Made by a program: the position numbers and the translations under genes
Shown: one piece after another, positions 1 through 52,224 of the stretch
How the letters are laid out: each line of letters starts with the position of its first letter
How positions within the stretch are numbered: position 1 is the stretch's first letter
NCBI GenBank assembly: GCA_903873715.1
Contig: CAIQPS010000137.1
Span: 1-52,224, forward strand
Direction of reading: 5' to 3'
Length of the DNA stretch: 52,224 nucleotides
Source: an uncultured Actinomycetes bacterium
GTDB lineage: Bacteria > Actinomycetota > Thermoleophilia > RBG-16-64-13
Notes under the pieces: model-generated
Seen by the model: only the letters and a program-made list of their open reading frames with translations
Told to the model about the DNA's origin: nothing
Databases searched by the model: none

Positions 1-646
1 CATATGCCCGCGGGATGAGCTGGTCGTGCTCCACGATCTCGTTGATGAGGCCCCACTCGAGGGCGGTCTTGGCGTCGATCTTCGGCTCCATGTAGGCCAT
101 GTAGGCGGCGCGCTTCTGGCCCACGCAGACCCGGTAGGAGAAGTTCATGCCGTCGCCGGGCACGATGTTGTGGGAGAAGTGGGCGTCCGAGAAGTAGAAG
201 TCGGGAACGCACAAGGCGATATCGGCCATGAGGGCGAACTCGTAGTGCTGGCCGATGCCGTTGATGGCGGCCACCACCGGCACCTCGATGTCGTTGATGA
301 AGTTCTCCACGAAGTTCATCGTGTCCGGCACGTTACAGTTGTACTTGAGCGCCTGGTCGGTGGAGTCTTCCACCTCGTCGAAGGAGGTGGGGTCGCTGCG
401 CTGGGTGATCCAGTAGGGGTCCTCACAGGTGAGGATGATGAGCTCGTTGGCCTTGTCGTGACCGATGGCCGTCCACAGTTCGCCGTAGGTCATCTGGGTC
501 TGGTAGCTCCATACGCAGGCCTCGCCCTGCCAGCCGAGCTTGACCAGCAGGATGCCGTCTACGGTGCGATCGAAGGTGGCGAAGCCGGCGAAGCGTTTGC
601 TGTATTCCTCCAGCGTCTCCACGTGAACGTAGTGCTGCATGGCCAT
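1..646 (-). CDS. Crotonase-superfamily hydrolase, 6-oxocamphor hydrolase-like (3' end outside window)
   Basis: The gene is read from ATG at 646 and runs off the left edge, so 215 codons are visible. GGAGGG lies about 8 bases before the ATG. The crotonase core is clear: a VAAINGIG stretch and the oxyanion-loop segment before IVPGDG. The order resembles 6-oxocamphor hydrolase, a retro-Claisen enzyme that opens cyclic 1,3-diketones. The residues matching its catalytic His (in GQHYEF) and Asp (in PGDG) are present, but the position of the N-terminal active-site His is Gln here. It is a paralogue of the next gene (712-1560) and lies 65 bp downstream of it, almost certainly in the same operon. It could instead be an ordinary enoyl-CoA hydratase-like protein; the family call is firm, the reaction is inference. 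Confidence 0.8.
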   Translation of the reverse strand, partial: MAMQHYVHVETLEEYSKRFAGFATFDRTVDGILLVKLGWQGEACVWSYQTQMTYGELWTAIGHDKANELIILTCEDPYWITQRSDPTSFDEVEDSTDQALKYNCNVPDTMNFVENFINDIEVPVVAAINGIGQHYEFALMADIALCVPDFYFSDAHFSHNIVPGDGMNFSYRVCVGQKRAAYMAYMEPKIDAKTALEWGLINEIVEHDQLIPRAY

Positions 647-711
647 CGTGCGGTCCCTCCTGGTTCTCGGCTACTGGCTGTCGGCTGGATCTGCTTGTTC
701 TTCTGAAGCGG

Positions 712-1560
712 CTATAGCTTCATCATCTTGTCGTCGGAATACTCGATGGTGTCGAAGTCGTGGTGCGACTTCTCGAGGTTGAACGAATACATCTCCGCGT
801 ACACGTGCTGACGGATGTTCTGCTCCACCAACTCCCGCCAGGGCCGGACGCACACGTGGTGGCTCAGGCGCCGGGTGGAGCGGTTGGTCTGCATCAGGTG
901 GCGGGCGATCTCCCAGGCCCGCTCGACGATGCGCTCCCGCTCGACGATCTCGTTGACCGCGCCCAGCTTGAGGCAGGTCTCCGCGTCGAGGCCTTTGTTC
1001 ATGAGGCTCATGTAGTTGCCGCGCTTGATGCCCAGCACGTGCTGCAGGGCAAGGGTCATACCGTCGCCCGGCACGTGGCCCCCGGCGTGGACGAAGTGGT
1101 CGTCCTGCAGGATGAAGTCGGGGGTGCACAGGGTGATGTCGCTCATCATCGCCATCTCCCAGTGGATGCCGCGCCCGTTGATGGCGCAGATCGTGGGGAT
1201 CTCGATGTCGTTGACGAAGTTCTCCACCACCTTGAGGGTGTCGTAGATCTGGACGTTGAAGCGCGGGACGTTGTCCGGCGACTCCTCGATCTCTTTGAAG
1301 GACGAGGCATCCACGTCGTTGATCCACCGGTCGCCGGTGGCGGTGAAGATCAGCACCTCGTTCTTGGTGTCGTGCCCGACGGCCGTCCAGAGTTCGGAGA
1401 TGGCGTGGTGCATCTGGTAGCTCCAGCGCACCGGGCCGCCGAAGGTGTGCATCCGCACCTCGAGGATGCCGTCCTCGGAGCGCTTGAACACGAAGAAGTC
1501 CTTGAACCGCTCGGAGTACTCCTCGAGCGTGGGCATGTGGATGTAGTCCTGCTCAGCCAT
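712..1560 (-). CDS. Crotonase-superfamily hydrolase, 6-oxocamphor hydrolase-like
   Basis: The protein has 282 residues and starts at ATG 1560 behind an AAGGAG ribosome site. It is a full-length crotonase fold. The N-terminal EYSERF start, the W46-to-W58 block and the GDG loop align from memory with 6-oxocamphor hydrolase, which cleaves a C-C bond in a cyclic beta-diketone without CoA. Residues matching the known catalytic set are visible: H51 (its His45), H133 (its His122), D166 (its Asp154) and a His at 155 or 158. It is first in a two-gene minus-strand operon, with a palindromic site about 50 bp upstream of the start. Inferred role: hydrolytic ring opening of a cyclic diketone in anaerobic breakdown of an alicyclic or reduced aromatic compound. 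A CoA-dependent enoyl hydratase is the alternative. Confidence 0.85.
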   Translation of the reverse strand: MAEQDYIHMPTLEEYSERFKDFFVFKRSEDGILEVRMHTFGGPVRWSYQMHHAISELWTAVGHDTKNEVLIFTATGDRWINDVDASSFKEIEESPDNVPRFNVQIYDTLKVVENFVNDIEIPTICAINGRGIHWEMAMMSDITLCTPDFILQDDHFVHAGGHVPGDGMTLALQHVLGIKRGNYMSLMNKGLDAETCLKLGAVNEIVERERIVERAWEIARHLMQTNRSTRRLSHHVCVRPWRELVEQNIRQHVYAEMYSFNLEKSHHDFDTIEYSDDKMMKL

Positions 1561-1607
1561 GGCGCCGGCTCCTTGGTCCGCTGAGACACCCGGGACGGGG
1601 CTCGTGC

Positions 1608-1641
1608 ATTACTTCGTATACGAATTCCAATCCGAAGTAAC
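1608..1641. promoter_or_regulatory. Palindromic operator or lox-like site upstream of the crotonase operon
   Basis: The site has a perfect 12-bp palindrome, TTCGTATACGAA, at 1613-1624, and a wider inverted repeat with arms TTACTTCG (1609-1616) and CGAAGTAA (1633-1640). It ends about 50 bp upstream of the ATG at 1560. A related site lies at 2431-2464 and a third copy of the core at 19405-19424. Position in promoters argues for a repressor or activator operator. The arm-8 bp-arm layout also resembles loxP. Confidence 0.6.
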
Positions 1642-1809
1642 GCAAACCTAACGCCTGGCGGCCGGAAAGTCAACTTCCGGTGGCCGGGAGTCACACCGGA
1701 GCGATACACAAGGGGGGGACAGCATAGGGGCGCCGACAGGGGGCCGCGTTATCCTGCCGGCGACGTAGTCCTTTGGCCTACCGGCTGCTTTCCACCTGGT
1801 CAACGCGGT

Positions 1810-1824
1810 GCCAAGGTCCTTGGC
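1810..1824. promoter_or_regulatory. 15-bp palindrome upstream of the small secreted protein
   Basis: GCCAAGG and CCTTGGC arms of 7 bp are separated by one base. The palindrome ends 41 bp before the ATG at 1866, a usual place for an operator. No second copy was noticed, so the regulator is unknown. Confidence 0.35.
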
Positions 1825-1865
1825 TGTCGACTCTCGAACTCCTACTGCATCAAAGCGAGGAACAC

Positions 1866-2267
1866 ATGAAGCGCTCGGTCCTGGTGGTATTGATCTCGTG
1901 CTTGTTCGTACTGGCGCTGACAGGTAGCGCCATGGCCGCCGCTACTCCGGGTACGTTCTCCAAAGGCGCGACCCTCGGCGTCACCAGCAACGGCGACGGA
2001 TCGCTGACTGTGTCATGGCCTGCGGCATCGAAGGCCGTCAGGAATCAGATCACCATCTGGGACTACTCCAAGAGCCCCTACCTCATGGCGTTCAACAACG
2101 ACTGGGACGCCTCGACCATCGACCACACCGGGAGGAAGTACACCCTCACCCTGAGCGCTGCGGACCTCTCATCGCTTTCAAAGGGAGACGCATACGATGT
2201 GACCTTGACGGCCTACTGCGCCGACACGATGGGTGCCATGCTCTACAAAGGGTCTCTCACGTTCTGA
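1866..2267 (+). CDS. Small secreted protein, fibronectin type III-like
   Basis: The protein has 133 residues. I start it at ATG 1866, preceded by GAGGAA, rather than the upstream in-frame start at 1773, because residues 1-24 then form a clean signal peptide ending AMA. The mature part has a pattern of alternating strands (GSLTVSWPAA, then a Tyr/Trp-rich middle) that resembles one fibronectin type III beta-sandwich. There are no catalytic motifs, only one Cys in the mature part and no anchor, so it should be released or bound outside. It sits alone between two operons and is closed by a strong terminator at 2294-2323. I do not recognise its family; a sugar- or surface-binding role is only a guess. 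Confidence 0.7.
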   Translation: MKRSVLVVLISCLFVLALTGSAMAAATPGTFSKGATLGVTSNGDGSLTVSWPAASKAVRNQITIWDYSKSPYLMAFNNDWDASTIDHTGRKYTLTLSAADLSSLSKGDAYDVTLTAYCADTMGAMLYKGSLTF

Positions 2268-2293
2268 CCGCCAAGGCGAGTCTGAGCCTTGTG

Positions 2294-2323
2294 GGGCCAC
2301 CGTTCTGGTGGCCCTTTTCTTTT
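2294..2323 (+). terminator. Rho-independent terminator after the small secreted protein
   Basis: An 8-bp perfect stem (GGGCCACC at 2294-2301, GGTGGCCC at 2307-2314) with a 5-base loop is followed by TTTTCTTTT. It ends transcription of the gene at 1866 before the molybdoenzyme promoter. Confidence 0.85.
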
Positions 2324-2430
2324 CCCGCCGTTCCCGCCGCTCAGATAGTGGGGCGCAGTCCCGGCTTCCCCTCGACACTCACCCAGCCCGTGGTCGATCC
2401 GTGACATCCTATGGAGGTTCGGTGCTATCC

Positions 2431-2464
2431 TGGAGTTCGTATACGATTCTGTATACGAAGTAAG
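2431..2464. promoter_or_regulatory. Palindromic operator or lox-like site upstream of the molybdoenzyme operon
   Basis: Perfect 9-bp arms TTCGTATAC (2436-2444) and GTATACGAA (2451-2459) are separated by 6 bp. The right side continues GTAA, as in the site at 1608-1641. The site ends 54 bp before the ATG at 2518, so it is well placed to control transcription of the molybdoenzyme and ferredoxin genes. Confidence 0.65.
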
Positions 2465-2517
2465 GAGCGCGGCGGTCGGTCGCCGCACAGCACATCGCGC
2501 GTCAACGGGAGCTGGGT

Positions 2518-4788
2518 ATGCACGAGTACGAGGAAGACGGCTACCAGGTCTACAAGATGGGCCTGTGGTCGCCGGGACCCGGGTGCCACGGCGGATGCGG
2601 GGCCGAGGTCTATCTGAAGGACGGCAAGGTCGTCAAGGTGGAGGGCGACGAGGATCACCCGTACCACCAGGGCAGGCTCTGCCCGCGGGCGCTGGCGCTC
2701 CGGCAGTACATCCACCATCCCGATCGCCTCAAGTACCCTATGAAGCGCGCCGGCGAGCGCGGCTCGGGCAAGTGGGAGCGCATCAGCTGGGACGAGGCGC
2801 TCGACACCTGCGAGCAGAAGATGCGCGACATCCGCGAAAAGTACGGCGCGGAGTCCATGGTCTTCGGCCAGGGCACGGGCCGCGATTCCGGCGGGCCCAT
2901 CATCTTCCTCGCCTATGCCTACGGCAGCCCCAACTGGACGCTCTTCGGCCTCTCCGGCATCGCCTGCTTCACCCCGCGCCTCGCCGCGTGCACCATGGTC
3001 ATGGGCGACATGACCTTCCCCGACGCGGCGCAGTTCTTCCCGGCCCGTTACGACGACCCCGACTGGAAGTGCCCGGAGGTCATCCTCAGTTGGGCCCGCA
3101 ACCTGCAGGGCAGCCAATGCGCCGACCACTACTTCAGCGGCCACTACGTCATCGACATGATGAAACGGGGCGCGAAGCTCATCGTGGTCGACCCGTACAA
3201 CGGCTGGGAGGCCTCCCGCGCCGACCTGTGGCTGCGGCTGCGCCCGGGCACCGACGGCGCCCTGGCCATGGGGATGATCAAGGTCATCATCGAAGAGGGC
3301 CTGTACGACCAGGACTTCGTCGAGAAGTGGACCTTCGGCTTCGACAAGCTTAAAGACGAGGTCGCCACGCAGAGCCTCGACGAGATCGCCCAGATCACCT
3401 GGGTGCCGGTCGAGAAGATCGTGGAGGCCGCCCGGATGTACGCGGCGGCCAAACCGGCGCAGATGCGCTTCGGGCAGCCGCTGGACTCCAACGCCGAGGC
3501 GGTGGCCAGCATCCACGCGCTCGCCAGCCTGTGGGCGCTCACCGGGAACATCGACAACCCCGGCGGCAACGTGATCTCCCGGCCGGTCAAGGGCGTCACC
3601 GTCTACCCGTACTCCACGGTGGAGGTCATCCAGCTGTACGGCCAGGAGTTCGTCGACAAGATGAACGAGAAGCGCATCGGCGCTGACAAGTACCCGCTTG
3701 TGAAGAACTTCCGCTCCTGGGCCATGTCGGACGACGTGCTCGAGCAGATGGAGACCGGCAAGCCCTACCCCATCAAGGGCCTCTGGTGCCAGACCAACAA
3801 CTTCCTCGCCGGCACTGCGCAGGACCCGCGCCGCCACTACGAGGCCGTGCGCAAGCTCGACTTCAACGTGGTGGTGGACACCTTCATGACCCCCACGGCC
3901 CAGGCCATCGCGGACATCGTGCAGCCGGCCGGCGCCATCACCGAGAAGGACTCGGCCTTCACCACGGGCATCCCGCTCAACCCCATCTACAAGGTGGCCG
4001 AGACCGAAGAAGCCCGCATGGACTGGGAGATCAACTTCGAACTGGCCAAGCGCCTCAACCCGCAGGCGGTGCCGTGGCCCAACGTCCGCGCCCTGTTCGA
4101 CCAGCGCCTCTCGGTCGCGGGCCACAGCTTCGACTCACTCGTCGAGGCCGGTTGGGCCCTGGCGCCCAAGGGCGACCCCACCTGCCCGTACAACCGGCAC
4201 GAGAAGGGCCTGCTCAGGCCCGACGGCCAGCCCGGCTTCCGCACTCCGTCGGGCAAGTTCGAGTTCTACTCGCAGAAGTTCGAGGAGTACGGTCTCAACC
4301 CGCTGCCGCACCACGTGGAGCCGCTCGAGAGCGAGATCAGCACCCCGGAGATCCACAAGGAATACCCGCTGATCCTGTGCACCGGCCGGCGCGTGGGCGT
4401 GATGTTCCATTCCGAGCACCGGATGATCCCGTGGCTCCGCGAGATCAACCCCGACCCGCCCGTGGAGATCCACCCGGACACGGCCGCTAAATACGGCATC
4501 AAGGACGGCGACTGGGTCCTGCTCGAGGGCACCTACGGCAAGGCCAAGCGCAAGGCCAAGGTCACGCCGCTCACCCACCCGGAGGTCGTGGTGGCGCAAC
4601 ACGGCTGGTGGATCCCCGAGGCCCGCTACGAGGGGGACGGCAACCCGTACAAGGTCTGGGACATCAACATCAACCAGTTGATCCCCATGGGTCACAACAG
4701 CAAGTCCGGTTTCGGCGGCGCCCTCACCAAGACGATGCTCTGCCGGATCTCCAAGGTGAAGGAAGGAGAGGAAGTCAGCTATGCCTAG
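2518..4788 (+). CDS. Molybdopterin oxidoreductase, catalytic subunit (DMSO reductase family)
   Basis: This 756-residue protein is a full-length bis-MGD enzyme of the DMSO reductase family. The N-terminus has C23-x3-C27-x27-C55 followed by the typical CPRALALRQ and ISWDEAL segments. The C-terminal dinucleotide-binding domain begins near PLILCTGRR. Only three Cys are in the usual [4Fe-4S] region, so the cluster may be absent or bound unusually. The GPGCHGGCG start recalls the gut Eggerthella catechol dehydroxylase and pyrogallol transhydroxylase group rather than nitrate or formate enzymes. No Tat signal is visible, so it is probably cytoplasmic. Its stop overlaps the start of the ferredoxin gene. 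With the neighbouring ring-opening hydrolases it may act on a hydroxylated aromatic or cyclic ketone; the substrate is inference. Confidence 0.85.
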   Translation: MHEYEEDGYQVYKMGLWSPGPGCHGGCGAEVYLKDGKVVKVEGDEDHPYHQGRLCPRALALRQYIHHPDRLKYPMKRAGERGSGKWERISWDEALDTCEQKMRDIREKYGAESMVFGQGTGRDSGGPIIFLAYAYGSPNWTLFGLSGIACFTPRLAACTMVMGDMTFPDAAQFFPARYDDPDWKCPEVILSWARNLQGSQCADHYFSGHYVIDMMKRGAKLIVVDPYNGWEASRADLWLRLRPGTDGALAMGMIKVIIEEGLYDQDFVEKWTFGFDKLKDEVATQSLDEIAQITWVPVEKIVEAARMYAAAKPAQMRFGQPLDSNAEAVASIHALASLWALTGNIDNPGGNVISRPVKGVTVYPYSTVEVIQLYGQEFVDKMNEKRIGADKYPLVKNFRSWAMSDDVLEQMETGKPYPIKGLWCQTNNFLAGTAQDPRRHYEAVRKLDFNVVVDTFMTPTAQAIADIVQPAGAITEKDSAFTTGIPLNPIYKVAETEEARMDWEINFELAKRLNPQAVPWPNVRALFDQRLSVAGHSFDSLVEAGWALAPKGDPTCPYNRHEKGLLRPDGQPGFRTPSGKFEFYSQKFEEYGLNPLPHHVEPLESEISTPEIHKEYPLILCTGRRVGVMFHSEHRMIPWLREINPDPPVEIHPDTAAKYGIKDGDWVLLEGTYGKAKRKAKVTPLTHPEVVVAQHGWWIPEARYEGDGNPYKVWDININQLIPMGHNSKSGFGGALTKTMLCRISKVKEGEEVSYA

Positions 4789-5140
4789 AGACTTCGCTTC
4801 GAAGAGATCCCCGCGAAAGGGGCTGCTGATCGACTACGACTACTGCACGGGCTGCCACTCCTGCGAGGTGGCCTGCAAGCAGGAGCACGACTACCCGGCG
4901 GGCAAGGGCGGCATCCATCTGAGCGAGATCATCACCGAGAAGCCCGACGGGACCTACCGCATCGACTATATCCCCTTCACCACGATGTATTGCGACCTCT
5001 GCGCCGGCCGGACCGCAAACGGTCTACAGCCGGCGTGCGTCAAGCATTGCCAGGCAGCCACCATGTTCTACGGGGACGTCGCTGACCTGGCGAAGATCAT
5101 GGAGGACAAGCCGCACCACGTGCTGCTCACACCGCGGTAG
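4781..5140 (+). CDS. 4Fe-4S ferredoxin subunit of the molybdoenzyme
   Basis: The 119-residue protein starts at ATG 4781, eight bases inside the end of the catalytic-subunit gene, so the two are translationally coupled. It has eight Cys in two groups: C22-x2-C-x2-C-x3-C, then C-x2-C-x10-C-x3-C. That is enough for two [4Fe-4S] clusters, against four in the usual DmsB-type subunit of about 200 residues, so this is a short version of the family. It should pass electrons between the molybdenum site and a soluble or quinone partner. There is no membrane subunit next to it. Confidence 0.85.
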   Translation: MPRDFASKRSPRKGLLIDYDYCTGCHSCEVACKQEHDYPAGKGGIHLSEIITEKPDGTYRIDYIPFTTMYCDLCAGRTANGLQPACVKHCQAATMFYGDVADLAKIMEDKPHHVLLTPR

Positions 5141-5153
5141 AGCGGGCGGGCCG

Positions 5154-5789
5154 TCAGGCGGTGATGCCCACCGCCGCCGCCAGCGCCGGCCACTCGTCGC
5201 CCAGCGTCTGCGCGACAAGGCCCCGCACCCCTGCGAACACCTCCGGCGGCATGAGCATCTGGAAGACCTCGACCAGGTGCTGCCTGTCCGTCGGGCCGAG
5301 GAGTGGGAAGATCCACGAGACCACCTCGGGGAACCTCTCCCTGGGGACCATGCTGGAGAGGGTGCCGCCCATCCCCCGTTCCTCAGGCAGGCGGATGCGC
5401 TCTCGTATCAGGGCGTAGACCTGGTGGTCCTCCTTGCTCAGGTGGATGTCGAGATGGAACTTGAACGCGGCCGTCGCACGCGCTGCCTCCAAAGCGTCGC
5501 CTGCCCCGACCGCCGCGTGCAGCCGCTCGTAGGCGGAATCCAGGCCGTGATGGTCCTGTATATAGGGCTCCGACAGCAGAGGCGCTTCCCGCTCGAGGAA
5601 GGGGAAGACCACTGCCTCCTCGCCGTTCGCGTGCCAGACGAGGGCCTCGTTGAAGAAGTGGTAGCGCTGGAGATCCGGCGGGGCGGCGCCTCCATCGGCC
5701 GCCCAACGCAGCGCGGCCTGGTCGATGCGGGTCAAGTCGCGCCGGAATGCGTTGTGGAAGGCTGTGACGGCGTCGAGGGGACGGGCCAT
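5154..5789 (-). CDS. Hemerythrin HHE-domain protein
   Basis: The 211-residue protein has the His and acidic residues of a four-helix hemerythrin-like di-iron domain: H12, H44, H53 followed by NGEE, a DHHG pair near 80, and a HLDIHLSKEDH run near 112. The C-terminal third is a helical extension. Such proteins bind O2 or NO, or protect and repair iron centres. The gene converges on the molybdoenzyme operon with only 13 bp between stops, and lies downstream of the PadR gene on the same strand. In an anaerobe an oxygen- or nitric-oxide-defence role is most likely, but the ligand cannot be read from sequence. Confidence 0.8.
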   Translation of the reverse strand: MARPLDAVTAFHNAFRRDLTRIDQAALRWAADGGAAPPDLQRYHFFNEALVWHANGEEAVVFPFLEREAPLLSEPYIQDHHGLDSAYERLHAAVGAGDALEAARATAAFKFHLDIHLSKEDHQVYALIRERIRLPEERGMGGTLSSMVPRERFPEVVSWIFPLLGPTDRQHLVEVFQMLMPPEVFAGVRGLVAQTLGDEWPALAAAVGITA

Positions 5790-5924
5790 GTGCGACGCTC
5801 CTTTCTGGATGTCCGGCCATGCGCCGCCGGCGACCCTGCAGGGCGGCCGGCCCCTGGTATATACCGAAGATAGGGATATTCCAGACCTGCGCCGGCAGCG
5901 GCCCCCACCGCAAGCCGCGTGTGG

Positions 5925-6440
5925 CTACCTCTCGGCGATCTCCGTGAGCCTGGCGACGGCTTCATCAAGCACCGCGCGGACCTCGTTGCGTTTGGCCGGG
6001 TCGGCCGCGGTGACCCAGACCGCCTTCATGATGTCCTCGGTGAGGTCGCGCGCGTCGGTGATGGCGTTCCAGGCCTCGCCGTCGTGGCCCTCCACCGCGG
6101 CCAACTGCGCGAACCAGCGGTCCTCATGCCTCTGGGCTTCCTCTTTGTTGTCCTCGAGGAAGTCGAGCCCGGCCTGGGTGACGGAGTAGACCTTCTTGCC
6201 GCCGGCAGCCTTGGCCGCCAGGAGCCCCTGGTCCTCGAGGGTCTGCAGCACGGGGTAGATGGCGCCCGCACTGGGACAATACATCCCCTTGGAGTGCTGC
6301 TCCAGCGCGCGGATGATGTCGTAGCCGTGGCGCGGCCGGTCTTTGAGCAGCCTCATGATGGCGAATTTCACCCCGCCCCGCTCGAAGAAGGGGGCCGGTG
6401 GGGAGCTCTTGTGTCGCGCCGCTTCCGCCATGGTGTTCAT
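5925..6440 (-). CDS. PadR-family transcriptional regulator
   Basis: I start the gene at ATG 6440 (171 residues); ATG 6431 is also possible, and neither has a good ribosome site, so the mRNA may be leaderless. The winged helix is obvious: FAIMRLLKDRPRHGYDII, then AGAIYPVLQTLEDQGLL and the wing GGKKVYSVT. The C-terminal half is the usual helical dimerisation part. A longer reading frame to 7055 exists but overlaps the divergent cytochrome gene and should be ignored. Only 45 bp separate its start from that of the cytochrome gene, so it probably controls that promoter and its own. The inducer is unknown. Confidence 0.85.
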   Translation of the reverse strand: MNTMAEAARHKSSPPAPFFERGGVKFAIMRLLKDRPRHGYDIIRALEQHSKGMYCPSAGAIYPVLQTLEDQGLLAAKAAGGKKVYSVTQAGLDFLEDNKEEAQRHEDRWFAQLAAVEGHDGEAWNAITDARDLTEDIMKAVWVTAADPAKRNEVRAVLDEAVARLTEIAER

Positions 6441-6485
6441 TTGCAGGATACACTGGGCACCTACAAACCGCAGGGAGGTATGAGG

Positions 6486-7190
6486 ATGGCGAAGAAGCCG
6501 GCCGGTACTCGCAAGCGCTCGTGGAAGAAGATCGTGCTTTGGGTGATCGTCGGGCTCGTCGTCCTGTTCGCCGTGATGCAGGCCGTCCCGTTCGGCCGCA
6601 GTCACACCAACCCGGCGGCCGCGAACCCGTTCACGTGGACGAGCAGCGATGCCGAAGCCATAGCCAAGAAGTCGTGCTACGACTGCCACAGCAACGAGAC
6701 CAAGTGGTGGTGGGCCAGCAACATCGCTCCCTTCTCGTGGCTGTTCCAGGCGGACGTGAACGGCGGGCGGGAAAACCTCAACTTCTCGGACTACGCCGGC
6801 GAGCCGCCTGTCGACGAGTTCACCCGGGTGGTCGACGGAGGGATGCCGCCCTTCCAGTACACGCTCATCCACCCGAGCGCCAAGATGACCGACGCCCAGA
6901 AGCAGACCCTCATCAAGGGGTACGCCGACGGGATGGCGGCAATGAACGGCGGCTCCGGCAGTGGGTCTGACGGCGGGTCCGGCTCCACCTCCACCACCGC
7001 CGGCAACGATGCCGCCGCCATCGCCGCGATAAACAGTGCCTGCAGCAGCTGTCACCCAGCCGCACCTGCCCTGTCGTTCCGCGCGGGCAATGCCGCCGAG
7101 GCCAAGGCAATGATCGACTCCATGGTCCAGCGCGGCGCCACGCTGACGTCCGACCAGATCCAGCTGCTCATCGCGTACTACACCCGCTGA
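6486..7190 (+). CDS. Membrane-anchored di-haem cytochrome c (haem-binding domain protein)
   Basis: The 234-residue protein starts at ATG 6486, seven bases after GGGAGG; the ATG at 6480 is too close to that site. A basic N-terminus and one membrane helix (about 15-35) anchor it, facing outward. The first domain matches the Haem_bd family: CYDCHSNE, a WWW run and NFSDY. A Gly/Ser/Thr linker follows, then a second site, CSSCH, near residue 180 in a small cytochrome domain. It would carry single electrons at the outer face of the membrane. It diverges from the PadR gene, which probably regulates it, and ends in a good terminator. Confidence 0.85.
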   Translation: MAKKPAGTRKRSWKKIVLWVIVGLVVLFAVMQAVPFGRSHTNPAAANPFTWTSSDAEAIAKKSCYDCHSNETKWWWASNIAPFSWLFQADVNGGRENLNFSDYAGEPPVDEFTRVVDGGMPPFQYTLIHPSAKMTDAQKQTLIKGYADGMAAMNGGSGSGSDGGSGSTSTTAGNDAAAIAAINSACSSCHPAAPALSFRAGNAAEAKAMIDSMVQRGATLTSDQIQLLIAYYTR

Positions 7191-7235
7191 ACGCGCGCCG
7201 GAGCCGGGCAGGCGCCGCGCAGTAATGCACGTGAT

Positions 7236-7270
7236 CCGGTCGGCGGGGTACCGCCGGCCGGTCTGTTTCG
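7236..7270 (+). terminator. Terminator after the di-haem cytochrome
   Basis: An 11-bp stem with one G-T pair (7236-7246 and 7251-7261) and a GGTA loop is followed by TCTGTTT. It lies 45 bp after the cytochrome stop. Confidence 0.65.
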
Positions 7271-7288
7271 TGGGCTCCGCTGTCGCGG

Positions 7289-9112
7289 CTAGACCGCGGC
7301 GGGCTCGAGGCTGGGCGACGCTTCCGCGGGCGGCTTGCCCGACCGCAGTTCGCGCAGCACCGACTGGTCCATCGTGGCGAGACGCGGCAGGTCGGGCTGA
7401 CGAAGCCTGGTGAGGCGCTCGTCGAGGATCGACAGCACGAGTCTGCTCACTTCCGGCACCTCCATGGCGGCGCGCAGCGACTCGGCCGGGACCTCGAGCA
7501 GGGTGCTCGGCTGGGTAGCCACCACGTCGGCGGTGCGGGTGCTGCCGGTGAGGGCGGCGATCTCGCCGAAGAAGTCGCCGGCCTTGATGGTGGCCAGGCC
7601 GTGGTAGTCCTTCTGCGGGTCCGGGTCGGGGATGCCCACTGCCGCCTCGCCGTCGAGGATGAAGTAAGCGGCGGTAGCGGTATCGCCGTAGGTGACGACC
7701 CGCTCGCCCATGGGGACCTCACGCACGAGCGCCTGAGACAGGAAGTCCGCGCGCTGGCCGTCGTTCAAGTAGCCGAAGGTAGCCAACCGGCCGACCAGCC
7801 GGTCGAAGTCGGCGAGGGTGGCGACCCGCGCGGGGCTGGGAGCGGCGGTGCGCACGGCCCGGAACGCGGCCAGGGCCCGGCGCCATTCGGCGGCCGGCCT
7901 GCCGATGCCTGGGGTGAGTAGCGCGGCGATGGCCACGAAGAACGGGATGATCGAGGCGATGACCATGAGGGCGCGGACGTTGAACACGTCGGCCAGGCCG
8001 GCGCATGCCATCCCGGCGAGGAATATGACGTCGCGCATGACGTAGTTGGCGGCGAACACCCGGCCCCTCATCTCCCGGGGGGTGTGCAACTGCGACAGGG
8101 TCTGCCGGGCCACCGAGTACGGCGAGTTGAAGAACCCGGTGACGGCGACGAAGATGATGCCTATCCATATGGTGGGCGACACCCCGTATATGACGCCCCC
8201 GACGGCGGTGCCCAACGCTCCCACGACCACCCAGAGCCCCATCTGCATCTTCGGGGCGTACTTGGCCATGAACAGGCTGCCGATGACGAATCCAACGGAG
8301 GTCAGACCCTCCTGGATGCCGTATTCGAACTCGGTCCCGCCCAGCACCTTGATGGCCATCGGCAGGAGCAGCACGTTCCAGAGGCCGAAAGCGAAGAAGA
8401 CCGGCGCGCCGAGCATGAACAGCGAGCGCAGCATCGGTGTCCGCCAGAGGGTGCTCGTGCCGGCTTTGAGGTTCTTGAAGATGTTCTCCGCGGCGGTCTC
8501 TTCCGAGACGTCGAGCTTGGGTCTCAGCTGCAGCGCGAAGATGCACAGGGCCGAGAACCCGAAGGTCATCGCATCGATGTAGAACGCCCAGTCGATGCTT
8601 ATGGCCGCCAGGAGACCGGCGCCGGCAAAACCGATGGCGGTGGAACCGAACGACGCTATGGCCAGGAAGGCGTTGGCTGCGGAGAGCTCCTCTTCGGTCG
8701 CGAGTTCGGGGATGATGGCTTCATAGGCCGGGTCGAAGAACTGCTTCACCCCGGCGTTGATGAGGATCATCACGAAGAGCAGCGACACGTGCAGATGCAT
8801 CAGCACCGGGATGAGCGCCACGACCACGCCCATGACGAGGTTGCTGACGATCATGATCGTGCGCCGGTCGTAGCGGTCGACGAACACCCCGGCGATGAGA
8901 CCCACGAGCAGGCTGGGAACGGCGGTGGCCATGAGCGTGACCCCCACCAGGAACGCCGACTGGGTCTGCTGGAACACGTAGATGCCGGCCGCCAGGCTGT
9001 TGAGAGCGGAGCCTGCGGTAGACACGAGCGCTCCCAGCCACAGGAGCAGGAAGTCCCGCTTCTTGAAGACCGACCACGCTGAAACCCGAGCTGCTGCCGC
9101 GCCTGCTGCCAT
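7289..9112 (-). CDS. MFS transporter fused to a cyclic-nucleotide-binding domain
   Basis: The 607-residue protein has an N-terminal MFS domain of about 12 helices (residues 12-405, enterobactin-exporter-like MFS_3 type, with the loop motif VDRYDRRT). It continues into a cytoplasmic cyclic-nucleotide-binding domain (about 450-575). The phosphate-binding cassette reads GEIAALTGSTRTADV, with the ligand-contacting Glu at 517 and Arg at 526, so nucleotide binding looks intact. ATG 9112 follows a GGAGG-rich stretch. The fusion suggests efflux or uptake gated by cAMP or cGMP. It diverges from an operon that ends in a class III nucleotide cyclase, so signal maker and signal reader are neighbours. The substrate is unknown. 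Confidence 0.9.
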   Translation of the reverse strand: MAAGAAAARVSAWSVFKKRDFLLLWLGALVSTAGSALNSLAAGIYVFQQTQSAFLVGVTLMATAVPSLLVGLIAGVFVDRYDRRTIMIVSNLVMGVVVALIPVLMHLHVSLLFVMILINAGVKQFFDPAYEAIIPELATEEELSAANAFLAIASFGSTAIGFAGAGLLAAISIDWAFYIDAMTFGFSALCIFALQLRPKLDVSEETAAENIFKNLKAGTSTLWRTPMLRSLFMLGAPVFFAFGLWNVLLLPMAIKVLGGTEFEYGIQEGLTSVGFVIGSLFMAKYAPKMQMGLWVVVGALGTAVGGVIYGVSPTIWIGIIFVAVTGFFNSPYSVARQTLSQLHTPREMRGRVFAANYVMRDVIFLAGMACAGLADVFNVRALMVIASIIPFFVAIAALLTPGIGRPAAEWRRALAAFRAVRTAAPSPARVATLADFDRLVGRLATFGYLNDGQRADFLSQALVREVPMGERVVTYGDTATAAYFILDGEAAVGIPDPDPQKDYHGLATIKAGDFFGEIAALTGSTRTADVVATQPSTLLEVPAESLRAAMEVPEVSRLVLSILDERLTRLRQPDLPRLATMDQSVLRELRSGKPPAEASPSLEPAAV

Positions 9113-9233
9113 GCCCCTCCGCCTCCCCGCGCTTACCCCGAGGTCAAGAGTATCGCAATCCCCGCCCGCTGAGTATCATTCTGACACCGGCACGTCCGCC
9201 GGGCGGGGAAACCACAGATCGGGGACTGCGAAG

Positions 9234-10013
9234 ATGCGAATAGTCTTCATCGGGACGGGCACGGGGGTGCCCCTCGTGGACAGGGGACCGTCCGGGGTGG
9301 TGGTAGAGCAGGACGGCCATCATCTACTGCTGGACGGCGGGAGCGGCACCATCAGAGGCCTCGTGCGGGCCGGGCTCGACTTCCGGGCAATCGACACCTG
9401 CCTGTACACCCACGCCCACGCCGACCACACCCTGGACCTTCCCGCGTTGGTGCACGCGCTCAACTTCACGCCGGGCTACCACCGCACCTCCGACCTGCGC
9501 ATCCTCGGGCCGGCGGGCTTCCCGGGGTTCGTGGACCTGCTCTTCGCGGCTTATCCGTCGCTGGCCATGCGCAAGTACTCCATCTCAGTGGCGGAGGCGG
9601 GCGAGGCCGAGCACGACTTCGGATGGGGCCGCGTCCGAGCGACCGCCGTGCCTCACGGCAACACCGCCGCCATCTCCTACCGGATCGAGACCGCCGACGG
9701 CGTTGTGGTCTTCTCCGGCGACTGCTCGCCGTCGGACATACTGCCTGCGTTCGCCCGGGGAGCCGACCTGCTGGTGAGCGAGGCGTCATTCCCCGAGTGG
9801 GTGCCCGAGGCCGACTTCCACCTGATGACCGCCCAGGCAGCCCGGATCGCCGCGGGGGCTGGAGTGAAGGCCCTGGTGCTCACGCACTTCTATCCCTGGC
9901 CTGATCCGTACGACCCGGTGGCTCTGAGCCGCCCACATTTCTCGGGTATGGTCATCCCCGCCACCGACGGGCTCGTCCTCGAGGTGCGGGACGGAGAAGT
10001 CCGCCTGACGTGA
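9234..10013 (+). CDS. Metallo-beta-lactamase-fold hydrolase, ribonuclease Z-like
   Basis: The 259-residue protein begins at ATG 9234. It has the GTGTGVP start and HAHADH zinc motif of the RNase Z/arylsulfatase group, plus later metal ligands in VPHG, FSGDC and THFYP. The length fits the short RNase Z-like hydrolases; I see no flexible exosite arm, so a tRNA 3'-processing role is not assured. A phosphodiesterase or other small-ester hydrolase is just as likely, which is notable because the next gene, overlapping by four bases (GTGA), encodes a cyclase-type signalling protein. Confidence 0.85.
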   Translation: MRIVFIGTGTGVPLVDRGPSGVVVEQDGHHLLLDGGSGTIRGLVRAGLDFRAIDTCLYTHAHADHTLDLPALVHALNFTPGYHRTSDLRILGPAGFPGFVDLLFAAYPSLAMRKYSISVAEAGEAEHDFGWGRVRATAVPHGNTAAISYRIETADGVVVFSGDCSPSDILPAFARGADLLVSEASFPEWVPEADFHLMTAQAARIAAGAGVKALVLTHFYPWPDPYDPVALSRPHFSGMVIPATDGLVLEVRDGEVRLT

Positions 10014-13000
10014 ACCCCGGGACCAGCGTAGTCGCCAGCTACGTGCCGGCGGTGGTCGCGGAGATCGTCTCCGGCGCCGAGGCCGGGCCGCCCTGGGGCC
10101 GCATGATCGAGGGGACTCTCGTGATGGCCGACGTGTCGGGCTTCACCGCCATGTCGGAGCGGCTCGCCCAGGCCGGCCACGAGGGCGCCGAGCGCCTCAC
10201 GGGCATCATCAACCACTTCTTCGAGGGCAAACTGGAGACGGCCAGGAGCTACGGCGGGGACGTGTTGATGTTCGGCGGGGACGCCATCCTGCTGTTGTTC
10301 CGTGGAGACCGCCACGCCGAGAGGGCTGTGAGCGCCGCCTGGAAGATGTTGCAGGAGACCCGGAACATGCCGGGAGTGAAGCTCCCGGGCGGGAACATCA
10401 AGCTGAGCATGTCGGTGGGAGCGCACTCCGGACCCTCGTTACTCGCCGCCGCCGGCCTGCCTGAAGAGCGCATGCAGCTCTTCGCGATCGGGGACACCGC
10501 AGCCGAGACGGCCGCAGCCGAAGCGCAGGCCGACCGGGGACAACTGGTGGTCACCACGGCCACGGCCGCCTTGCTGCCTGCGGGCTGGCATCTGGAGGAA
10601 GAGTCCGGTCGGATGCGGGTGACGTCCGGCAGACCGCTGAGTCCCGAGCGGGAGACAGGCGCCGGCGGGAGGGATGAAGGAGCGGGCCGCCCCGAGGCGA
10701 GCGCCGAACGGTTGCTCGCGTTCGCCCCGCCGCCCGTGCGCGACGCCTACCTGGCCGGAGCAAGCCCCGAGGTGATGCTTCCCGAGCACCGCCGCGTGTC
10801 GGTGGTGTTCGTACGGGTGCTCGGCCTCAACCGGATGCTCCGTGAGGCGGGGGTCTCCCCCGTGCTGGCCGAACTGCAGCGTACCGCGGCCGAAGTCGTG
10901 GGATTGGCAGCCAAACACCGAGGCTTCCTGGTCAGCACAGACATGGATACCAAGGGCTTGAAGCTCATCCTGGCGTTCGGAGCGCCGGTGGCCCACGAGT
11001 TCTCGGCAGTGAACGCGGCCCGGTTCGCGATGGAATTGCGGGAGTGCCACGCTGCGCCATCCGACCTCGAGTATCAGATCGGCGTCGCCGGAGGCCGGGT
11101 CTTCGCCGGGGACCTGGGGCCCGTTTGGCGGCGCCAGTACACGGTGATGGGCGACGAGGTGAACCTGGCTGCGCGACTCATGGCCTCTTCCGATCCGGGC
11201 ACGGTGCTCGCCCCCTCAGCGTGGGCCGAGCAGAGCGGGGGCGACCTGTGCGTGGAGCAACGCGCTCCTATCCGGGTCAAGGGCAAAGCCGACGAGATCC
11301 CGATATGCGTTCTGCGGTCGGAAGACCGGGAGACGGCGGGACCCGTGACACGGAGACGCACACCGCTGCTCGGCCGCGGTCCGGAGCTCGAGATGTTCCA
11401 ACGGATGTGGGCCGAGGCCCGCGCCGGTGCCGGCCGGGCGCTGGCCGTGTCGGGCGACGCGGGTGTCGGCAAGAGCCGTTTCGTGGACGAGGCGATCGCG
11501 AAGGTCTGCCGCCCGGCGGAGCCGGCCGAGGGACCGCGGAGTGCGCGGGGGACCGAGGCGCCGGGGACCCAAGGACCGCAGCCGGCGCCACAGGTGATCC
11601 GCGCTCACTGCCAGGAACACCTTCAGGGCGTGCCGTTCGCACCCTGGATCGAGGTACTCACCTCGGTCATGGGACTCGGGCCGGGACAGGATGCGGGGGA
11701 ACGCACGGCGGCGGCAGGAGCGGCGCTGGAGCGCTTGGCTCCGGGAATGGCCGAGTTCGGCAGCCTTCTCAACCCCCTTCTGGGCGTAGCCTTCCCCATG
11801 GCGGAAGTGGTCTCGTCTCTGGACGTGCAGTCCCGCCGCCAACGGCTGGTGGACCTCATGGTGCGTGCGATCGCCGGCAGCTGTCCGCCGGGCGGCTCGA
11901 TCCTCTTCATCGACGACCTGCACTGGGCCGACGACAGCTCCCTGGACGTGGCCCTCGAACTGGCCGCCTCCCTTCCCGGACGTCCGATGCTCCTGCTGCT
12001 GTCGCATCGTCCGGCCGACCGGCTGGCGCGGCTGATCGAGGGCGCCACGGCACTGGCGCTGCGCGAACTGACCTTCGAAGACTCCGTCGAGTTCGTCCGG
12101 ACCGTGCTCGAAGCACCGGACCTTCCCGAGGCCATCGTCGCCGCCATACACGCCAAGACCCGGGGCAACCCGCTCTTCCTCGAGGAGGTCGCGTACTCTC
12201 TGCGCGCGCCGGGCGTCCTCGAACGGATCCTGGACGCCTCGTCGATCTCCCAGGCAGCGGAGCTCGCGGCGCTGGCGGTGCCCGACCGGGTGCAGGGACT
12301 GCTCATGTCTCGCGTGGATGCCGCGCCTCCCGTGGAGCGGAGCCTGCTCAAACTGGCGGCGGTCATAGGCCAAGAATTCGCCATGGGCACTTTGGAAGCC
12401 CTTGCCGCCCAGATGGACCCGTCGCTCGCGGTGGGCCGGACCCTGGCGTCGCTCCTCCAGGCGGCCATGATCGTCCGGTCACCCGGAGATTCGTACCGCT
12501 TCCAGCACACCCTGCTGCAGGAAGTCACGTACGAGAGTCTCCCCTTCCAGCGGCGCCGCGAGATCCACGCCCAGGTGGCCGCGGTCCTGGAAAGAGCTGG
12601 CGAGCACCCCGACCACGGTGTCCTGGTGCATCACTACCGCCACGCGGGCGACAGCGAGCAGACGCGCACGCACGCGGTGAGGGCCTCGGAGACGTCCCAG
12701 GCCGTGTACGCCTTCCAGGAGGCCGCGGACTACCTCAAGATCGCCCTGGAGACGGCTCAGGCCTCCACTCCGGAGCACGCGTCGTTGCGCAGCCGCTTGG
12801 AGGAGCTCACGGCGGACTGTCTGGAATCTCTCGGACGGCACGACGAGGCGGTCGACTTCTACGTACGGGCGCGCCGCCGTTGGGAGTCCCCGCTGTGCAG
12901 GGCGGCCGCTCCCTCCGCCCTCGCCACCATCGCACCGGTCACGGACCCCGAGGCCCGCGAGAGCGACCTCTGCTGGAAGGTGGCACGATGCGTCGAACGG

Positions 13001-14089
13001 GAGCACAAGGGATACAGGAGGGCGCTGCGCTGGCTGCAGGCGGCGGAGGAGTCCTTGCCTCCGGGCAGGGACGAGCTGGCGTCCCGCCTGCAAGTGACGC
13101 GGGGCGTCATCTTCTTCCGCCTCGGGGACCTGCAGCGGTCGCTGGCCTCCTGCGAGCAGGGGCTCGCTCTTGCCGGTCGCGGCGAGAAGGGCACCCGCGC
13201 CTACGCCCTGTCCATGCTGGCCCAACCCCTGATCGGGCTCAGCCTGTTCGACCGGGCCGTGGACGTTATCAAGGAGTCGGTCGCGCTCTACGAGGAGGTC
13301 GGCGACCTGGCGGGCCAGGCCGCCGGACACGGGAACCTGGCCGCGTGCTACCAGTACCTCGGCGATCCCCGGCTCTCCCTCCACCACCACGAGTTGTCCC
13401 TGGAGCTCTATCACCGGCTGTCGTACCGCACAGGCGAGTCCATCGGCCACAACAACATCGCCGAGGTGCTGCTCCAGCTGGGGCGGACCGAGGAGGCCAT
13501 CGGCCACCTGCAACAGGTGGTGGACCGCTGGGAGGAACGCAAGACGCCCCCAGCCCTGGTGGGGTTCGTGCTGGTCAACATGTCGAAGGCCCTGCTGCGC
13601 GGGCAGGCGTTCGCCGAAGCGGAAGCGGCCCTCGATCAGGGCTCGAAGATCCTCTCCGACATCGGGGCCGAGGGCCTGCTCATGGAGGCCGACCTGCAAC
13701 GAGCCCGGCTCCTCCTCGCCCAGGGCCGGCCTGGTGAGTCCGAGGCCGCCTGTCGAAAGCTGCTCGAGACGGCGCGGAACAGCGGGGCCAGGCTCACCGA
13801 GGCCCAAGCGCTCTGCCTCGCAGGGAGCGCCCGGTCGGAGGTCGGCGACCGCCAGACGGCCCGGGAACTGCTCCAGGAGGCGGTGTGGTTGGCCGCAGAG
13901 CTTGGAGCCGAATACGAGAAGGCGCTGGCCCTCGTCGCCCTGGCCAAGGCCATGGCCGGTTCGCCGGGTCAGAGCGAGACGGCGGCAGGAGAGCCGCTCG
14001 AGGAGGCTATCGGCCTGTTCGAGAAGATGGGAGCGGAGCACGACCTGCGGGAGGCGCGCAGCTATCGCGATAGCTCAGCAGGCTGCTGA
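10010..14089 (+). CDS. Soluble-adenylyl-cyclase-like protein: two class III cyclase domains, AAA ATPase, TPR
   Basis: The protein has 1359 residues and starts at GTG 10010, overlapping the previous stop. Domain order: cyclase C1 (about 36-190) with metal Asp 41 and 91; cyclase C2 (about 262-410) with a KG..LILAFG stretch and a VNLAARL helix; AAA/NACHT-like ATPase (Walker A GDAGVGKS near 482, Walker B LFIDDLHWAD near 632); then TPR-like helices to the end. This is the layout of mammalian soluble adenylyl cyclase (ADCY10). The C1 position that normally holds the adenine-selecting Lys is Met87, so the substrate or activity may differ. No membrane segment is present. It may act as a signal enzyme, or as an ATP-driven regulator using C1/C2 as a sensor. 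Confidence 0.9.
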   Translation: MNPGTSVVASYVPAVVAEIVSGAEAGPPWGRMIEGTLVMADVSGFTAMSERLAQAGHEGAERLTGIINHFFEGKLETARSYGGDVLMFGGDAILLLFRGDRHAERAVSAAWKMLQETRNMPGVKLPGGNIKLSMSVGAHSGPSLLAAAGLPEERMQLFAIGDTAAETAAAEAQADRGQLVVTTATAALLPAGWHLEEESGRMRVTSGRPLSPERETGAGGRDEGAGRPEASAERLLAFAPPPVRDAYLAGASPEVMLPEHRRVSVVFVRVLGLNRMLREAGVSPVLAELQRTAAEVVGLAAKHRGFLVSTDMDTKGLKLILAFGAPVAHEFSAVNAARFAMELRECHAAPSDLEYQIGVAGGRVFAGDLGPVWRRQYTVMGDEVNLAARLMASSDPGTVLAPSAWAEQSGGDLCVEQRAPIRVKGKADEIPICVLRSEDRETAGPVTRRRTPLLGRGPELEMFQRMWAEARAGAGRALAVSGDAGVGKSRFVDEAIAKVCRPAEPAEGPRSARGTEAPGTQGPQPAPQVIRAHCQEHLQGVPFAPWIEVLTSVMGLGPGQDAGERTAAAGAALERLAPGMAEFGSLLNPLLGVAFPMAEVVSSLDVQSRRQRLVDLMVRAIAGSCPPGGSILFIDDLHWADDSSLDVALELAASLPGRPMLLLLSHRPADRLARLIEGATALALRELTFEDSVEFVRTVLEAPDLPEAIVAAIHAKTRGNPLFLEEVAYSLRAPGVLERILDASSISQAAELAALAVPDRVQGLLMSRVDAAPPVERSLLKLAAVIGQEFAMGTLEALAAQMDPSLAVGRTLASLLQAAMIVRSPGDSYRFQHTLLQEVTYESLPFQRRREIHAQVAAVLERAGEHPDHGVLVHHYRHAGDSEQTRTHAVRASETSQAVYAFQEAADYLKIALETAQASTPEHASLRSRLEELTADCLESLGRHDEAVDFYVRARRRWESPLCRAAAPSALATIAPVTDPEARESDLCWKVARCVEREHKGYRRALRWLQAAEESLPPGRDELASRLQVTRGVIFFRLGDLQRSLASCEQGLALAGRGEKGTRAYALSMLAQPLIGLSLFDRAVDVIKESVALYEEVGDLAGQAAGHGNLAACYQYLGDPRLSLHHHELSLELYHRLSYRTGESIGHNNIAEVLLQLGRTEEAIGHLQQVVDRWEERKTPPALVGFVLVNMSKALLRGQAFAEAEAALDQGSKILSDIGAEGLLMEADLQRARLLLAQGRPGESEAACRKLLETARNSGARLTEAQALCLAGSARSEVGDRQTARELLQEAVWLAAELGAEYEKALALVALAKAMAGSPGQSETAAGEPLEEAIGLFEKMGAEHDLREARSYRDSSAGC

Positions 14090-14172
14090 AAACGAAACCC
14101 CGGCCGGCCGAGAGCACCGGGCGGCACGATACTGTGTCCTCGGTCGCGCCGATAGCGCTGCTCACCGCCGGT

Positions 14173-17100
14173 CTATTGATACCCGTCGCTCGAGTCGGGC
14201 GTCCAAGCGTCGAAGTACAGCCAGGTCGGCTGGGCCCCGTCGGTCTGGTTCATCAGCGTGTACGACAGCGTCACGACCTTGTTGGCCGGCACTTCGGTGA
14301 TCGTGGCTACCACCCAGCCGGAATCCCAGTACTTGTACTGGTTGTTGTTGAACCCGGCCGTCTTGACCACGACGGGCAGTGGTGCGGCTGCGCCGGTGAG
14401 GCTGGACGACATCTTGCCGACCGAGGCGCCGGTGGTGTCTTTCACGTCCACGGTCAGCGCGTCGCGTATGCGCCAGTCCTCTGTGAGGATGCGGTAGGCC
14501 ACGTAGATGGGGCTGCCGTCCGAGAGGAAGGTCTGGCCGACGGTGGTCAGCCCCTTCGCCTGATGGTTGCTGCCTGTGCGCGAGCCGCCGAGGATGAGCA
14601 TCTTCGCCCCATCGTACGGAGAGATCGACACGTCCGGATTGGCGTCGGTGCCGGAGATCTCGACATTGTCAGGCTCTGCCTGCGACAGGATGGACCAGAA
14701 GCGCATGCCCGCTTCGAAGCCGGGGTTCTGCAGCCCGGGCGTGAGGCCCACCGAGGCGCCGCGGCCGGTGAGACCGGTCACGTTGCCCTTGCCGTCGACC
14801 ACCTGGATGTACAGAGCCAGCTGGTTAAGATCGATGCCGGTGAGGTCGAGGGTGAGGTCGTATCGCCCGCCCTCGCCGTTGGGGCCGGAGGTGAACTTAA
14901 CGTCACCGCCCACCGGGACGAACATGGAGGTCGGGCCCATCTGCAGGACCACGATGCGCGAGATACCACTCGCGTCCTTGGCCGCGATGCTCACGTTCGC
15001 TTTGGTGCCGATCACCCAGAAGTCGATGCCGCTCACGGTCGGAGCCAGCCAGTCGGCGCCGGTGGCCGGGGTCACCGACCGCAGCACCTCGGCCTGCAGG
15101 GACGACCAGACGCGCTCGGTTCCGACGACCTTCGGGTCGGTGGACGACGCCTTGAACTGCGCGGGCACGATCACCAGTTTCTGGTCGAACCCGGCGGGAG
15201 TCTGGATGGTGGTCAGCACGCCCGGGTCCGCCGGCCAGAAGCCGCTCGGGGCGACCTGGAACTCGTCCGCGCCGACTTCCCATTCCACGCCCGGCCGCGA
15301 GATGACCGGGTCGAAGTCCGCGCGGTCGCTGTAGGTGCCGGCGGTGAACACCACGCCGTGCGCCGGGCCCTGGGTGCGCGCCGCCAGGACGTTCGTGACG
15401 ACCGGGTGCACCGGCCGCTCGGGAGTCGCCTCGTACTGGCCGTCTGCGGCCACGTACTGGCCGGCGTCGACGGTCTCAAGGGTCAAGGCATAGGTGTGAT
15501 CCAGGGTCGCCGCGGTCCACGTGGAATCCATCGACTTCTCGCCGAACACCAACCGGAACCCGTTGAGCGGGGTGCCGGTGGCGGCGGGGGTGGAAGCGGT
15601 CTTGGCCGCGGTCGCGCCGCCCACCGCCAGCTTGTACTGCGGCATGCCGTACATGGTGAACTCCACGCTCGACTTCTGGTCGTACGGGGTCACCGCGGAC
15701 AGGGTGCTGAAGTACTGCTGCTTGGCCTGCGCCAGGGCCAGACCGATGGAAGCGGCCGCAGTGCCCGTGGACGAACCGGTGCCGCCCACCATCTCGCGGG
15801 CGAAGTCGCCGATGAGGGCCTCGGTCCCGGCGATGCCCTCGGTATCGCCGTAGCCGTAGCCGCTGCTGCCCACGTACAGACCGCCCTGGCGCATCATGGC
15901 CTGGGGCAGGTCGAGTTTGACGTCTATCGGACTGTCGGCGGGAAGCTCCACAGCCTGCTCGTCCGGCACGCTCAGGCCGGAGTGGCAGCCCATGGAGAAC
16001 ACCAGCCGGCCCTTGAAGAGGCTGCCCGACCCGGCCGCCGCCACCGCTTTGCTGGTCACCAGTTCGGTGTCGGAGTAGTCCTCACCGGCGACGGACTGCG
16101 AATAGCCGTACGCCGAGATGCCTGCGAAGTGTGTGAAGTGTGCGTTGATGTCGGCGATCTGGACACCGGCGTTGAGGGCATCCCAGAGCTGGGTGCCGTG
16201 CCAGGCGTCGCTGATGAGACCGCTCGCGTTGGTGACGCTCATGCCCGCGCCGGCCAGCGTGTTCTTGACGGCCAGGGCGCCGTCGGCCATGAAGTCGTAG
16301 CCGCTCACCACGCCCACGTTGGCGGACAGGATGCCGTTGGCGTCCTTGAACGCCTGGATGGCCCCGGCGATCTCCGCCGGCTTCTCGACCAGGCGACTCA
16401 CGGCCAGGTCGGGCACGTAGATGGAGCTGCCGCCCCAGGCGATGGGCAGCTTGTCGGCGTAGTAGTCGTCGGTGAGCACGTAGCCCCTTGCGATACTCGC
16501 GAGGGTCGCGCTCGGTGCGGTCATGAACGACGAGTTGAGGTACTCCTGCTCGTTGCCTATCGCGGTCTGGTCGACCAGGCGGCGGGCCGGGACGACCCGG
16601 TCGTCGCCGACCAGCACCACGTACTTGATGCTCGGGTTGGCGGCCAGCTGGTCCTGGATGACGTTCCGAATAGCGCCCGCCACCACGTTGGCCAGATCCA
16701 CCCGCCAGGGCTCGACGTCCCAATCCGTGTACAGGTTGCCGGCCACCGAGACGACCTTGCCCTTGACGTCCGCCCGGTCGGCCACCGACAGCAGGGCGTT
16801 CTTCACGATCGTGGCACCGTCGTTGGGGTCGCCGCTGGTGGACCCTGCCGGGTAGAGAGCGGTGAGCCGCTCGAACTGGGTGACGAACAGGGTGAGCGGG
16901 GCGGCCTGGGCCTTGACCACGACGGTCGAGCTGGTCGGGCTGGTGACCAGAGGATCCTGCGGAGTCTCGGTGGACGCGAGGACGTCCTCCGGCCGGGAAG
17001 TCTCGAGCTGGAGGGTGTAGGGCTTCTTGAGAGAGAAGGCGCCGTTGGCCGACTTCACCGCGACGTACACGTGCCCCTGCACGCTGGTGGTCTGCGGATA

Positions 17101-19383
17101 ACCGGCCGTGGCCAGCACGGCCTCGTCGCCCAGGCCGGTGTTGGCGGAGAACCCGAGCACGCGCAGGTTCTGCATGGCCTGGAGGTCGAACCCGAGCTCC
17201 TCGAAGGAGATGTCGGTACCGCTGGTGTTGCCGCTGGTATTCCCCAGGTAGCTCATGTCGGAGAGCGGGTAACCGTCGAGCTGCGTCCATCCCGAGGGCG
17301 CTCCGGAATGCAGGAACGCGGTGTAGGTGAACGGCGAGTGCAGGAAGGCCGCGTCCGAGAACGGGGAATGCAGGAACGGCGAGTTGGCCAGCGGCGAGTT
17401 GATGTAGCCGGAGTCCAGATACGCCGAGTGCAGGAAGGGCGAATGCAGGAAGGCCGCGTCCTGGAGAGGCGAGTGCAGGAACGCGGAGTGCAGGAAGGCG
17501 GAGTGCAGGAAGGGCGAATGCAGGAAGGCCGCCGAATCGAACGCACTGTGCAGGAACGGCGCCGTCTGCTGGACCTCGGACGAACCGCTGCCCGTGGTGC
17601 CCTCGAAGACCGCCAGGTCGTAATCCGCCGGGAGGTCGCGGAGGGTGGCGAGCACCTCGGTGCCCTGCGGCAGCAAGCCGCCACCGGGCAGCTTGACCTC
17701 GTACAGGTCGATGTCACCCTGGGTCTGGATGTAGGACAGATACGCGCCGTCACCCTCGAGGGAGTGGACGTTGGGGAGCGTGTCCTGGTCCTCGAAGCGG
17801 TTGGAGTCCGGCGCGATCACGGAGACCTTGAAGGAGTCGGTCCCCGTCTGGGAGCCGTCGTCGACGCCCAGGGTCCACTCGGTGTCCCCCAGAGTGGTCC
17901 CCGCCTTGAAGCTGCCGGTCACCATCCCCGAAGCGATGGCGGCCTTGTGGTCCTCGGTCACCTTACCGGTGAGCGCATCGCCGGAAGCGGGCGTCCACAG
18001 AGCGGTGTGCCCGTCACTCCACCCCGGGTCGATGAAGCGCCCGAAAAGTCTGGCGGTGTCACCGGGCAAGACCTCGATGTTGAGGGCGTTCACGCGCGGC
18101 TTGGCGTTCTGGATCTCGATGGTCTTGGTGATCTCGGAGGTGTCCCCGGCCTTGTCGGTGACCTTGAGCTTGACCGTGTAGGTCCCCTCCTTGTCGGGGA
18201 CGACGAAGCCCACGGGGCTCTTGTATCCGGTGATGGGGTTGTAGTCCTTGGACTGGGAGCCGTTGCTGAGATGCCACTCCCATTTCACGATGTCGGCCGA
18301 ACCGTCGTCGTCGGTCGAGCGGTCGCCGTAGAGACCGACCACATCGCCCTCGTGCGGCGCTTCGCCGCCGGGGCCACCCGGGGCCCAGGTGAACTCGGCG
18401 ACCGGCGGCGTGTTCTGGACCACCAGGGAATCGGTGGCCGCGGTGCTCTCCAGCTGTCCGTCGAAGGCCTTGCAGCTCACGCTGATGGTGTCGCCGACGT
18501 CACCGTTGCCCGCCTTGCTGAGGTCCAGGGTAGTCCCGGTCGCGCCGGAGATGGCCGTCCCGTTCTTGGACCACTGATACCGGTAGGTGAGCGCGTCGCC
18601 ATCCGGGTCGGTGAAGCCGCTCGGCGTCGCGGTGAGCAGGTCGTTGGTGCGGGCCGGGTCCGGCGTGATGGTCACGGTGCCCGGGACCGGCGGCTTGTTG
18701 AGGTGGTCGATGTAGATCCAGGTGTCGTGGGAGGCGCTGATGGTGTTGCTGAGGGTGTAGGAGAGGGTCAGCGTCTTGCCCGCCGGCACACCGGTGATGG
18801 TGACGGTCTTCCAGGTGGCGTCGTAGTAGTACTTGCCCACAGCCGGGACCGGGATGGTGGGCTTGTAGGGAAGCGGCTTGCCGCCCACGGAGCCGTAATG
18901 CGCGCCCGTGGAGTCCGTGAGGTCGATGGTGAAGACGTCGGTGCTCCGGTGCTCGTACGTGAACACCCGGTAGGAGATCTCGATGTCCCGGGTCTCAGAG
19001 GTGAACACCTGCTTGGCCTGGATGGTCCCCTTGATCTGCTTGGTGCTGATGTCCTTGGGGATGCCCAGCCGGAGCATCTTGGCGCCGGACCGCGGGCTGA
19101 CCGTGATGTTCATGGTCTTGTAAGCGCCCCACTGCGAGGGGCCTTCGGAGCCAACGACCACCACGTTGCCGGCCGACGGCTGCGTGTAGGTCCAGTAGGT
19201 GAGGCCCTGTTCGAAGCCCAGGTTGCGCAGCCACGTCCCCGCGGCGGCGGGCATGACCGCCCAGACCACGCCGAGTATGAGAACGGCCGTCGCCAGAGCG
19301 GCCATGACGACTCTGGACGTGAGCCGCCGCCGTCTGGTGGTAGAGGAAACGCTGCCTGTTCCCCCGCGGACCGTACGAGCCAT
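14173..19383 (-). CDS. Giant secreted gingipain-like (C25) protein with FLHS pentapeptide repeats and PKD-type domains
   Basis: The 1736-residue protein starts at ATG 19383 behind GGAGGGG; an ATG 18 bp upstream overlaps that site. A signal/anchor helix lies at about 25-47. A carbohydrate-binding-like domain follows (NLGFEQG to about 200), then Ig/PKD-type domains to about 520. Next come 17 pentapeptides of form [AP]FLHS (about 609-693) and the C25-like caspase-fold peptidase, with His1082/His1085 and Cys1133 in SMGCHSG. Its C-terminal domain (NPGFEAG) resembles the N-terminal one. No sortase motif is seen. It is probably an extracellular or wall-bound protease or adhesin. The promoter holds the same TCGTATACGA core as the catabolic operons. 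Confidence 0.85.
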   Translation of the reverse strand: MARTVRGGTGSVSSTTRRRRLTSRVVMAALATAVLILGVVWAVMPAAAGTWLRNLGFEQGLTYWTYTQPSAGNVVVVGSEGPSQWGAYKTMNITVSPRSGAKMLRLGIPKDISTKQIKGTIQAKQVFTSETRDIEISYRVFTYEHRSTDVFTIDLTDSTGAHYGSVGGKPLPYKPTIPVPAVGKYYYDATWKTVTITGVPAGKTLTLSYTLSNTISASHDTWIYIDHLNKPPVPGTVTITPDPARTNDLLTATPSGFTDPDGDALTYRYQWSKNGTAISGATGTTLDLSKAGNGDVGDTISVSCKAFDGQLESTAATDSLVVQNTPPVAEFTWAPGGPGGEAPHEGDVVGLYGDRSTDDDGSADIVKWEWHLSNGSQSKDYNPITGYKSPVGFVVPDKEGTYTVKLKVTDKAGDTSEITKTIEIQNAKPRVNALNIEVLPGDTARLFGRFIDPGWSDGHTALWTPASGDALTGKVTEDHKAAIASGMVTGSFKAGTTLGDTEWTLGVDDGSQTGTDSFKVSVIAPDSNRFEDQDTLPNVHSLEGDGAYLSYIQTQGDIDLYEVKLPGGGLLPQGTEVLATLRDLPADYDLAVFEGTTGSGSSEVQQTAPFLHSAFDSAAFLHSPFLHSAFLHSAFLHSPLQDAAFLHSPFLHSAYLDSGYINSPLANSPFLHSPFSDAAFLHSPFTYTAFLHSGAPSGWTQLDGYPLSDMSYLGNTSGNTSGTDISFEELGFDLQAMQNLRVLGFSANTGLGDEAVLATAGYPQTTSVQGHVYVAVKSANGAFSLKKPYTLQLETSRPEDVLASTETPQDPLVTSPTSSTVVVKAQAAPLTLFVTQFERLTALYPAGSTSGDPNDGATIVKNALLSVADRADVKGKVVSVAGNLYTDWDVEPWRVDLANVVAGAIRNVIQDQLAANPSIKYVVLVGDDRVVPARRLVDQTAIGNEQEYLNSSFMTAPSATLASIARGYVLTDDYYADKLPIAWGGSSIYVPDLAVSRLVEKPAEIAGAIQAFKDANGILSANVGVVSGYDFMADGALAVKNTLAGAGMSVTNASGLISDAWHGTQLWDALNAGVQIADINAHFTHFAGISAYGYSQSVAGEDYSDTELVTSKAVAAAGSGSLFKGRLVFSMGCHSGLSVPDEQAVELPADSPIDVKLDLPQAMMRQGGLYVGSSGYGYGDTEGIAGTEALIGDFAREMVGGTGSSTGTAAASIGLALAQAKQQYFSTLSAVTPYDQKSSVEFTMYGMPQYKLAVGGATAAKTASTPAATGTPLNGFRLVFGEKSMDSTWTAATLDHTYALTLETVDAGQYVAADGQYEATPERPVHPVVTNVLAARTQGPAHGVVFTAGTYSDRADFDPVISRPGVEWEVGADEFQVAPSGFWPADPGVLTTIQTPAGFDQKLVIVPAQFKASSTDPKVVGTERVWSSLQAEVLRSVTPATGADWLAPTVSGIDFWVIGTKANVSIAAKDASGISRIVVLQMGPTSMFVPVGGDVKFTSGPNGEGGRYDLTLDLTGIDLNQLALYIQVVDGKGNVTGLTGRGASVGLTPGLQNPGFEAGMRFWSILSQAEPDNVEISGTDANPDVSISPYDGAKMLILGGSRTGSNHQAKGLTTVGQTFLSDGSPIYVAYRILTEDWRIRDALTVDVKDTTGASVGKMSSSLTGAAAPLPVVVKTAGFNNNQYKYWDSGWVVATITEVPANKVVTLSYTLMNQTDGAQPTWLYFDAWTPDSSDGYQ
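17304..17559 (-). repeat. 17 tandem pentapeptide-encoding 15-bp repeats ([AP]FLHS)
   Basis: A run of 15-bp units inside the C25-like gene encodes PFLHS, AFLHS and variants such as AYLDS, GYINS, PLQDA and PFSDA. The 5-residue period with a large hydrophobic and a small residue at fixed places fits a right-handed pentapeptide-repeat helix, but the usual Asp/Asn position is replaced. Codons vary between units, so the repeat is kept by protein selection rather than recent DNA slippage. Confidence 0.9.
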
Positions 19384-19404
19384 GACATCCCCTCCTGACA
19401 CAGC

Positions 19405-19424
19405 AAGTAGACTTCGTATACGAG
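19405..19424. promoter_or_regulatory. TTCGTATACGA operator core upstream of the C25-like gene
   Basis: ACTTCGTATACGA at 19411-19423 repeats the core of the sites at 1608 and 2431, about 30 bp before the ATG at 19383. It contains a perfect 10-bp palindrome (TCGTATACGA) but lacks a second arm. It overlaps AAGTAGACTT (19405-19414), a 10-mer also present before the TetR gene at 31814. Confidence 0.5.
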
Positions 19425-19548
19425 GGGCGCAGATATGCGCTCACCCGCACGAAATCAGTACCAGACGATTGTACAACAACGGGCCGTTGATGTTGACCTC
19501 GAGGACAGGCCGTCTGCCTCGGGCGGGCCTGCCGGGCGGGCGAAATGC

Positions 19549-19580
19549 GACCGGGGGAGGCCTCGCGGCCTCCCCCGGTC
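19549..19580 (-). terminator. Strong terminator-like hairpin after the PKD protein gene
   Basis: A perfect 14-bp stem (19549-19562 and 19567-19580) with a TCGC loop lies 24 bp past the stop at 19604 on the minus strand. The T-tract is weak (GCATTTCG). It separates this gene from the C25-like gene downstream, which has its own promoter site. Confidence 0.75.
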
Positions 19581-19603
19581 ATCAGACTGGTGTCTGCGAA
19601 CGG

Positions 19604-22600
19604 TTACTTGGCGTGGATGGTGAAGTTGCCGCCCTTGAGCAACTGCACCGGGATATTGAGGACGGTGGCGGTACCGTCTTTGACGATAAGGGTGTAGGAG
19701 TCGGGAGAGCTGGTCGAGTTGGTGTCGACCGCTTTGAGCGTCATGGTGAGACTACCCTTACCGTAGAGTTGGACCGCGCCGATGCTCGTCGCGATCTGCA
19801 TGCTGGCCTTACCGGTCAGCGTCGCGGTGTACGGGGCGGCAGTACCTACCACAGTGAGAGCGGAAAGCGCATTGCTCTTGACGATCACGTTGACGTCCTG
19901 CCCCATGTAGATACCGTGGCAGACGATGATGGCGCTGCCCTGCAGCGAGCCGCTCTTGTTGTACTTGGCGCTGATACCGACGTTCGCCCTGTCGGCGTTG
20001 AAAGTCAACCCGCTCTGGGTGCCGGTCATCGTGAACCAGCCCCCGCCGGTCAGCATCTTGCCGGTGGCCGGCGAGCAAAGGCTGTAGGAGCCCCATCCGG
20101 GGAGCGCCCAGTAGTACTCGTTGGCGGAGTTGCTGCTGTTGGCCTTCACCAAGTCGGCGACTATGAAGTAGATGCCGTCAGGCACCTTGGCGGGCACTGT
20201 GACGGAAGCCTTGCCGTATCCGGTCGCGCAGCCCGCGGTGCTGACCTGGGCCCACCTGGTGTCGCCGATCTGCTGGTTGGTGAACGGGTCGCGGATCTGG
20301 AACCGCACCCACATGTTGCCCATGACGCCCGGGGTGCTGTCGGCGGGACCGAAGATCGGCACCTTGACGTTGGCGATGAGGTTTGCCGTGGAGGTCGAGG
20401 TCCAGGTGCCGGTCAGGTCGCTGACCGTGATGAACGCGTCCTTGGGAAGCTCGATGACGGTCCAGAGAGCGATCGCCGGAGCTCCCCTGCGATCCTTGAC
20501 GGCCACAAGGTAGAGCCCGGGCTTGTCGGTGATGTTTCCGGTGACGGTGCCCGTCGCGGTCGCGAGCCCATCATCGACGGTCTCCGCTCCGAACGTCAGG
20601 CTGAGCCCGGCCGGCAGACCCGACTGGAAGCCGCTCAGGATCTCGTCCGCCGGGATTGTGATGCCACTCAGGAACTCGTTGAGGTCCCAGTTGCCCAACT
20701 GCTGCTGCGCGAGGTCGCCGATCTGACCCGCGAGACCGGCGATGTCACCGATGGGGAAGTACTTGTAGACGGTCGTGGCGTCGTGAGCGTCACCGATACC
20801 GGCCGTCACGGTGATGGTCGCCGGATTGATGAGCGGATCGCTGTACTGGCCCACGGAGACCTTGGGTGAGATCTCGGCTTTGGGCAGGACGACCATCACC
20901 AGCGGCTGGAGGTCGCCCAGGTCGCTGAAGTCGCCGCCGCCGAGCAGCATCGCGCTTATCTGAGAATAGATGGTGGCCCAGCCACCGCTGAGGCCGCCCA
21001 GTGTGCTCTTGTCGATCACCCAGAGGAGATACACACCTGACTGCACCCTCGCGGTGCCACCGAAGGTCCCGGTGCCGGTGTCAAGACCGGTGGTGGGATC
21101 GGTGACGACGTTCCAGTCGAGGGTGATGCCGTGCGGCAGACCCGCGCTGGCACTGCCCAGGATGCTCGTCAGGAAGGAACTGGTGAACAGGTCCTTCAGT
21201 TCGTCCCACGCGGCCGGATCGGTGACGATCTGGTTGAGCGTGGGCAGCGCGGGCATGATGTCGTCGAGGGGGACGCGGATCTTGTAGATCGCGTCGTTCG
21301 GGTCGGTCGGCAGATCGCCGGCGCCATCCGTCGCAACGACGGTCGGGGCGACGATGAGGCTACCGCCGCACGAAGCGCCGGTGAGCGCGGGATCGAACGT
21401 AGCCGACGGAGGCTTGTTGAACACCAGCACGTTGAACGTGTCAGACCCGGTGTTCATGTCACTGTCGGTGACCGAGACGGTCACCGTGAAGTCGCCCTGC
21501 CCGTTGAAGGTGTGGTTCTGGGCGGCGATGATGGCGGGGGTGGGGTCCCCCGACGACAGGTCGGTGTCGGGGCTGCCATCGCCCCAGTCGATGTTGGCCG
21601 ACCAGGAAGTACCGCTCTCGTCCCAGAAGCTCCCGATGTTGAAGTCCTTGGCTACGCGCTGGCTGGCGGTCTGGTCGGCGGCCGCGGTCACCTGCGGGCT
21701 CTGGTCGTACACGGTGACCCAGAAGGTATCGGTGCCGATCTGGCCGGCCTCGTCGGTGACTTTCACTTCGACCTGATAGGAGCCCGGCGACGCATAGCTG
21801 TGGGCCGCGGTCCCCAGAGAGCCGGTGCTGAGCACTGTCCTCTGGACTTCGCTGTTGGTGTCGCCCCATGCGACGTCGACCTTCCAGGAGGTACCGCCGC
21901 TGTCCGCAAATTCACCAAGGGCGAAGGTGTGGGTCACGCCTGCCTGCGATTTCTGATCGGCTGCCGCATTGACGACGGGGATGGCGGAGTAGACGGCCTT
22001 GGGGTACAGGAGCTGAGAGGCGTACGGAAACGCATTGTTCCTGTAGCCGGTGAGGCAGATGGTGCTACCCGAATTGGAGATCACGTGGCTGGAGGTCTTG
22101 AAGCCCGACACTTTGCCCAACGGTGACTGCGAGTCATCGGCGAGCCATCCTGCGAAAGGAATGCTCGCGCTCGAATTGGACGCCGCGACAAGCTTGACCG
22201 ATTCACTCCCGGAGAAGAGCTGGCCAACGGGGAAACCCACCGAGACCCCGTTGATGACGTACACGGTGACCGTGCCACTCTTGGTGGGCGTCCCCGTCGC
22301 GGTCGTGTTGCTGTACTTGTACCAGTCGACGGTGAAGCTGAAGGTCGCCACCTCGGGACTGGCTCCCTCGACATATACGGCGGCATCATTGACGTTGTCG
22401 GTGAAGGCACCGGTCTCGCTGACGCCTGAAGTCTGGCCGACCGCCGTATAGCTGTACGCTCCCTCGGCACGCGAGTCGTCCCACAGCACCACCTGCGCAG
22501 CCCAGTTGCCGTCTTCGCCGACGACTGCTTCCGCATGGGCCGCGTAGCCATTGGGACCTACGACGTCGACGACCACGGTCTCCCCAGCCAAGTACGGCGT

Positions 22601-22759
22601 CGTCTCATCGGTGTTGCCACTGATTGTGACGGTGCTGCCCGGCGAGTAATCGTCCTGATCGGTCATCACGCTCGCGAACGCAGGCGCCACCGCAAGCATC
22701 AAGATGAGTAGTGCGGCTCCCAGGACAAGATAGAGCCTGTGTAACCCTAGACGCTTCAT
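19604..22759 (-). CDS. Large secreted PKD-domain surface protein
   Basis: The protein has 1051 residues. I choose ATG 22759 (MKRLGL), six bases after an AAGGGG site; the much longer open frame upstream is a shadow of the divergent gene. Residues 1-30 are a signal peptide ending AFA. The start of the mature part (DQDDYSPGSTVTISG) is an Ig-like strand block, followed by two PKD-type domains (about 285-460, with WGDTNS and WGDGSPDTD). The C-terminus has a GGGWFT domain like those named post-COAP-1. It has no enzyme motif and no anchor. It is probably an extracellular adhesin or matrix protein and may be exported with the C25-like neighbour, which could process it. Confidence 0.75.
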   Translation of the reverse strand: MKRLGLHRLYLVLGAALLILMLAVAPAFASVMTDQDDYSPGSTVTISGNTDETTPYLAGETVVVDVVGPNGYAAHAEAVVGEDGNWAAQVVLWDDSRAEGAYSYTAVGQTSGVSETGAFTDNVNDAAVYVEGASPEVATFSFTVDWYKYSNTTATGTPTKSGTVTVYVINGVSVGFPVGQLFSGSESVKLVAASNSSASIPFAGWLADDSQSPLGKVSGFKTSSHVISNSGSTICLTGYRNNAFPYASQLLYPKAVYSAIPVVNAAADQKSQAGVTHTFALGEFADSGGTSWKVDVAWGDTNSEVQRTVLSTGSLGTAAHSYASPGSYQVEVKVTDEAGQIGTDTFWVTVYDQSPQVTAAADQTASQRVAKDFNIGSFWDESGTSWSANIDWGDGSPDTDLSSGDPTPAIIAAQNHTFNGQGDFTVTVSVTDSDMNTGSDTFNVLVFNKPPSATFDPALTGASCGGSLIVAPTVVATDGAGDLPTDPNDAIYKIRVPLDDIMPALPTLNQIVTDPAAWDELKDLFTSSFLTSILGSASAGLPHGITLDWNVVTDPTTGLDTGTGTFGGTARVQSGVYLLWVIDKSTLGGLSGGWATIYSQISAMLLGGGDFSDLGDLQPLVMVVLPKAEISPKVSVGQYSDPLINPATITVTAGIGDAHDATTVYKYFPIGDIAGLAGQIGDLAQQQLGNWDLNEFLSGITIPADEILSGFQSGLPAGLSLTFGAETVDDGLATATGTVTGNITDKPGLYLVAVKDRRGAPAIALWTVIELPKDAFITVSDLTGTWTSTSTANLIANVKVPIFGPADSTPGVMGNMWVRFQIRDPFTNQQIGDTRWAQVSTAGCATGYGKASVTVPAKVPDGIYFIVADLVKANSSNSANEYYWALPGWGSYSLCSPATGKMLTGGGWFTMTGTQSGLTFNADRANVGISAKYNKSGSLQGSAIIVCHGIYMGQDVNVIVKSNALSALTVVGTAAPYTATLTGKASMQIATSIGAVQLYGKGSLTMTLKAVDTNSTSSPDSYTLIVKDGTATVLNIPVQLLKGGNFTIHAK

Positions 22760-22924
22760 CATCCACCCCTTCTTCGTCGGACCACGAGACCAGTGAATGC
22801 GGTACCAGGAGTTGGTCGAAGAGGGGACTTCATCCAGCTGTCGGCGGACAAGCGACCGCGAGATCGGCTTCCCGGCCATCTCCACGAAGCCAAAGTATAC
22901 CATCCGGTTACTGACCGCAAGGTT

Positions 22925-23785
22925 ATGAACAAGATTTCTTCCGAGACGAAAGCGGAACACCAGGGCGCCACTCCGGCCGTGTCGCAACAACCCACCACGA
23001 GTGAAAAGTTGCAGCCGGCCCCCAGGTACCGTACCCTTTTCCGTCGTATGCCGGAAACACCGCAGATACCGCCCATGTGGCGCGCCTACGCCGAAGCCGC
23101 CCATCACCTGGGTGCTCGGCTGACGGCTGAGGTGCTGGGCCCCGGCCGCAGCGGCAAGCGCCTCGAGGACCTGGCGCGACGCCTGCAGCGCGAACTCGAC
23201 CCGATGATGCAAAAGGCGTTCGAGTCTCTCTCCGAGGCGGGGGACATCGCCTGCGCTGCCGGCTGCGACCAGTGCTGCCGCACCCTGCCGGTGACGGCCG
23301 GCCCGTTCGAGATATTCGTCCTGGCCCACCGGATCGCGGACATGACCGCCGGTGACCCTGGCCTGGCGGCACGCATAGCGGCGGCCGCCGAGGCCACCTC
23401 GGCCGGCTCCGCGAGGTCGGACGGTGTGGAGGCGCCGGGTGCCGTCGCCCCGTGCCCGCTCCTTGGAGAAGACGGCCTGTGCCGGGTGTACTCGTCGCGG
23501 CCGCTGGCCTGCCGGAGTTGCGTATCCGGGGACGTGGCCGCCTGTATGGCCTGCGCAGACACCACCCTGGTGCCGCGATCGACGGCCCACCAACTCGGCG
23601 CGGGGGCCATGATGCAGGGCGTTCGCGACGCGCTTGACGGCCTGGGACTGGCCGGCGCTCTCGTGGAGCTACGGGCCGGCCTCGCCATGGCCGTGGCCGA
23701 CGAGACGGCGGAGCGCCGGTGGCTGCGCGGCGAGGACGTGTTCGGCGATGCGGAGCGGGACGCCGCCGGGCCAGACGGCGGCTGA
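22925..23785 (+). CDS. YkgJ-family Cys-cluster (zinc/iron-chelating) protein
   Basis: I use ATG 22925 (286 residues). ATG 22793 and ATG 23049 are also in frame, and none has a convincing ribosome site, so the start is uncertain. The core shows the YkgJ pattern C-x3-C-x2-CC (CAAGCDQCC, about residue 115) and a later CPLLGEDGLCRVYSSRP block with further Cys, which together bind a metal or Fe-S centre. The family is often annotated as Fe-S oxidoreductase, but the reaction is unknown. It diverges from the PKD-protein gene and ends in a strong GC hairpin shared with the convergent SDR gene. Confidence 0.75.
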   Translation: MNKISSETKAEHQGATPAVSQQPTTSEKLQPAPRYRTLFRRMPETPQIPPMWRAYAEAAHHLGARLTAEVLGPGRSGKRLEDLARRLQRELDPMMQKAFESLSEAGDIACAAGCDQCCRTLPVTAGPFEIFVLAHRIADMTAGDPGLAARIAAAAEATSAGSARSDGVEAPGAVAPCPLLGEDGLCRVYSSRPLACRSCVSGDVAACMACADTTLVPRSTAHQLGAGAMMQGVRDALDGLGLAGALVELRAGLAMAVADETAERRWLRGEDVFGDAERDAAGPDGG

Positions 23786-23794
23786 GACGAGAGC

Positions 23795-23825
23795 GGGGCG
23801 GCGCCGCCTTCGGCTGCGCCGCCCC
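23795..23825. terminator. Bidirectional GC-rich hairpin between convergent genes
   Basis: A 10-bp perfect stem (GGGGCGGCGC at 23795-23804, GCGCCGCCCC at 23816-23825) lies between the YkgJ gene and the SDR gene. No T-tract follows on either strand, so it may act as a weak terminator or mRNA 3'-end barrier. Confidence 0.5.
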
Positions 23826-23857
23826 GGGATGTCCGGGTCAGGCCCGGTCAGACCGCT

Positions 23858-24658
23858 CTAATAACAGACCACCCCGCCGTTGACGACCAGGGTGTGGGCC
23901 GTCACGAAATCGCTGTCGGGCGACGCCAGGAACAACACCGGACCGGCCAGGTCTTCGGGCTGCTGGTTGCGCTCGCCCAAAGCCTGCTGGTCCTTCATCA
24001 CGTCGGCCCAGCCCGGACGGCTCTCGCACTGCACCAGGCTCTCCTCGGTCATGGTGTAACCGGGGGCCAGGGTGTTCACCCGGATGCCGAACTCACCCAA
24101 CTCGCGCGCCAGTCCCCTTGTGAGGCCCATGACGGCGCCCTTGCTGGAGATGTAGTGGATGAAGCCCGGAACCCCGATGAGGAAGCAGTCGGAGGCTACG
24201 TTCACGATCTTGCCGTACTTGCGCTCCTTCATGATGGGGACCACGGCCTTGGCCATGTTCCAGGAGCCTTTCACGTTCACGGCCATCATCTTGTCCCACT
24301 CGGCCTCGGTCCACTCGTCGAAGGAGCGGAAGCCGCCCATGCCCTTGTACCAGGCGGCGGAGTTGACGAGGATGTCGACGCGCCGGCCCCACTTGGCCAC
24401 CATGGCTTCCACCGCCGCGGTGATGGCCGGTACGTCGAGGATGTTGCACGGGCAGGCCAGAGCCTCTCCCCCGCCGGCGACGATCTCGGCGACGGTGGCT
24501 TCCGCGCCGGCCGCGTCGATATCGACGATGGCCACCTTGGCTCCCTCTTCGGCGAGGCGCAGGGCCACCGAACGGCCGATGCTGGGATCACCCCCGGCGC
24601 CCGTCACGACGGCCACCCGGTCTTTGAGTACCTGCGCTACTTCGGGCTTGATCTGCAC
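23858..24658 (-). CDS. Short-chain dehydrogenase/reductase
   Basis: The 266-residue protein is read from GTG 24658, eight bases after AAAGGA; a GTG at 24676 would add six residues. It is a classical SDR: TGAGGDPSIGR nucleotide loop (residues 19-29), NSAA (99-102), catalytic Ser156, Tyr169 and Lys173 in YISSK. Asp46 after the second strand favours NAD(H). The glycine loop is longer than usual (GGDPSIG). It would oxidise or reduce a hydroxyl/keto group on a small substrate. It lies 74 bp downstream of the OFA transporter gene on the same strand, so import and oxidation of one substrate is plausible. Confidence 0.85.
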   Translation of the reverse strand: MQIKPEVAQVLKDRVAVVTGAGGDPSIGRSVALRLAEEGAKVAIVDIDAAGAEATVAEIVAGGGEALACPCNILDVPAITAAVEAMVAKWGRRVDILVNSAAWYKGMGGFRSFDEWTEAEWDKMMAVNVKGSWNMAKAVVPIMKERKYGKIVNVASDCFLIGVPGFIHYISSKGAVMGLTRGLARELGEFGIRVNTLAPGYTMTEESLVQCESRPGWADVMKDQQALGERNQQPEDLAGPVLFLASPDSDFVTAHTLVVNGGVVCY

Positions 24659-24732
24659 GGATCCGTCCTTTCTCACGCGCCGGCTCCGGACCGGCGCCGT
24701 TCATGGTGCCCCTCGTGGGTCCAGCATACCGC

Positions 24733-25989
24733 CTAGGACGCGGCCACTCTGGCCGGTGCGGCCTTGCGCCGTTCGAGCAAGACGTGGACCACTGCGATGA
24801 CCAGTCCCACCGCCGTCGACCCGGCGGCGAGGACGAAGGCTTCCTTGTAGACCCCGTCGTTGGCCTGCACCACACTGGCGGCGATGCGCGGCCCAGCGTA
24901 CGAGGCGAAGGCCAACGTCCAGAACATCAGGCCGAAGTTGATGGCGAAGTGCCGGGGACCGAAAGCATCCAGGCTCACCGGACCGATGAGCGCGAGGAAG
25001 CCCCCGTAGCAGAGGCCCACCAGGAAGATCCCGGCGACCACCGGGGCGTACGTCGCGGTCTGCCAGAGGAGCAGGCATCCGAGCACCGCCAGGGCGAGGA
25101 TGGTGATGAGCACCGCGTTCCGTCCCACCCGGTCCGAGAGCACGCCCCAACCCACCTTGCCGACCACCATCCCGATAGCCAGATAGCTGACGAAGGCACC
25201 TGCCGCCGAGGGTGACACCCCGAGGATCTGCTGGACGATCGGGGAGGTCTGGCTGGTGACCATCAACCCGGAGATGAGCCCGAGAAAGAAGACGACGAAG
25301 AGCATCCAGAACGCCGGCGCCCTCACCACCGCCTTCCAGTCGAGCCCGGGCAGCGCAGCCGGGTCGGACGTGTGACCGGACGGCACCCGCCAACCCCGCG
25401 GCGCGTAGCCGACAGGTGCCACGGTTATGAGCCGCGAGCAGACGACGATGATGACGAAGAACAGGATGCCCAACCCTCGCAGCGTCCACTTGTAGCCGAA
25501 GGCCTCGATCATCTGCACGGTGATGGGCCCCCAGATGACCGCACCCAACCCGAAACCGCCGGTGAGTACCCCGGACGCCATGCCCCGCCGCTCCGGGAAG
25601 AAGCGCATGAGATTGCTCATGGTCGCACCGGGATAGGTCATCCCACCCACGCCGCACACCAGGGCGAAGACGTAGAGCAAGGCGAGGTTCGTGGCGAAAC
25701 TCAGCAGGATCACCCCGGCGCTGAGGACACCCCCCGCGACGAGGACGAGAGTGGGGGGCCGCATGTACTGCAGCAACTTCCCGGCGAGGATGGTGCACGC
25801 GGCGGGCAGGCCGACCATCATGGTGAAGGCCAAGGCCATGCTTCCCGGCGTCCAGTGGTAGAGCGCCATCATGGGCTTCACCAGAACGCTCCAGGCGTAG
25901 AAGAACCCGCAGCACAGACTGGCCAGCGTCGAGGCGGCCAGGGTGACCCAGCGCCGGGCGGCGTAGATATCGTGGTCGCCGGAAGTCAC
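24733..25989 (-). CDS. MFS transporter, oxalate/formate antiporter (OFA) family
   Basis: The 418-residue protein starts at GTG 25989, about ten bases after GAGGGCGG; longer frames through the divergent gene are not real. Twelve membrane helices can be traced. The OFA-type features are GFFYAWSVLVKPM in helix 1, PGATMSNLMRFFPERRG before helix 5 and WGVLSDRVGRNA between helices 8 and 9. The family exchanges small carboxylates such as oxalate, formate or lactate. It lies between the SDR gene and a divergent acyl-CoA synthetase, which fits uptake of a carboxylic acid that is then turned into its CoA ester. Confidence 0.85.
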   Translation of the reverse strand: MTSGDHDIYAARRWVTLAASTLASLCCGFFYAWSVLVKPMMALYHWTPGSMALAFTMMVGLPAACTILAGKLLQYMRPPTLVLVAGGVLSAGVILLSFATNLALLYVFALVCGVGGMTYPGATMSNLMRFFPERRGMASGVLTGGFGLGAVIWGPITVQMIEAFGYKWTLRGLGILFFVIIVVCSRLITVAPVGYAPRGWRVPSGHTSDPAALPGLDWKAVVRAPAFWMLFVVFFLGLISGLMVTSQTSPIVQQILGVSPSAAGAFVSYLAIGMVVGKVGWGVLSDRVGRNAVLITILALAVLGCLLLWQTATYAPVVAGIFLVGLCYGGFLALIGPVSLDAFGPRHFAINFGLMFWTLAFASYAGPRIAASVVQANDGVYKEAFVLAAGSTAVGLVIAVVHVLLERRKAAPARVAAS

Positions 25990-26085
25990 TACGTTCGCAC
26001 CGCCCTCGGGTCGGGTGATTGACAGCACTCGCCGGGCGATTCTACCCTGGCTGTGGCTCGTGTGGGTCGCGGAGGAGGCAACGCC

Positions 26086-28260
26086 ATGAACGAGGCGGCA
26101 TACCGGATCATCCAGCAGGCCCGCGCAGCGGGCCTCACCTCTCTCACCGAATGGGATTCCAAGACGTTCCTCGCCGCGTACGGCGTGCCCGTCCCCGACG
26201 GGGCCCTCGTGCACAGTGCCGCCGAGGCGGTGACGGCAGCGGCACGCTTTGGCGGCAAGGTGGCCATGAAGGCAGTGGGCGCCCAGATCCAGCACAAGAC
26301 CGAGGGCGGCCTGGTGATCCTGGGCGTGGCCGGCGGCGAGGCGGTCGCCGACACCTACCGGCTCCTTGAGAACAGGGCGGGGTCCGCGCTCGAGGGTGTC
26401 CTGGTGGAGAGGATGGTGCCGGGCGGGCGCGAGTTGCTCGTCGGTCTCAAACGGGACCCCGTGTTCGGCCCCGTGGTGGCGTTCGGTCTCGGCGGGATCA
26501 TGACCGAGGTGCTGCGAGACATCGGTCTGGCCCGCGCGCCGCTCTCCGACCGCGACGCCGCAGAACTGCTCGATTCCATCCGGAGCACCCGGATCCTGGG
26601 CGCCTTCCGCGGGGCGCCACCCGTGGACCGCGCGGCCCTCTCGGCCATCATCAAGGCGGTGTCGCGGATCGCGCTCGATTTTCCGGACATCGCCGAGATC
26701 GACATGAACCCCCTGCTGGTGGATGGCAGCCGGCCGGTGGCGGCGGATGCGCTCATCGTCCTCGACTCCCGCGGCGAAACAGGCGCCGGCGGCGGGCACG
26801 CGGCGGGAGCCCCTGCCTCGCGGCCGTTCGTCCCGGACCTCGCCCCCGTGTTCTGCCCCTCCTCGGTTGCGGTCATCGGCGCCTCCGACGACGTCCGCAA
26901 GTGGGGCGGCTCGGCGCTCAACAGCCTGGTCGAGGGTGGCTATCAGGGCACCATCTACCCGATCAACCCACGTGGCGGCGAGTTCTTCGGCATCCCGTCC
27001 TATCCGTCGCTGGCCGCCCTGCCCGAGGCGCCCGACCTGGCCCTCATGGCCGTGGGCGGACCGCAGGTGAAGGGTGTGCTCGAAGAGTGCGGTCGGCGGG
27101 GCGTGCGCGCGGTGGTGGTATTGGCCGCGGGTTTCTCGGAGATCGGAGAGGAAGGCGCGGCTCTCGAGGCCGAGATCGTGTCGGTGGCCGGGCGGTACGG
27201 CATCACCTTGGTGGGGCCCAACTGCATCGGGCTCATATCCAACCAGTGCTCGTTCCACGCCCTGGGGTTCCTGTCCCTGCATCCCCGGCGGGGGCCGCTC
27301 AGCCTCATCTCCCAGTCGGGCAGCCTCGTTCCCGGCACGATGTTCACGTGCGAGCGGAACGGCATCGGGGTGGAGAAGTTGATAAGCGTGGGCAACGAGG
27401 CCCAGGTCTCCTCGCTCGACGTGCTCGACTACCTGCGGGATGATCCGCACACCAAGGGCGTGATGATGTACGTCGAGGGCATCACAGACGGCGAGAGGTT
27501 CTTCGAGGCCGCCCGCCGGACCTCCCTCGTCAAACCGGTCATCGTCCTGCGGGGCGGCATCACCGAACTGGGCGGCCGGGCCGCGGCATCGCACACCGGC
27601 GCTCTGGCCGGCTCTGCCGAGGTCTACCAGGCGGTTGCGCGGCAGGCCGGGGTCATCACCTGCCGCAACGTGGCCCAGTTGGTCGACATGGGCGCCTGCC
27701 TCACCTATCTACCGCTGCCCAAAGGCCGCAGGGTGGCGGTGGTCACCAACGGAGGCGGCGCGGGAGTGTTGGCCACCGACGAGGCGACGTTGAACGGACT
27801 GAAGCTTGCGGACATCCCGCCAGAGGTCATCTCCGCCATCGACGGACTGCTCCCTCCGTTCTGGAGCCGCCGCAATCCCCTGGACCTGGTCGCCTCCGCT
27901 TACGGCGACAAGGGGTTGCAGATCCTCGACCTGGTCGCCCGCTGCGACACCGTGGACGCCTTGGTCGTCATAGGCTTCATCGCCGTCCCCACCGCCATGA
28001 GCGACGACCGCAAGAAGCTGGCGTGCGGCGAGTTCGACGGCTTCTCGGATTGGGAACTGTCTGTGCTCGACCATGCGGCGAGGCTCATGGAGGAGACCGA
28101 CAAACCCATCATCTTCATCCCCGCGGCGCCGCTCGATACCCCGGCCCTCGACTTGGGCACCAAGTACAGCCCGGTGATGGTGCTGTCAGCGGGCGCCGCC
28201 ATGCGCGCCCTGGACAGGATGGACTGGTACCGGCGCTACCGCGAACAGGCGGAGGCCTAA
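26086..28260 (+). CDS. Acyl-CoA synthetase, NDP-forming (acetate-CoA ligase type), beta-alpha fusion
   Basis: The 724-residue protein starts at ATG 26086 after GGAGGAGG. The ATP-grasp (beta) part comes first (about 1-230, with KAVGAQIQHKTEGG and EIDMNPLL). Then follow the CoA-binding Rossmann domain (about 265-395, VIGASDDVRKWGG) and the ligase domains. The histidine that is phosphorylated in this family is H503 in SHTGALAG. In many relatives the alpha part comes first, so the order is swapped. It makes or uses an acyl-CoA with ADP/ATP and can run backwards to conserve energy as ATP in anaerobes. It diverges from the OFA transporter with 96 bp between starts. Confidence 0.9.
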   Translation: MNEAAYRIIQQARAAGLTSLTEWDSKTFLAAYGVPVPDGALVHSAAEAVTAAARFGGKVAMKAVGAQIQHKTEGGLVILGVAGGEAVADTYRLLENRAGSALEGVLVERMVPGGRELLVGLKRDPVFGPVVAFGLGGIMTEVLRDIGLARAPLSDRDAAELLDSIRSTRILGAFRGAPPVDRAALSAIIKAVSRIALDFPDIAEIDMNPLLVDGSRPVAADALIVLDSRGETGAGGGHAAGAPASRPFVPDLAPVFCPSSVAVIGASDDVRKWGGSALNSLVEGGYQGTIYPINPRGGEFFGIPSYPSLAALPEAPDLALMAVGGPQVKGVLEECGRRGVRAVVVLAAGFSEIGEEGAALEAEIVSVAGRYGITLVGPNCIGLISNQCSFHALGFLSLHPRRGPLSLISQSGSLVPGTMFTCERNGIGVEKLISVGNEAQVSSLDVLDYLRDDPHTKGVMMYVEGITDGERFFEAARRTSLVKPVIVLRGGITELGGRAAASHTGALAGSAEVYQAVARQAGVITCRNVAQLVDMGACLTYLPLPKGRRVAVVTNGGGAGVLATDEATLNGLKLADIPPEVISAIDGLLPPFWSRRNPLDLVASAYGDKGLQILDLVARCDTVDALVVIGFIAVPTAMSDDRKKLACGEFDGFSDWELSVLDHAARLMEETDKPIIFIPAAPLDTPALDLGTKYSPVMVLSAGAAMRALDRMDWYRRYREQAEA

Positions 28261-28295
28261 CCGAACCGCCTGCGCCGCGCGGCCGGGTCGCCGCG

Positions 28296-30080
28296 CTACG
28301 GGGTCTTGGGCTTCGTGCCCACGGAGATGGTCACCGGGTACATCGGCCACACGCTGGTCCACTCGTCGTTGTGGAGCACGGTCCCGTCCGGCATGGTGAC
28401 GGTCCGGAACGTCTTCAGCTTCCGGCCGGTCTGGCCCTTGTCGGTGACCTTCTCGGTGCCCACCGGCAGGGTGGGATCGTCCACTCTCACGGTCGTCGGG
28501 CTCTTGACGTCGTAGAACTTCCCGATGCTGTACGCCACCTTGCGGCCGTCGCTGGTCCCAAAGATGGAGATGGTGGTGGTGATGCCGTCGGACGTCCCCT
28601 TGATCCAGATGAAGTGCGCCGTGTCGTTGACGAACCGCAGGTTCTTGCCCCCTGCCGAGACCGTCGCATCGCGGCCGGTGGGGTAGTGGTTTATATATAT
28701 GGAGTGGTTCCACCGCTCCGTGACCTTGAGACCGGCGAAGAAAACGGCGTTGAACATCGTCGTCGAGACCTGGCAGATGCCGCCGCCCAGCACGTCCTCG
28801 AGGGTGTTGGGCCCGGTGATCCCCGGGGCGAGCTTGTAGCCTCTCTCCTCGGTGCGCGGACCTATCTGTTTGTCGAAGTCGAACTCCTGCCCCGGCGCCA
28901 GTATCACGTTGGTGGCGTATTGGGTGGTGATGCGTACGTTCTGCTGCCGGTTAGGCGGACAGACGTACTTGGTGGTGAACGCGGAGAGCTGCGTGGCAAA
29001 AGTCTCAGCCTTGGCTTCAGCTGTAGTGATGTCCGGCTCGACCGGCGTCTTAGCCACCTGCACGGTACGCCCGGTGGCTCTATGAGCGATCCCGTCGATG
29101 GCTTTCCAGGTGCTGTCGAAGTCGAGTCGCGCGCCGTCCACGCCCGACACCACCGCCACCGTCACGCCGTCGGGGCTGGTCAGCGCCGCGTTCACCGGAG
29201 CCTTGTACACCTGCGGCGCCAAGCCTGACAGGAACCACCACATCGCCCCTTCCGAGAGGTACGGGACCATCGTGGGCAGATCGCCCTCGTATTCGGCCCG
29301 GAAGTTCAACCAGCCGGCGAGCTGCTGCCGGCTGATGGTCCACGTCTTGCCTCCGTCCGCCACGGTTATCGAGGCGCTGAGCATGCGCTGAGCTTCGGCC
29401 TGGGCCGGGACGTTGTCGGCCACTCGGACGTCGGGCTGCTTGTCCACGAGGGGGATCGCCACCGGCTCGGTGTGCAGAGTCACGAACCGGGTCTCGATCT
29501 CAGCGGCGAGCGCGGCGGTGTCCACATCCCGGCCGACCACGCCCGGTTCGACCGTGACCATCCTGTTCTCCATGGTGAGCCACGCGTTCTGCGGCGTGAC
29601 GTGGAGCTCCTCGGCGAGAGTGCGCACGATGTCATCCAACTTCACCTTGTCCACGGAGCTTCGGAGCGGTATCTCGCGGGCGTGGCGGTACAGGCTGAAG
29701 CGAGCGTACACGTCCTTGAAGAAGTCGCCCGTGTGGGTGAGGGCGGCGGCCTGCCGAACGGCGCCCTCGATGTCGACCACCCTGCCGACGTCCTGCGGGC
29801 TGACCGTCCAAGTCCTACCGGCGCCGGTGAGCACCACCGGACCGCCTGTGCTGGCCACCAGCCTCTGCAGCGCGACGGCGGCCTGCTCCTCCGTCATGCC
29901 GCGCAGGTAGACCCCGCTCACGGTGACACCGGCGTGGATCTCGCCGTAGTAGACCATCCAGTCGGCAAGCACCGCCCCACCGGCGACGACCAGCACGACG
30001 GCAAGGGTGATGATCACCCAGAACCACCAAGCCCGTCTCAGGCGCTTCTTGCTGCTGGTCTGCTGCTGCAACGGCCTCAC
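28296..30080 (-). CDS. VanW-family membrane-anchored cell-wall protein
   Basis: The 594-residue protein starts at GTG 30080; a TTG at 30071 sits better behind GGAGAG and is possible. A single membrane helix (about 17-40) anchors a large outer part. It contains two repeats of the peptidoglycan-binding type found before VanW (about 50-330), then the VanW domain (about 385-510) with GPRTEERGYKLAPG and GGGICQVSTT, and a G5-like C-terminal strand region. The family is common in Gram-positives and linked to the cell envelope, but its reaction is not settled. It is monocistronic, back to back with the phosphodiesterase gene. Confidence 0.85.
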   Translation of the reverse strand: MRPLQQQTSSKKRLRRAWWFWVIITLAVVLVVAGGAVLADWMVYYGEIHAGVTVSGVYLRGMTEEQAAVALQRLVASTGGPVVLTGAGRTWTVSPQDVGRVVDIEGAVRQAAALTHTGDFFKDVYARFSLYRHAREIPLRSSVDKVKLDDIVRTLAEELHVTPQNAWLTMENRMVTVEPGVVGRDVDTAALAAEIETRFVTLHTEPVAIPLVDKQPDVRVADNVPAQAEAQRMLSASITVADGGKTWTISRQQLAGWLNFRAEYEGDLPTMVPYLSEGAMWWFLSGLAPQVYKAPVNAALTSPDGVTVAVVSGVDGARLDFDSTWKAIDGIAHRATGRTVQVAKTPVEPDITTAEAKAETFATQLSAFTTKYVCPPNRQQNVRITTQYATNVILAPGQEFDFDKQIGPRTEERGYKLAPGITGPNTLEDVLGGGICQVSTTMFNAVFFAGLKVTERWNHSIYINHYPTGRDATVSAGGKNLRFVNDTAHFIWIKGTSDGITTTISIFGTSDGRKVAYSIGKFYDVKSPTTVRVDDPTLPVGTEKVTDKGQTGRKLKTFRTVTMPDGTVLHNDEWTSVWPMYPVTISVGTKPKTP

Positions 30081-30159
30081 CTCTCCAGAGATTATCCCTG
30101 CAACCGGCCCACATGCGCAACCCTCGGCACCCGGACGTGCACCTCGCTAGAATGGCAGT

Positions 30160-30921
30160 ATGAGACACGCCACCCGCGCATCATGGGCCATCTGCGCTCA
30201 CCGCGGAGCAGCCCAGGGGCTGCGCCCGGGCTCGCTCGATGCGTTCCGCCGCTCCGCTCAAGCAGGCTGGGACTATGTGGAGTTCGACGTGCGCAGACTC
30301 GCCGATGGTTCTCTGGTCGCGTTCCACGACGAGACCGCGGCCGGGCGGAGGACCGCAGGGATGACGCGCGAGGAGTTGAGCGAGGCCGCCGGCTACGACG
30401 TACCGCGGGTGGAAGACGTGCTGGCGGCGCTGCGCGGCCGCACCCACGCCCACATCGACCTCAAGGAGGCCGGCTGCGAGGAACAGGTCGTGGCCCAGGC
30501 GGACGCGGCCCTGGGGCGAGGTGGGTACGTGCTGACCACTCTCGAGGAAGAGACGGTGCGCGCGATCAAGCGGACGTTCCCCGGCGTGAGGGTCGGACTG
30601 ACGTTGGGCCGCGGCTTGAGCGGAGCGCCACTCACCGTCTGGCTGCGGGTCCGCTTCCGGGAGCTCTTCCCGGCCAAGCGCCTCGCGGCCTGCGGGGCGG
30701 ACTTCGTCTCAGTGCACCAACGCCTGGCCCGGCTTCACGTGCTGCGCACGGCCGAGCACCTGGACATGCCGACATTCGTGTGGACGGTCGACAGCGAGAC
30801 GGCGGCCGCCCGGCTGTCGCGCTCCCCGGTCCTGGAATGTATCGTTACGGATGAGCCGGAGAGGCTATCCCGCATGCGTATGCAGATGCGCCTCGATATC
30901 GTGCGGTCCGAACGACACTGA
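30160..30921 (+). CDS. Glycerophosphodiester phosphodiesterase
   Basis: The 253-residue protein has the GDPD TIM-barrel residues: H14-R15 in AHRG, E41 and D43 in VEFDV, and the second catalytic His, H56, in FHDE. The usual PENT motif after the first His is replaced by RPGSL. It would release sn-glycerol 3-phosphate and an alcohol from deacylated phospholipids or wall polymers. No signal peptide is visible, so it is cytoplasmic. No good ribosome site precedes ATG 30160. Its last 57 bp overlap the end of the convergent TetR gene. Confidence 0.85.
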   Translation: MRHATRASWAICAHRGAAQGLRPGSLDAFRRSAQAGWDYVEFDVRRLADGSLVAFHDETAAGRRTAGMTREELSEAAGYDVPRVEDVLAALRGRTHAHIDLKEAGCEEQVVAQADAALGRGGYVLTTLEEETVRAIKRTFPGVRVGLTLGRGLSGAPLTVWLRVRFRELFPAKRLAACGADFVSVHQRLARLHVLRTAEHLDMPTFVWTVDSETAAARLSRSPVLECIVTDEPERLSRMRMQMRLDIVRSERH

Positions 30922-31716
30922 GCCACCGTTCTGCGGGCACGTGCTACCCCAGCGCGCCAGATGCTCGAGCTCCACCTGCGCCTGGGAGGCCGCCCTGTTG
31001 GCGTCCAGCACCCGGTGGATCAGTTCGATCACCTTCACCGAGCCCTCGTCGGACAGGTTGGCGACGTCCAGACCGACTCGGCTCATGCGCCGTTTGGCCA
31101 TCTGCCGCACCATGCTCTCGGGGCTCAGAGAGTAGCGGGTCTCCTCCAAGATGGGCTCGAGGAGTGCCAGGCCGATGGCACTGCTCAGCATCAGGGCGAC
31201 CAGGGCCGGGGCTGCATCCTTGCCCCCGAAAGGCTGCGCGGCCTCGTGCTGCTCCAGGAGGGGCGACACCTTGTCGATGAGCGCCTCCACCAGGGATGCC
31301 GACCTCTGGATGATGCCTTTGTCCCGCGCGTCCGGCCGGAGGGTGCGATCCAGCGCTGTGATGACGAGCCTGCGGTCGGACCTCATGAACGAGAGCATCG
31401 GATCGAGCACGGGAACGAGACCCTCGGTGTCGCTCGGAGCGGTGGCCGCGGCGTTCTCGTAGACCCCCAACAGTTGCTTGTCGAACTGGGCGAAGACCGC
31501 AGCGTCGAAAAGCGAGTCTTTCGAGGGGAAATGACGGTATAGGGTCGGCTCGTGGATGCCGGAGCGGCGGGCCACTTCCCGCATGGTCGCCCCCTCGTAA
31601 CCCACCTCGGCGAAGATCTCCTGCGCAGCGCGGATGATGATCGCCTCGACTTCCTTGCTCGAACGGCGGCGGCGCTTGTCCGGTCTCTCCCCCTGAGCAG
31701 CACTAGCATCAGCCAT
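30865..31716 (-). CDS. TetR-family transcriptional regulator
   Basis: The 283-residue protein starts at ATG 31716, about nine bases after GGTAGGG. The helix-turn-helix is at about 20-75 (ATMREVARRSGIHEPTLYRHFPSK). The ligand-binding part (about 85-215) is typical, but there is an extra C-terminal stretch of about 60 residues, ending HLHTHAG, beyond the usual 200-220 length. It overlaps the 3' end of the glycerophosphodiesterase gene by 57 bp. Two inverted repeats in its own upstream region (31805-31819 and 31876-31893) are candidate operators, so autoregulation is likely. The target genes are not evident; the cytochrome operon at 36097 has different sites. Confidence 0.85.
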   Translation of the reverse strand: MADASAAQGERPDKRRRRSSKEVEAIIIRAAQEIFAEVGYEGATMREVARRSGIHEPTLYRHFPSKDSLFDAAVFAQFDKQLLGVYENAAATAPSDTEGLVPVLDPMLSFMRSDRRLVITALDRTLRPDARDKGIIQRSASLVEALIDKVSPLLEQHEAAQPFGGKDAAPALVALMLSSAIGLALLEPILEETRYSLSPESMVRQMAKRRMSRVGLDVANLSDEGSVKVIELIHRVLDANRAASQAQVELEHLARWGSTCPQNGGSVSFGPHDIEAHLHTHAG

Positions 31717-31804
31717 TCTGTGAAGCCCTACCTTCCTACTTGTCACTCTCTCCACAGTCCACAACAAGATTCCGCCCCGCCGGATCCTGCAGAAGCGGCC
31801 TGCG

Positions 31805-31819
31805 CTACTATCTAAGTAG
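31805..31819. promoter_or_regulatory. Inverted repeat, candidate TetR operator 1
   Basis: CTACT and AGTAG arms are spaced by 5 bp. The repeat is about 90 bp upstream of the TetR start and is followed by a run of six T on the plus strand. It overlaps the AAGTAGACTT word shared with the C25-like promoter. Confidence 0.35.
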
Positions 31820-31875
31820 ACTTTTTTATGCTAGCAACCCTACTTTTCGGAAGCAACAGATATCCGGCGCGGTCG

Positions 31876-31893
31876 TGTACTCATTGGAGTACA
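31876..31893. promoter_or_regulatory. Inverted repeat, candidate TetR operator 2
   Basis: Perfect 7-bp arms TGTACTC and GAGTACA are separated by ATTG, giving an 18-bp site of typical TetR-family size. It lies about 160 bp upstream of the TetR start at 31716. Confidence 0.5.
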
Positions 31894-32071
31894 AAAGCGT
31901 GGTCATTGTGTCTATCTACTGGCGAGTCAACCGCCATTCACTAGATAGTCTCGACTACTTAGCAGGTCCCGCGTCGCCTGCCTCCTCTTGAGGACCGACC
32001 CGCATGTGCGAAGCGGACCCGCGCGTGAGTCAGACGGCGGGGCGCAGTCTCCATAGGCGCGACGGGCAGGA

Positions 32072-32102
32072 AAGCAAACGGCCCATGCGCTCGCGCGGGC
32101 CG
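32072..32102 (-). terminator. Terminator of the cytochrome b/c operon
   Basis: Read on the minus strand, CGGCCC and GGGCCG (32102-32079) form a 6-bp stem with a 12-base loop followed by TTTGCTTT. It lies about 60 bp after the last gene of the 36097-32159 operon. Confidence 0.5.
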
Positions 32103-32158
32103 CTCTACGTTAGATCGCTGAGGGGCGGCCGTGGCCGGACGCCCCATCGTGGCCTCTG

Positions 32159-32959
32159 TCAGTCCTCGCCGACAGGCTCCTCCAGGGCCGGCTCTTCGAC
32201 GCCGTGCGAGGCACCGTGCGGGTGCAGTCCGGGCACGGAGACGTCTTTGGGCAACCGCAGGGTCGGCCGCTCCGCAGCCACGATCATCGCGTACTCGCGT
32301 GGGAACTCCTCCGCGTAGCGCTCGATCGGGACCTTGCCGGTGATCACCGACTTGTCGAACGGCATGGTGAGGCGCGAGAAGTGCGCGTAGTACATGTGGA
32401 CGAAGAGGATCCAGCCGATCGCCAGTATGGAGGCATCACTGTGGATCATGAGCGACAGGGGCACGGACCACCCGGGCAGGTGAGCGGTGGCGCCGATCGG
32501 GAACAGCAGGATGAGCCCGGTGACGATCATGGTCACGGCGCCGGGGTACACGACCCAGTAGGCCATCTTGTTCCGGTAGCTGTACCGGCCGAATTGCGGG
32601 TGCTTCTTGCTCAGCCGGAAGGTGTGCTTCATGTCGTCGATGAAGTCGACGATGTCCCGCGGCTTGGGGAACATCTCGGTGGAGAACGGGCGCCGGGTGA
32701 GGCTGTAGATGAGGTGATAGGCGCAGGTGGCGATCATCACCCATGCGGCCCAGTGATGGGCGATCCGGACGTTCTCAGGACCGTGCCAAATGGCCATCCA
32801 GAGCGCGCTGGCCTGCCAGTCGCTGAACTTCAGCGGGATGCCGGTTATGGAGAGTACGAAGAACGAGGTGATTATGAGGATGTGCTGCGCCCTCTGCTGG
32901 ACGTCGAACCGGGTGATCGAGACGTTGACCCTCGGCTCTTCTACGATGATGCGTCCCAT
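32159..32959 (-). CDS. Cytochrome b subunit, formate dehydrogenase gamma/Ni-Fe hydrogenase type (copy 2)
   Basis: The 266-residue membrane protein has four main helices with His in the places expected for two b haems: QHILIITSFF (helix 1), IAHHWAAW (helix 2), LMIHSDAS and HMYYAHFSR (last helix pair). The C-terminal tail is cytoplasmic and acidic. It should oxidise or reduce menaquinol and pass electrons to the heptahaem cytochrome encoded 3 bp upstream. It is a clear paralogue of the cytochrome b at 34087-34893. There is no dehydrogenase catalytic subunit in the operon, so the partner is the cytochrome c itself. Confidence 0.85.
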   Translation of the reverse strand: MGRIIVEEPRVNVSITRFDVQQRAQHILIITSFFVLSITGIPLKFSDWQASALWMAIWHGPENVRIAHHWAAWVMIATCAYHLIYSLTRRPFSTEMFPKPRDIVDFIDDMKHTFRLSKKHPQFGRYSYRNKMAYWVVYPGAVTMIVTGLILLFPIGATAHLPGWSVPLSLMIHSDASILAIGWILFVHMYYAHFSRLTMPFDKSVITGKVPIERYAEEFPREYAMIVAAERPTLRLPKDVSVPGLHPHGASHGVEEPALEEPVGED

Positions 32960-32962
32960 GAC

Positions 32963-34051
32963 CTACTCCTCACTACCCTTCTTGCCGCGCTTGAGCTTGC
33001 GCCGGATGTACGAACCGGAACGGATACTGACCGACGTGGCCACCGTGAGCAGACCGAACCCGAGCATGAAACGGCTGAAGTACTTGAAGCCCTTGCCGCC
33101 CCAATAGACCACGGGTTCGTCCTTGCTGTTGACGTCTTTGTGGCCCAGGAAGCCCGTCACGAACTCCGGGCCGGCCTCCGGGTGGCAACTCTTGCAGGTC
33201 GCGAGAAGGTCGTCGGTGCCGGAAGCAGAGCCGGCAGTGCCATCCCCTGTCGAGATCGTGTGGGTGTTGTGCGAGCCGTGGCAACTGACGCACGTCGCCG
33301 TGTCCAGTTGCTGAATGGAAGACTGGTCGGGGGACAGTTCGATCGATTTGCCGTGGAACGAGCGCATGTACGAGGAGTACACCCTCTCGACGATGCCGTA
33401 CTGCCCCATCAGTTGCGGGTTGTTGTGGCATTTGGCGCAGGTGGCGGCCACGTTCTTGGGATAGATGGAGGACTTGGGATCGAGCACCCGCTGGATGTTG
33501 TGCGGGCTCCCCGTCGGGCTGTGACAGTCGGTGCACGTGGCGGCGTCACTGTTGGTGGCGGACTGTATCTTGCCGTGGACGCTGTCCTTGTACTGCGCGT
33601 ACTCGTACTCGTGGCACGAACCGCATTTCGCGCTCAGAGAGATCTTGTTGAGCGGGCTTTTCTTGTCGTGCGGGTCGGCGGTATGGCACGAGGTGCAGTC
33701 CTTGTAGCGATGGACCGTGCCCGCCAGACCGGTGCGGTCCACGTACAGCACGATGGGAGACCCATCCGGCCGCTTGATGGTCATGAGACCTTCGAGAGAC
33801 TTGTCGCCGTGGCAGGAGAGGCAGTTCTTCTTGTCGGAGAACATCTTGGCCAGGTCCGGGTCCGGAGCCGGGCCCTTGTCGCGCCCCGGCGGTATCACCG
33901 AGGTGGTATCGGTGGTCGCGGCCTCGGCACTCGCTTTGCCGGCGAAGAGCCAGCCGCCCGAGACGACCACGACGGCAAGCGCCATCCCGACGAGAAGGAG
34001 CACCGCTCCACGGCGCCCCTTCGAACCACCTGACCTGTACCTCGATACCAT
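32963..34051 (-). CDS. Membrane-anchored heptahaem cytochrome c (copy 2)
   Basis: The 362-residue protein starts at ATG 34051 behind GGAGGGATC. It has an N-terminal signal-anchor helix (about 18-40) and a C-terminal membrane helix (YFSRFMLGFGLL region), with the haem domain between them outside the membrane. Seven CXXCH sites are present: CLSCH, CTSCH, CGSCH, CTDCH, CAKCH, CVSCH and CKSCH, with extra His (SVHGK, SFHGK) as likely axial ligands. With the adjacent cytochrome b it forms a quinol-linked electron exit module, comparable in logic to CbcL of Geobacter, where a multihaem domain and a b-type domain are one chain. It is a paralogue of the protein at 34898-36097. Confidence 0.9.
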   Translation of the reverse strand: MVSRYRSGGSKGRRGAVLLLVGMALAVVVVSGGWLFAGKASAEAATTDTTSVIPPGRDKGPAPDPDLAKMFSDKKNCLSCHGDKSLEGLMTIKRPDGSPIVLYVDRTGLAGTVHRYKDCTSCHTADPHDKKSPLNKISLSAKCGSCHEYEYAQYKDSVHGKIQSATNSDAATCTDCHSPTGSPHNIQRVLDPKSSIYPKNVAATCAKCHNNPQLMGQYGIVERVYSSYMRSFHGKSIELSPDQSSIQQLDTATCVSCHGSHNTHTISTGDGTAGSASGTDDLLATCKSCHPEAGPEFVTGFLGHKDVNSKDEPVVYWGGKGFKYFSRFMLGFGLLTVATSVSIRSGSYIRRKLKRGKKGSEE

Positions 34052-34086
34052 GATCCCTCCGGGCCTCGCAGGCCCCACGTTTCCCT

Positions 34087-34893
34087 CTAGGATTGCTCCG
34101 GCACCCGCGCCGGCATGAACACGGGCGACTCCGCCGGGGCGGGCGCCGCCGGCTTCTCCTCTGCTCCGGCATCGAGCGGCAGATTGGCCGCCGCCATGAT
34201 CTTCGCATACTCGAGCGGATGCTCTTCATGATAAAGGTGCATCGGCACCTTGCCGGTGAAGATGGACTTGTTCATGGGGAAGATGAGCGGGTGCAGGTGG
34301 GCGAAGTACATGTGGACGATGAGGATCCAGCCCACCGCCAGCACAGCTTCGTCACTGTGGGCGACCAACGCGAGCGGGATGATCCAACCGGGAAGTATCT
34401 TGGCTGCTCCGACGGGGTGCATCAGTATGAGGCCGCCCCCGACCATCATGACGAGACCCCAGCCGACCGCCCAATAATCGAACTTCTCGCGGTAGCTGAA
34501 CCGCCCGAACTGTACCTTCTGGTCTGAGAACCCCAGGTTGTATTTGAAGTCCTGGACGAGGTCCTTGACGTCCTGGATCCCGGGAAGCATGTCCTTGGGG
34601 AACGGGCGGCGCAGGACGATGATGTTCACGCCAAGATAGACCAGGTGATACACGAACGACGCCATCATGACGTACGCTGCGCCGTGGTGCACCGTCCGCA
34701 GGTTGGCGATGCCGCCCCAGACGTCCATCCACCACTGGCTGCTGGCCCATCCGGAGAACTTCATGGGCAACCCGGTTATGGCCAGCACGATGAACGAGGA
34801 GAACATCATGATGTGCTGGATGCGCTGATGGACATCGAACCGGCGGATGTATTTCCCGTCGATGCGCTCCGCTGAGGCTCCGGTCGTCGCCAT
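34087..34893 (-). CDS. Cytochrome b subunit, formate dehydrogenase gamma/Ni-Fe hydrogenase type (copy 1)
   Basis: The 268-residue protein aligns along its length with the cytochrome b at 32159-32959: FDVHQRIQHIMMFSSF, RTVHHGAAYVM, LVAHSDEAVLAVGWI and HMYFAHLHPL carry the probable haem-ligand His residues. The C-terminal Ala/Pro/Glu tail differs. It starts four bases after the stop of the heptahaem gene upstream, so the two subunits are co-translated. Role: quinone-side half of the first bc-like module. Confidence 0.85.
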   Translation of the reverse strand: MATTGASAERIDGKYIRRFDVHQRIQHIMMFSSFIVLAITGLPMKFSGWASSQWWMDVWGGIANLRTVHHGAAYVMMASFVYHLVYLGVNIIVLRRPFPKDMLPGIQDVKDLVQDFKYNLGFSDQKVQFGRFSYREKFDYWAVGWGLVMMVGGGLILMHPVGAAKILPGWIIPLALVAHSDEAVLAVGWILIVHMYFAHLHPLIFPMNKSIFTGKVPMHLYHEEHPLEYAKIMAAANLPLDAGAEEKPAAPAPAESPVFMPARVPEQS

Positions 34894-34897
34894 CGCG

Positions 34898-36097
34898 CTA
34901 CTCCTCCCGCTCCGGGGTCTGCGACGTGTCGTTCTCAGGGGCCGGCTCGCCGGCCTGATCGTGGGTCTTGGAATGCCGCTTGCCGCGCTTCTTGCCGCCC
35001 CTGAGCTTGTCCACTCCCCAGCGGCCGAAGGGGGTGATCACCAGGAGGACTCCCCCGGCCAGGGTGGCCCGGGTCAGTACATAGAAGAACTTCTCGCCCC
35101 AATAGACCTGGGGTATGTGATCGAGTTCAGCGCCCTTGTGGCCGAGGAAGCCGGACGCGAACCGCGTGCCGGCGCCGGGATGGCATTGCTCGCACGTCTT
35201 CGCGAGGTTCTCCATGCCGGCCACCGGGGCGTCGGGGTCGGTCACGGCCGCGATGTTGTGCGACCCGTGGCAGTTGATGCAGGTGGCCATGTTCAACTGC
35301 TGCAGACCGGTGTTGTCGTCCGAGAGGTTGATGGCCTTCCCGTGGAACGAGTTCATATAGCTGTCGTAGACCTTCTCCACGATGCCGTACTTGTTCATGA
35401 GCTTCGGGTCGTCGTGGCACTTGCCGCAGGTCTTCGCCACGTTCTTGGGATACGCCGACGAGTTGGGGTCGAGGACGCGCTCGATGTTGTGGGCGCTGCC
35501 CGTGGCGCTGTGGCAATCCGTGCACGTGGCCGGGTCGCTGTTGCCCTCCACCTGCGGCCTGCCGTGCACGCTGCTGATGTACTGGGTGTACTCGTACTTG
35601 TGGCACGTGCCGCATTTCTGAGCCTGCGAGAGCTTGGTGAACGGGCTGTCCGCTTCATGCGGCTTGGCGCCGTGGCAGGTCGTGCAATCGGTGAACCGGT
35701 GGATGGAGAACCGGAGTTGGGCCGGGTCGACGTAGAGCTCGACCATAGAGCCATCCGGGCGCTGCTTGGTCATGACCCCGCCGGCGTCGTGGTTGCCATG
35801 GCACGACAGGCAGTTGTTCTCGTCAACATAGGCGTGGGGCGCGCTCGGGTCGATCGGTATAGCCGGCGCCTGCTCGGGGGTGGTCGTGGTGGTGGTGACC
35901 GCGATGACCGGAGCGCCTGTGAGGTCGGTGACCGGGGTCGTGTCGGTCACCGCCGTGGTCGAAGGCGAAGTGCCCGTGTCCGCGCTCGCCGGCACCGTGT
36001 GGTACCAGGCGAAGAACCCGACGACGGCAAGCACACACGCGATCGCCGCGCACGCCACGGGCAGCGCCAGGCCGGCCTTGCGCACGGGCTTGAGCAC
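34898..36097 (-). CDS. Membrane-anchored heptahaem cytochrome c (copy 1)
   Basis: The 399-residue protein starts at GTG 36097, five bases after GGGAGG; the upstream TTG at 36112 overlaps that site. A membrane helix (about 10-32) is followed by a Thr/Pro-rich spacer of about 45 residues, longer than in copy 2. Seven CXXCH sites follow: CLSCH, CTTCH, CGTCH, CTDCH, CGKCH, CINCH and CEQCH. A C-terminal helix (ATLAGGVLLVITPF) and a basic then acidic tail end the chain. It is the first gene of a four-gene operon, and a CTAAGA repeat array lies just upstream of its promoter. The longer spacer would hold the haems further from the membrane than in copy 2. Confidence 0.9.
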   Translation of the reverse strand: MLKPVRKAGLALPVACAAIACVLAVVGFFAWYHTVPASADTGTSPSTTAVTDTTPVTDLTGAPVIAVTTTTTTPEQAPAIPIDPSAPHAYVDENNCLSCHGNHDAGGVMTKQRPDGSMVELYVDPAQLRFSIHRFTDCTTCHGAKPHEADSPFTKLSQAQKCGTCHKYEYTQYISSVHGRPQVEGNSDPATCTDCHSATGSAHNIERVLDPNSSAYPKNVAKTCGKCHDDPKLMNKYGIVEKVYDSYMNSFHGKAINLSDDNTGLQQLNMATCINCHGSHNIAAVTDPDAPVAGMENLAKTCEQCHPGAGTRFASGFLGHKGAELDHIPQVYWGEKFFYVLTRATLAGGVLLVITPFGRWGVDKLRGGKKRGKRHSKTHDQAGEPAPENDTSQTPEREE

Positions 36098-36134
36098 TCG
36101 ATCCTCCCTCAAAATAGCAGCATACTGATAGCCA

Positions 36135-36140
36135 TTTATA
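36135..36140 (-). promoter_or_regulatory. Candidate -10 box of the heptahaem cytochrome operon
   Basis: On the minus strand TATAAA lies at 36140-36135, about 38 bases before the GTG at 36097. No good -35 box is present at the right distance, which fits an activator-dependent promoter with the CTAAGA array at 36168-36207. Confidence 0.4.
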
Positions 36141-36167
36141 TGCTACGCGCGGCGGCCAAAGAAAGAG

Positions 36168-36207
36168 CTAAGAGCTAGGTACGGGCGGCTAAGGAATGCC
36201 TAAAAGA
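36168..36207. promoter_or_regulatory. CTAAGA direct-repeat array A (candidate response-regulator site)
   Basis: Three repeats, CTAAGA (36168), CTAAGG (36189) and CTAAAA (36200), are spaced 21 and 11 bp apart, so all lie on one face of the helix. The same words and the same spacing occur at 51927-51965. The array starts 28 bp upstream of the TATAAA box of the cytochrome operon. It also sits between that operon and the divergent kinase/regulator genes. A perfect hairpin (ACCCCGG and CCGGGGT) follows at 36207-36223. Confidence 0.65.
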
Positions 36208-36238
36208 CCCCGGAGACCGGGGTAACCGCCGCAGGACG

Positions 36239-36267
36239 TTGGCGGTGCGGCGCAGGTTCACTATACT
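36239..36267 (+). promoter_or_regulatory. Sigma-70 type promoter of the sensor kinase gene
   Basis: TTGGCG (36239-36244) and TATACT (36262-36267) are separated by exactly 17 bp. Transcription would start near 36274, giving a leader of about 50 bases before the GTG at 36323. Confidence 0.6.
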
Positions 36268-36322
36268 GCTGCTAATACCAATGAATAGTTGATTCCTATC
36301 GATTGACTCCGGCGAGGGACGC

Positions 36323-39271
36323 GTGCCCCGGATCACCACCACAATAGGGCTTCAACTCCGGATCGTCGTCCTGGTGCTCGTGCTGATGACCGCGACCTTC
36401 GCTTTCATCGCGGTATGGGGCGGCCAGGCCAGGGACCGCGCGCGGGCCCAGATGGAAGAGCAACGGGGCGTCAGCGTGCAGCTGGCCGCGGCCCGTATCG
36501 ACGGCCTGGTCCGCCGCGACCTCTCGCAACTCCGAGCGATAGCCCAGACCCTGGCGGAAGTGCGCGGTGACCCCGCCGACACTCTCTGGACGGTACTCAC
36601 CACCGGCGGAACGGACCAGGCCTTCTTCTCCGGCGTCTTCCTGGCCGACGAATCGGGACGGTTCATCGCCGGCAGTTCCCCGCTCGCGGATGTGGAGAAG
36701 GGTTCCGTCCTCCCCCAGGCGGCGTTGCTCCAGTCGCTCGTACGCCGGGGTGGGACCGGCGTCAGTAGCGCGGTGCCTTTCGGCGCCGCCGGCGCGAAGT
36801 CGGTGCTCATGGCCGTGCCCGTCACGACGGACGACACTCAGCCGGGATCCATCCTCTTCGGTGTGGTGCCCTTGGCGGGTTCCGCCTTCGTGCAGACCAT
36901 CGAGCCGCTGGCGGTCGGCGAGACCGGGTACGCGGAGATCTTCGACAGTGCCGGGGTGCCCCTGGTGGACACGCCGCCGGAACGCGCGTTCGGCACCAGC
37001 GAACACGAGGCCCCTCTGGCATCGCTCCTCGCGACCGGGGAACCGGGCATCACCACCTGCGGCGGTTGCCACGCAGCCGATACCGCAGCACCAGGCCGGC
37101 AGGTGGTGATGAGCCAGCACGTGGTGGCGTTCGCACCCATCCCCGGCGCTCTGTGGGGCGTCGTCGCCGCTCAGTCTGAGAGCGAGATCACCGCACCTTT
37201 GAGAGAACTGCAATGGCCCTTGGTCGCTGGGGCCATCGTGCTCTTCCTGTTCGCCTTCGTGTTCGCGTGGCTGGCGGGGCGCAACGTCGTCAAGCCGCTG
37301 AATCGCCTGATGGTCGCGTGCGAAGGCATCGCCGGGGGCGACATGGAGCGCCCGGTCCCCGCCGTGGGGGTCGGTGAGATACGCCGTCTGGCCCATGCGT
37401 TCGAGACGGTGCGCGACCGGCTCTCCGCCGCCCTGTCCGAGGTGGTCTCGTGGAACGTGGTCCTCGAAGAACGGGTGCAGGAGAAGACCGAGGACCTGAG
37501 CCGCACCGTCCACGAGCTCCAGGAATCCGCCGAAGAGGTGCTGCTGCGCAACCAGGAGCTCCAGGCGCTCAACGAAGTACTGCTCGCAGCGGGCGAATCG
37601 CTCGATCTGCAGACCGTGCTCCGCTTGGTCTCCCGGTCGCTCGCCGATCTCTTCAAGGCCGACGGGGTGACCATCCTGGTGACCCACCAGGAAGGAGAGA
37701 CCTTCTGGCATTCGGGCATGGACCTGCCCGAATCCTCCCTGCGGGACGTGCTCGACCACGTCTCTCCCGACGCCGATGGGCACGAGCGCGCCCCCGACCC
37801 CATGTTCGTAGCGGACTTGAGAGCGGAGGACGATCCCGCTTATGCAGTCCTGGCGGATGCGGGCGTGGGTTCTCTGGCCCTGGTGCTGCTCCGTTTCCGC
37901 GAGCGCCCCGTGGCCTCTCTCGCACTGGCGTTCAAGAAACGGCGGACCTTCGCTTCCCGCGACCTGGAACTGCTCGGGTCGATAGGCAGCCCGCTGGCGC
38001 TCGCCATCGACAGGACCCTCCTCTACCGCGGCCAGCAGCGGGCGGCCGCCCGCGCCTCGGCCCTCTTGGGCATCGCGACCGAGATCTCCACCCTGCAGAG
38101 TCTGGACCACGTGCTGGAGCACATAGTGGACGAGGCCGCCACCCTGCTCGGGATGGACCGCGCCCGACTCGTGCTGTTCCGCGAGGACGGCCTGGAGACC
38201 ACCGTGAGCGTCTCCGAGGGCACCCGCACCGTGCGGGTAACCGAGGGCCAACCGTCACGGTCGCAGGAGTTGGGCGGTATGGCCATCGACACCGGTGCTC
38301 CCGTCTGGACGGCGGATTACACCACGGATACCCGGCTCGACGAAGGGGCCCGGGCAGCGGCACGCAAGGACGGCGTCCGCTCCGGCATCGCGGTCCCGCT
38401 CCAGGTGGGCGACCGCGCCATCGGGGCGCTCTATGTCGGCAGCGCGTCCCCCAACCAGTTCCAGGAGGAGGACGTCTCCCTCCTCCAGGGCTTCGCGAGC
38501 CACGCGGCCATCGCCATCGAGAACGCGCGCCTGTTCTCGGAGGCCGCCAAGGTGGAGGCGCTCCGTGAACTGGATGCCCTGCGCTCCCACCTGGTCTCCA
38601 CCGTGTCCCACGAACTGCGGACGCCCCTGGCCGGCATCAAGGCCTACGCCACAGCCCTCCTCAGGACGGACGTCAAACGCAGCGAACGCCAGCAGCGCGA
38701 GTATCTTACGGCCATAGACCAGGACTGCGACCGGCTGACGGAGCTTGTAGAGGAGTCGCTCGACATGTCGCGCATCAAGGCCGGGATGTCGGGGATCGAG
38801 CGCGAAGCCCTGTCACCCAAGACAATGATCGAGCGGGCAGTGGCCGCCATCAGGCCAGTCGCCCGTGGCCGCACGCTGGGGTACGAAGCGGACGCGTCCC
38901 TCCCCGACGTGTGGGCGGACTCGGCGCGCATGCAGCAGGTCCTCGGCAACCTCATGCAGAACGCGCTCAACTTCTCCAAGCCCCCTTCCCCGGTCACGGT
39001 CTCGGCTCAACTGGCCGGCGACGAGATCCTGTTCAGCGTGAGCGACTACGGCATCGGGATACAGTCGGACGAGCAGGAGCGCATCTTCGAGCCCTTCTAC
39101 CGGGGCGGGAACGGCGGCGGTTCGGTCCGGCCGAGAGGGACCGGGTTGGGGCTCGCCATCAGCAAAGGGCTCGTGGAGGCCCATGGAGGCCGCATCTGGG
39201 TGGAGAGCGAGAGCGGGAGCGGGAGCACATTCTGGTTCACGCTCCCGGTGTACCACCCGGGGAAAGGATAG
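36323..39271 (+). CDS. Sensor histidine kinase with an extracytoplasmic haem c motif
   Basis: The 982-residue protein starts at GTG 36323 after GAGGGA. Layout: membrane helix 1 (about 8-30), an outside sensor domain with a CGGCH haem c site (Cys246, Cys249, His250), membrane helix 2 (about 298-319), HAMP, a coiled coil, GAF 1 (about 415-565), GAF 2 (about 580-735), HisKA with His763 in SHELRTPL, and an ATPase domain with DYGIGI and GTGLGLAIS. A covalently bound haem would let it sense redox state, O2, NO or electron flow outside the cell. The response regulator starts 3 bp after its stop. It lies between cytochrome genes and the haem-attachment operon, which its haem would need. Confidence 0.9.
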   Translation: MPRITTTIGLQLRIVVLVLVLMTATFAFIAVWGGQARDRARAQMEEQRGVSVQLAAARIDGLVRRDLSQLRAIAQTLAEVRGDPADTLWTVLTTGGTDQAFFSGVFLADESGRFIAGSSPLADVEKGSVLPQAALLQSLVRRGGTGVSSAVPFGAAGAKSVLMAVPVTTDDTQPGSILFGVVPLAGSAFVQTIEPLAVGETGYAEIFDSAGVPLVDTPPERAFGTSEHEAPLASLLATGEPGITTCGGCHAADTAAPGRQVVMSQHVVAFAPIPGALWGVVAAQSESEITAPLRELQWPLVAGAIVLFLFAFVFAWLAGRNVVKPLNRLMVACEGIAGGDMERPVPAVGVGEIRRLAHAFETVRDRLSAALSEVVSWNVVLEERVQEKTEDLSRTVHELQESAEEVLLRNQELQALNEVLLAAGESLDLQTVLRLVSRSLADLFKADGVTILVTHQEGETFWHSGMDLPESSLRDVLDHVSPDADGHERAPDPMFVADLRAEDDPAYAVLADAGVGSLALVLLRFRERPVASLALAFKKRRTFASRDLELLGSIGSPLALAIDRTLLYRGQQRAAARASALLGIATEISTLQSLDHVLEHIVDEAATLLGMDRARLVLFREDGLETTVSVSEGTRTVRVTEGQPSRSQELGGMAIDTGAPVWTADYTTDTRLDEGARAAARKDGVRSGIAVPLQVGDRAIGALYVGSASPNQFQEEDVSLLQGFASHAAIAIENARLFSEAAKVEALRELDALRSHLVSTVSHELRTPLAGIKAYATALLRTDVKRSERQQREYLTAIDQDCDRLTELVEESLDMSRIKAGMSGIEREALSPKTMIERAVAAIRPVARGRTLGYEADASLPDVWADSARMQQVLGNLMQNALNFSKPPSPVTVSAQLAGDEILFSVSDYGIGIQSDEQERIFEPFYRGGNGGGSVRPRGTGLGLAISKGLVEAHGGRIWVESESGSGSTFWFTLPVYHPGKG

Positions 39272-39274
39272 TCC

Positions 39275-39976
39275 GTGCACCAAGGTCACATCCTCGTCGT
39301 CGACGACGAGCCGCGCCTGCTCTCGTTCCTACGGAGCGAGCTCAAAGCGAGCGGGTACCAGGTGAGCGTCGCCAACGACGGCAAGAGCGCGCTGAAAGCG
39401 GCAGGGGCCCGGGGCCCGGACCTCGTGATCCTCGACGTCGGTCTACCCGACATGGACGGCTTCGAGGTCTGCCGCAGACTGCGGGAGACCTCCAGCGTGC
39501 CGATCCTCATGCTGACGGCCCGGGCAGGCGACACCGACAAGGTCACCGGGCTCGACTCGGGGGCCGACGACTACCTGACCAAGCCCTTCAGCACCCCGGA
39601 GCTGGTGGCCCGCGTCCGGGCCCTGTTGCGCAGGGTGCGCACCGCCGACACGGAAGGCCCCGGCGCCGAGTTCCGCTGTGGGGACTTCGTCATCGACTAC
39701 CAGCGCCGCAAGGTGGAGATCCGGGGTGAGGAGGTGCGCCTCAGCGCCACGGAGTTCAAGCTCCTCGAAGAACTGTGCCGCAACGCCGGCCGGGTGATGC
39801 TCCGCGAGGAACTACTGGCCCGCGTGTGGGGCAGTAGCTATCGGAAAGAGGTCCAGTACGTCTGGGTCTACATAGGATACCTGCGGAACAAGCTCGAGCA
39901 GGATCCCAAGCATCCCGAGTACATCCTCACCTACCCCGGGGTGGGCTACAGTTTCCGCTCTCCGGACGCCTGCTAG
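39275..39976 (+). CDS. OmpR-family response regulator
   Basis: The 233-residue protein starts at GTG 39275 behind GGAAAGGA. The receiver domain (1-118) has the acidic pair D10/D11, phospho-acceptor D54, the T in MLTARAG and K in LTKPF. The C-terminal winged helix (about 135-230) has the OmpR signature LSATEFKLLEEL and GYLRNKLEQDP. It is the direct partner of the upstream kinase. OmpR-type regulators bind direct repeats spaced by about one helical turn, which matches the CTAAGA arrays at 36168 and 51927. Those cytochrome operons are its likely targets, but this is inference. Confidence 0.92.
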   Translation: MHQGHILVVDDEPRLLSFLRSELKASGYQVSVANDGKSALKAAGARGPDLVILDVGLPDMDGFEVCRRLRETSSVPILMLTARAGDTDKVTGLDSGADDYLTKPFSTPELVARVRALLRRVRTADTEGPGAEFRCGDFVIDYQRRKVEIRGEEVRLSATEFKLLEELCRNAGRVMLREELLARVWGSSYRKEVQYVWVYIGYLRNKLEQDPKHPEYILTYPGVGYSFRSPDAC

Positions 39977-40009
39977 CGTCCCTTCTCAGAGCGCTTCTTC
40001 GACGTCATT

Positions 40010-40024
40010 CTTACGAAAGGTAAG
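40010..40024. promoter_or_regulatory. Inverted repeat upstream of the ccm operon
   Basis: CTTAC and GTAAG arms are spaced by 5 bp, about 87 bp before the ccmE start. A single CTAAGA word follows on the minus strand (40032-40027), but it does not form the 21+11 array seen elsewhere. The role is unknown. Confidence 0.3.
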
Positions 40025-40110
40025 TTTCTTAGTCATATTTTATGGTAGCCTCCACACTGTCGATGTAACATACCCTGACCATTCAGCAAGCGCATGTCCG
40101 GAGGCGGTTG

Positions 40111-40506
40111 ATGAGCTCCCGAGCAATCAAGATAACGGTGGGCGCCGTGGTCGTCGCGGTCGCCGTGGGTGTACTCATCTGGGTGGCGGTCGGCAGAGGT
40201 TCGGTGACCTACTACACGGTCTCCGAGCTCATCGCCAAAGGCCCAGTCCAGCAGATCAGCGTGTCGGGCGAGTTGACCGGCGGCACCGTGCAGGGCTTGG
40301 GCACGACCTCGCTCAAGTTCGTCATGCACGACCGCGACAACCCCGACCGCACCATCTCGGTCACATACAGCGGCGTGATCCCCGACAGCTTCAAAGACCA
40401 GGCGGACGCCGAGGTAGTCGCCCAGGGTGACTTCGCGGCGGGCCAGACCCTCACAGCCACTCAGATCGAAGCCAAATGCCCGAGTAAATACGAAGCTGCC
40501 AAGTGA
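40111..40506 (+). CDS. ccmE: Cytochrome c maturation haem chaperone CcmE, Cys type
   Basis: The 131-residue protein starts at ATG 40111, seven bases after GGAGG. It has one N-terminal membrane helix (about 7-27) and the CcmE beta-barrel, including ISVSGEL and VTYSGVIPDSFKD. The usual haem-binding His motif near the C-terminus is replaced by C123-x3-Y127 (CPSKY). The same Cys type is known from Desulfovibrio and archaea, in Ccm systems that lack CcmG and CcmH. It carries haem covalently outside the membrane and hands it to CcmF. It is first in a six-gene operon and overlaps ccmF by four bases. Confidence 0.93.
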   Translation: MSSRAIKITVGAVVVAVAVGVLIWVAVGRGSVTYYTVSELIAKGPVQQISVSGELTGGTVQGLGTTSLKFVMHDRDNPDRTISVTYSGVIPDSFKDQADAEVVAQGDFAAGQTLTATQIEAKCPSKYEAAK

Positions 40507-42521
40507 ACGCGTTCGGCCATGTCCTCCTGATCCTCATCGTCTTCGCCTGCATCGCAGGCCTCGGCTTGGCCTTGTCGAGCGCGGCTTCGCGGAACCGGGG
40601 GGCCGGCGCCACGAAGTGGGTGATGGTCGCCGTATATGCGGTCGCCACCCTCACCATAGTGGCCTCCATCACCCTCCTGGTGCAGCTCGCCACCCGGGAC
40701 TTCGGCAACCTCTACGTGTCCGAGTACACCAACCGGGCGCTGAGCATGGCCTACACCCTGTCGGCCTTCTGGGCGGGCAATGCCGGATCCCTACTGCTGT
40801 GGCTGCTCATCCTGTCCATCTTCTCGCTGATCATCATGCGCCAGATGCGCAGGGAAGCTCCCGACGCGGCGCCCTGGGTGGCCGCAATAATCCTGGCCAT
40901 AAGCCTGTTCTTCTCGCTGCTGCTCATCTTCGGGAACAAATCCAACCCGTTCGAGGGGCAGCCCGGGGGCCTCACGCCGCCCGACGGCCAGGGCCTCAAC
41001 CCCATCCTGCACAACCCGGGCATGGTCATCCATCCCGTCGCGCTCTATCTGGGCTATGTGGGATGCGCCATACCGTTCGCGGTCGCGTTCGGCGCGCTCA
41101 TCGCCCGTAGCCCCAGCGCCTCGTGGCTACCGGCCCTCAGGCGCTGGGCCCTCATCGGCTGGTTCTTCCTGACCATCGGCAACATCGTCGGCGCCTGGTG
41201 GGCGTACGTCACCCTCGGCTGGGGCGGCTATTGGGGCTGGGACCCGGTGGAGAACGCCTCGCTCATGCCGTGGCTCACGGGTGCGGCGGTGGTCCACGCG
41301 ATAGTCATGCTGCGCAAGCGCAAGTTGCTCCGGATGTTCACGGTCATCATGGTGGCCATCACGTTCATGCTCACCATCTTCGGCACCTTCCTCACCCGTT
41401 CCGGCATCGCCACGTCGGTCCACGCGTTCTCCGACAACACCTTCATCCCGTGGTTCACCACCTTCCTGATCATCGCCGCGGTGTTCTTCATCGCGGTCCT
41501 GGTGATCCGCCGTGGGGAGTTGCGCGCGGAGAAGCGGATGGAGAGCTGGCTCACCCGCGAAGCCGCCTTCCTCTACACCAACATCCTGCTGGCGCTGCTG
41601 GCCTTCGTGGTATTCATGGGGGTCCTCTACCCCACGATCCAGAAGGCCGTATCCGGCGCTCAGGTGGGCCTGAACACCCAGTACTTCTCGTCCACCACCG
41701 TGCCGCTGGCCCTCATCCTGATGCTGCTCACGGCGATCTGCCCGTTGCTGCCCTGGAAAGGCAGCGACCCCAGGCAGCTTAAGATCGACGCTTTGTGGAC
41801 GGTCACCCCAGCGGTCATCGCGTTGATCGTCGTGGTGGTCCTGGGGGTGCACAAGCCGTACGCCGTCATCAGCTTCACGCTGGCGACGTTCGCCTTCGCC
41901 TCGGTGGTCCTCCAGTATGCCCGGGGGCTCCGCAACCGCCACAAGGCCACGAGCAGTAACTGGCTGCGCTCTCTCGGCGGCATGATCTGGACCAACCGGT
42001 CGCGCTACGGCGGCTTCATCGTGCACGCCGGCCTCATCATCGTTTTGGTGGGCATCACAGGGTCTTACACCTTCAAACAGGTGATCGACACCGACGTCAC
42101 CAAAGGCCAGACGCTCGCCCTCGGGAGCTACGTGCTCACCTACGAGGGCCTGGACATCACGAGCGACGCTGAGAAGACCAACGCCAAGGCGACCTTCGCC
42201 GTGAGCCATGGCGGCAAACCGGTGGGGTTCGTCTACCCGGTCCGCGAATACTACCCGGCCACCGATCAGAACTGGACCCGGGTGGACCTCTACAGCACGG
42301 CCACGGTCGACGTCTACATCTCCCTGCTGGGATACTCAGATGATGGGACCTCTGCCACCATCCAGGCCCAGCTGAACCCCCTGGTGAGCTGGCTGTGGGT
42401 CGGCGGCGGGATCATGGCACTGGGCGGGATCATAGCGATGTGGCCCACCCGGCGGTCCAGGCCGAAAGGGGCTCAGGACGCGGCGCCGGCACGGGCCTCT
42501 TCGCCAAGAGGCGGCAGGTGA
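40503..42521 (+). CDS. ccmF: Cytochrome c haem lyase CcmF
   Basis: The 672-residue protein starts at GTG 40503 inside the ccmE stop (GTGA). It has about 14-15 membrane helices and the tryptophan-rich haem-handling signature WGGYWGWDPVENASLMPWL in the middle. Two outer His segments (NPGMVIHPVALYLGY and the GFIVHAGLII region) are the probable haem ligands. CcmF takes haem from CcmE and joins it to CXXCH. With no CcmH/CcmG gene in the operon, CcmF here must work without the usual partners or with ones encoded elsewhere. Its own stop overlaps the ccmA start. Confidence 0.95.
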   Translation: MNAFGHVLLILIVFACIAGLGLALSSAASRNRGAGATKWVMVAVYAVATLTIVASITLLVQLATRDFGNLYVSEYTNRALSMAYTLSAFWAGNAGSLLLWLLILSIFSLIIMRQMRREAPDAAPWVAAIILAISLFFSLLLIFGNKSNPFEGQPGGLTPPDGQGLNPILHNPGMVIHPVALYLGYVGCAIPFAVAFGALIARSPSASWLPALRRWALIGWFFLTIGNIVGAWWAYVTLGWGGYWGWDPVENASLMPWLTGAAVVHAIVMLRKRKLLRMFTVIMVAITFMLTIFGTFLTRSGIATSVHAFSDNTFIPWFTTFLIIAAVFFIAVLVIRRGELRAEKRMESWLTREAAFLYTNILLALLAFVVFMGVLYPTIQKAVSGAQVGLNTQYFSSTTVPLALILMLLTAICPLLPWKGSDPRQLKIDALWTVTPAVIALIVVVVLGVHKPYAVISFTLATFAFASVVLQYARGLRNRHKATSSNWLRSLGGMIWTNRSRYGGFIVHAGLIIVLVGITGSYTFKQVIDTDVTKGQTLALGSYVLTYEGLDITSDAEKTNAKATFAVSHGGKPVGFVYPVREYYPATDQNWTRVDLYSTATVDVYISLLGYSDDGTSATIQAQLNPLVSWLWVGGGIMALGGIIAMWPTRRSRPKGAQDAAPARASSPRGGR

Positions 42522-43306
42522 CGACCAGGGGCGCAGAATCCGAGGTGGCCGGGTCCGCTGAGTCCCTCGAGGCTCCCACCGTCGCGGCCGCCGTGCTGGT
42601 GCGCAACCTTCGCAAGGATTACGGCCATCACGAAGCGCTGCGCGGGGTCGACCTGAGGCTGGACCCCGGTACCTTCCTCACGATCTTCGGCCCCAACGGG
42701 GCCGGTAAGACCACCTTCATGAAAGTGCTGTCCACTCTCACCCGGCCTACAGAGGGCATCGTCCACGTGGGCGGCAAAGACGTGGTCAAAGACGCGCCCG
42801 AAGTCCGCAAGCGCGTCGGAGTGATCTCCCACAACACGTACCTCTACGCGCAACTGACCGGCCTCGAGAACCTCGAGTTCTATGCCGGCATGTACCGCGT
42901 CCCTAACGGCCGGCAGCGCGCGCTGTCGCTGCTCAAGCGGATGGATCTCTTCACCCGCATGGACGATCGCGTGGGAGGCTACTCGAGGGGCATGCAGCAG
43001 CGGCTCTCGGTGGCCCGCGCACTCCTGCACGATCCCGAGTTGCTGCTCCTGGACGAGCCGTACACCGGCCTGGACCAGCACGCCAGCCGCGTGCTGGCCG
43101 AAGTCCTGCAGGGTCTGCGGGACGGCACGCGCACGGTGATCATGACCACTCACAACATCCAAGAGGGCCTCAGCGGCTGCGACAGGGTGGCTATCCTGGT
43201 AGAAGGCCAGTTCGTTTACGACCGCCGCGTCGCCGACATCGACACCTCGAGCTTCCAGCACACCTACTTCACCTGTGTGCACGAAGAGCTTCCGGAAGAG
43301 GACTGA
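42518..43306 (+). CDS. ccmA: Haem exporter/CcmE-release ABC ATPase CcmA
   Basis: The 262-residue protein starts at GTG 42518, overlapping the ccmF stop (GTGA) behind AAGAGGCGG. Walker A is GPNGAGKTT (58-66), the ABC signature YSRGMQQRLSVARAL, and Walker B LLLLDEPYTG. The N-terminal extension of about 25 residues is longer than usual for CcmA. It powers release of haem-loaded CcmE together with CcmB and CcmC. The length and partner genes separate it from other ABC ATPases. Confidence 0.92.
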   Translation: MTTRGAESEVAGSAESLEAPTVAAAVLVRNLRKDYGHHEALRGVDLRLDPGTFLTIFGPNGAGKTTFMKVLSTLTRPTEGIVHVGGKDVVKDAPEVRKRVGVISHNTYLYAQLTGLENLEFYAGMYRVPNGRQRALSLLKRMDLFTRMDDRVGGYSRGMQQRLSVARALLHDPELLLLDEPYTGLDQHASRVLAEVLQGLRDGTRTVIMTTHNIQEGLSGCDRVAILVEGQFVYDRRVADIDTSSFQHTYFTCVHEELPEED

Positions 43307-43333
43307 CATGTACGCGGCCGGACGAGGCATACG

Positions 43334-44011
43334 ATGAGCTTCTTCTCCCAGGCGTGGGCGATCGTCCGCAAGGACCTCGTCACCGAACTCCGGGGCGCCA
43401 GCACAATCGTCTCGATGGTGCTGCTGGGCCTGCTCGTGGTCCTGGTGTTCAACTTCGGCGTGGAGCCCGGCACCGCCAGCGCCTCGTTGGCGCGCTCCGG
43501 CGTACTGTGGTCGGCGTTCCTCTTCTCGGGCGTCATCGCGGTGGGCCGCTCCTTCGCGTCCGAGAAGGAAGCGGGCTGCATGGACGGCCTGCTGCTGTGC
43601 CCGGTGGACCGCGGGGTCATCTACCTGGGCAAGCTCATCGGCAACCTCATCCTGGTGTTCGCCACCGGGCTCATCATCCTGCTGTTCTGGACCGCCATCT
43701 ACAACGTGGGCATCGGCGGCGCCTGGTTCGGCCTGCTGCTCCTGTTGGTGCTGGCCACCATCGGCATGTCCACCCTGGGCACGCTGTTCGCTGCCGTGGC
43801 GGCCGGTGTCCGTGCCCGCGACGCACTGCTGACCGTGTTCATCTTCCCCCTGCTGATCCCGTTGGTCATAGGGGCGGCCCACATGTCCACGATGCTGCTG
43901 AGCGGCAAGACGCTCGGCGAGGCAGGCATGTGGCCCTGGATCCTCGTCGTGTACGACGTGGTCTTTCTCGCTGTGTCTTTCATGGTCTTCGACTTCGTAG
44001 TGGAGGATTAG
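43334..44011 (+). CDS. ccmB: Haem exporter membrane protein CcmB
   Basis: The 225-residue protein has six membrane helices and the CcmB pattern: an N-terminal amphipathic start (AWAIVRKDLVTELR), FSGVIAVGRSFASEKEAG, and a helix-5 segment FIFPLLIPLVIGA. ATG 43334 follows GAGG by six bases. It forms the membrane part of the CcmAB ABC complex, which with CcmC releases haem-loaded CcmE. It sits 27 bp after ccmA and one base before ccmC. Confidence 0.93.
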   Translation: MSFFSQAWAIVRKDLVTELRGASTIVSMVLLGLLVVLVFNFGVEPGTASASLARSGVLWSAFLFSGVIAVGRSFASEKEAGCMDGLLLCPVDRGVIYLGKLIGNLILVFATGLIILLFWTAIYNVGIGGAWFGLLLLLVLATIGMSTLGTLFAAVAAGVRARDALLTVFIFPLLIPLVIGAAHMSTMLLSGKTLGEAGMWPWILVVYDVVFLAVSFMVFDFVVED

Positions 44012-44012
44012 T

Positions 44013-44735
44013 ATGGGTGATCGAAAGTCACGCATGGATCTCTGGGTCAACGTCGTCGGCACCGTGACGTTCGTGCTCGTGATGGCGGGGATATTGCTGG
44101 CGCTCCTCTACGCTCCCACCGAGAAGACCCTGGGTGACAGCCAGCGCATCTTCTACCTGCACATGCCGATGGCGTGGATCGCGTTGGGCCCCGGCTTCAC
44201 GGTGGTGTTCGCGCTCAGCATCGCGTACCTGGTCACCGGCAAGATGAAGTTCGACCGCTGGGCCAGCGCGTCCGCCGAGATCGGCGTCATCTTCACCACC
44301 ATCACCCTGCTTACGGGCTCCCTGTGGGGCAAGCAGGAATGGGGCGTCTACTGGGACTGGGAACCCCGGCTCACCACCACCCTGGTGCTCTGGTTCATCT
44401 ACGTCGGCTACTTGCTGCTCCGCGCCATCGCCGGAGAAGGGCCGCGCCGCGCCCGTCTCTCTGCCGTGTACGGCATCGTGGGCTGGGTGGACGTCCCCAT
44501 CGTGTTCCTATCCATCTGGCTCTGGCGCACCCTGCTCCATCCGAAGATCCTGTCCGCACGTGGGTTCGCCATGGACTCGCGCATGATCTTGGCCCTTATG
44601 GTGTGCCTGGTGGCCATCACCTTCCTGTACCTGTGGCTTCTCATGGTCCGGGCGCGCACCCGGACCCTCGAATCCGAAATATCCGGACTGCGGGCGCAGC
44701 TGCGCCGGCGCAACCGCCGAGGAGGCAATCAATGA
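44013..44735 (+). CDS. ccmC: Haem-handling protein CcmC
   Basis: The 240-residue protein has six membrane helices and the tryptophan-rich signature WGVYWDWEPRLT. Its two outer His segments are YLHMPMAW after helix 1 and the RTLLHPKIL loop. It loads haem onto CcmE. The C-terminal tail is longer and more basic than in Proteobacteria. ATG 44013 follows GGAGGATTAGT. The stop overlaps the start of the small gene at 44732 (ATGA). Confidence 0.93.
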   Translation: MGDRKSRMDLWVNVVGTVTFVLVMAGILLALLYAPTEKTLGDSQRIFYLHMPMAWIALGPGFTVVFALSIAYLVTGKMKFDRWASASAEIGVIFTTITLLTGSLWGKQEWGVYWDWEPRLTTTLVLWFIYVGYLLLRAIAGEGPRRARLSAVYGIVGWVDVPIVFLSIWLWRTLLHPKILSARGFAMDSRMILALMVCLVAITFLYLWLLMVRARTRTLESEISGLRAQLRRRNRRGGNQ

Positions 44736-44896
44736 GCAACAACCTGGTGTTCCTTGCGGTCGCCTACGCCGTCGTGTGGGTGATCATCGCCGCGTATGTC
44801 TTCTACGCCGGCCGCCGCCAAGCAGCCGCCGGCCGGCAGATCGAGATCCTCAAGGTCGAGGTTGAAGAACTCAAGCAGAAGGGCGAACGCCTGTAG
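44732..44896 (+). CDS. ccmD: Small CcmD-like membrane protein
   Basis: The 54-residue protein starts at ATG 44732, overlapping the ccmC stop by four bases, with GGAGG seven bases upstream. It has one membrane helix (about 5-25) followed by a charged coiled-coil tail (IEILKVEVEELKQKGERL). Size, topology and position at the end of ccmABC are those of CcmD, which holds CcmE in the CcmABC complex. Sequence identity in this family is low, so the call rests mostly on context. Confidence 0.8.
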   Translation: MSNNLVFLAVAYAVVWVIIAAYVFYAGRRQAAAGRQIEILKVEVEELKQKGERL

Positions 44897-44931
44897 CAAG
44901 GCGCCGCCGCCTACGACAGACCTGGATGCCG

Positions 44932-44960
44932 AAGGGCCCTGCGCAAGCGGGGCCCTTTCT
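44932..44960 (+). terminator. Terminator 1 after the ccm operon
   Basis: An 8-bp perfect stem (AAGGGCCC at 44932-44939, GGGCCCTT at 44950-44957) is followed by a short T-tract (TTTCT). It lies 35 bp past the ccmD stop. Confidence 0.75.
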
Positions 44961-45009
44961 GTTGGCGGCGGGCCAGGCGTGAGCACCCTCCAGGCGCGCG
45001 TGTCCGCCT

Positions 45010-45050
45010 AAGCAAAGAGCCCCGCCTTTCGGCGGGGCTCTTCATTTCTT
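45010..45050. terminator. Bidirectional terminator between the ccm and hexahaem operons
   Basis: An 11-bp perfect stem (45016-45026 and 45031-45041) with a TTTC loop has T-rich tails on both strands: TTCATTTCTT on plus, TTTGCTT on minus. It can end both the ccm operon and the convergent cytochrome operon. Confidence 0.85.
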
Positions 45051-45119
45051 CCTTATCTATCCCGAGCCGATCGGCTGCGGGCGCCTCACAGCGAGGGAGG
45101 CGGCGTCGTCGTCACCTGA

Positions 45120-46277
45120 TCACGGCTGCTCGTGACAGTTCGTGCACAGCTTCGACATATCCATGGTGTTGAGGAAGTGAACGCCTCCACTCGTGGCGTC
45201 GCCTGCACCATGGGGAGCGTGGCACGACTCGCACTCGACCACGGACGTCCCGTCGGTGAGTGCCGGGGACCGCGGCTTGGCGGAGACCATCCACCCCGTC
45301 GTCTGGCTGAACACCCTCGTGCCTTGGTAGTCGCCGGAGGCCGGTAGGTAGTACTGGTCGGCCGGCCAGACGGACGGATATCTGGAGACCTTGCCCGGCA
45401 CGGGAGTGGTGGCCACGATCGGCGTGCTCGAGGTGGTCACAAGGACGTAGGTCCCGGTCTCGGCGTCGTAGGTGTACGTACCCGGGTTCGTCGTGTCCCA
45501 GATCATCTTGCCACTGTTCCAGGCGACACCCATCCCAGAACCTTGGTATACCGAATGCACGGCACGGCTCCCGACAGCGCCTGCCGCCACTGTGGCCGTC
45601 GTGGCATCGGGAAGCGCGCTCTCGTGGCAAGTGGCGCACACGTTGCCGCCCTTGATGAGGCGCGACCACCGATAGAGGGTCTTCGAACCGTGCGTGCCGT
45701 CATCGACCTTGACGAGGTCGCCCGTCTGGTCGTAGGTCTCGGTCTTGAACTCCGGCCTGAGGAAGTTCCAGTACGAGTTATCGTGCGGGTCGTGGCAGCG
45801 GTCGCAGTCCTGCCCGGGGCCGACCGGCGTCGAAGACCCCTCGGGCACGTAGCTGGCCGCCGTGGTCCGGTGGTTGAAGTGGCCGTTCTGAGAGAAGACC
45901 GTCATGCTGCCGATGACCAGAAGGCTACCGGTGCCGAACACCTGGGTTCCGTCATGGCAGCTGTAGCAGAGGGGCATGATGTCGGACGAGTACTGTCCGG
46001 GATCGCCGGCATCCATGTTCGTCCCGTCGACGCCGCCGCCGCCCATCTCACTGGGAGAGCGCGCCCACAGGAACGCTCCCTCGGCGCCGTGGGGGACGTG
46101 GCAGGACTCGCACGGGTTGCCCTCGGACGACACATCGTGCTTGCTACCCGTGATCATCGAATGGTCGGCCGTGTGGGTCGTGAAGTCATACGACGCCAAG
46201 GCGGTACCGGCGAAGATCACGAGCCCAACGACGAACACCGTCGCCGCGATGCCCAGGTGAACGATCCGCCTACTCAC
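45120..46277 (-). CDS. Secreted hexahaem cytochrome c (copy B)
   Basis: The 385-residue protein starts at GTG 46277, five bases after GAGGGGGA and overlapping the stop of the gene upstream (GTGA). A signal peptide (about 1-29, ending ALA) leads to a mature start, SYDFTTHTADHSM, nearly identical in form to the paralogue at 50454-51638. Six CXXCH sites occur: CESCH, CYSCH, CDRCH, CATCH, CESCH and CTNCH. The paired forms CESCHVPHG and CDRCHDPHD belong to the doubled-CXXCH family. No membrane anchor is present, so it is released or assembled outside. Haem number and size are close to OmcS, the filament-forming cytochrome of Geobacter, but homology is not shown. Confidence 0.9.
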   Translation of the reverse strand: MSRRIVHLGIAATVFVVGLVIFAGTALASYDFTTHTADHSMITGSKHDVSSEGNPCESCHVPHGAEGAFLWARSPSEMGGGGVDGTNMDAGDPGQYSSDIMPLCYSCHDGTQVFGTGSLLVIGSMTVFSQNGHFNHRTTAASYVPEGSSTPVGPGQDCDRCHDPHDNSYWNFLRPEFKTETYDQTGDLVKVDDGTHGSKTLYRWSRLIKGGNVCATCHESALPDATTATVAAGAVGSRAVHSVYQGSGMGVAWNSGKMIWDTTNPGTYTYDAETGTYVLVTTSSTPIVATTPVPGKVSRYPSVWPADQYYLPASGDYQGTRVFSQTTGWMVSAKPRSPALTDGTSVVECESCHAPHGAGDATSGGVHFLNTMDMSKLCTNCHEQP

Positions 46278-49162
46278 TTGGTCCCCCTCTCGGATCCATT
46301 GTTCATCCCCCTCTTCCAACGCCTTAACAGGCGCCTGATAGCCGTTGCCGGGACGAGACCCCCGGGAAGAGCCAGCGCGGACGCCGTTACCGGCATCGAG
46401 ACGCCGGCGGTGGTGACAGACGACGTGGTGGTCGTCGTGTCCGGAGCGCTGGTTCCCGTTGTGGGTGCGGTAGTGGACGTCGTGCCGGTCGTCGGCGGAG
46501 CATCCGTCGTGACCGTCGTATCAGTCGAGCCGGTGACGGTCGTGGAGGTCGTCCCAGACGTGGAGGTGGTCGACGTGGTCGACCCGGTGGTCTGGGTGGT
46601 GCTCGTAGACGTCGTGGGCGTCGTCGTGGACGTGGTGCTTGTGGTCGAGGTCGTGCCCGTGGGCGTGGCCTCGGTGGTGGACGTAGTGGACGTCGACGAC
46701 GCGTCCGTCGTGGTCGTCGTGTCGGTAGAGGACGTGGACGTCGTGGTGGTCGTCGCACCGCCCAGGAGCATGTCCACAGCGGCCAACGCCGTCGGGACGC
46801 ACGACAGGTAGGCGCCGTTGCGATAGGTGGTCCACGGCTGCCAGTTGATCCCGCCACCGGAGATCTGATATGCCCACACCGCGTTCTGATAGGGATCGTT
46901 CCACGGCACGCTGTTGGGATCGTCAGGCGGGATCAGGTCGGGATGGGCCACGCAGAAGATCTGCCACAGGCCGTAGCTCCCTCCGATCGCCACATCGCCT
47001 ATCGCGTTGGCGTTGCCGCGGGACTCGGCCAGGGCCACCGCCACGGCGGTCACCAGGGAATCCCCGCTGAAGCCCGCGCGCTGGGCGACTGCTGCCACTG
47101 CCTCGGCGGCGAGGATGTTGCCGGGAAGCGCCGGCGGGATCTCATCCACGGTCTTCTCGCCCTTGAGGACGAGGTACGGGTCTATCGCCGGGCCCCCTCC
47201 GGGGTGGATCTCGAAGTGGCAGTGGACCGGTCCGCCCTCGGCATCGCCGGTGTTGCCTGCGAAGCCCAGAACCTGGCCCATCGTCACGTGCGCGCCCTCC
47301 ACTATGCCGTCCTGTATGGCTGAGAGGTGGGCGTAGTAGTAACGGTTGCCATCGATCCCCTTCAGCGACAGACAGACCCCACCGAGGCCGGTGCCATCGG
47401 GGGCCCCGGAACTGATGGTGCCGTCCACGACGGCCACGAGCGGGGTACCGAGCGCGGTCATGATGTCGGTGCCCTGGTGCAGGTGGAACCCGCCGGCGAA
47501 GCGATCCGCGCCGAACGTGTCGCTGTAGGAGTTGGTGCCCTGGACCGGGAAGGCCCAGTCGTCTTTGACCATCACGGTATGACCGCGAAGGACTGCGGCG
47601 AAGGTCACGTGCCCGCCCGCGCCCGGTGCCAGGGTGCCGAGGTCCCATCGGATCCCGGCAGGGATCTGAGCCGGGTTGTCGGCCAGTACTGTCCCTCCGC
47701 TGCTCACGGCCTCGACCGAGGCAACGAGTGCTGGGTCGATGGTGTCCAGGATGGAGGCGCCGGTCAGAGGCTCGGTGTCCGGGTTCACATAGTCGATGCG
47801 GTAGTACACGCGGTCGCCCGCGCTGAGGTTGCCGTCGTTATCGAGGTCGTCGTAGCCGCGCACTTGCTGGCTGAAGGAGATATCCGAGACGGCGCCGGCC
47901 TTGGCCATGACCTTCGCGGCCCCACCGGTCTTCGGGGCAGGCTCGGTCGCGTTCGCCGTGGTCTTCAGAGCCACGAGCTGGTCGGCGCCGGCCGCTCCAC
48001 CTGCGGGATCGGTGGTCGTGGTCTGGTCGGAGGCCTTGGCATCGGTGGTGGTCGTGGTCTGGTCGGAGGCCTTGCTCCCGGTCGCCGGGGTAGCCGGGCC
48101 TACCAGCATCTGGACCGGCAGCGACGCGGTCGCGGGAGCGAGCCCCTCGGCGCTGAGCCGAGCGGAGTTGACCAACTCGGCATACGTGAACGGCAGCACG
48201 ACACTGACGGTCGCGCCGGCGGAGACCGGCAACTGATGATCGGCCGAGAAGACGACATCTCCGGCCAGCTCGGCCGTGACTGGAAGCCATGCGCCGGGGC
48301 CGGAGGCCGACACGTCGGATGCGGCCGCCTTTTTGATAGTGCCGACGGCGGGCGGGAAGCCTGTCTCGTCGGGCAGCACCGCATCATACGTGACGAAGCC
48401 GGTGGCACCGGCGGCCACCGTGCCGACGCTCCACTTGACTTCGGTCCCACGCGCTTTGCCATGGTTGCTGATCGCTTTGACGGAGGCGGTATGGGCGGCG
48501 TCCGGGGTCGCCACGATGGTGCCTCCGGTCACGTCCGCCTGGCCGGGGTTCGCATAGTCGATGCGATAGTGGACGCGATCGCCGGGGCTCAGAGCCCCGC
48601 TGCCGTCCACGTCGTCGTAACCGGTGGTCTTCTCGCTGACGGTGAGATCGACGGCCCTGTAGCCCGCCATGAAGCCCTCGCTGTGCGGGTGACAGGAGAC
48701 GCAGTCCGCGGGAGACGCGGAGGCCGCGACGTTGGCCTGCACCGTCGGGTCGAGGTGGATCTTCGCGGGTTCGTGGCACTTGGCGCACATCGCGGAGCCG
48801 CCGGCCGGCTTGGCGGAAGCCGCCCCGACCTTGTGGCTCGAATGACATTCGTAGCACTCTATAGAGAACGCAGATCTCGTGGGAGCAGCGTAGCCCTTGT
48901 TCGTGTGGACCTTGGGAAAGCCCGCCGTCGTGGTGGTGGTCCCGGAGGACGGGGTCACAAAGGCCCACACCGAAGTGCTGGCCCCTGCTATGACGGCTAC
49001 CATGACGGCCAGGCCGATCACAGTCGCCACCGCACGCCGCCTATGGATGGTCCGGCGCAGCTGTTTCATGGCCCGCAGCCGAGCCACGCGGCGCTCGGCC
49101 GGGACGGTCACTTGGGACCCTCGAGAGTCTTGCGGTCGGCTATGTCGGTCTGTCAGGCGCAC
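46274..49162 (-). CDS. Trihaem cytochrome fused to M23 endopeptidase, lysozyme-like domain and Thr-rich stalk
   Basis: The 962-residue protein starts at GTG 49162, with GGAG upstream; GTG 49111 (behind GAGGG) and ATG 49069 are alternatives. Order: membrane/signal helix (about 44-67); three haem c sites, C103-H107, C126-H130 and C154-H158; two DUF11-like beta domains (about 170-330 and 430-545); an M23 domain with zinc ligands in HQGTD (about 557-563) and HCHFEIH (about 645); a lysozyme-like domain with ALAESRGN and GSYGLWQ (about 710-745); a Thr/Ser stalk (about 800-915); and a hydrophobic C-terminus with a basic tail. Both hydrolase motifs look intact. It may cut peptidoglycan where the cytochromes cross the wall, while carrying electrons itself. 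It lies between the NHL and hexahaem genes in one operon. Confidence 0.9.
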   Translation of the reverse strand: MRLTDRHSRPQDSRGSQVTVPAERRVARLRAMKQLRRTIHRRRAVATVIGLAVMVAVIAGASTSVWAFVTPSSGTTTTTAGFPKVHTNKGYAAPTRSAFSIECYECHSSHKVGAASAKPAGGSAMCAKCHEPAKIHLDPTVQANVAASASPADCVSCHPHSEGFMAGYRAVDLTVSEKTTGYDDVDGSGALSPGDRVHYRIDYANPGQADVTGGTIVATPDAAHTASVKAISNHGKARGTEVKWSVGTVAAGATGFVTYDAVLPDETGFPPAVGTIKKAAASDVSASGPGAWLPVTAELAGDVVFSADHQLPVSAGATVSVVLPFTYAELVNSARLSAEGLAPATASLPVQMLVGPATPATGSKASDQTTTTTDAKASDQTTTTDPAGGAAGADQLVALKTTANATEPAPKTGGAAKVMAKAGAVSDISFSQQVRGYDDLDNDGNLSAGDRVYYRIDYVNPDTEPLTGASILDTIDPALVASVEAVSSGGTVLADNPAQIPAGIRWDLGTLAPGAGGHVTFAAVLRGHTVMVKDDWAFPVQGTNSYSDTFGADRFAGGFHLHQGTDIMTALGTPLVAVVDGTISSGAPDGTGLGGVCLSLKGIDGNRYYYAHLSAIQDGIVEGAHVTMGQVLGFAGNTGDAEGGPVHCHFEIHPGGGPAIDPYLVLKGEKTVDEIPPALPGNILAAEAVAAVAQRAGFSGDSLVTAVAVALAESRGNANAIGDVAIGGSYGLWQIFCVAHPDLIPPDDPNSVPWNDPYQNAVWAYQISGGGINWQPWTTYRNGAYLSCVPTALAAVDMLLGGATTTTTSTSSTDTTTTTDASSTSTTSTTEATPTGTTSTTSTTSTTTPTTSTSTTQTTGSTTSTTSTSGTTSTTVTGSTDTTVTTDAPPTTGTTSTTAPTTGTSAPDTTTTTSSVTTAGVSMPVTASALALPGGLVPATAIRRLLRRWKRGMNNGSERGTK
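46420..46757 (-). repeat. Low-complexity Thr/Ser-coding tract
   Basis: About 110 codons of the fusion gene encode almost only Thr and Ser, with a few Ala, Pro, Gly and Asp. Such stalks span the cell wall in Gram-positive surface proteins and are often glycosylated. The DNA is made of short ACC/ACG/TCC words and is prone to length change. Confidence 0.85.
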
Positions 49163-49172
49163 GTCGCTCCGG

Positions 49173-50282
49173 CTATTCGGCGGTGGTGGTCGTGTTGCCG
49201 CCGGTGGTCCCGGCCGGCTGAGTGGTCGGCAGGGCGAACTCGAAGATCCCGTTGAAGCGGTCGACGACGTAAAGCGTGTTGTTGACCACCTTCATGCCGT
49301 GAGGCGCCCGGAAGACGGACAGCGAATTGGGGTCGGCAGGATCCTTGCGGCCGAGGAAACCGACCCAGGCACCCTCGGCATTGAACACGTCGACCGCGGC
49401 CATGAGACCGTCGCTGACGTACACGTTCCCGAGGTCGTCGACGGCCACGGACTTGGGACGGGCGAGATCGCCCACCCGGTCGCCGGCCTGGCCGAACGTC
49501 AGCAGCTGCTTGCCGTCAGGAGAGAACTTCTTGACCATGCAGTTTAGGCTGTCCACGACGTAGACCATGCCGTCCTTGTCGATCGAGATCCCCACCGGGC
49601 CGTTGAAACCTTTGTCAGCCGCGGCGCGAGCGCCGGTGCCTACCGTCCAGATGACCTGTCCGTCCGCGGTGTACTTGGTGAACCTCTGATTGGCACCATC
49701 ACTCACGTACATCGACCCGTCACTCGCGACGGCGAGTCCCACGGGCCTGAGGTCCTTGGCGTCGCTTGCGGCACCCTTGGCAAGTTTGATCTCCTTGACG
49801 ACGGCCCCTGAGGTGGTGACGACCAGCACCCCGCCCCCGCCGGTGTCCAGTAGATAGATCTGGCCTTGATAGCTGGAGATCGCCATGGGGCCAGAAGCAG
49901 TGAACTTGGGGTCGACGGTCTTGTCGAACACCTTGAAGGTCTTACCGTCGGCGCTCACTTGCACTATGCGGCCGCCGGTAGGATCTGCAAGGTACATGGT
50001 GCCGTCGATGATGGTGATGTCGGCCGGCTGATCGGCCGTCTTGCCTTCGATGGGGACGGCTAGAGAGAGCGGGGCGGGCCAAACGGTGTTGGTGATCTCC
50101 CGTCCCTCCTGGGTGTCATCCTGGCCGATGACGGGGCCCGGGTCCTGCACCGTGGTGGTGACGGGTCCCGCGGTCTGTTCATTGCCGCGCGTGACGAGAA
50201 GGACGACTATCACTGCCACCAAGGCGATCACGAGCAAGGCGGCCCCCGCCGTGAGGAGGTACCTACGCCGCCTGGATTCCAT
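49173..50282 (-). CDS. Membrane-anchored NHL-repeat beta-propeller protein
   Basis: The 369-residue protein starts at ATG 50282 behind AAGGAG; a GTG 27 bases upstream is less likely. A membrane helix (about 8-30) is followed by a Thr/Asp spacer and an outside beta-propeller of about six NHL repeats. Typical units are PVGLAVASDGSMYVSDGANQR, PVGISIDKDGMVYVVDS and PKSVAVDDLGNVYVSDG. The C-terminus is a short Thr/Gly tail. NHL propellers are binding scaffolds, and I recall them near multihaem cytochromes in other metal-reducing bacteria. It is followed after 10 bp by the cytochrome-hydrolase fusion, so it probably holds that assembly together at the membrane face. Confidence 0.88.
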   Translation of the reverse strand: MESRRRRYLLTAGAALLVIALVAVIVVLLVTRGNEQTAGPVTTTVQDPGPVIGQDDTQEGREITNTVWPAPLSLAVPIEGKTADQPADITIIDGTMYLADPTGGRIVQVSADGKTFKVFDKTVDPKFTASGPMAISSYQGQIYLLDTGGGGVLVVTTSGAVVKEIKLAKGAASDAKDLRPVGLAVASDGSMYVSDGANQRFTKYTADGQVIWTVGTGARAAADKGFNGPVGISIDKDGMVYVVDSLNCMVKKFSPDGKQLLTFGQAGDRVGDLARPKSVAVDDLGNVYVSDGLMAAVDVFNAEGAWVGFLGRKDPADPNSLSVFRAPHGMKVVNNTLYVVDRFNGIFEFALPTTQPAGTTGGNTTTTAE

Positions 50283-50346
50283 CGAGACTCCTTCTGTCCG
50301 CCCGCTCACCGGGCCGCTTTGTCACTTTGCCCTGTCGGATTATTGG

Positions 50347-50380
50347 GGTAGGAGGGGCGCCTTGCGGCACCCCTCCTACC
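50347..50380 (-). terminator. Strong hairpin between the first hexahaem gene and the NHL gene
   Basis: A perfect 11-bp stem (50347-50357 and 50370-50380) closes a 12-base loop. On the minus strand it follows the hexahaem gene stop by 74 bp, with no good T-tract. It may trim or partly stop transcription so that the first cytochrome is made in excess over the genes downstream. Confidence 0.6.
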
Positions 50381-50453
50381 TTCCCTTCCGCACAGTCGCC
50401 TGTGAGGAAGTTGGATCCGGTTGGATCTGTTACTTACTCGTTCGCCTCAACTA

Positions 50454-51638
50454 TTAATGGCAGTTGCCGCAGAACGTGGCATCGTCCATCGTGTTGAGGA
50501 AGTGGTAGCCGCTGGCCACACCGTCGAGGGCGCCGTGCGGAGTATGGCACGACTCGCACATGACGTAGGCGGTGGCGCTGCGGGTGCCACCCTCAGCCGT
50601 GGAAGCGCCGGTCACGACGCCCGCCGAGGTGAAGAGACGCGTGCCGTCGCGGTCAGCACCAGCGGTGCCTTCCGGATCGAATGCGCCGGCCTTCGGCCAA
50701 ATCGAGGCGGTGGGGTTCGCGCCCGGGTTCGGCATCTTGGCGGTGATGGAGACCGAAGAAACGTACTTGATGTAGACGTTCTTGTTCGCGATGTCGGAGA
50801 TGTCGACATCACTGATGCTCATGGTCGAGGTGCTCCAGGTCAGTTTCCCATCCGGCACGAGAGTGCTCGGGAATTTGTCCGGGGCAGAACCGATCATGCC
50901 GGAGTCGTACTGGCCGGCGGCCTGGTACACGGGGTGCACCTTGCGATACGTGGTGGCCGTCTTGCTGACGAAGTTGGACTCGTGGCAAGTCGCGCAGAAG
51001 TCGCCGCCTTTGATGATGGGCGACCAGCGGCGCAGAGTGTAGCTCTGCGAGCTGCTGTTATAGACCGTGTTGTCGCCGGTGGCGCTGTAGTAAACGACCG
51101 CGCTACCGTCGGCCTTGACCTTGATGTAGTTGCCGGCCTCGTCGTACACACGGGTCTTGTATTCCGGCAGCAGGAACTTGCCGTAGGAGTCGTCATGCGG
51201 GTTGTGGCAACGGTCGCAGTCGCTACCGGTGCTGCCCGTGACGCTCGCCGCTTTGGTGCGGTGGGTGAAGTGATCCTTCGCGAACGCGGTGTAGTCACCA
51301 ACGTCGGTGGTGGTGCCGTCATGGCAGCTGTAGCAGAGCGGTTTGATATCGGAGCTCATGCCGCTGTCGGCGTTGGTCGTGTCGACCACGCCAGAGTAAC
51401 CGGTCACCGTGCTCAGGGTCTTCGCCCACAGGAACGCGCCGGTACCACCATGCGGGGTATGGCACGACTCGCAGGGGTTCCCTCCGGACGACAGGTCGTG
51501 ATCACTCGAAGTGACCATGCCGTGGTCGACCGTATGGGTGGAGAAGTTGTAGCTTGCCAGCGCGGTGCCGGCGAACGCCATCAGGACGATGACGAAGACC
51601 AGAACCAGAACGCTAGTAAAAGCAATCTTCTTACTCAC
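50454..51638 (-). CDS. Secreted hexahaem cytochrome c (copy A)
   Basis: The 394-residue protein starts at GTG 51638, eight bases after GGAGG. The signal peptide (about 1-28, ending ALA) and mature start (SYNFSTHTVDHGM) match copy B at 45120-46277. The six sites, CESCH, CYSCH, CDRCH, CATCH, CESCH and CGNCH, come in the same order and with similar loops, so the two arose by duplication. The chain ends exactly at the last His of CGNCH, whereas copy B has three more residues. It is the first gene of the operon and lies behind a long leader and CTAAGA array B. Role: extracellular electron carrier or building block of a cytochrome polymer (inferred). Confidence 0.9.
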   Translation of the reverse strand: MSKKIAFTSVLVLVFVIVLMAFAGTALASYNFSTHTVDHGMVTSSDHDLSSGGNPCESCHTPHGGTGAFLWAKTLSTVTGYSGVVDTTNADSGMSSDIKPLCYSCHDGTTTDVGDYTAFAKDHFTHRTKAASVTGSTGSDCDRCHNPHDDSYGKFLLPEYKTRVYDEAGNYIKVKADGSAVVYYSATGDNTVYNSSSQSYTLRRWSPIIKGGDFCATCHESNFVSKTATTYRKVHPVYQAAGQYDSGMIGSAPDKFPSTLVPDGKLTWSTSTMSISDVDISDIANKNVYIKYVSSVSITAKMPNPGANPTASIWPKAGAFDPEGTAGADRDGTRLFTSAGVVTGASTAEGGTRSATAYVMCESCHTPHGALDGVASGYHFLNTMDDATFCGNCH

Positions 51639-51845
51639 TATTTTTGCCTCCTTCCAAGCCTTAATCGTAGTGAGTGGGATCAACGGAACACCACATTGAT
51701 GTGGCTGGCGCGGATCGTTGCAGACAGTCCGAGGGCCCGTTCTGGTCGCCGTAAGAACTTCTACCGGCGGAACCGGGAAACAGAGCCGCGCGCCTCGACT
51801 CGGACACGGACTATCTCTGCCCCTCACCCCCCTTCGTTAATCTAT

Positions 51846-51872
51846 CGACTGTGCGTACCCCAACGCACGTCG
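51846..51872 (-). other. Stem-loop in the hexahaem cytochrome leader
   Basis: CGAC plus GTGCGT pairs with ACGCAC plus GTCG, giving ten base pairs with one bulged base and a 6-base loop. It would be near the 5' end of the transcript if the TAAAGT box is used. I could not match it to a known riboswitch. Confidence 0.4.
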
Positions 51873-51926
51873 GTTCGGGCGTAGTTGGTCGCCGCAAACT
51901 TTACCCGTAGAGGCCCACAAAATGGG

Positions 51927-51965
51927 CTAAGAGCTACTCCTAGGCTCCTAAGAGCCGCCTAAGAA
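51927..51965. promoter_or_regulatory. CTAAGA direct-repeat array B (candidate response-regulator site)
   Basis: Three perfect CTAAGA words at 51927, 51948 and 51959 are spaced 21 and 11 bp apart, exactly as in array A at 36168-36207. The flanks agree too: GCTAAGAGCTA at the first repeat and GCCTAA at the third. It lies 24 bp upstream of a TAAAGT box on the minus strand. Confidence 0.65.
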
Positions 51966-52073
51966 ACCCAGCATTAACGGGCTCCAAAGCGGCTTTTGAC
52001 CCGGGATTGTGAAACTTCGGACAGTGACCACCGGGCTACATCCACGAGGGGTCCGAGCCACCTCGAACGGTGC

Positions 52074-52224
52074 CTATTTCTCCGCCGCCCCCGCATCGAT
52101 CCAGTCCACCACCGCCTGGAGTTGCTGGGGGGTGAACTGGGCGAAGTGCCCGGAGCGCTGCAGCTGGACGAGCAGACTGTCCTCCGCGTCCCCGGGGACG
52201 ATCACCGGCCCGTCGTTGCCGCCC
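52074..52224 (-). CDS. C-terminal end of a cytochrome c-like domain protein (5' end outside window)
   Basis: The last 49 codons and a TAG stop (52076-52074) are visible; the gene continues past the right edge. The segment IVPGDAEDSLLVQLQ, then QLQAVVDWIDAGA, matches the C-terminal part of small cytochrome c domains (planctomycete/PSD1-type), where PGD..SLL and the final WI..GA helix are typical. The CXXCH site would lie upstream, outside the window, so haem binding is not seen. It ends about 435 bp upstream of the hexahaem operon on the same strand. Confidence 0.7.
   Translation of the reverse strand, partial: GGNDGPVIVPGDAEDSLLVQLQRSGHFAQFTPQQLQAVVDWIDAGAAEK

Follow-up and report, generated by a model that had tools for sequence, protein, structure and literature searches.

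Tandem-repeat arrays before multihaem cytochrome operons of an uncultured Actinomycetes bacterium: a probable two-box operator of the OmpR/PhoB family

The two multihaem cytochrome operons of the window (the whole stretch of 52,224 nucleotides that was analysed) are each preceded by an array of short direct repeats. We propose, with a probability of about 0.78, that these arrays are operators of the OmpR/PhoB family through which the response regulator encoded at 39275, under the sensor kinase encoded at 36323-39271, would activate multihaem cytochromes as one regulon. The motif and the regulon are new; the operator class and the mechanism are already known. To our knowledge, how multihaem cytochromes are controlled at the transcriptional level is known in only a few organisms, and a literature search revealed no description of an OmpR/PhoB-type operator before multihaem cytochrome operons. 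The set made up of regulator, motif and regulon is concrete and falsifiable, and in vitro work on it is possible without growing the organism. Below, G000 is the genome holding the window, G010 that of a relative from the same family and another genus, and C denotes a contig.

Both cytochrome operons lie on the minus strand, and the plus-strand stretch between them encodes the histidine kinase, the OmpR/PhoB-type regulator and haem-export genes. The features are as follows.

32159-32959, minus strand: operon 1 gene 4, cytochrome b561-like subunit (70% G010 orthologue)
32963-34078, minus strand: operon 1 gene 3, multihaem cytochrome, 7 CXXCH (59% orthologue at G010:C62:41789-43006, behind its own array)
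34087-34893, minus strand: operon 1 gene 2, cytochrome b561 / formate-dehydrogenase-gamma-like membrane subunit (PF01292; NF007924 below cut-off; 75% G010 orthologue)
34898-36097, minus strand: operon 1 gene 1, multihaem c-type cytochrome, 7 CXXCH (GTG start at 36097 read from the sequence, GGGAGG at 36108-36103)
36145-36140, minus strand: putative -10-like TAGCAT of operon 1, offset 60 from the array start (alternative TATAAA at 36140-36135); no -35
36157-36205, minus strand: candidate operator array of operon 1 (TTTTAG 36205-36200, CCTTAG 36194-36189, TCTTAG 36173-36168, TCTTTG 36162-36157)
36323-39271, plus strand: sensor histidine kinase (TM, dCache, HAMP, 2 GAF, HisKA, HATPase)
39275-39976, plus strand: OmpR/PhoB-family response regulator, proposed binder of the arrays (PF00072 + PF00486; 84% G010 orthologue beside arrays)
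40108-44735, plus strand: System I haem-export set (ccmE, ccmF, a ccmA-like ABC-ATPase, ccmB, ccmC-like), between both cytochrome operons
45120-46319, minus strand: operon 2 gene 4, multihaem (paired-CXXCH) cytochrome, 6 CXXCH
46274-49162, minus strand: operon 2 gene 3, M23 peptidase and SLT_3 lysozyme-like domains in one CXXCH-bearing protein
49173-50309, minus strand: operon 2 gene 2, NHL-repeat beta-propeller (49% homologue, same place in G010)
50454-51827, minus strand: operon 2 gene 1, multihaem cytochrome (paired CXXCH, 6 CXXCH; ORF coordinates)
51903-51898, minus strand: putative -10-like TAAAGT of operon 2, offset 61 from the array start; no -35
51916-51964, minus strand: candidate operator array of operon 2 (TCTTAG 51964-51959, TCTTAG 51953-51948, TCTTAG 51932-51927, TTTGTG 51921-51916)
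52074-52224, minus strand: 3' end of a NapC/NrfH-like gene with 7 CXXCH, continuing on C166

Operon 2 gene 1 itself probably starts near 51638, where a signal peptide (VSKKIAF...) is encoded, and the product of operon 2 gene 3 might open the cell wall for cytochromes. The haem-export set was not seen beside the G010 cluster.

The anatomy of the arrays, their uniqueness, their conservation across genera and their co-occurrence are matters of direct observation. The original prediction had placed three repeated words before each operon, at 36168/36189/36200 and 51927/51948/51959, with an identical spacing of 21 + 11, and this was borne out: read on the plus strand, the words are CTAAGA, CTAAGG and CTAAAA before operon 1, and CTAAGA, exact at all three positions, before operon 2. 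The sense of both arrays is the minus strand, as is that of the cytochrome operons, which gives TCTTAG-N5-YCTTAG-N15-TCTTAG. While the three repeats are real, their description as a three-repeat array was incomplete, a weaker fourth half-site lying 11 bp further on. Indeed, alignment of the four full arrays from the two genomes places TCTTAG at offset 0, YCTTAG at 11, TCTTAG at 32 and a degenerate TCTTTG at 43; the unit therefore consists of two tandem-repeat boxes, each made of two 6-bp half-sites arranged head-to-tail with an 11-bp pitch, the boxes being 32 bp (three turns) apart. The fourth half-site is TCTTTG in the operon 1 array and in both G010 arrays, and the degenerate TTTGTG in the operon 2 array; a 1-mismatch pair search independently recovered the second boxes of the former three. 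The head-to-tail pitch of about 11 bp characteristic of OmpR/PhoB-family operators was found at 0/11 and 32/43 in the four arrays, and at 0/11 in two single-box sites described below. The consensus reads TCTTAG-N5-YCTTAG, with 32 bp from box to box and a -10 at 60. Note that a terminator-like hairpin (CCCCGG-TCT-CCGGGG-TCTTTT, window 36206-36225, minus strand) abuts the operon 1 array and runs into its first repeat; the other arrays have no such hairpin.

All four full arrays are followed by a TAnnnT hexamer at offset 60/61: TAGCAT and TAAAGT in the window, TAAAGT and TACAGT (both at offset 60) in G010. No -35 was found at these four promoters. A -10-like hexamer without a good -35, as originally predicted, is thus present at both window arrays, with the distance revised to 22-23 bp after the third repeat on the minus strand, which corresponds to 11-12 bp past the fourth half-site. 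With these predicted -10s, the four full arrays show the layout of a class II (pho-box-like) promoter, in which a box takes the place of the -35 and the -10 lies about 10-12 bp downstream; this arrangement is described for PhoB and has also been suggested for the PhoP protein of M. tuberculosis (PMC3413638). The downstream box, ending 11-12 bp before the -10, would replace the missing -35, so that the bound dimer would recruit RNA polymerase via sigma region 4 (class II activation). A second dimer would sit on the upstream box, which lies 32 bp away on the same helical face, and would have a stabilizing or strengthening role.

The position of the downstream box over the -35 region would also suit steric repression, with the bound regulator blocking RNA polymerase and the kinase relieving the block. 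We consider a repressor site quite improbable, since the missing -35 at all four promoters fits an activator-dependent promoter and the box placement is the known activating class II arrangement of PhoB-type regulators (PMC3413638). Hardly any credence can be given to the idea that the element acts as RNA, in a leader or terminator, rather than as DNA: the hairpin visible just upstream of the operon 1 array does overlap the first repeat, but it is missing from the other three arrays, the repeats are direct and not inverted, and the array lies upstream of the -10.

The arrays are rare. A genome-wide scan had been set beforehand as a refutation test for the prediction, and its matches fell solely before cytochrome operons: with up to three mismatches, the whole G000 genome (3.33 Mb, 169 contigs) yielded two arrays only, one before each of them. 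The reversed-pattern control gave 0 matches in the same genome, and no array with up to three mismatches arose in 100 dinucleotide shuffles of the window, as compared with two in the real sequence. When up to one mismatch was allowed, 399 genomes of the class contained two arrays each in G000 and G010 and one each in three others, while in 396 genomes of the phylum (a sample without G010) the other arrays amounted to 2 single matches only; the isolated matches in these other genomes were taken as chance. The pair pattern YTTAG-N5-YCTTAG had five matches in G000, three of them before multihaem genes, and three in G010, 3/3 before multihaem genes; the matches before multihaem genes are not fully mutually independent, because all lie within one cluster. 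As to the single-box pattern alone, it was neither rarer nor commoner than its reversed control, and it is its location, not its number, that is telling.

Conservation is confined to the half-sites. Across all six pairwise comparisons of the four arrays, 20/24 to 24/24 half-site positions were identical, whereas the flanks were at background in the same comparisons (14-21/60 for the 60 bp upstream and 20-28/81 for the 81 bp downstream). The operon 1 half-sites, for instance, showed 23/24 identity with each G010 array, with flanks at background. This comparison bears on whether the likeness of the arrays could stem from a recent duplication of operons 1 and 2, or of their promoters, instead of selection, as might be suggested by the multihaem cytochromes of related Pfam families present in both operons. 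The flanks of the two window arrays match at 19/60 and 24/81 positions, i.e. at chance level, with likeness confined to the half-sites, and the arrays are conserved in another genus where the flanks are randomized too; the flank comparison refutes a recent duplication, to which we attach next to no probability.

Weight matrices built from one genome recognized the boxes of the other. With a matrix derived from five G010 boxes only, the four window boxes ranked 1-4 in 52 kb (15.4-26.2 bits, the next score being 9.9), and a further box on C166 (see below) scored 25.9 bits. Reciprocally, a matrix derived from five G000 boxes only placed the five G010 boxes at ranks 1-5 in 43 kb (21.4-25.8 bits; next 14.2). 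We also scored the two-box grammar, counting the half-sites only. In the window, with the G010 half-site matrix, the operon 1 array came first (40.1 bits) and the operon 2 array second (35.5 bits), the best non-array register reaching 17.6 bits; G010 gave 41.9 bits twice, followed by 15.0, and the best score across 1.27 Mb of unrelated loci was 27.5 bits.

The context of the arrays is conserved as well. In G010, counterparts of the regulator (84% identity), of the kinase (64%) and of the cytochrome/b-type pairs (59-75%) sit together with a homologue of operon 2 on a single 52.9-kb contig. Two perfect arrays occur there, each preceding a multihaem cytochrome gene orthologous to one of the window, and the operon 2 homologue has a single box before it, just past the regulator gene. 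Operon 1 of G010 is split by the insertion of a PAS kinase with a regulator of the LuxR/NarL type (G010:C62:39573-41383), and the cut-off half has its own full array, which argues that each cytochrome transcription unit needs an array.

At E values of at most 1e-70, close orthologues of the regulator were confined to 2/399 genomes of the class, G000 and G010, the same two in which cytochrome-promoter arrays were found. Similarly, the only orthologue of the kinase sensor among the 399 genomes was in G010 (59%), the two other matches being at 25-26%. Only two genomes are positive, so the motif is tied to the regulator by nearness and joint presence, a co-occurrence just as tight as that of the cytochrome genes; it is consistent with the link and is not a proof of it. 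The prediction that an OmpR-type regulator at 39275, under a haem kinase, drives both operons thus gains comparative support, the 36323/39275 pair being the sole regulators that stay with the arrays in the second genus.

We next consider whether the arrays, while being OmpR/PhoB-type operators, could be bound by another member of the family, or by several members sharing the site, such as an OmpR-type paralogue or the NarL-type pair of G010. The motif is assigned to the regulator by context, and G000 carries at least 8 further regulators of the OmpR/PhoB family. These are, however, at most 46% identical to the 39275 regulator and encoded on other contigs, and arrays are absent from 16 relatives possessing other OmpR-type paralogues. 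The NarL-type pair is missing from the window cluster and has a different DNA-binding type, and the 36323/39275 pair is the only one common to both clusters. Another binder is therefore rather unlikely in our opinion, and we retain the 39275 regulator as the most likely binder.

This protein has the receiver and winged-helix domains of an OmpR/PhoB-family regulator and is encoded by the arrays' own system. Among its closest relatives in the PDB are KdpE and the M. tuberculosis proteins RegX3 and MtrA. The E. coli KdpE operator at kdpFABC, TTTATA-N5-TTTACA, consists of 6-bp direct repeats, one per regulator monomer (PMC3264566). The boxes described here share with it the 6-bp half-sites and the N5 spacing, and the expectation that an OmpR-type regulator would act from direct repeats one turn apart fits this half-site-N5-half-site geometry, KdpE being among the closest solved relatives. 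By contrast, the half-site is TCTTAG, there are two boxes instead of one, the targets are multihaem cytochromes and the kinase has a dCache sensor. Of the contact residues of KdpE, R200 and T215 have R and T as their counterparts in the 39275 regulator, whereas R193 is replaced by W, a change that is consistent with a different half-site sequence. The protein does not fall within the KdpE regulon: it scored 206 with the NCBIfam KdpE model, against a cut-off of 325, and its proposed targets are cytochromes. None of the 25 best-scoring models reached its own cut-off with the regulator, and a contig scan of named relatives gave general OmpR-type relatives only, at most 53% identical.

A second point of comparison is provided by the PhoB and PhoP sites, in which the 11-bp pitch is made of a 7-bp motif and a 4-bp spacer (PMC4832192). 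The arrays have the 11-bp pitch and the multiple repeats in common with the PhoB pho box and the M. tuberculosis PhoP repeats, and they would share the tandem dimers, the cooperative use of the repeats and a box that can replace the -35; by contrast, the motif and the regulon differ, and the boxes are 32 bp apart instead of forming contiguous repeats. Given the half-site spacing of KdpE and PhoB/PhoP, the closest solved relatives and the class II arrangement, we interpret the array as a pair of sites at which dimers of the 39275 regulator would bind. By analogy with KdpE and PhoB, each box, a pair of half-sites repeated at 11 bp, would hold one regulator dimer.

We infer binding by the regulator, activation rather than repression, phosphorylation and the nature of the signal. 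The kinase, the dCache domain of which bears a predicted haem c motif (CXXCH), would phosphorylate the 39275 regulator, and the pair would couple a redox or ligand signal at the putative dCache haem, NO being a possible ligand, to cytochrome expression. The CXXCH motif occupies residues 246-250, in the extracytoplasmic dCache region between TM1 and TM2/HAMP, and is retained in G010 within an otherwise variable stretch, as would be expected of a c-type haem sensor kinase. An AlphaFold2 model of the sensor, computed from two sequences, had a mean pLDDT of 41, too low for any structural reading.

The sensor is reminiscent of the sCache_heme family (DUF3365/PF11845), in which a Cache-type extracytoplasmic sensor with CXXCH in an insertion is fused to a histidine kinase; according to a preprint, this family is rare or absent in several Terrabacteria phyla (PMC12889525). 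The two have in common a Cache-type extracytoplasmic domain with a CXXCH insert on a histidine kinase. However, the sensor region of the kinase matched the dCache_1 profile (PF02743), with a score below the gathering score, and gave no match with the PF11845 (DUF3365/Tll0287) profile, which places it outside the sCache_heme family. A distant dCache homologue encoded on G000:C17 has no CXXCH insert, and the insert is possibly a gain of haem c separate from that family. A sensor of this kind may monitor the condition of the very electron-transfer chain that it controls. More tentatively, and with the odds rather against it, a dCache sensor with an independently gained cytochrome-like CXXCH loop might read how reduced or oxidized the extracytoplasmic cytochrome pool is, and set the dose of the same cytochromes via the two-box operator, in a closed feedback loop. 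If true, multihaem electron export would be under redox feedback here, in a lineage for which no regulator of this kind has been described.

The targets would comprise the cytochromes on the quinol side (operon 1), those on the outer or wall side (operon 2) and, via a single upstream box, the NapC/NrfH-like cytochrome. The latter gene runs across the right-hand end of the window: bases 1-141 of C166 overlap exactly with window positions 52084-52224, and C166 therefore continues the window rightward. A divergent cytochrome-NHL operon is also found on C166, as is the beginning of another NapC/NrfH-like copy. The C166 box, TCTTAGCCGTTTCTTAG (C166 2107-2091), lies between the NapC/NrfH-like gene and the divergent operon, pointing at the former, upstream of a good promoter (TTGACA-N17-TATACA). 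The class II model is inapplicable at this site because of the good -35/-10 below the box. This site and the operon 2 site of G010 have one clear box each, at other distances to the -10, and class II activation is proposed for the full arrays, not for single-box sites.

No box scoring more than 14 bits was found at the other multihaem loci of G000 (C65, C27) or at the second cytochrome set of G010 (C136); the regulon therefore appears to be limited to the array cluster. Two further candidates were rejected. The box-like TCTTAGTCATATTTTAT (window 40027-40043, plus strand), in the gap between the regulator gene and ccmE, scored 11.8 bits, below all true boxes, and is followed by a -10-like hexamer at a different distance. 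The exact box TCTTAGCGGCGTCTTAG (G000:C112:34103-34119) is isolated, with neither a second box nor a -10, and points away from the next gene; it was taken as chance. Its neighbour is an ArsR-like gene preceding an HdrA-like sequence.
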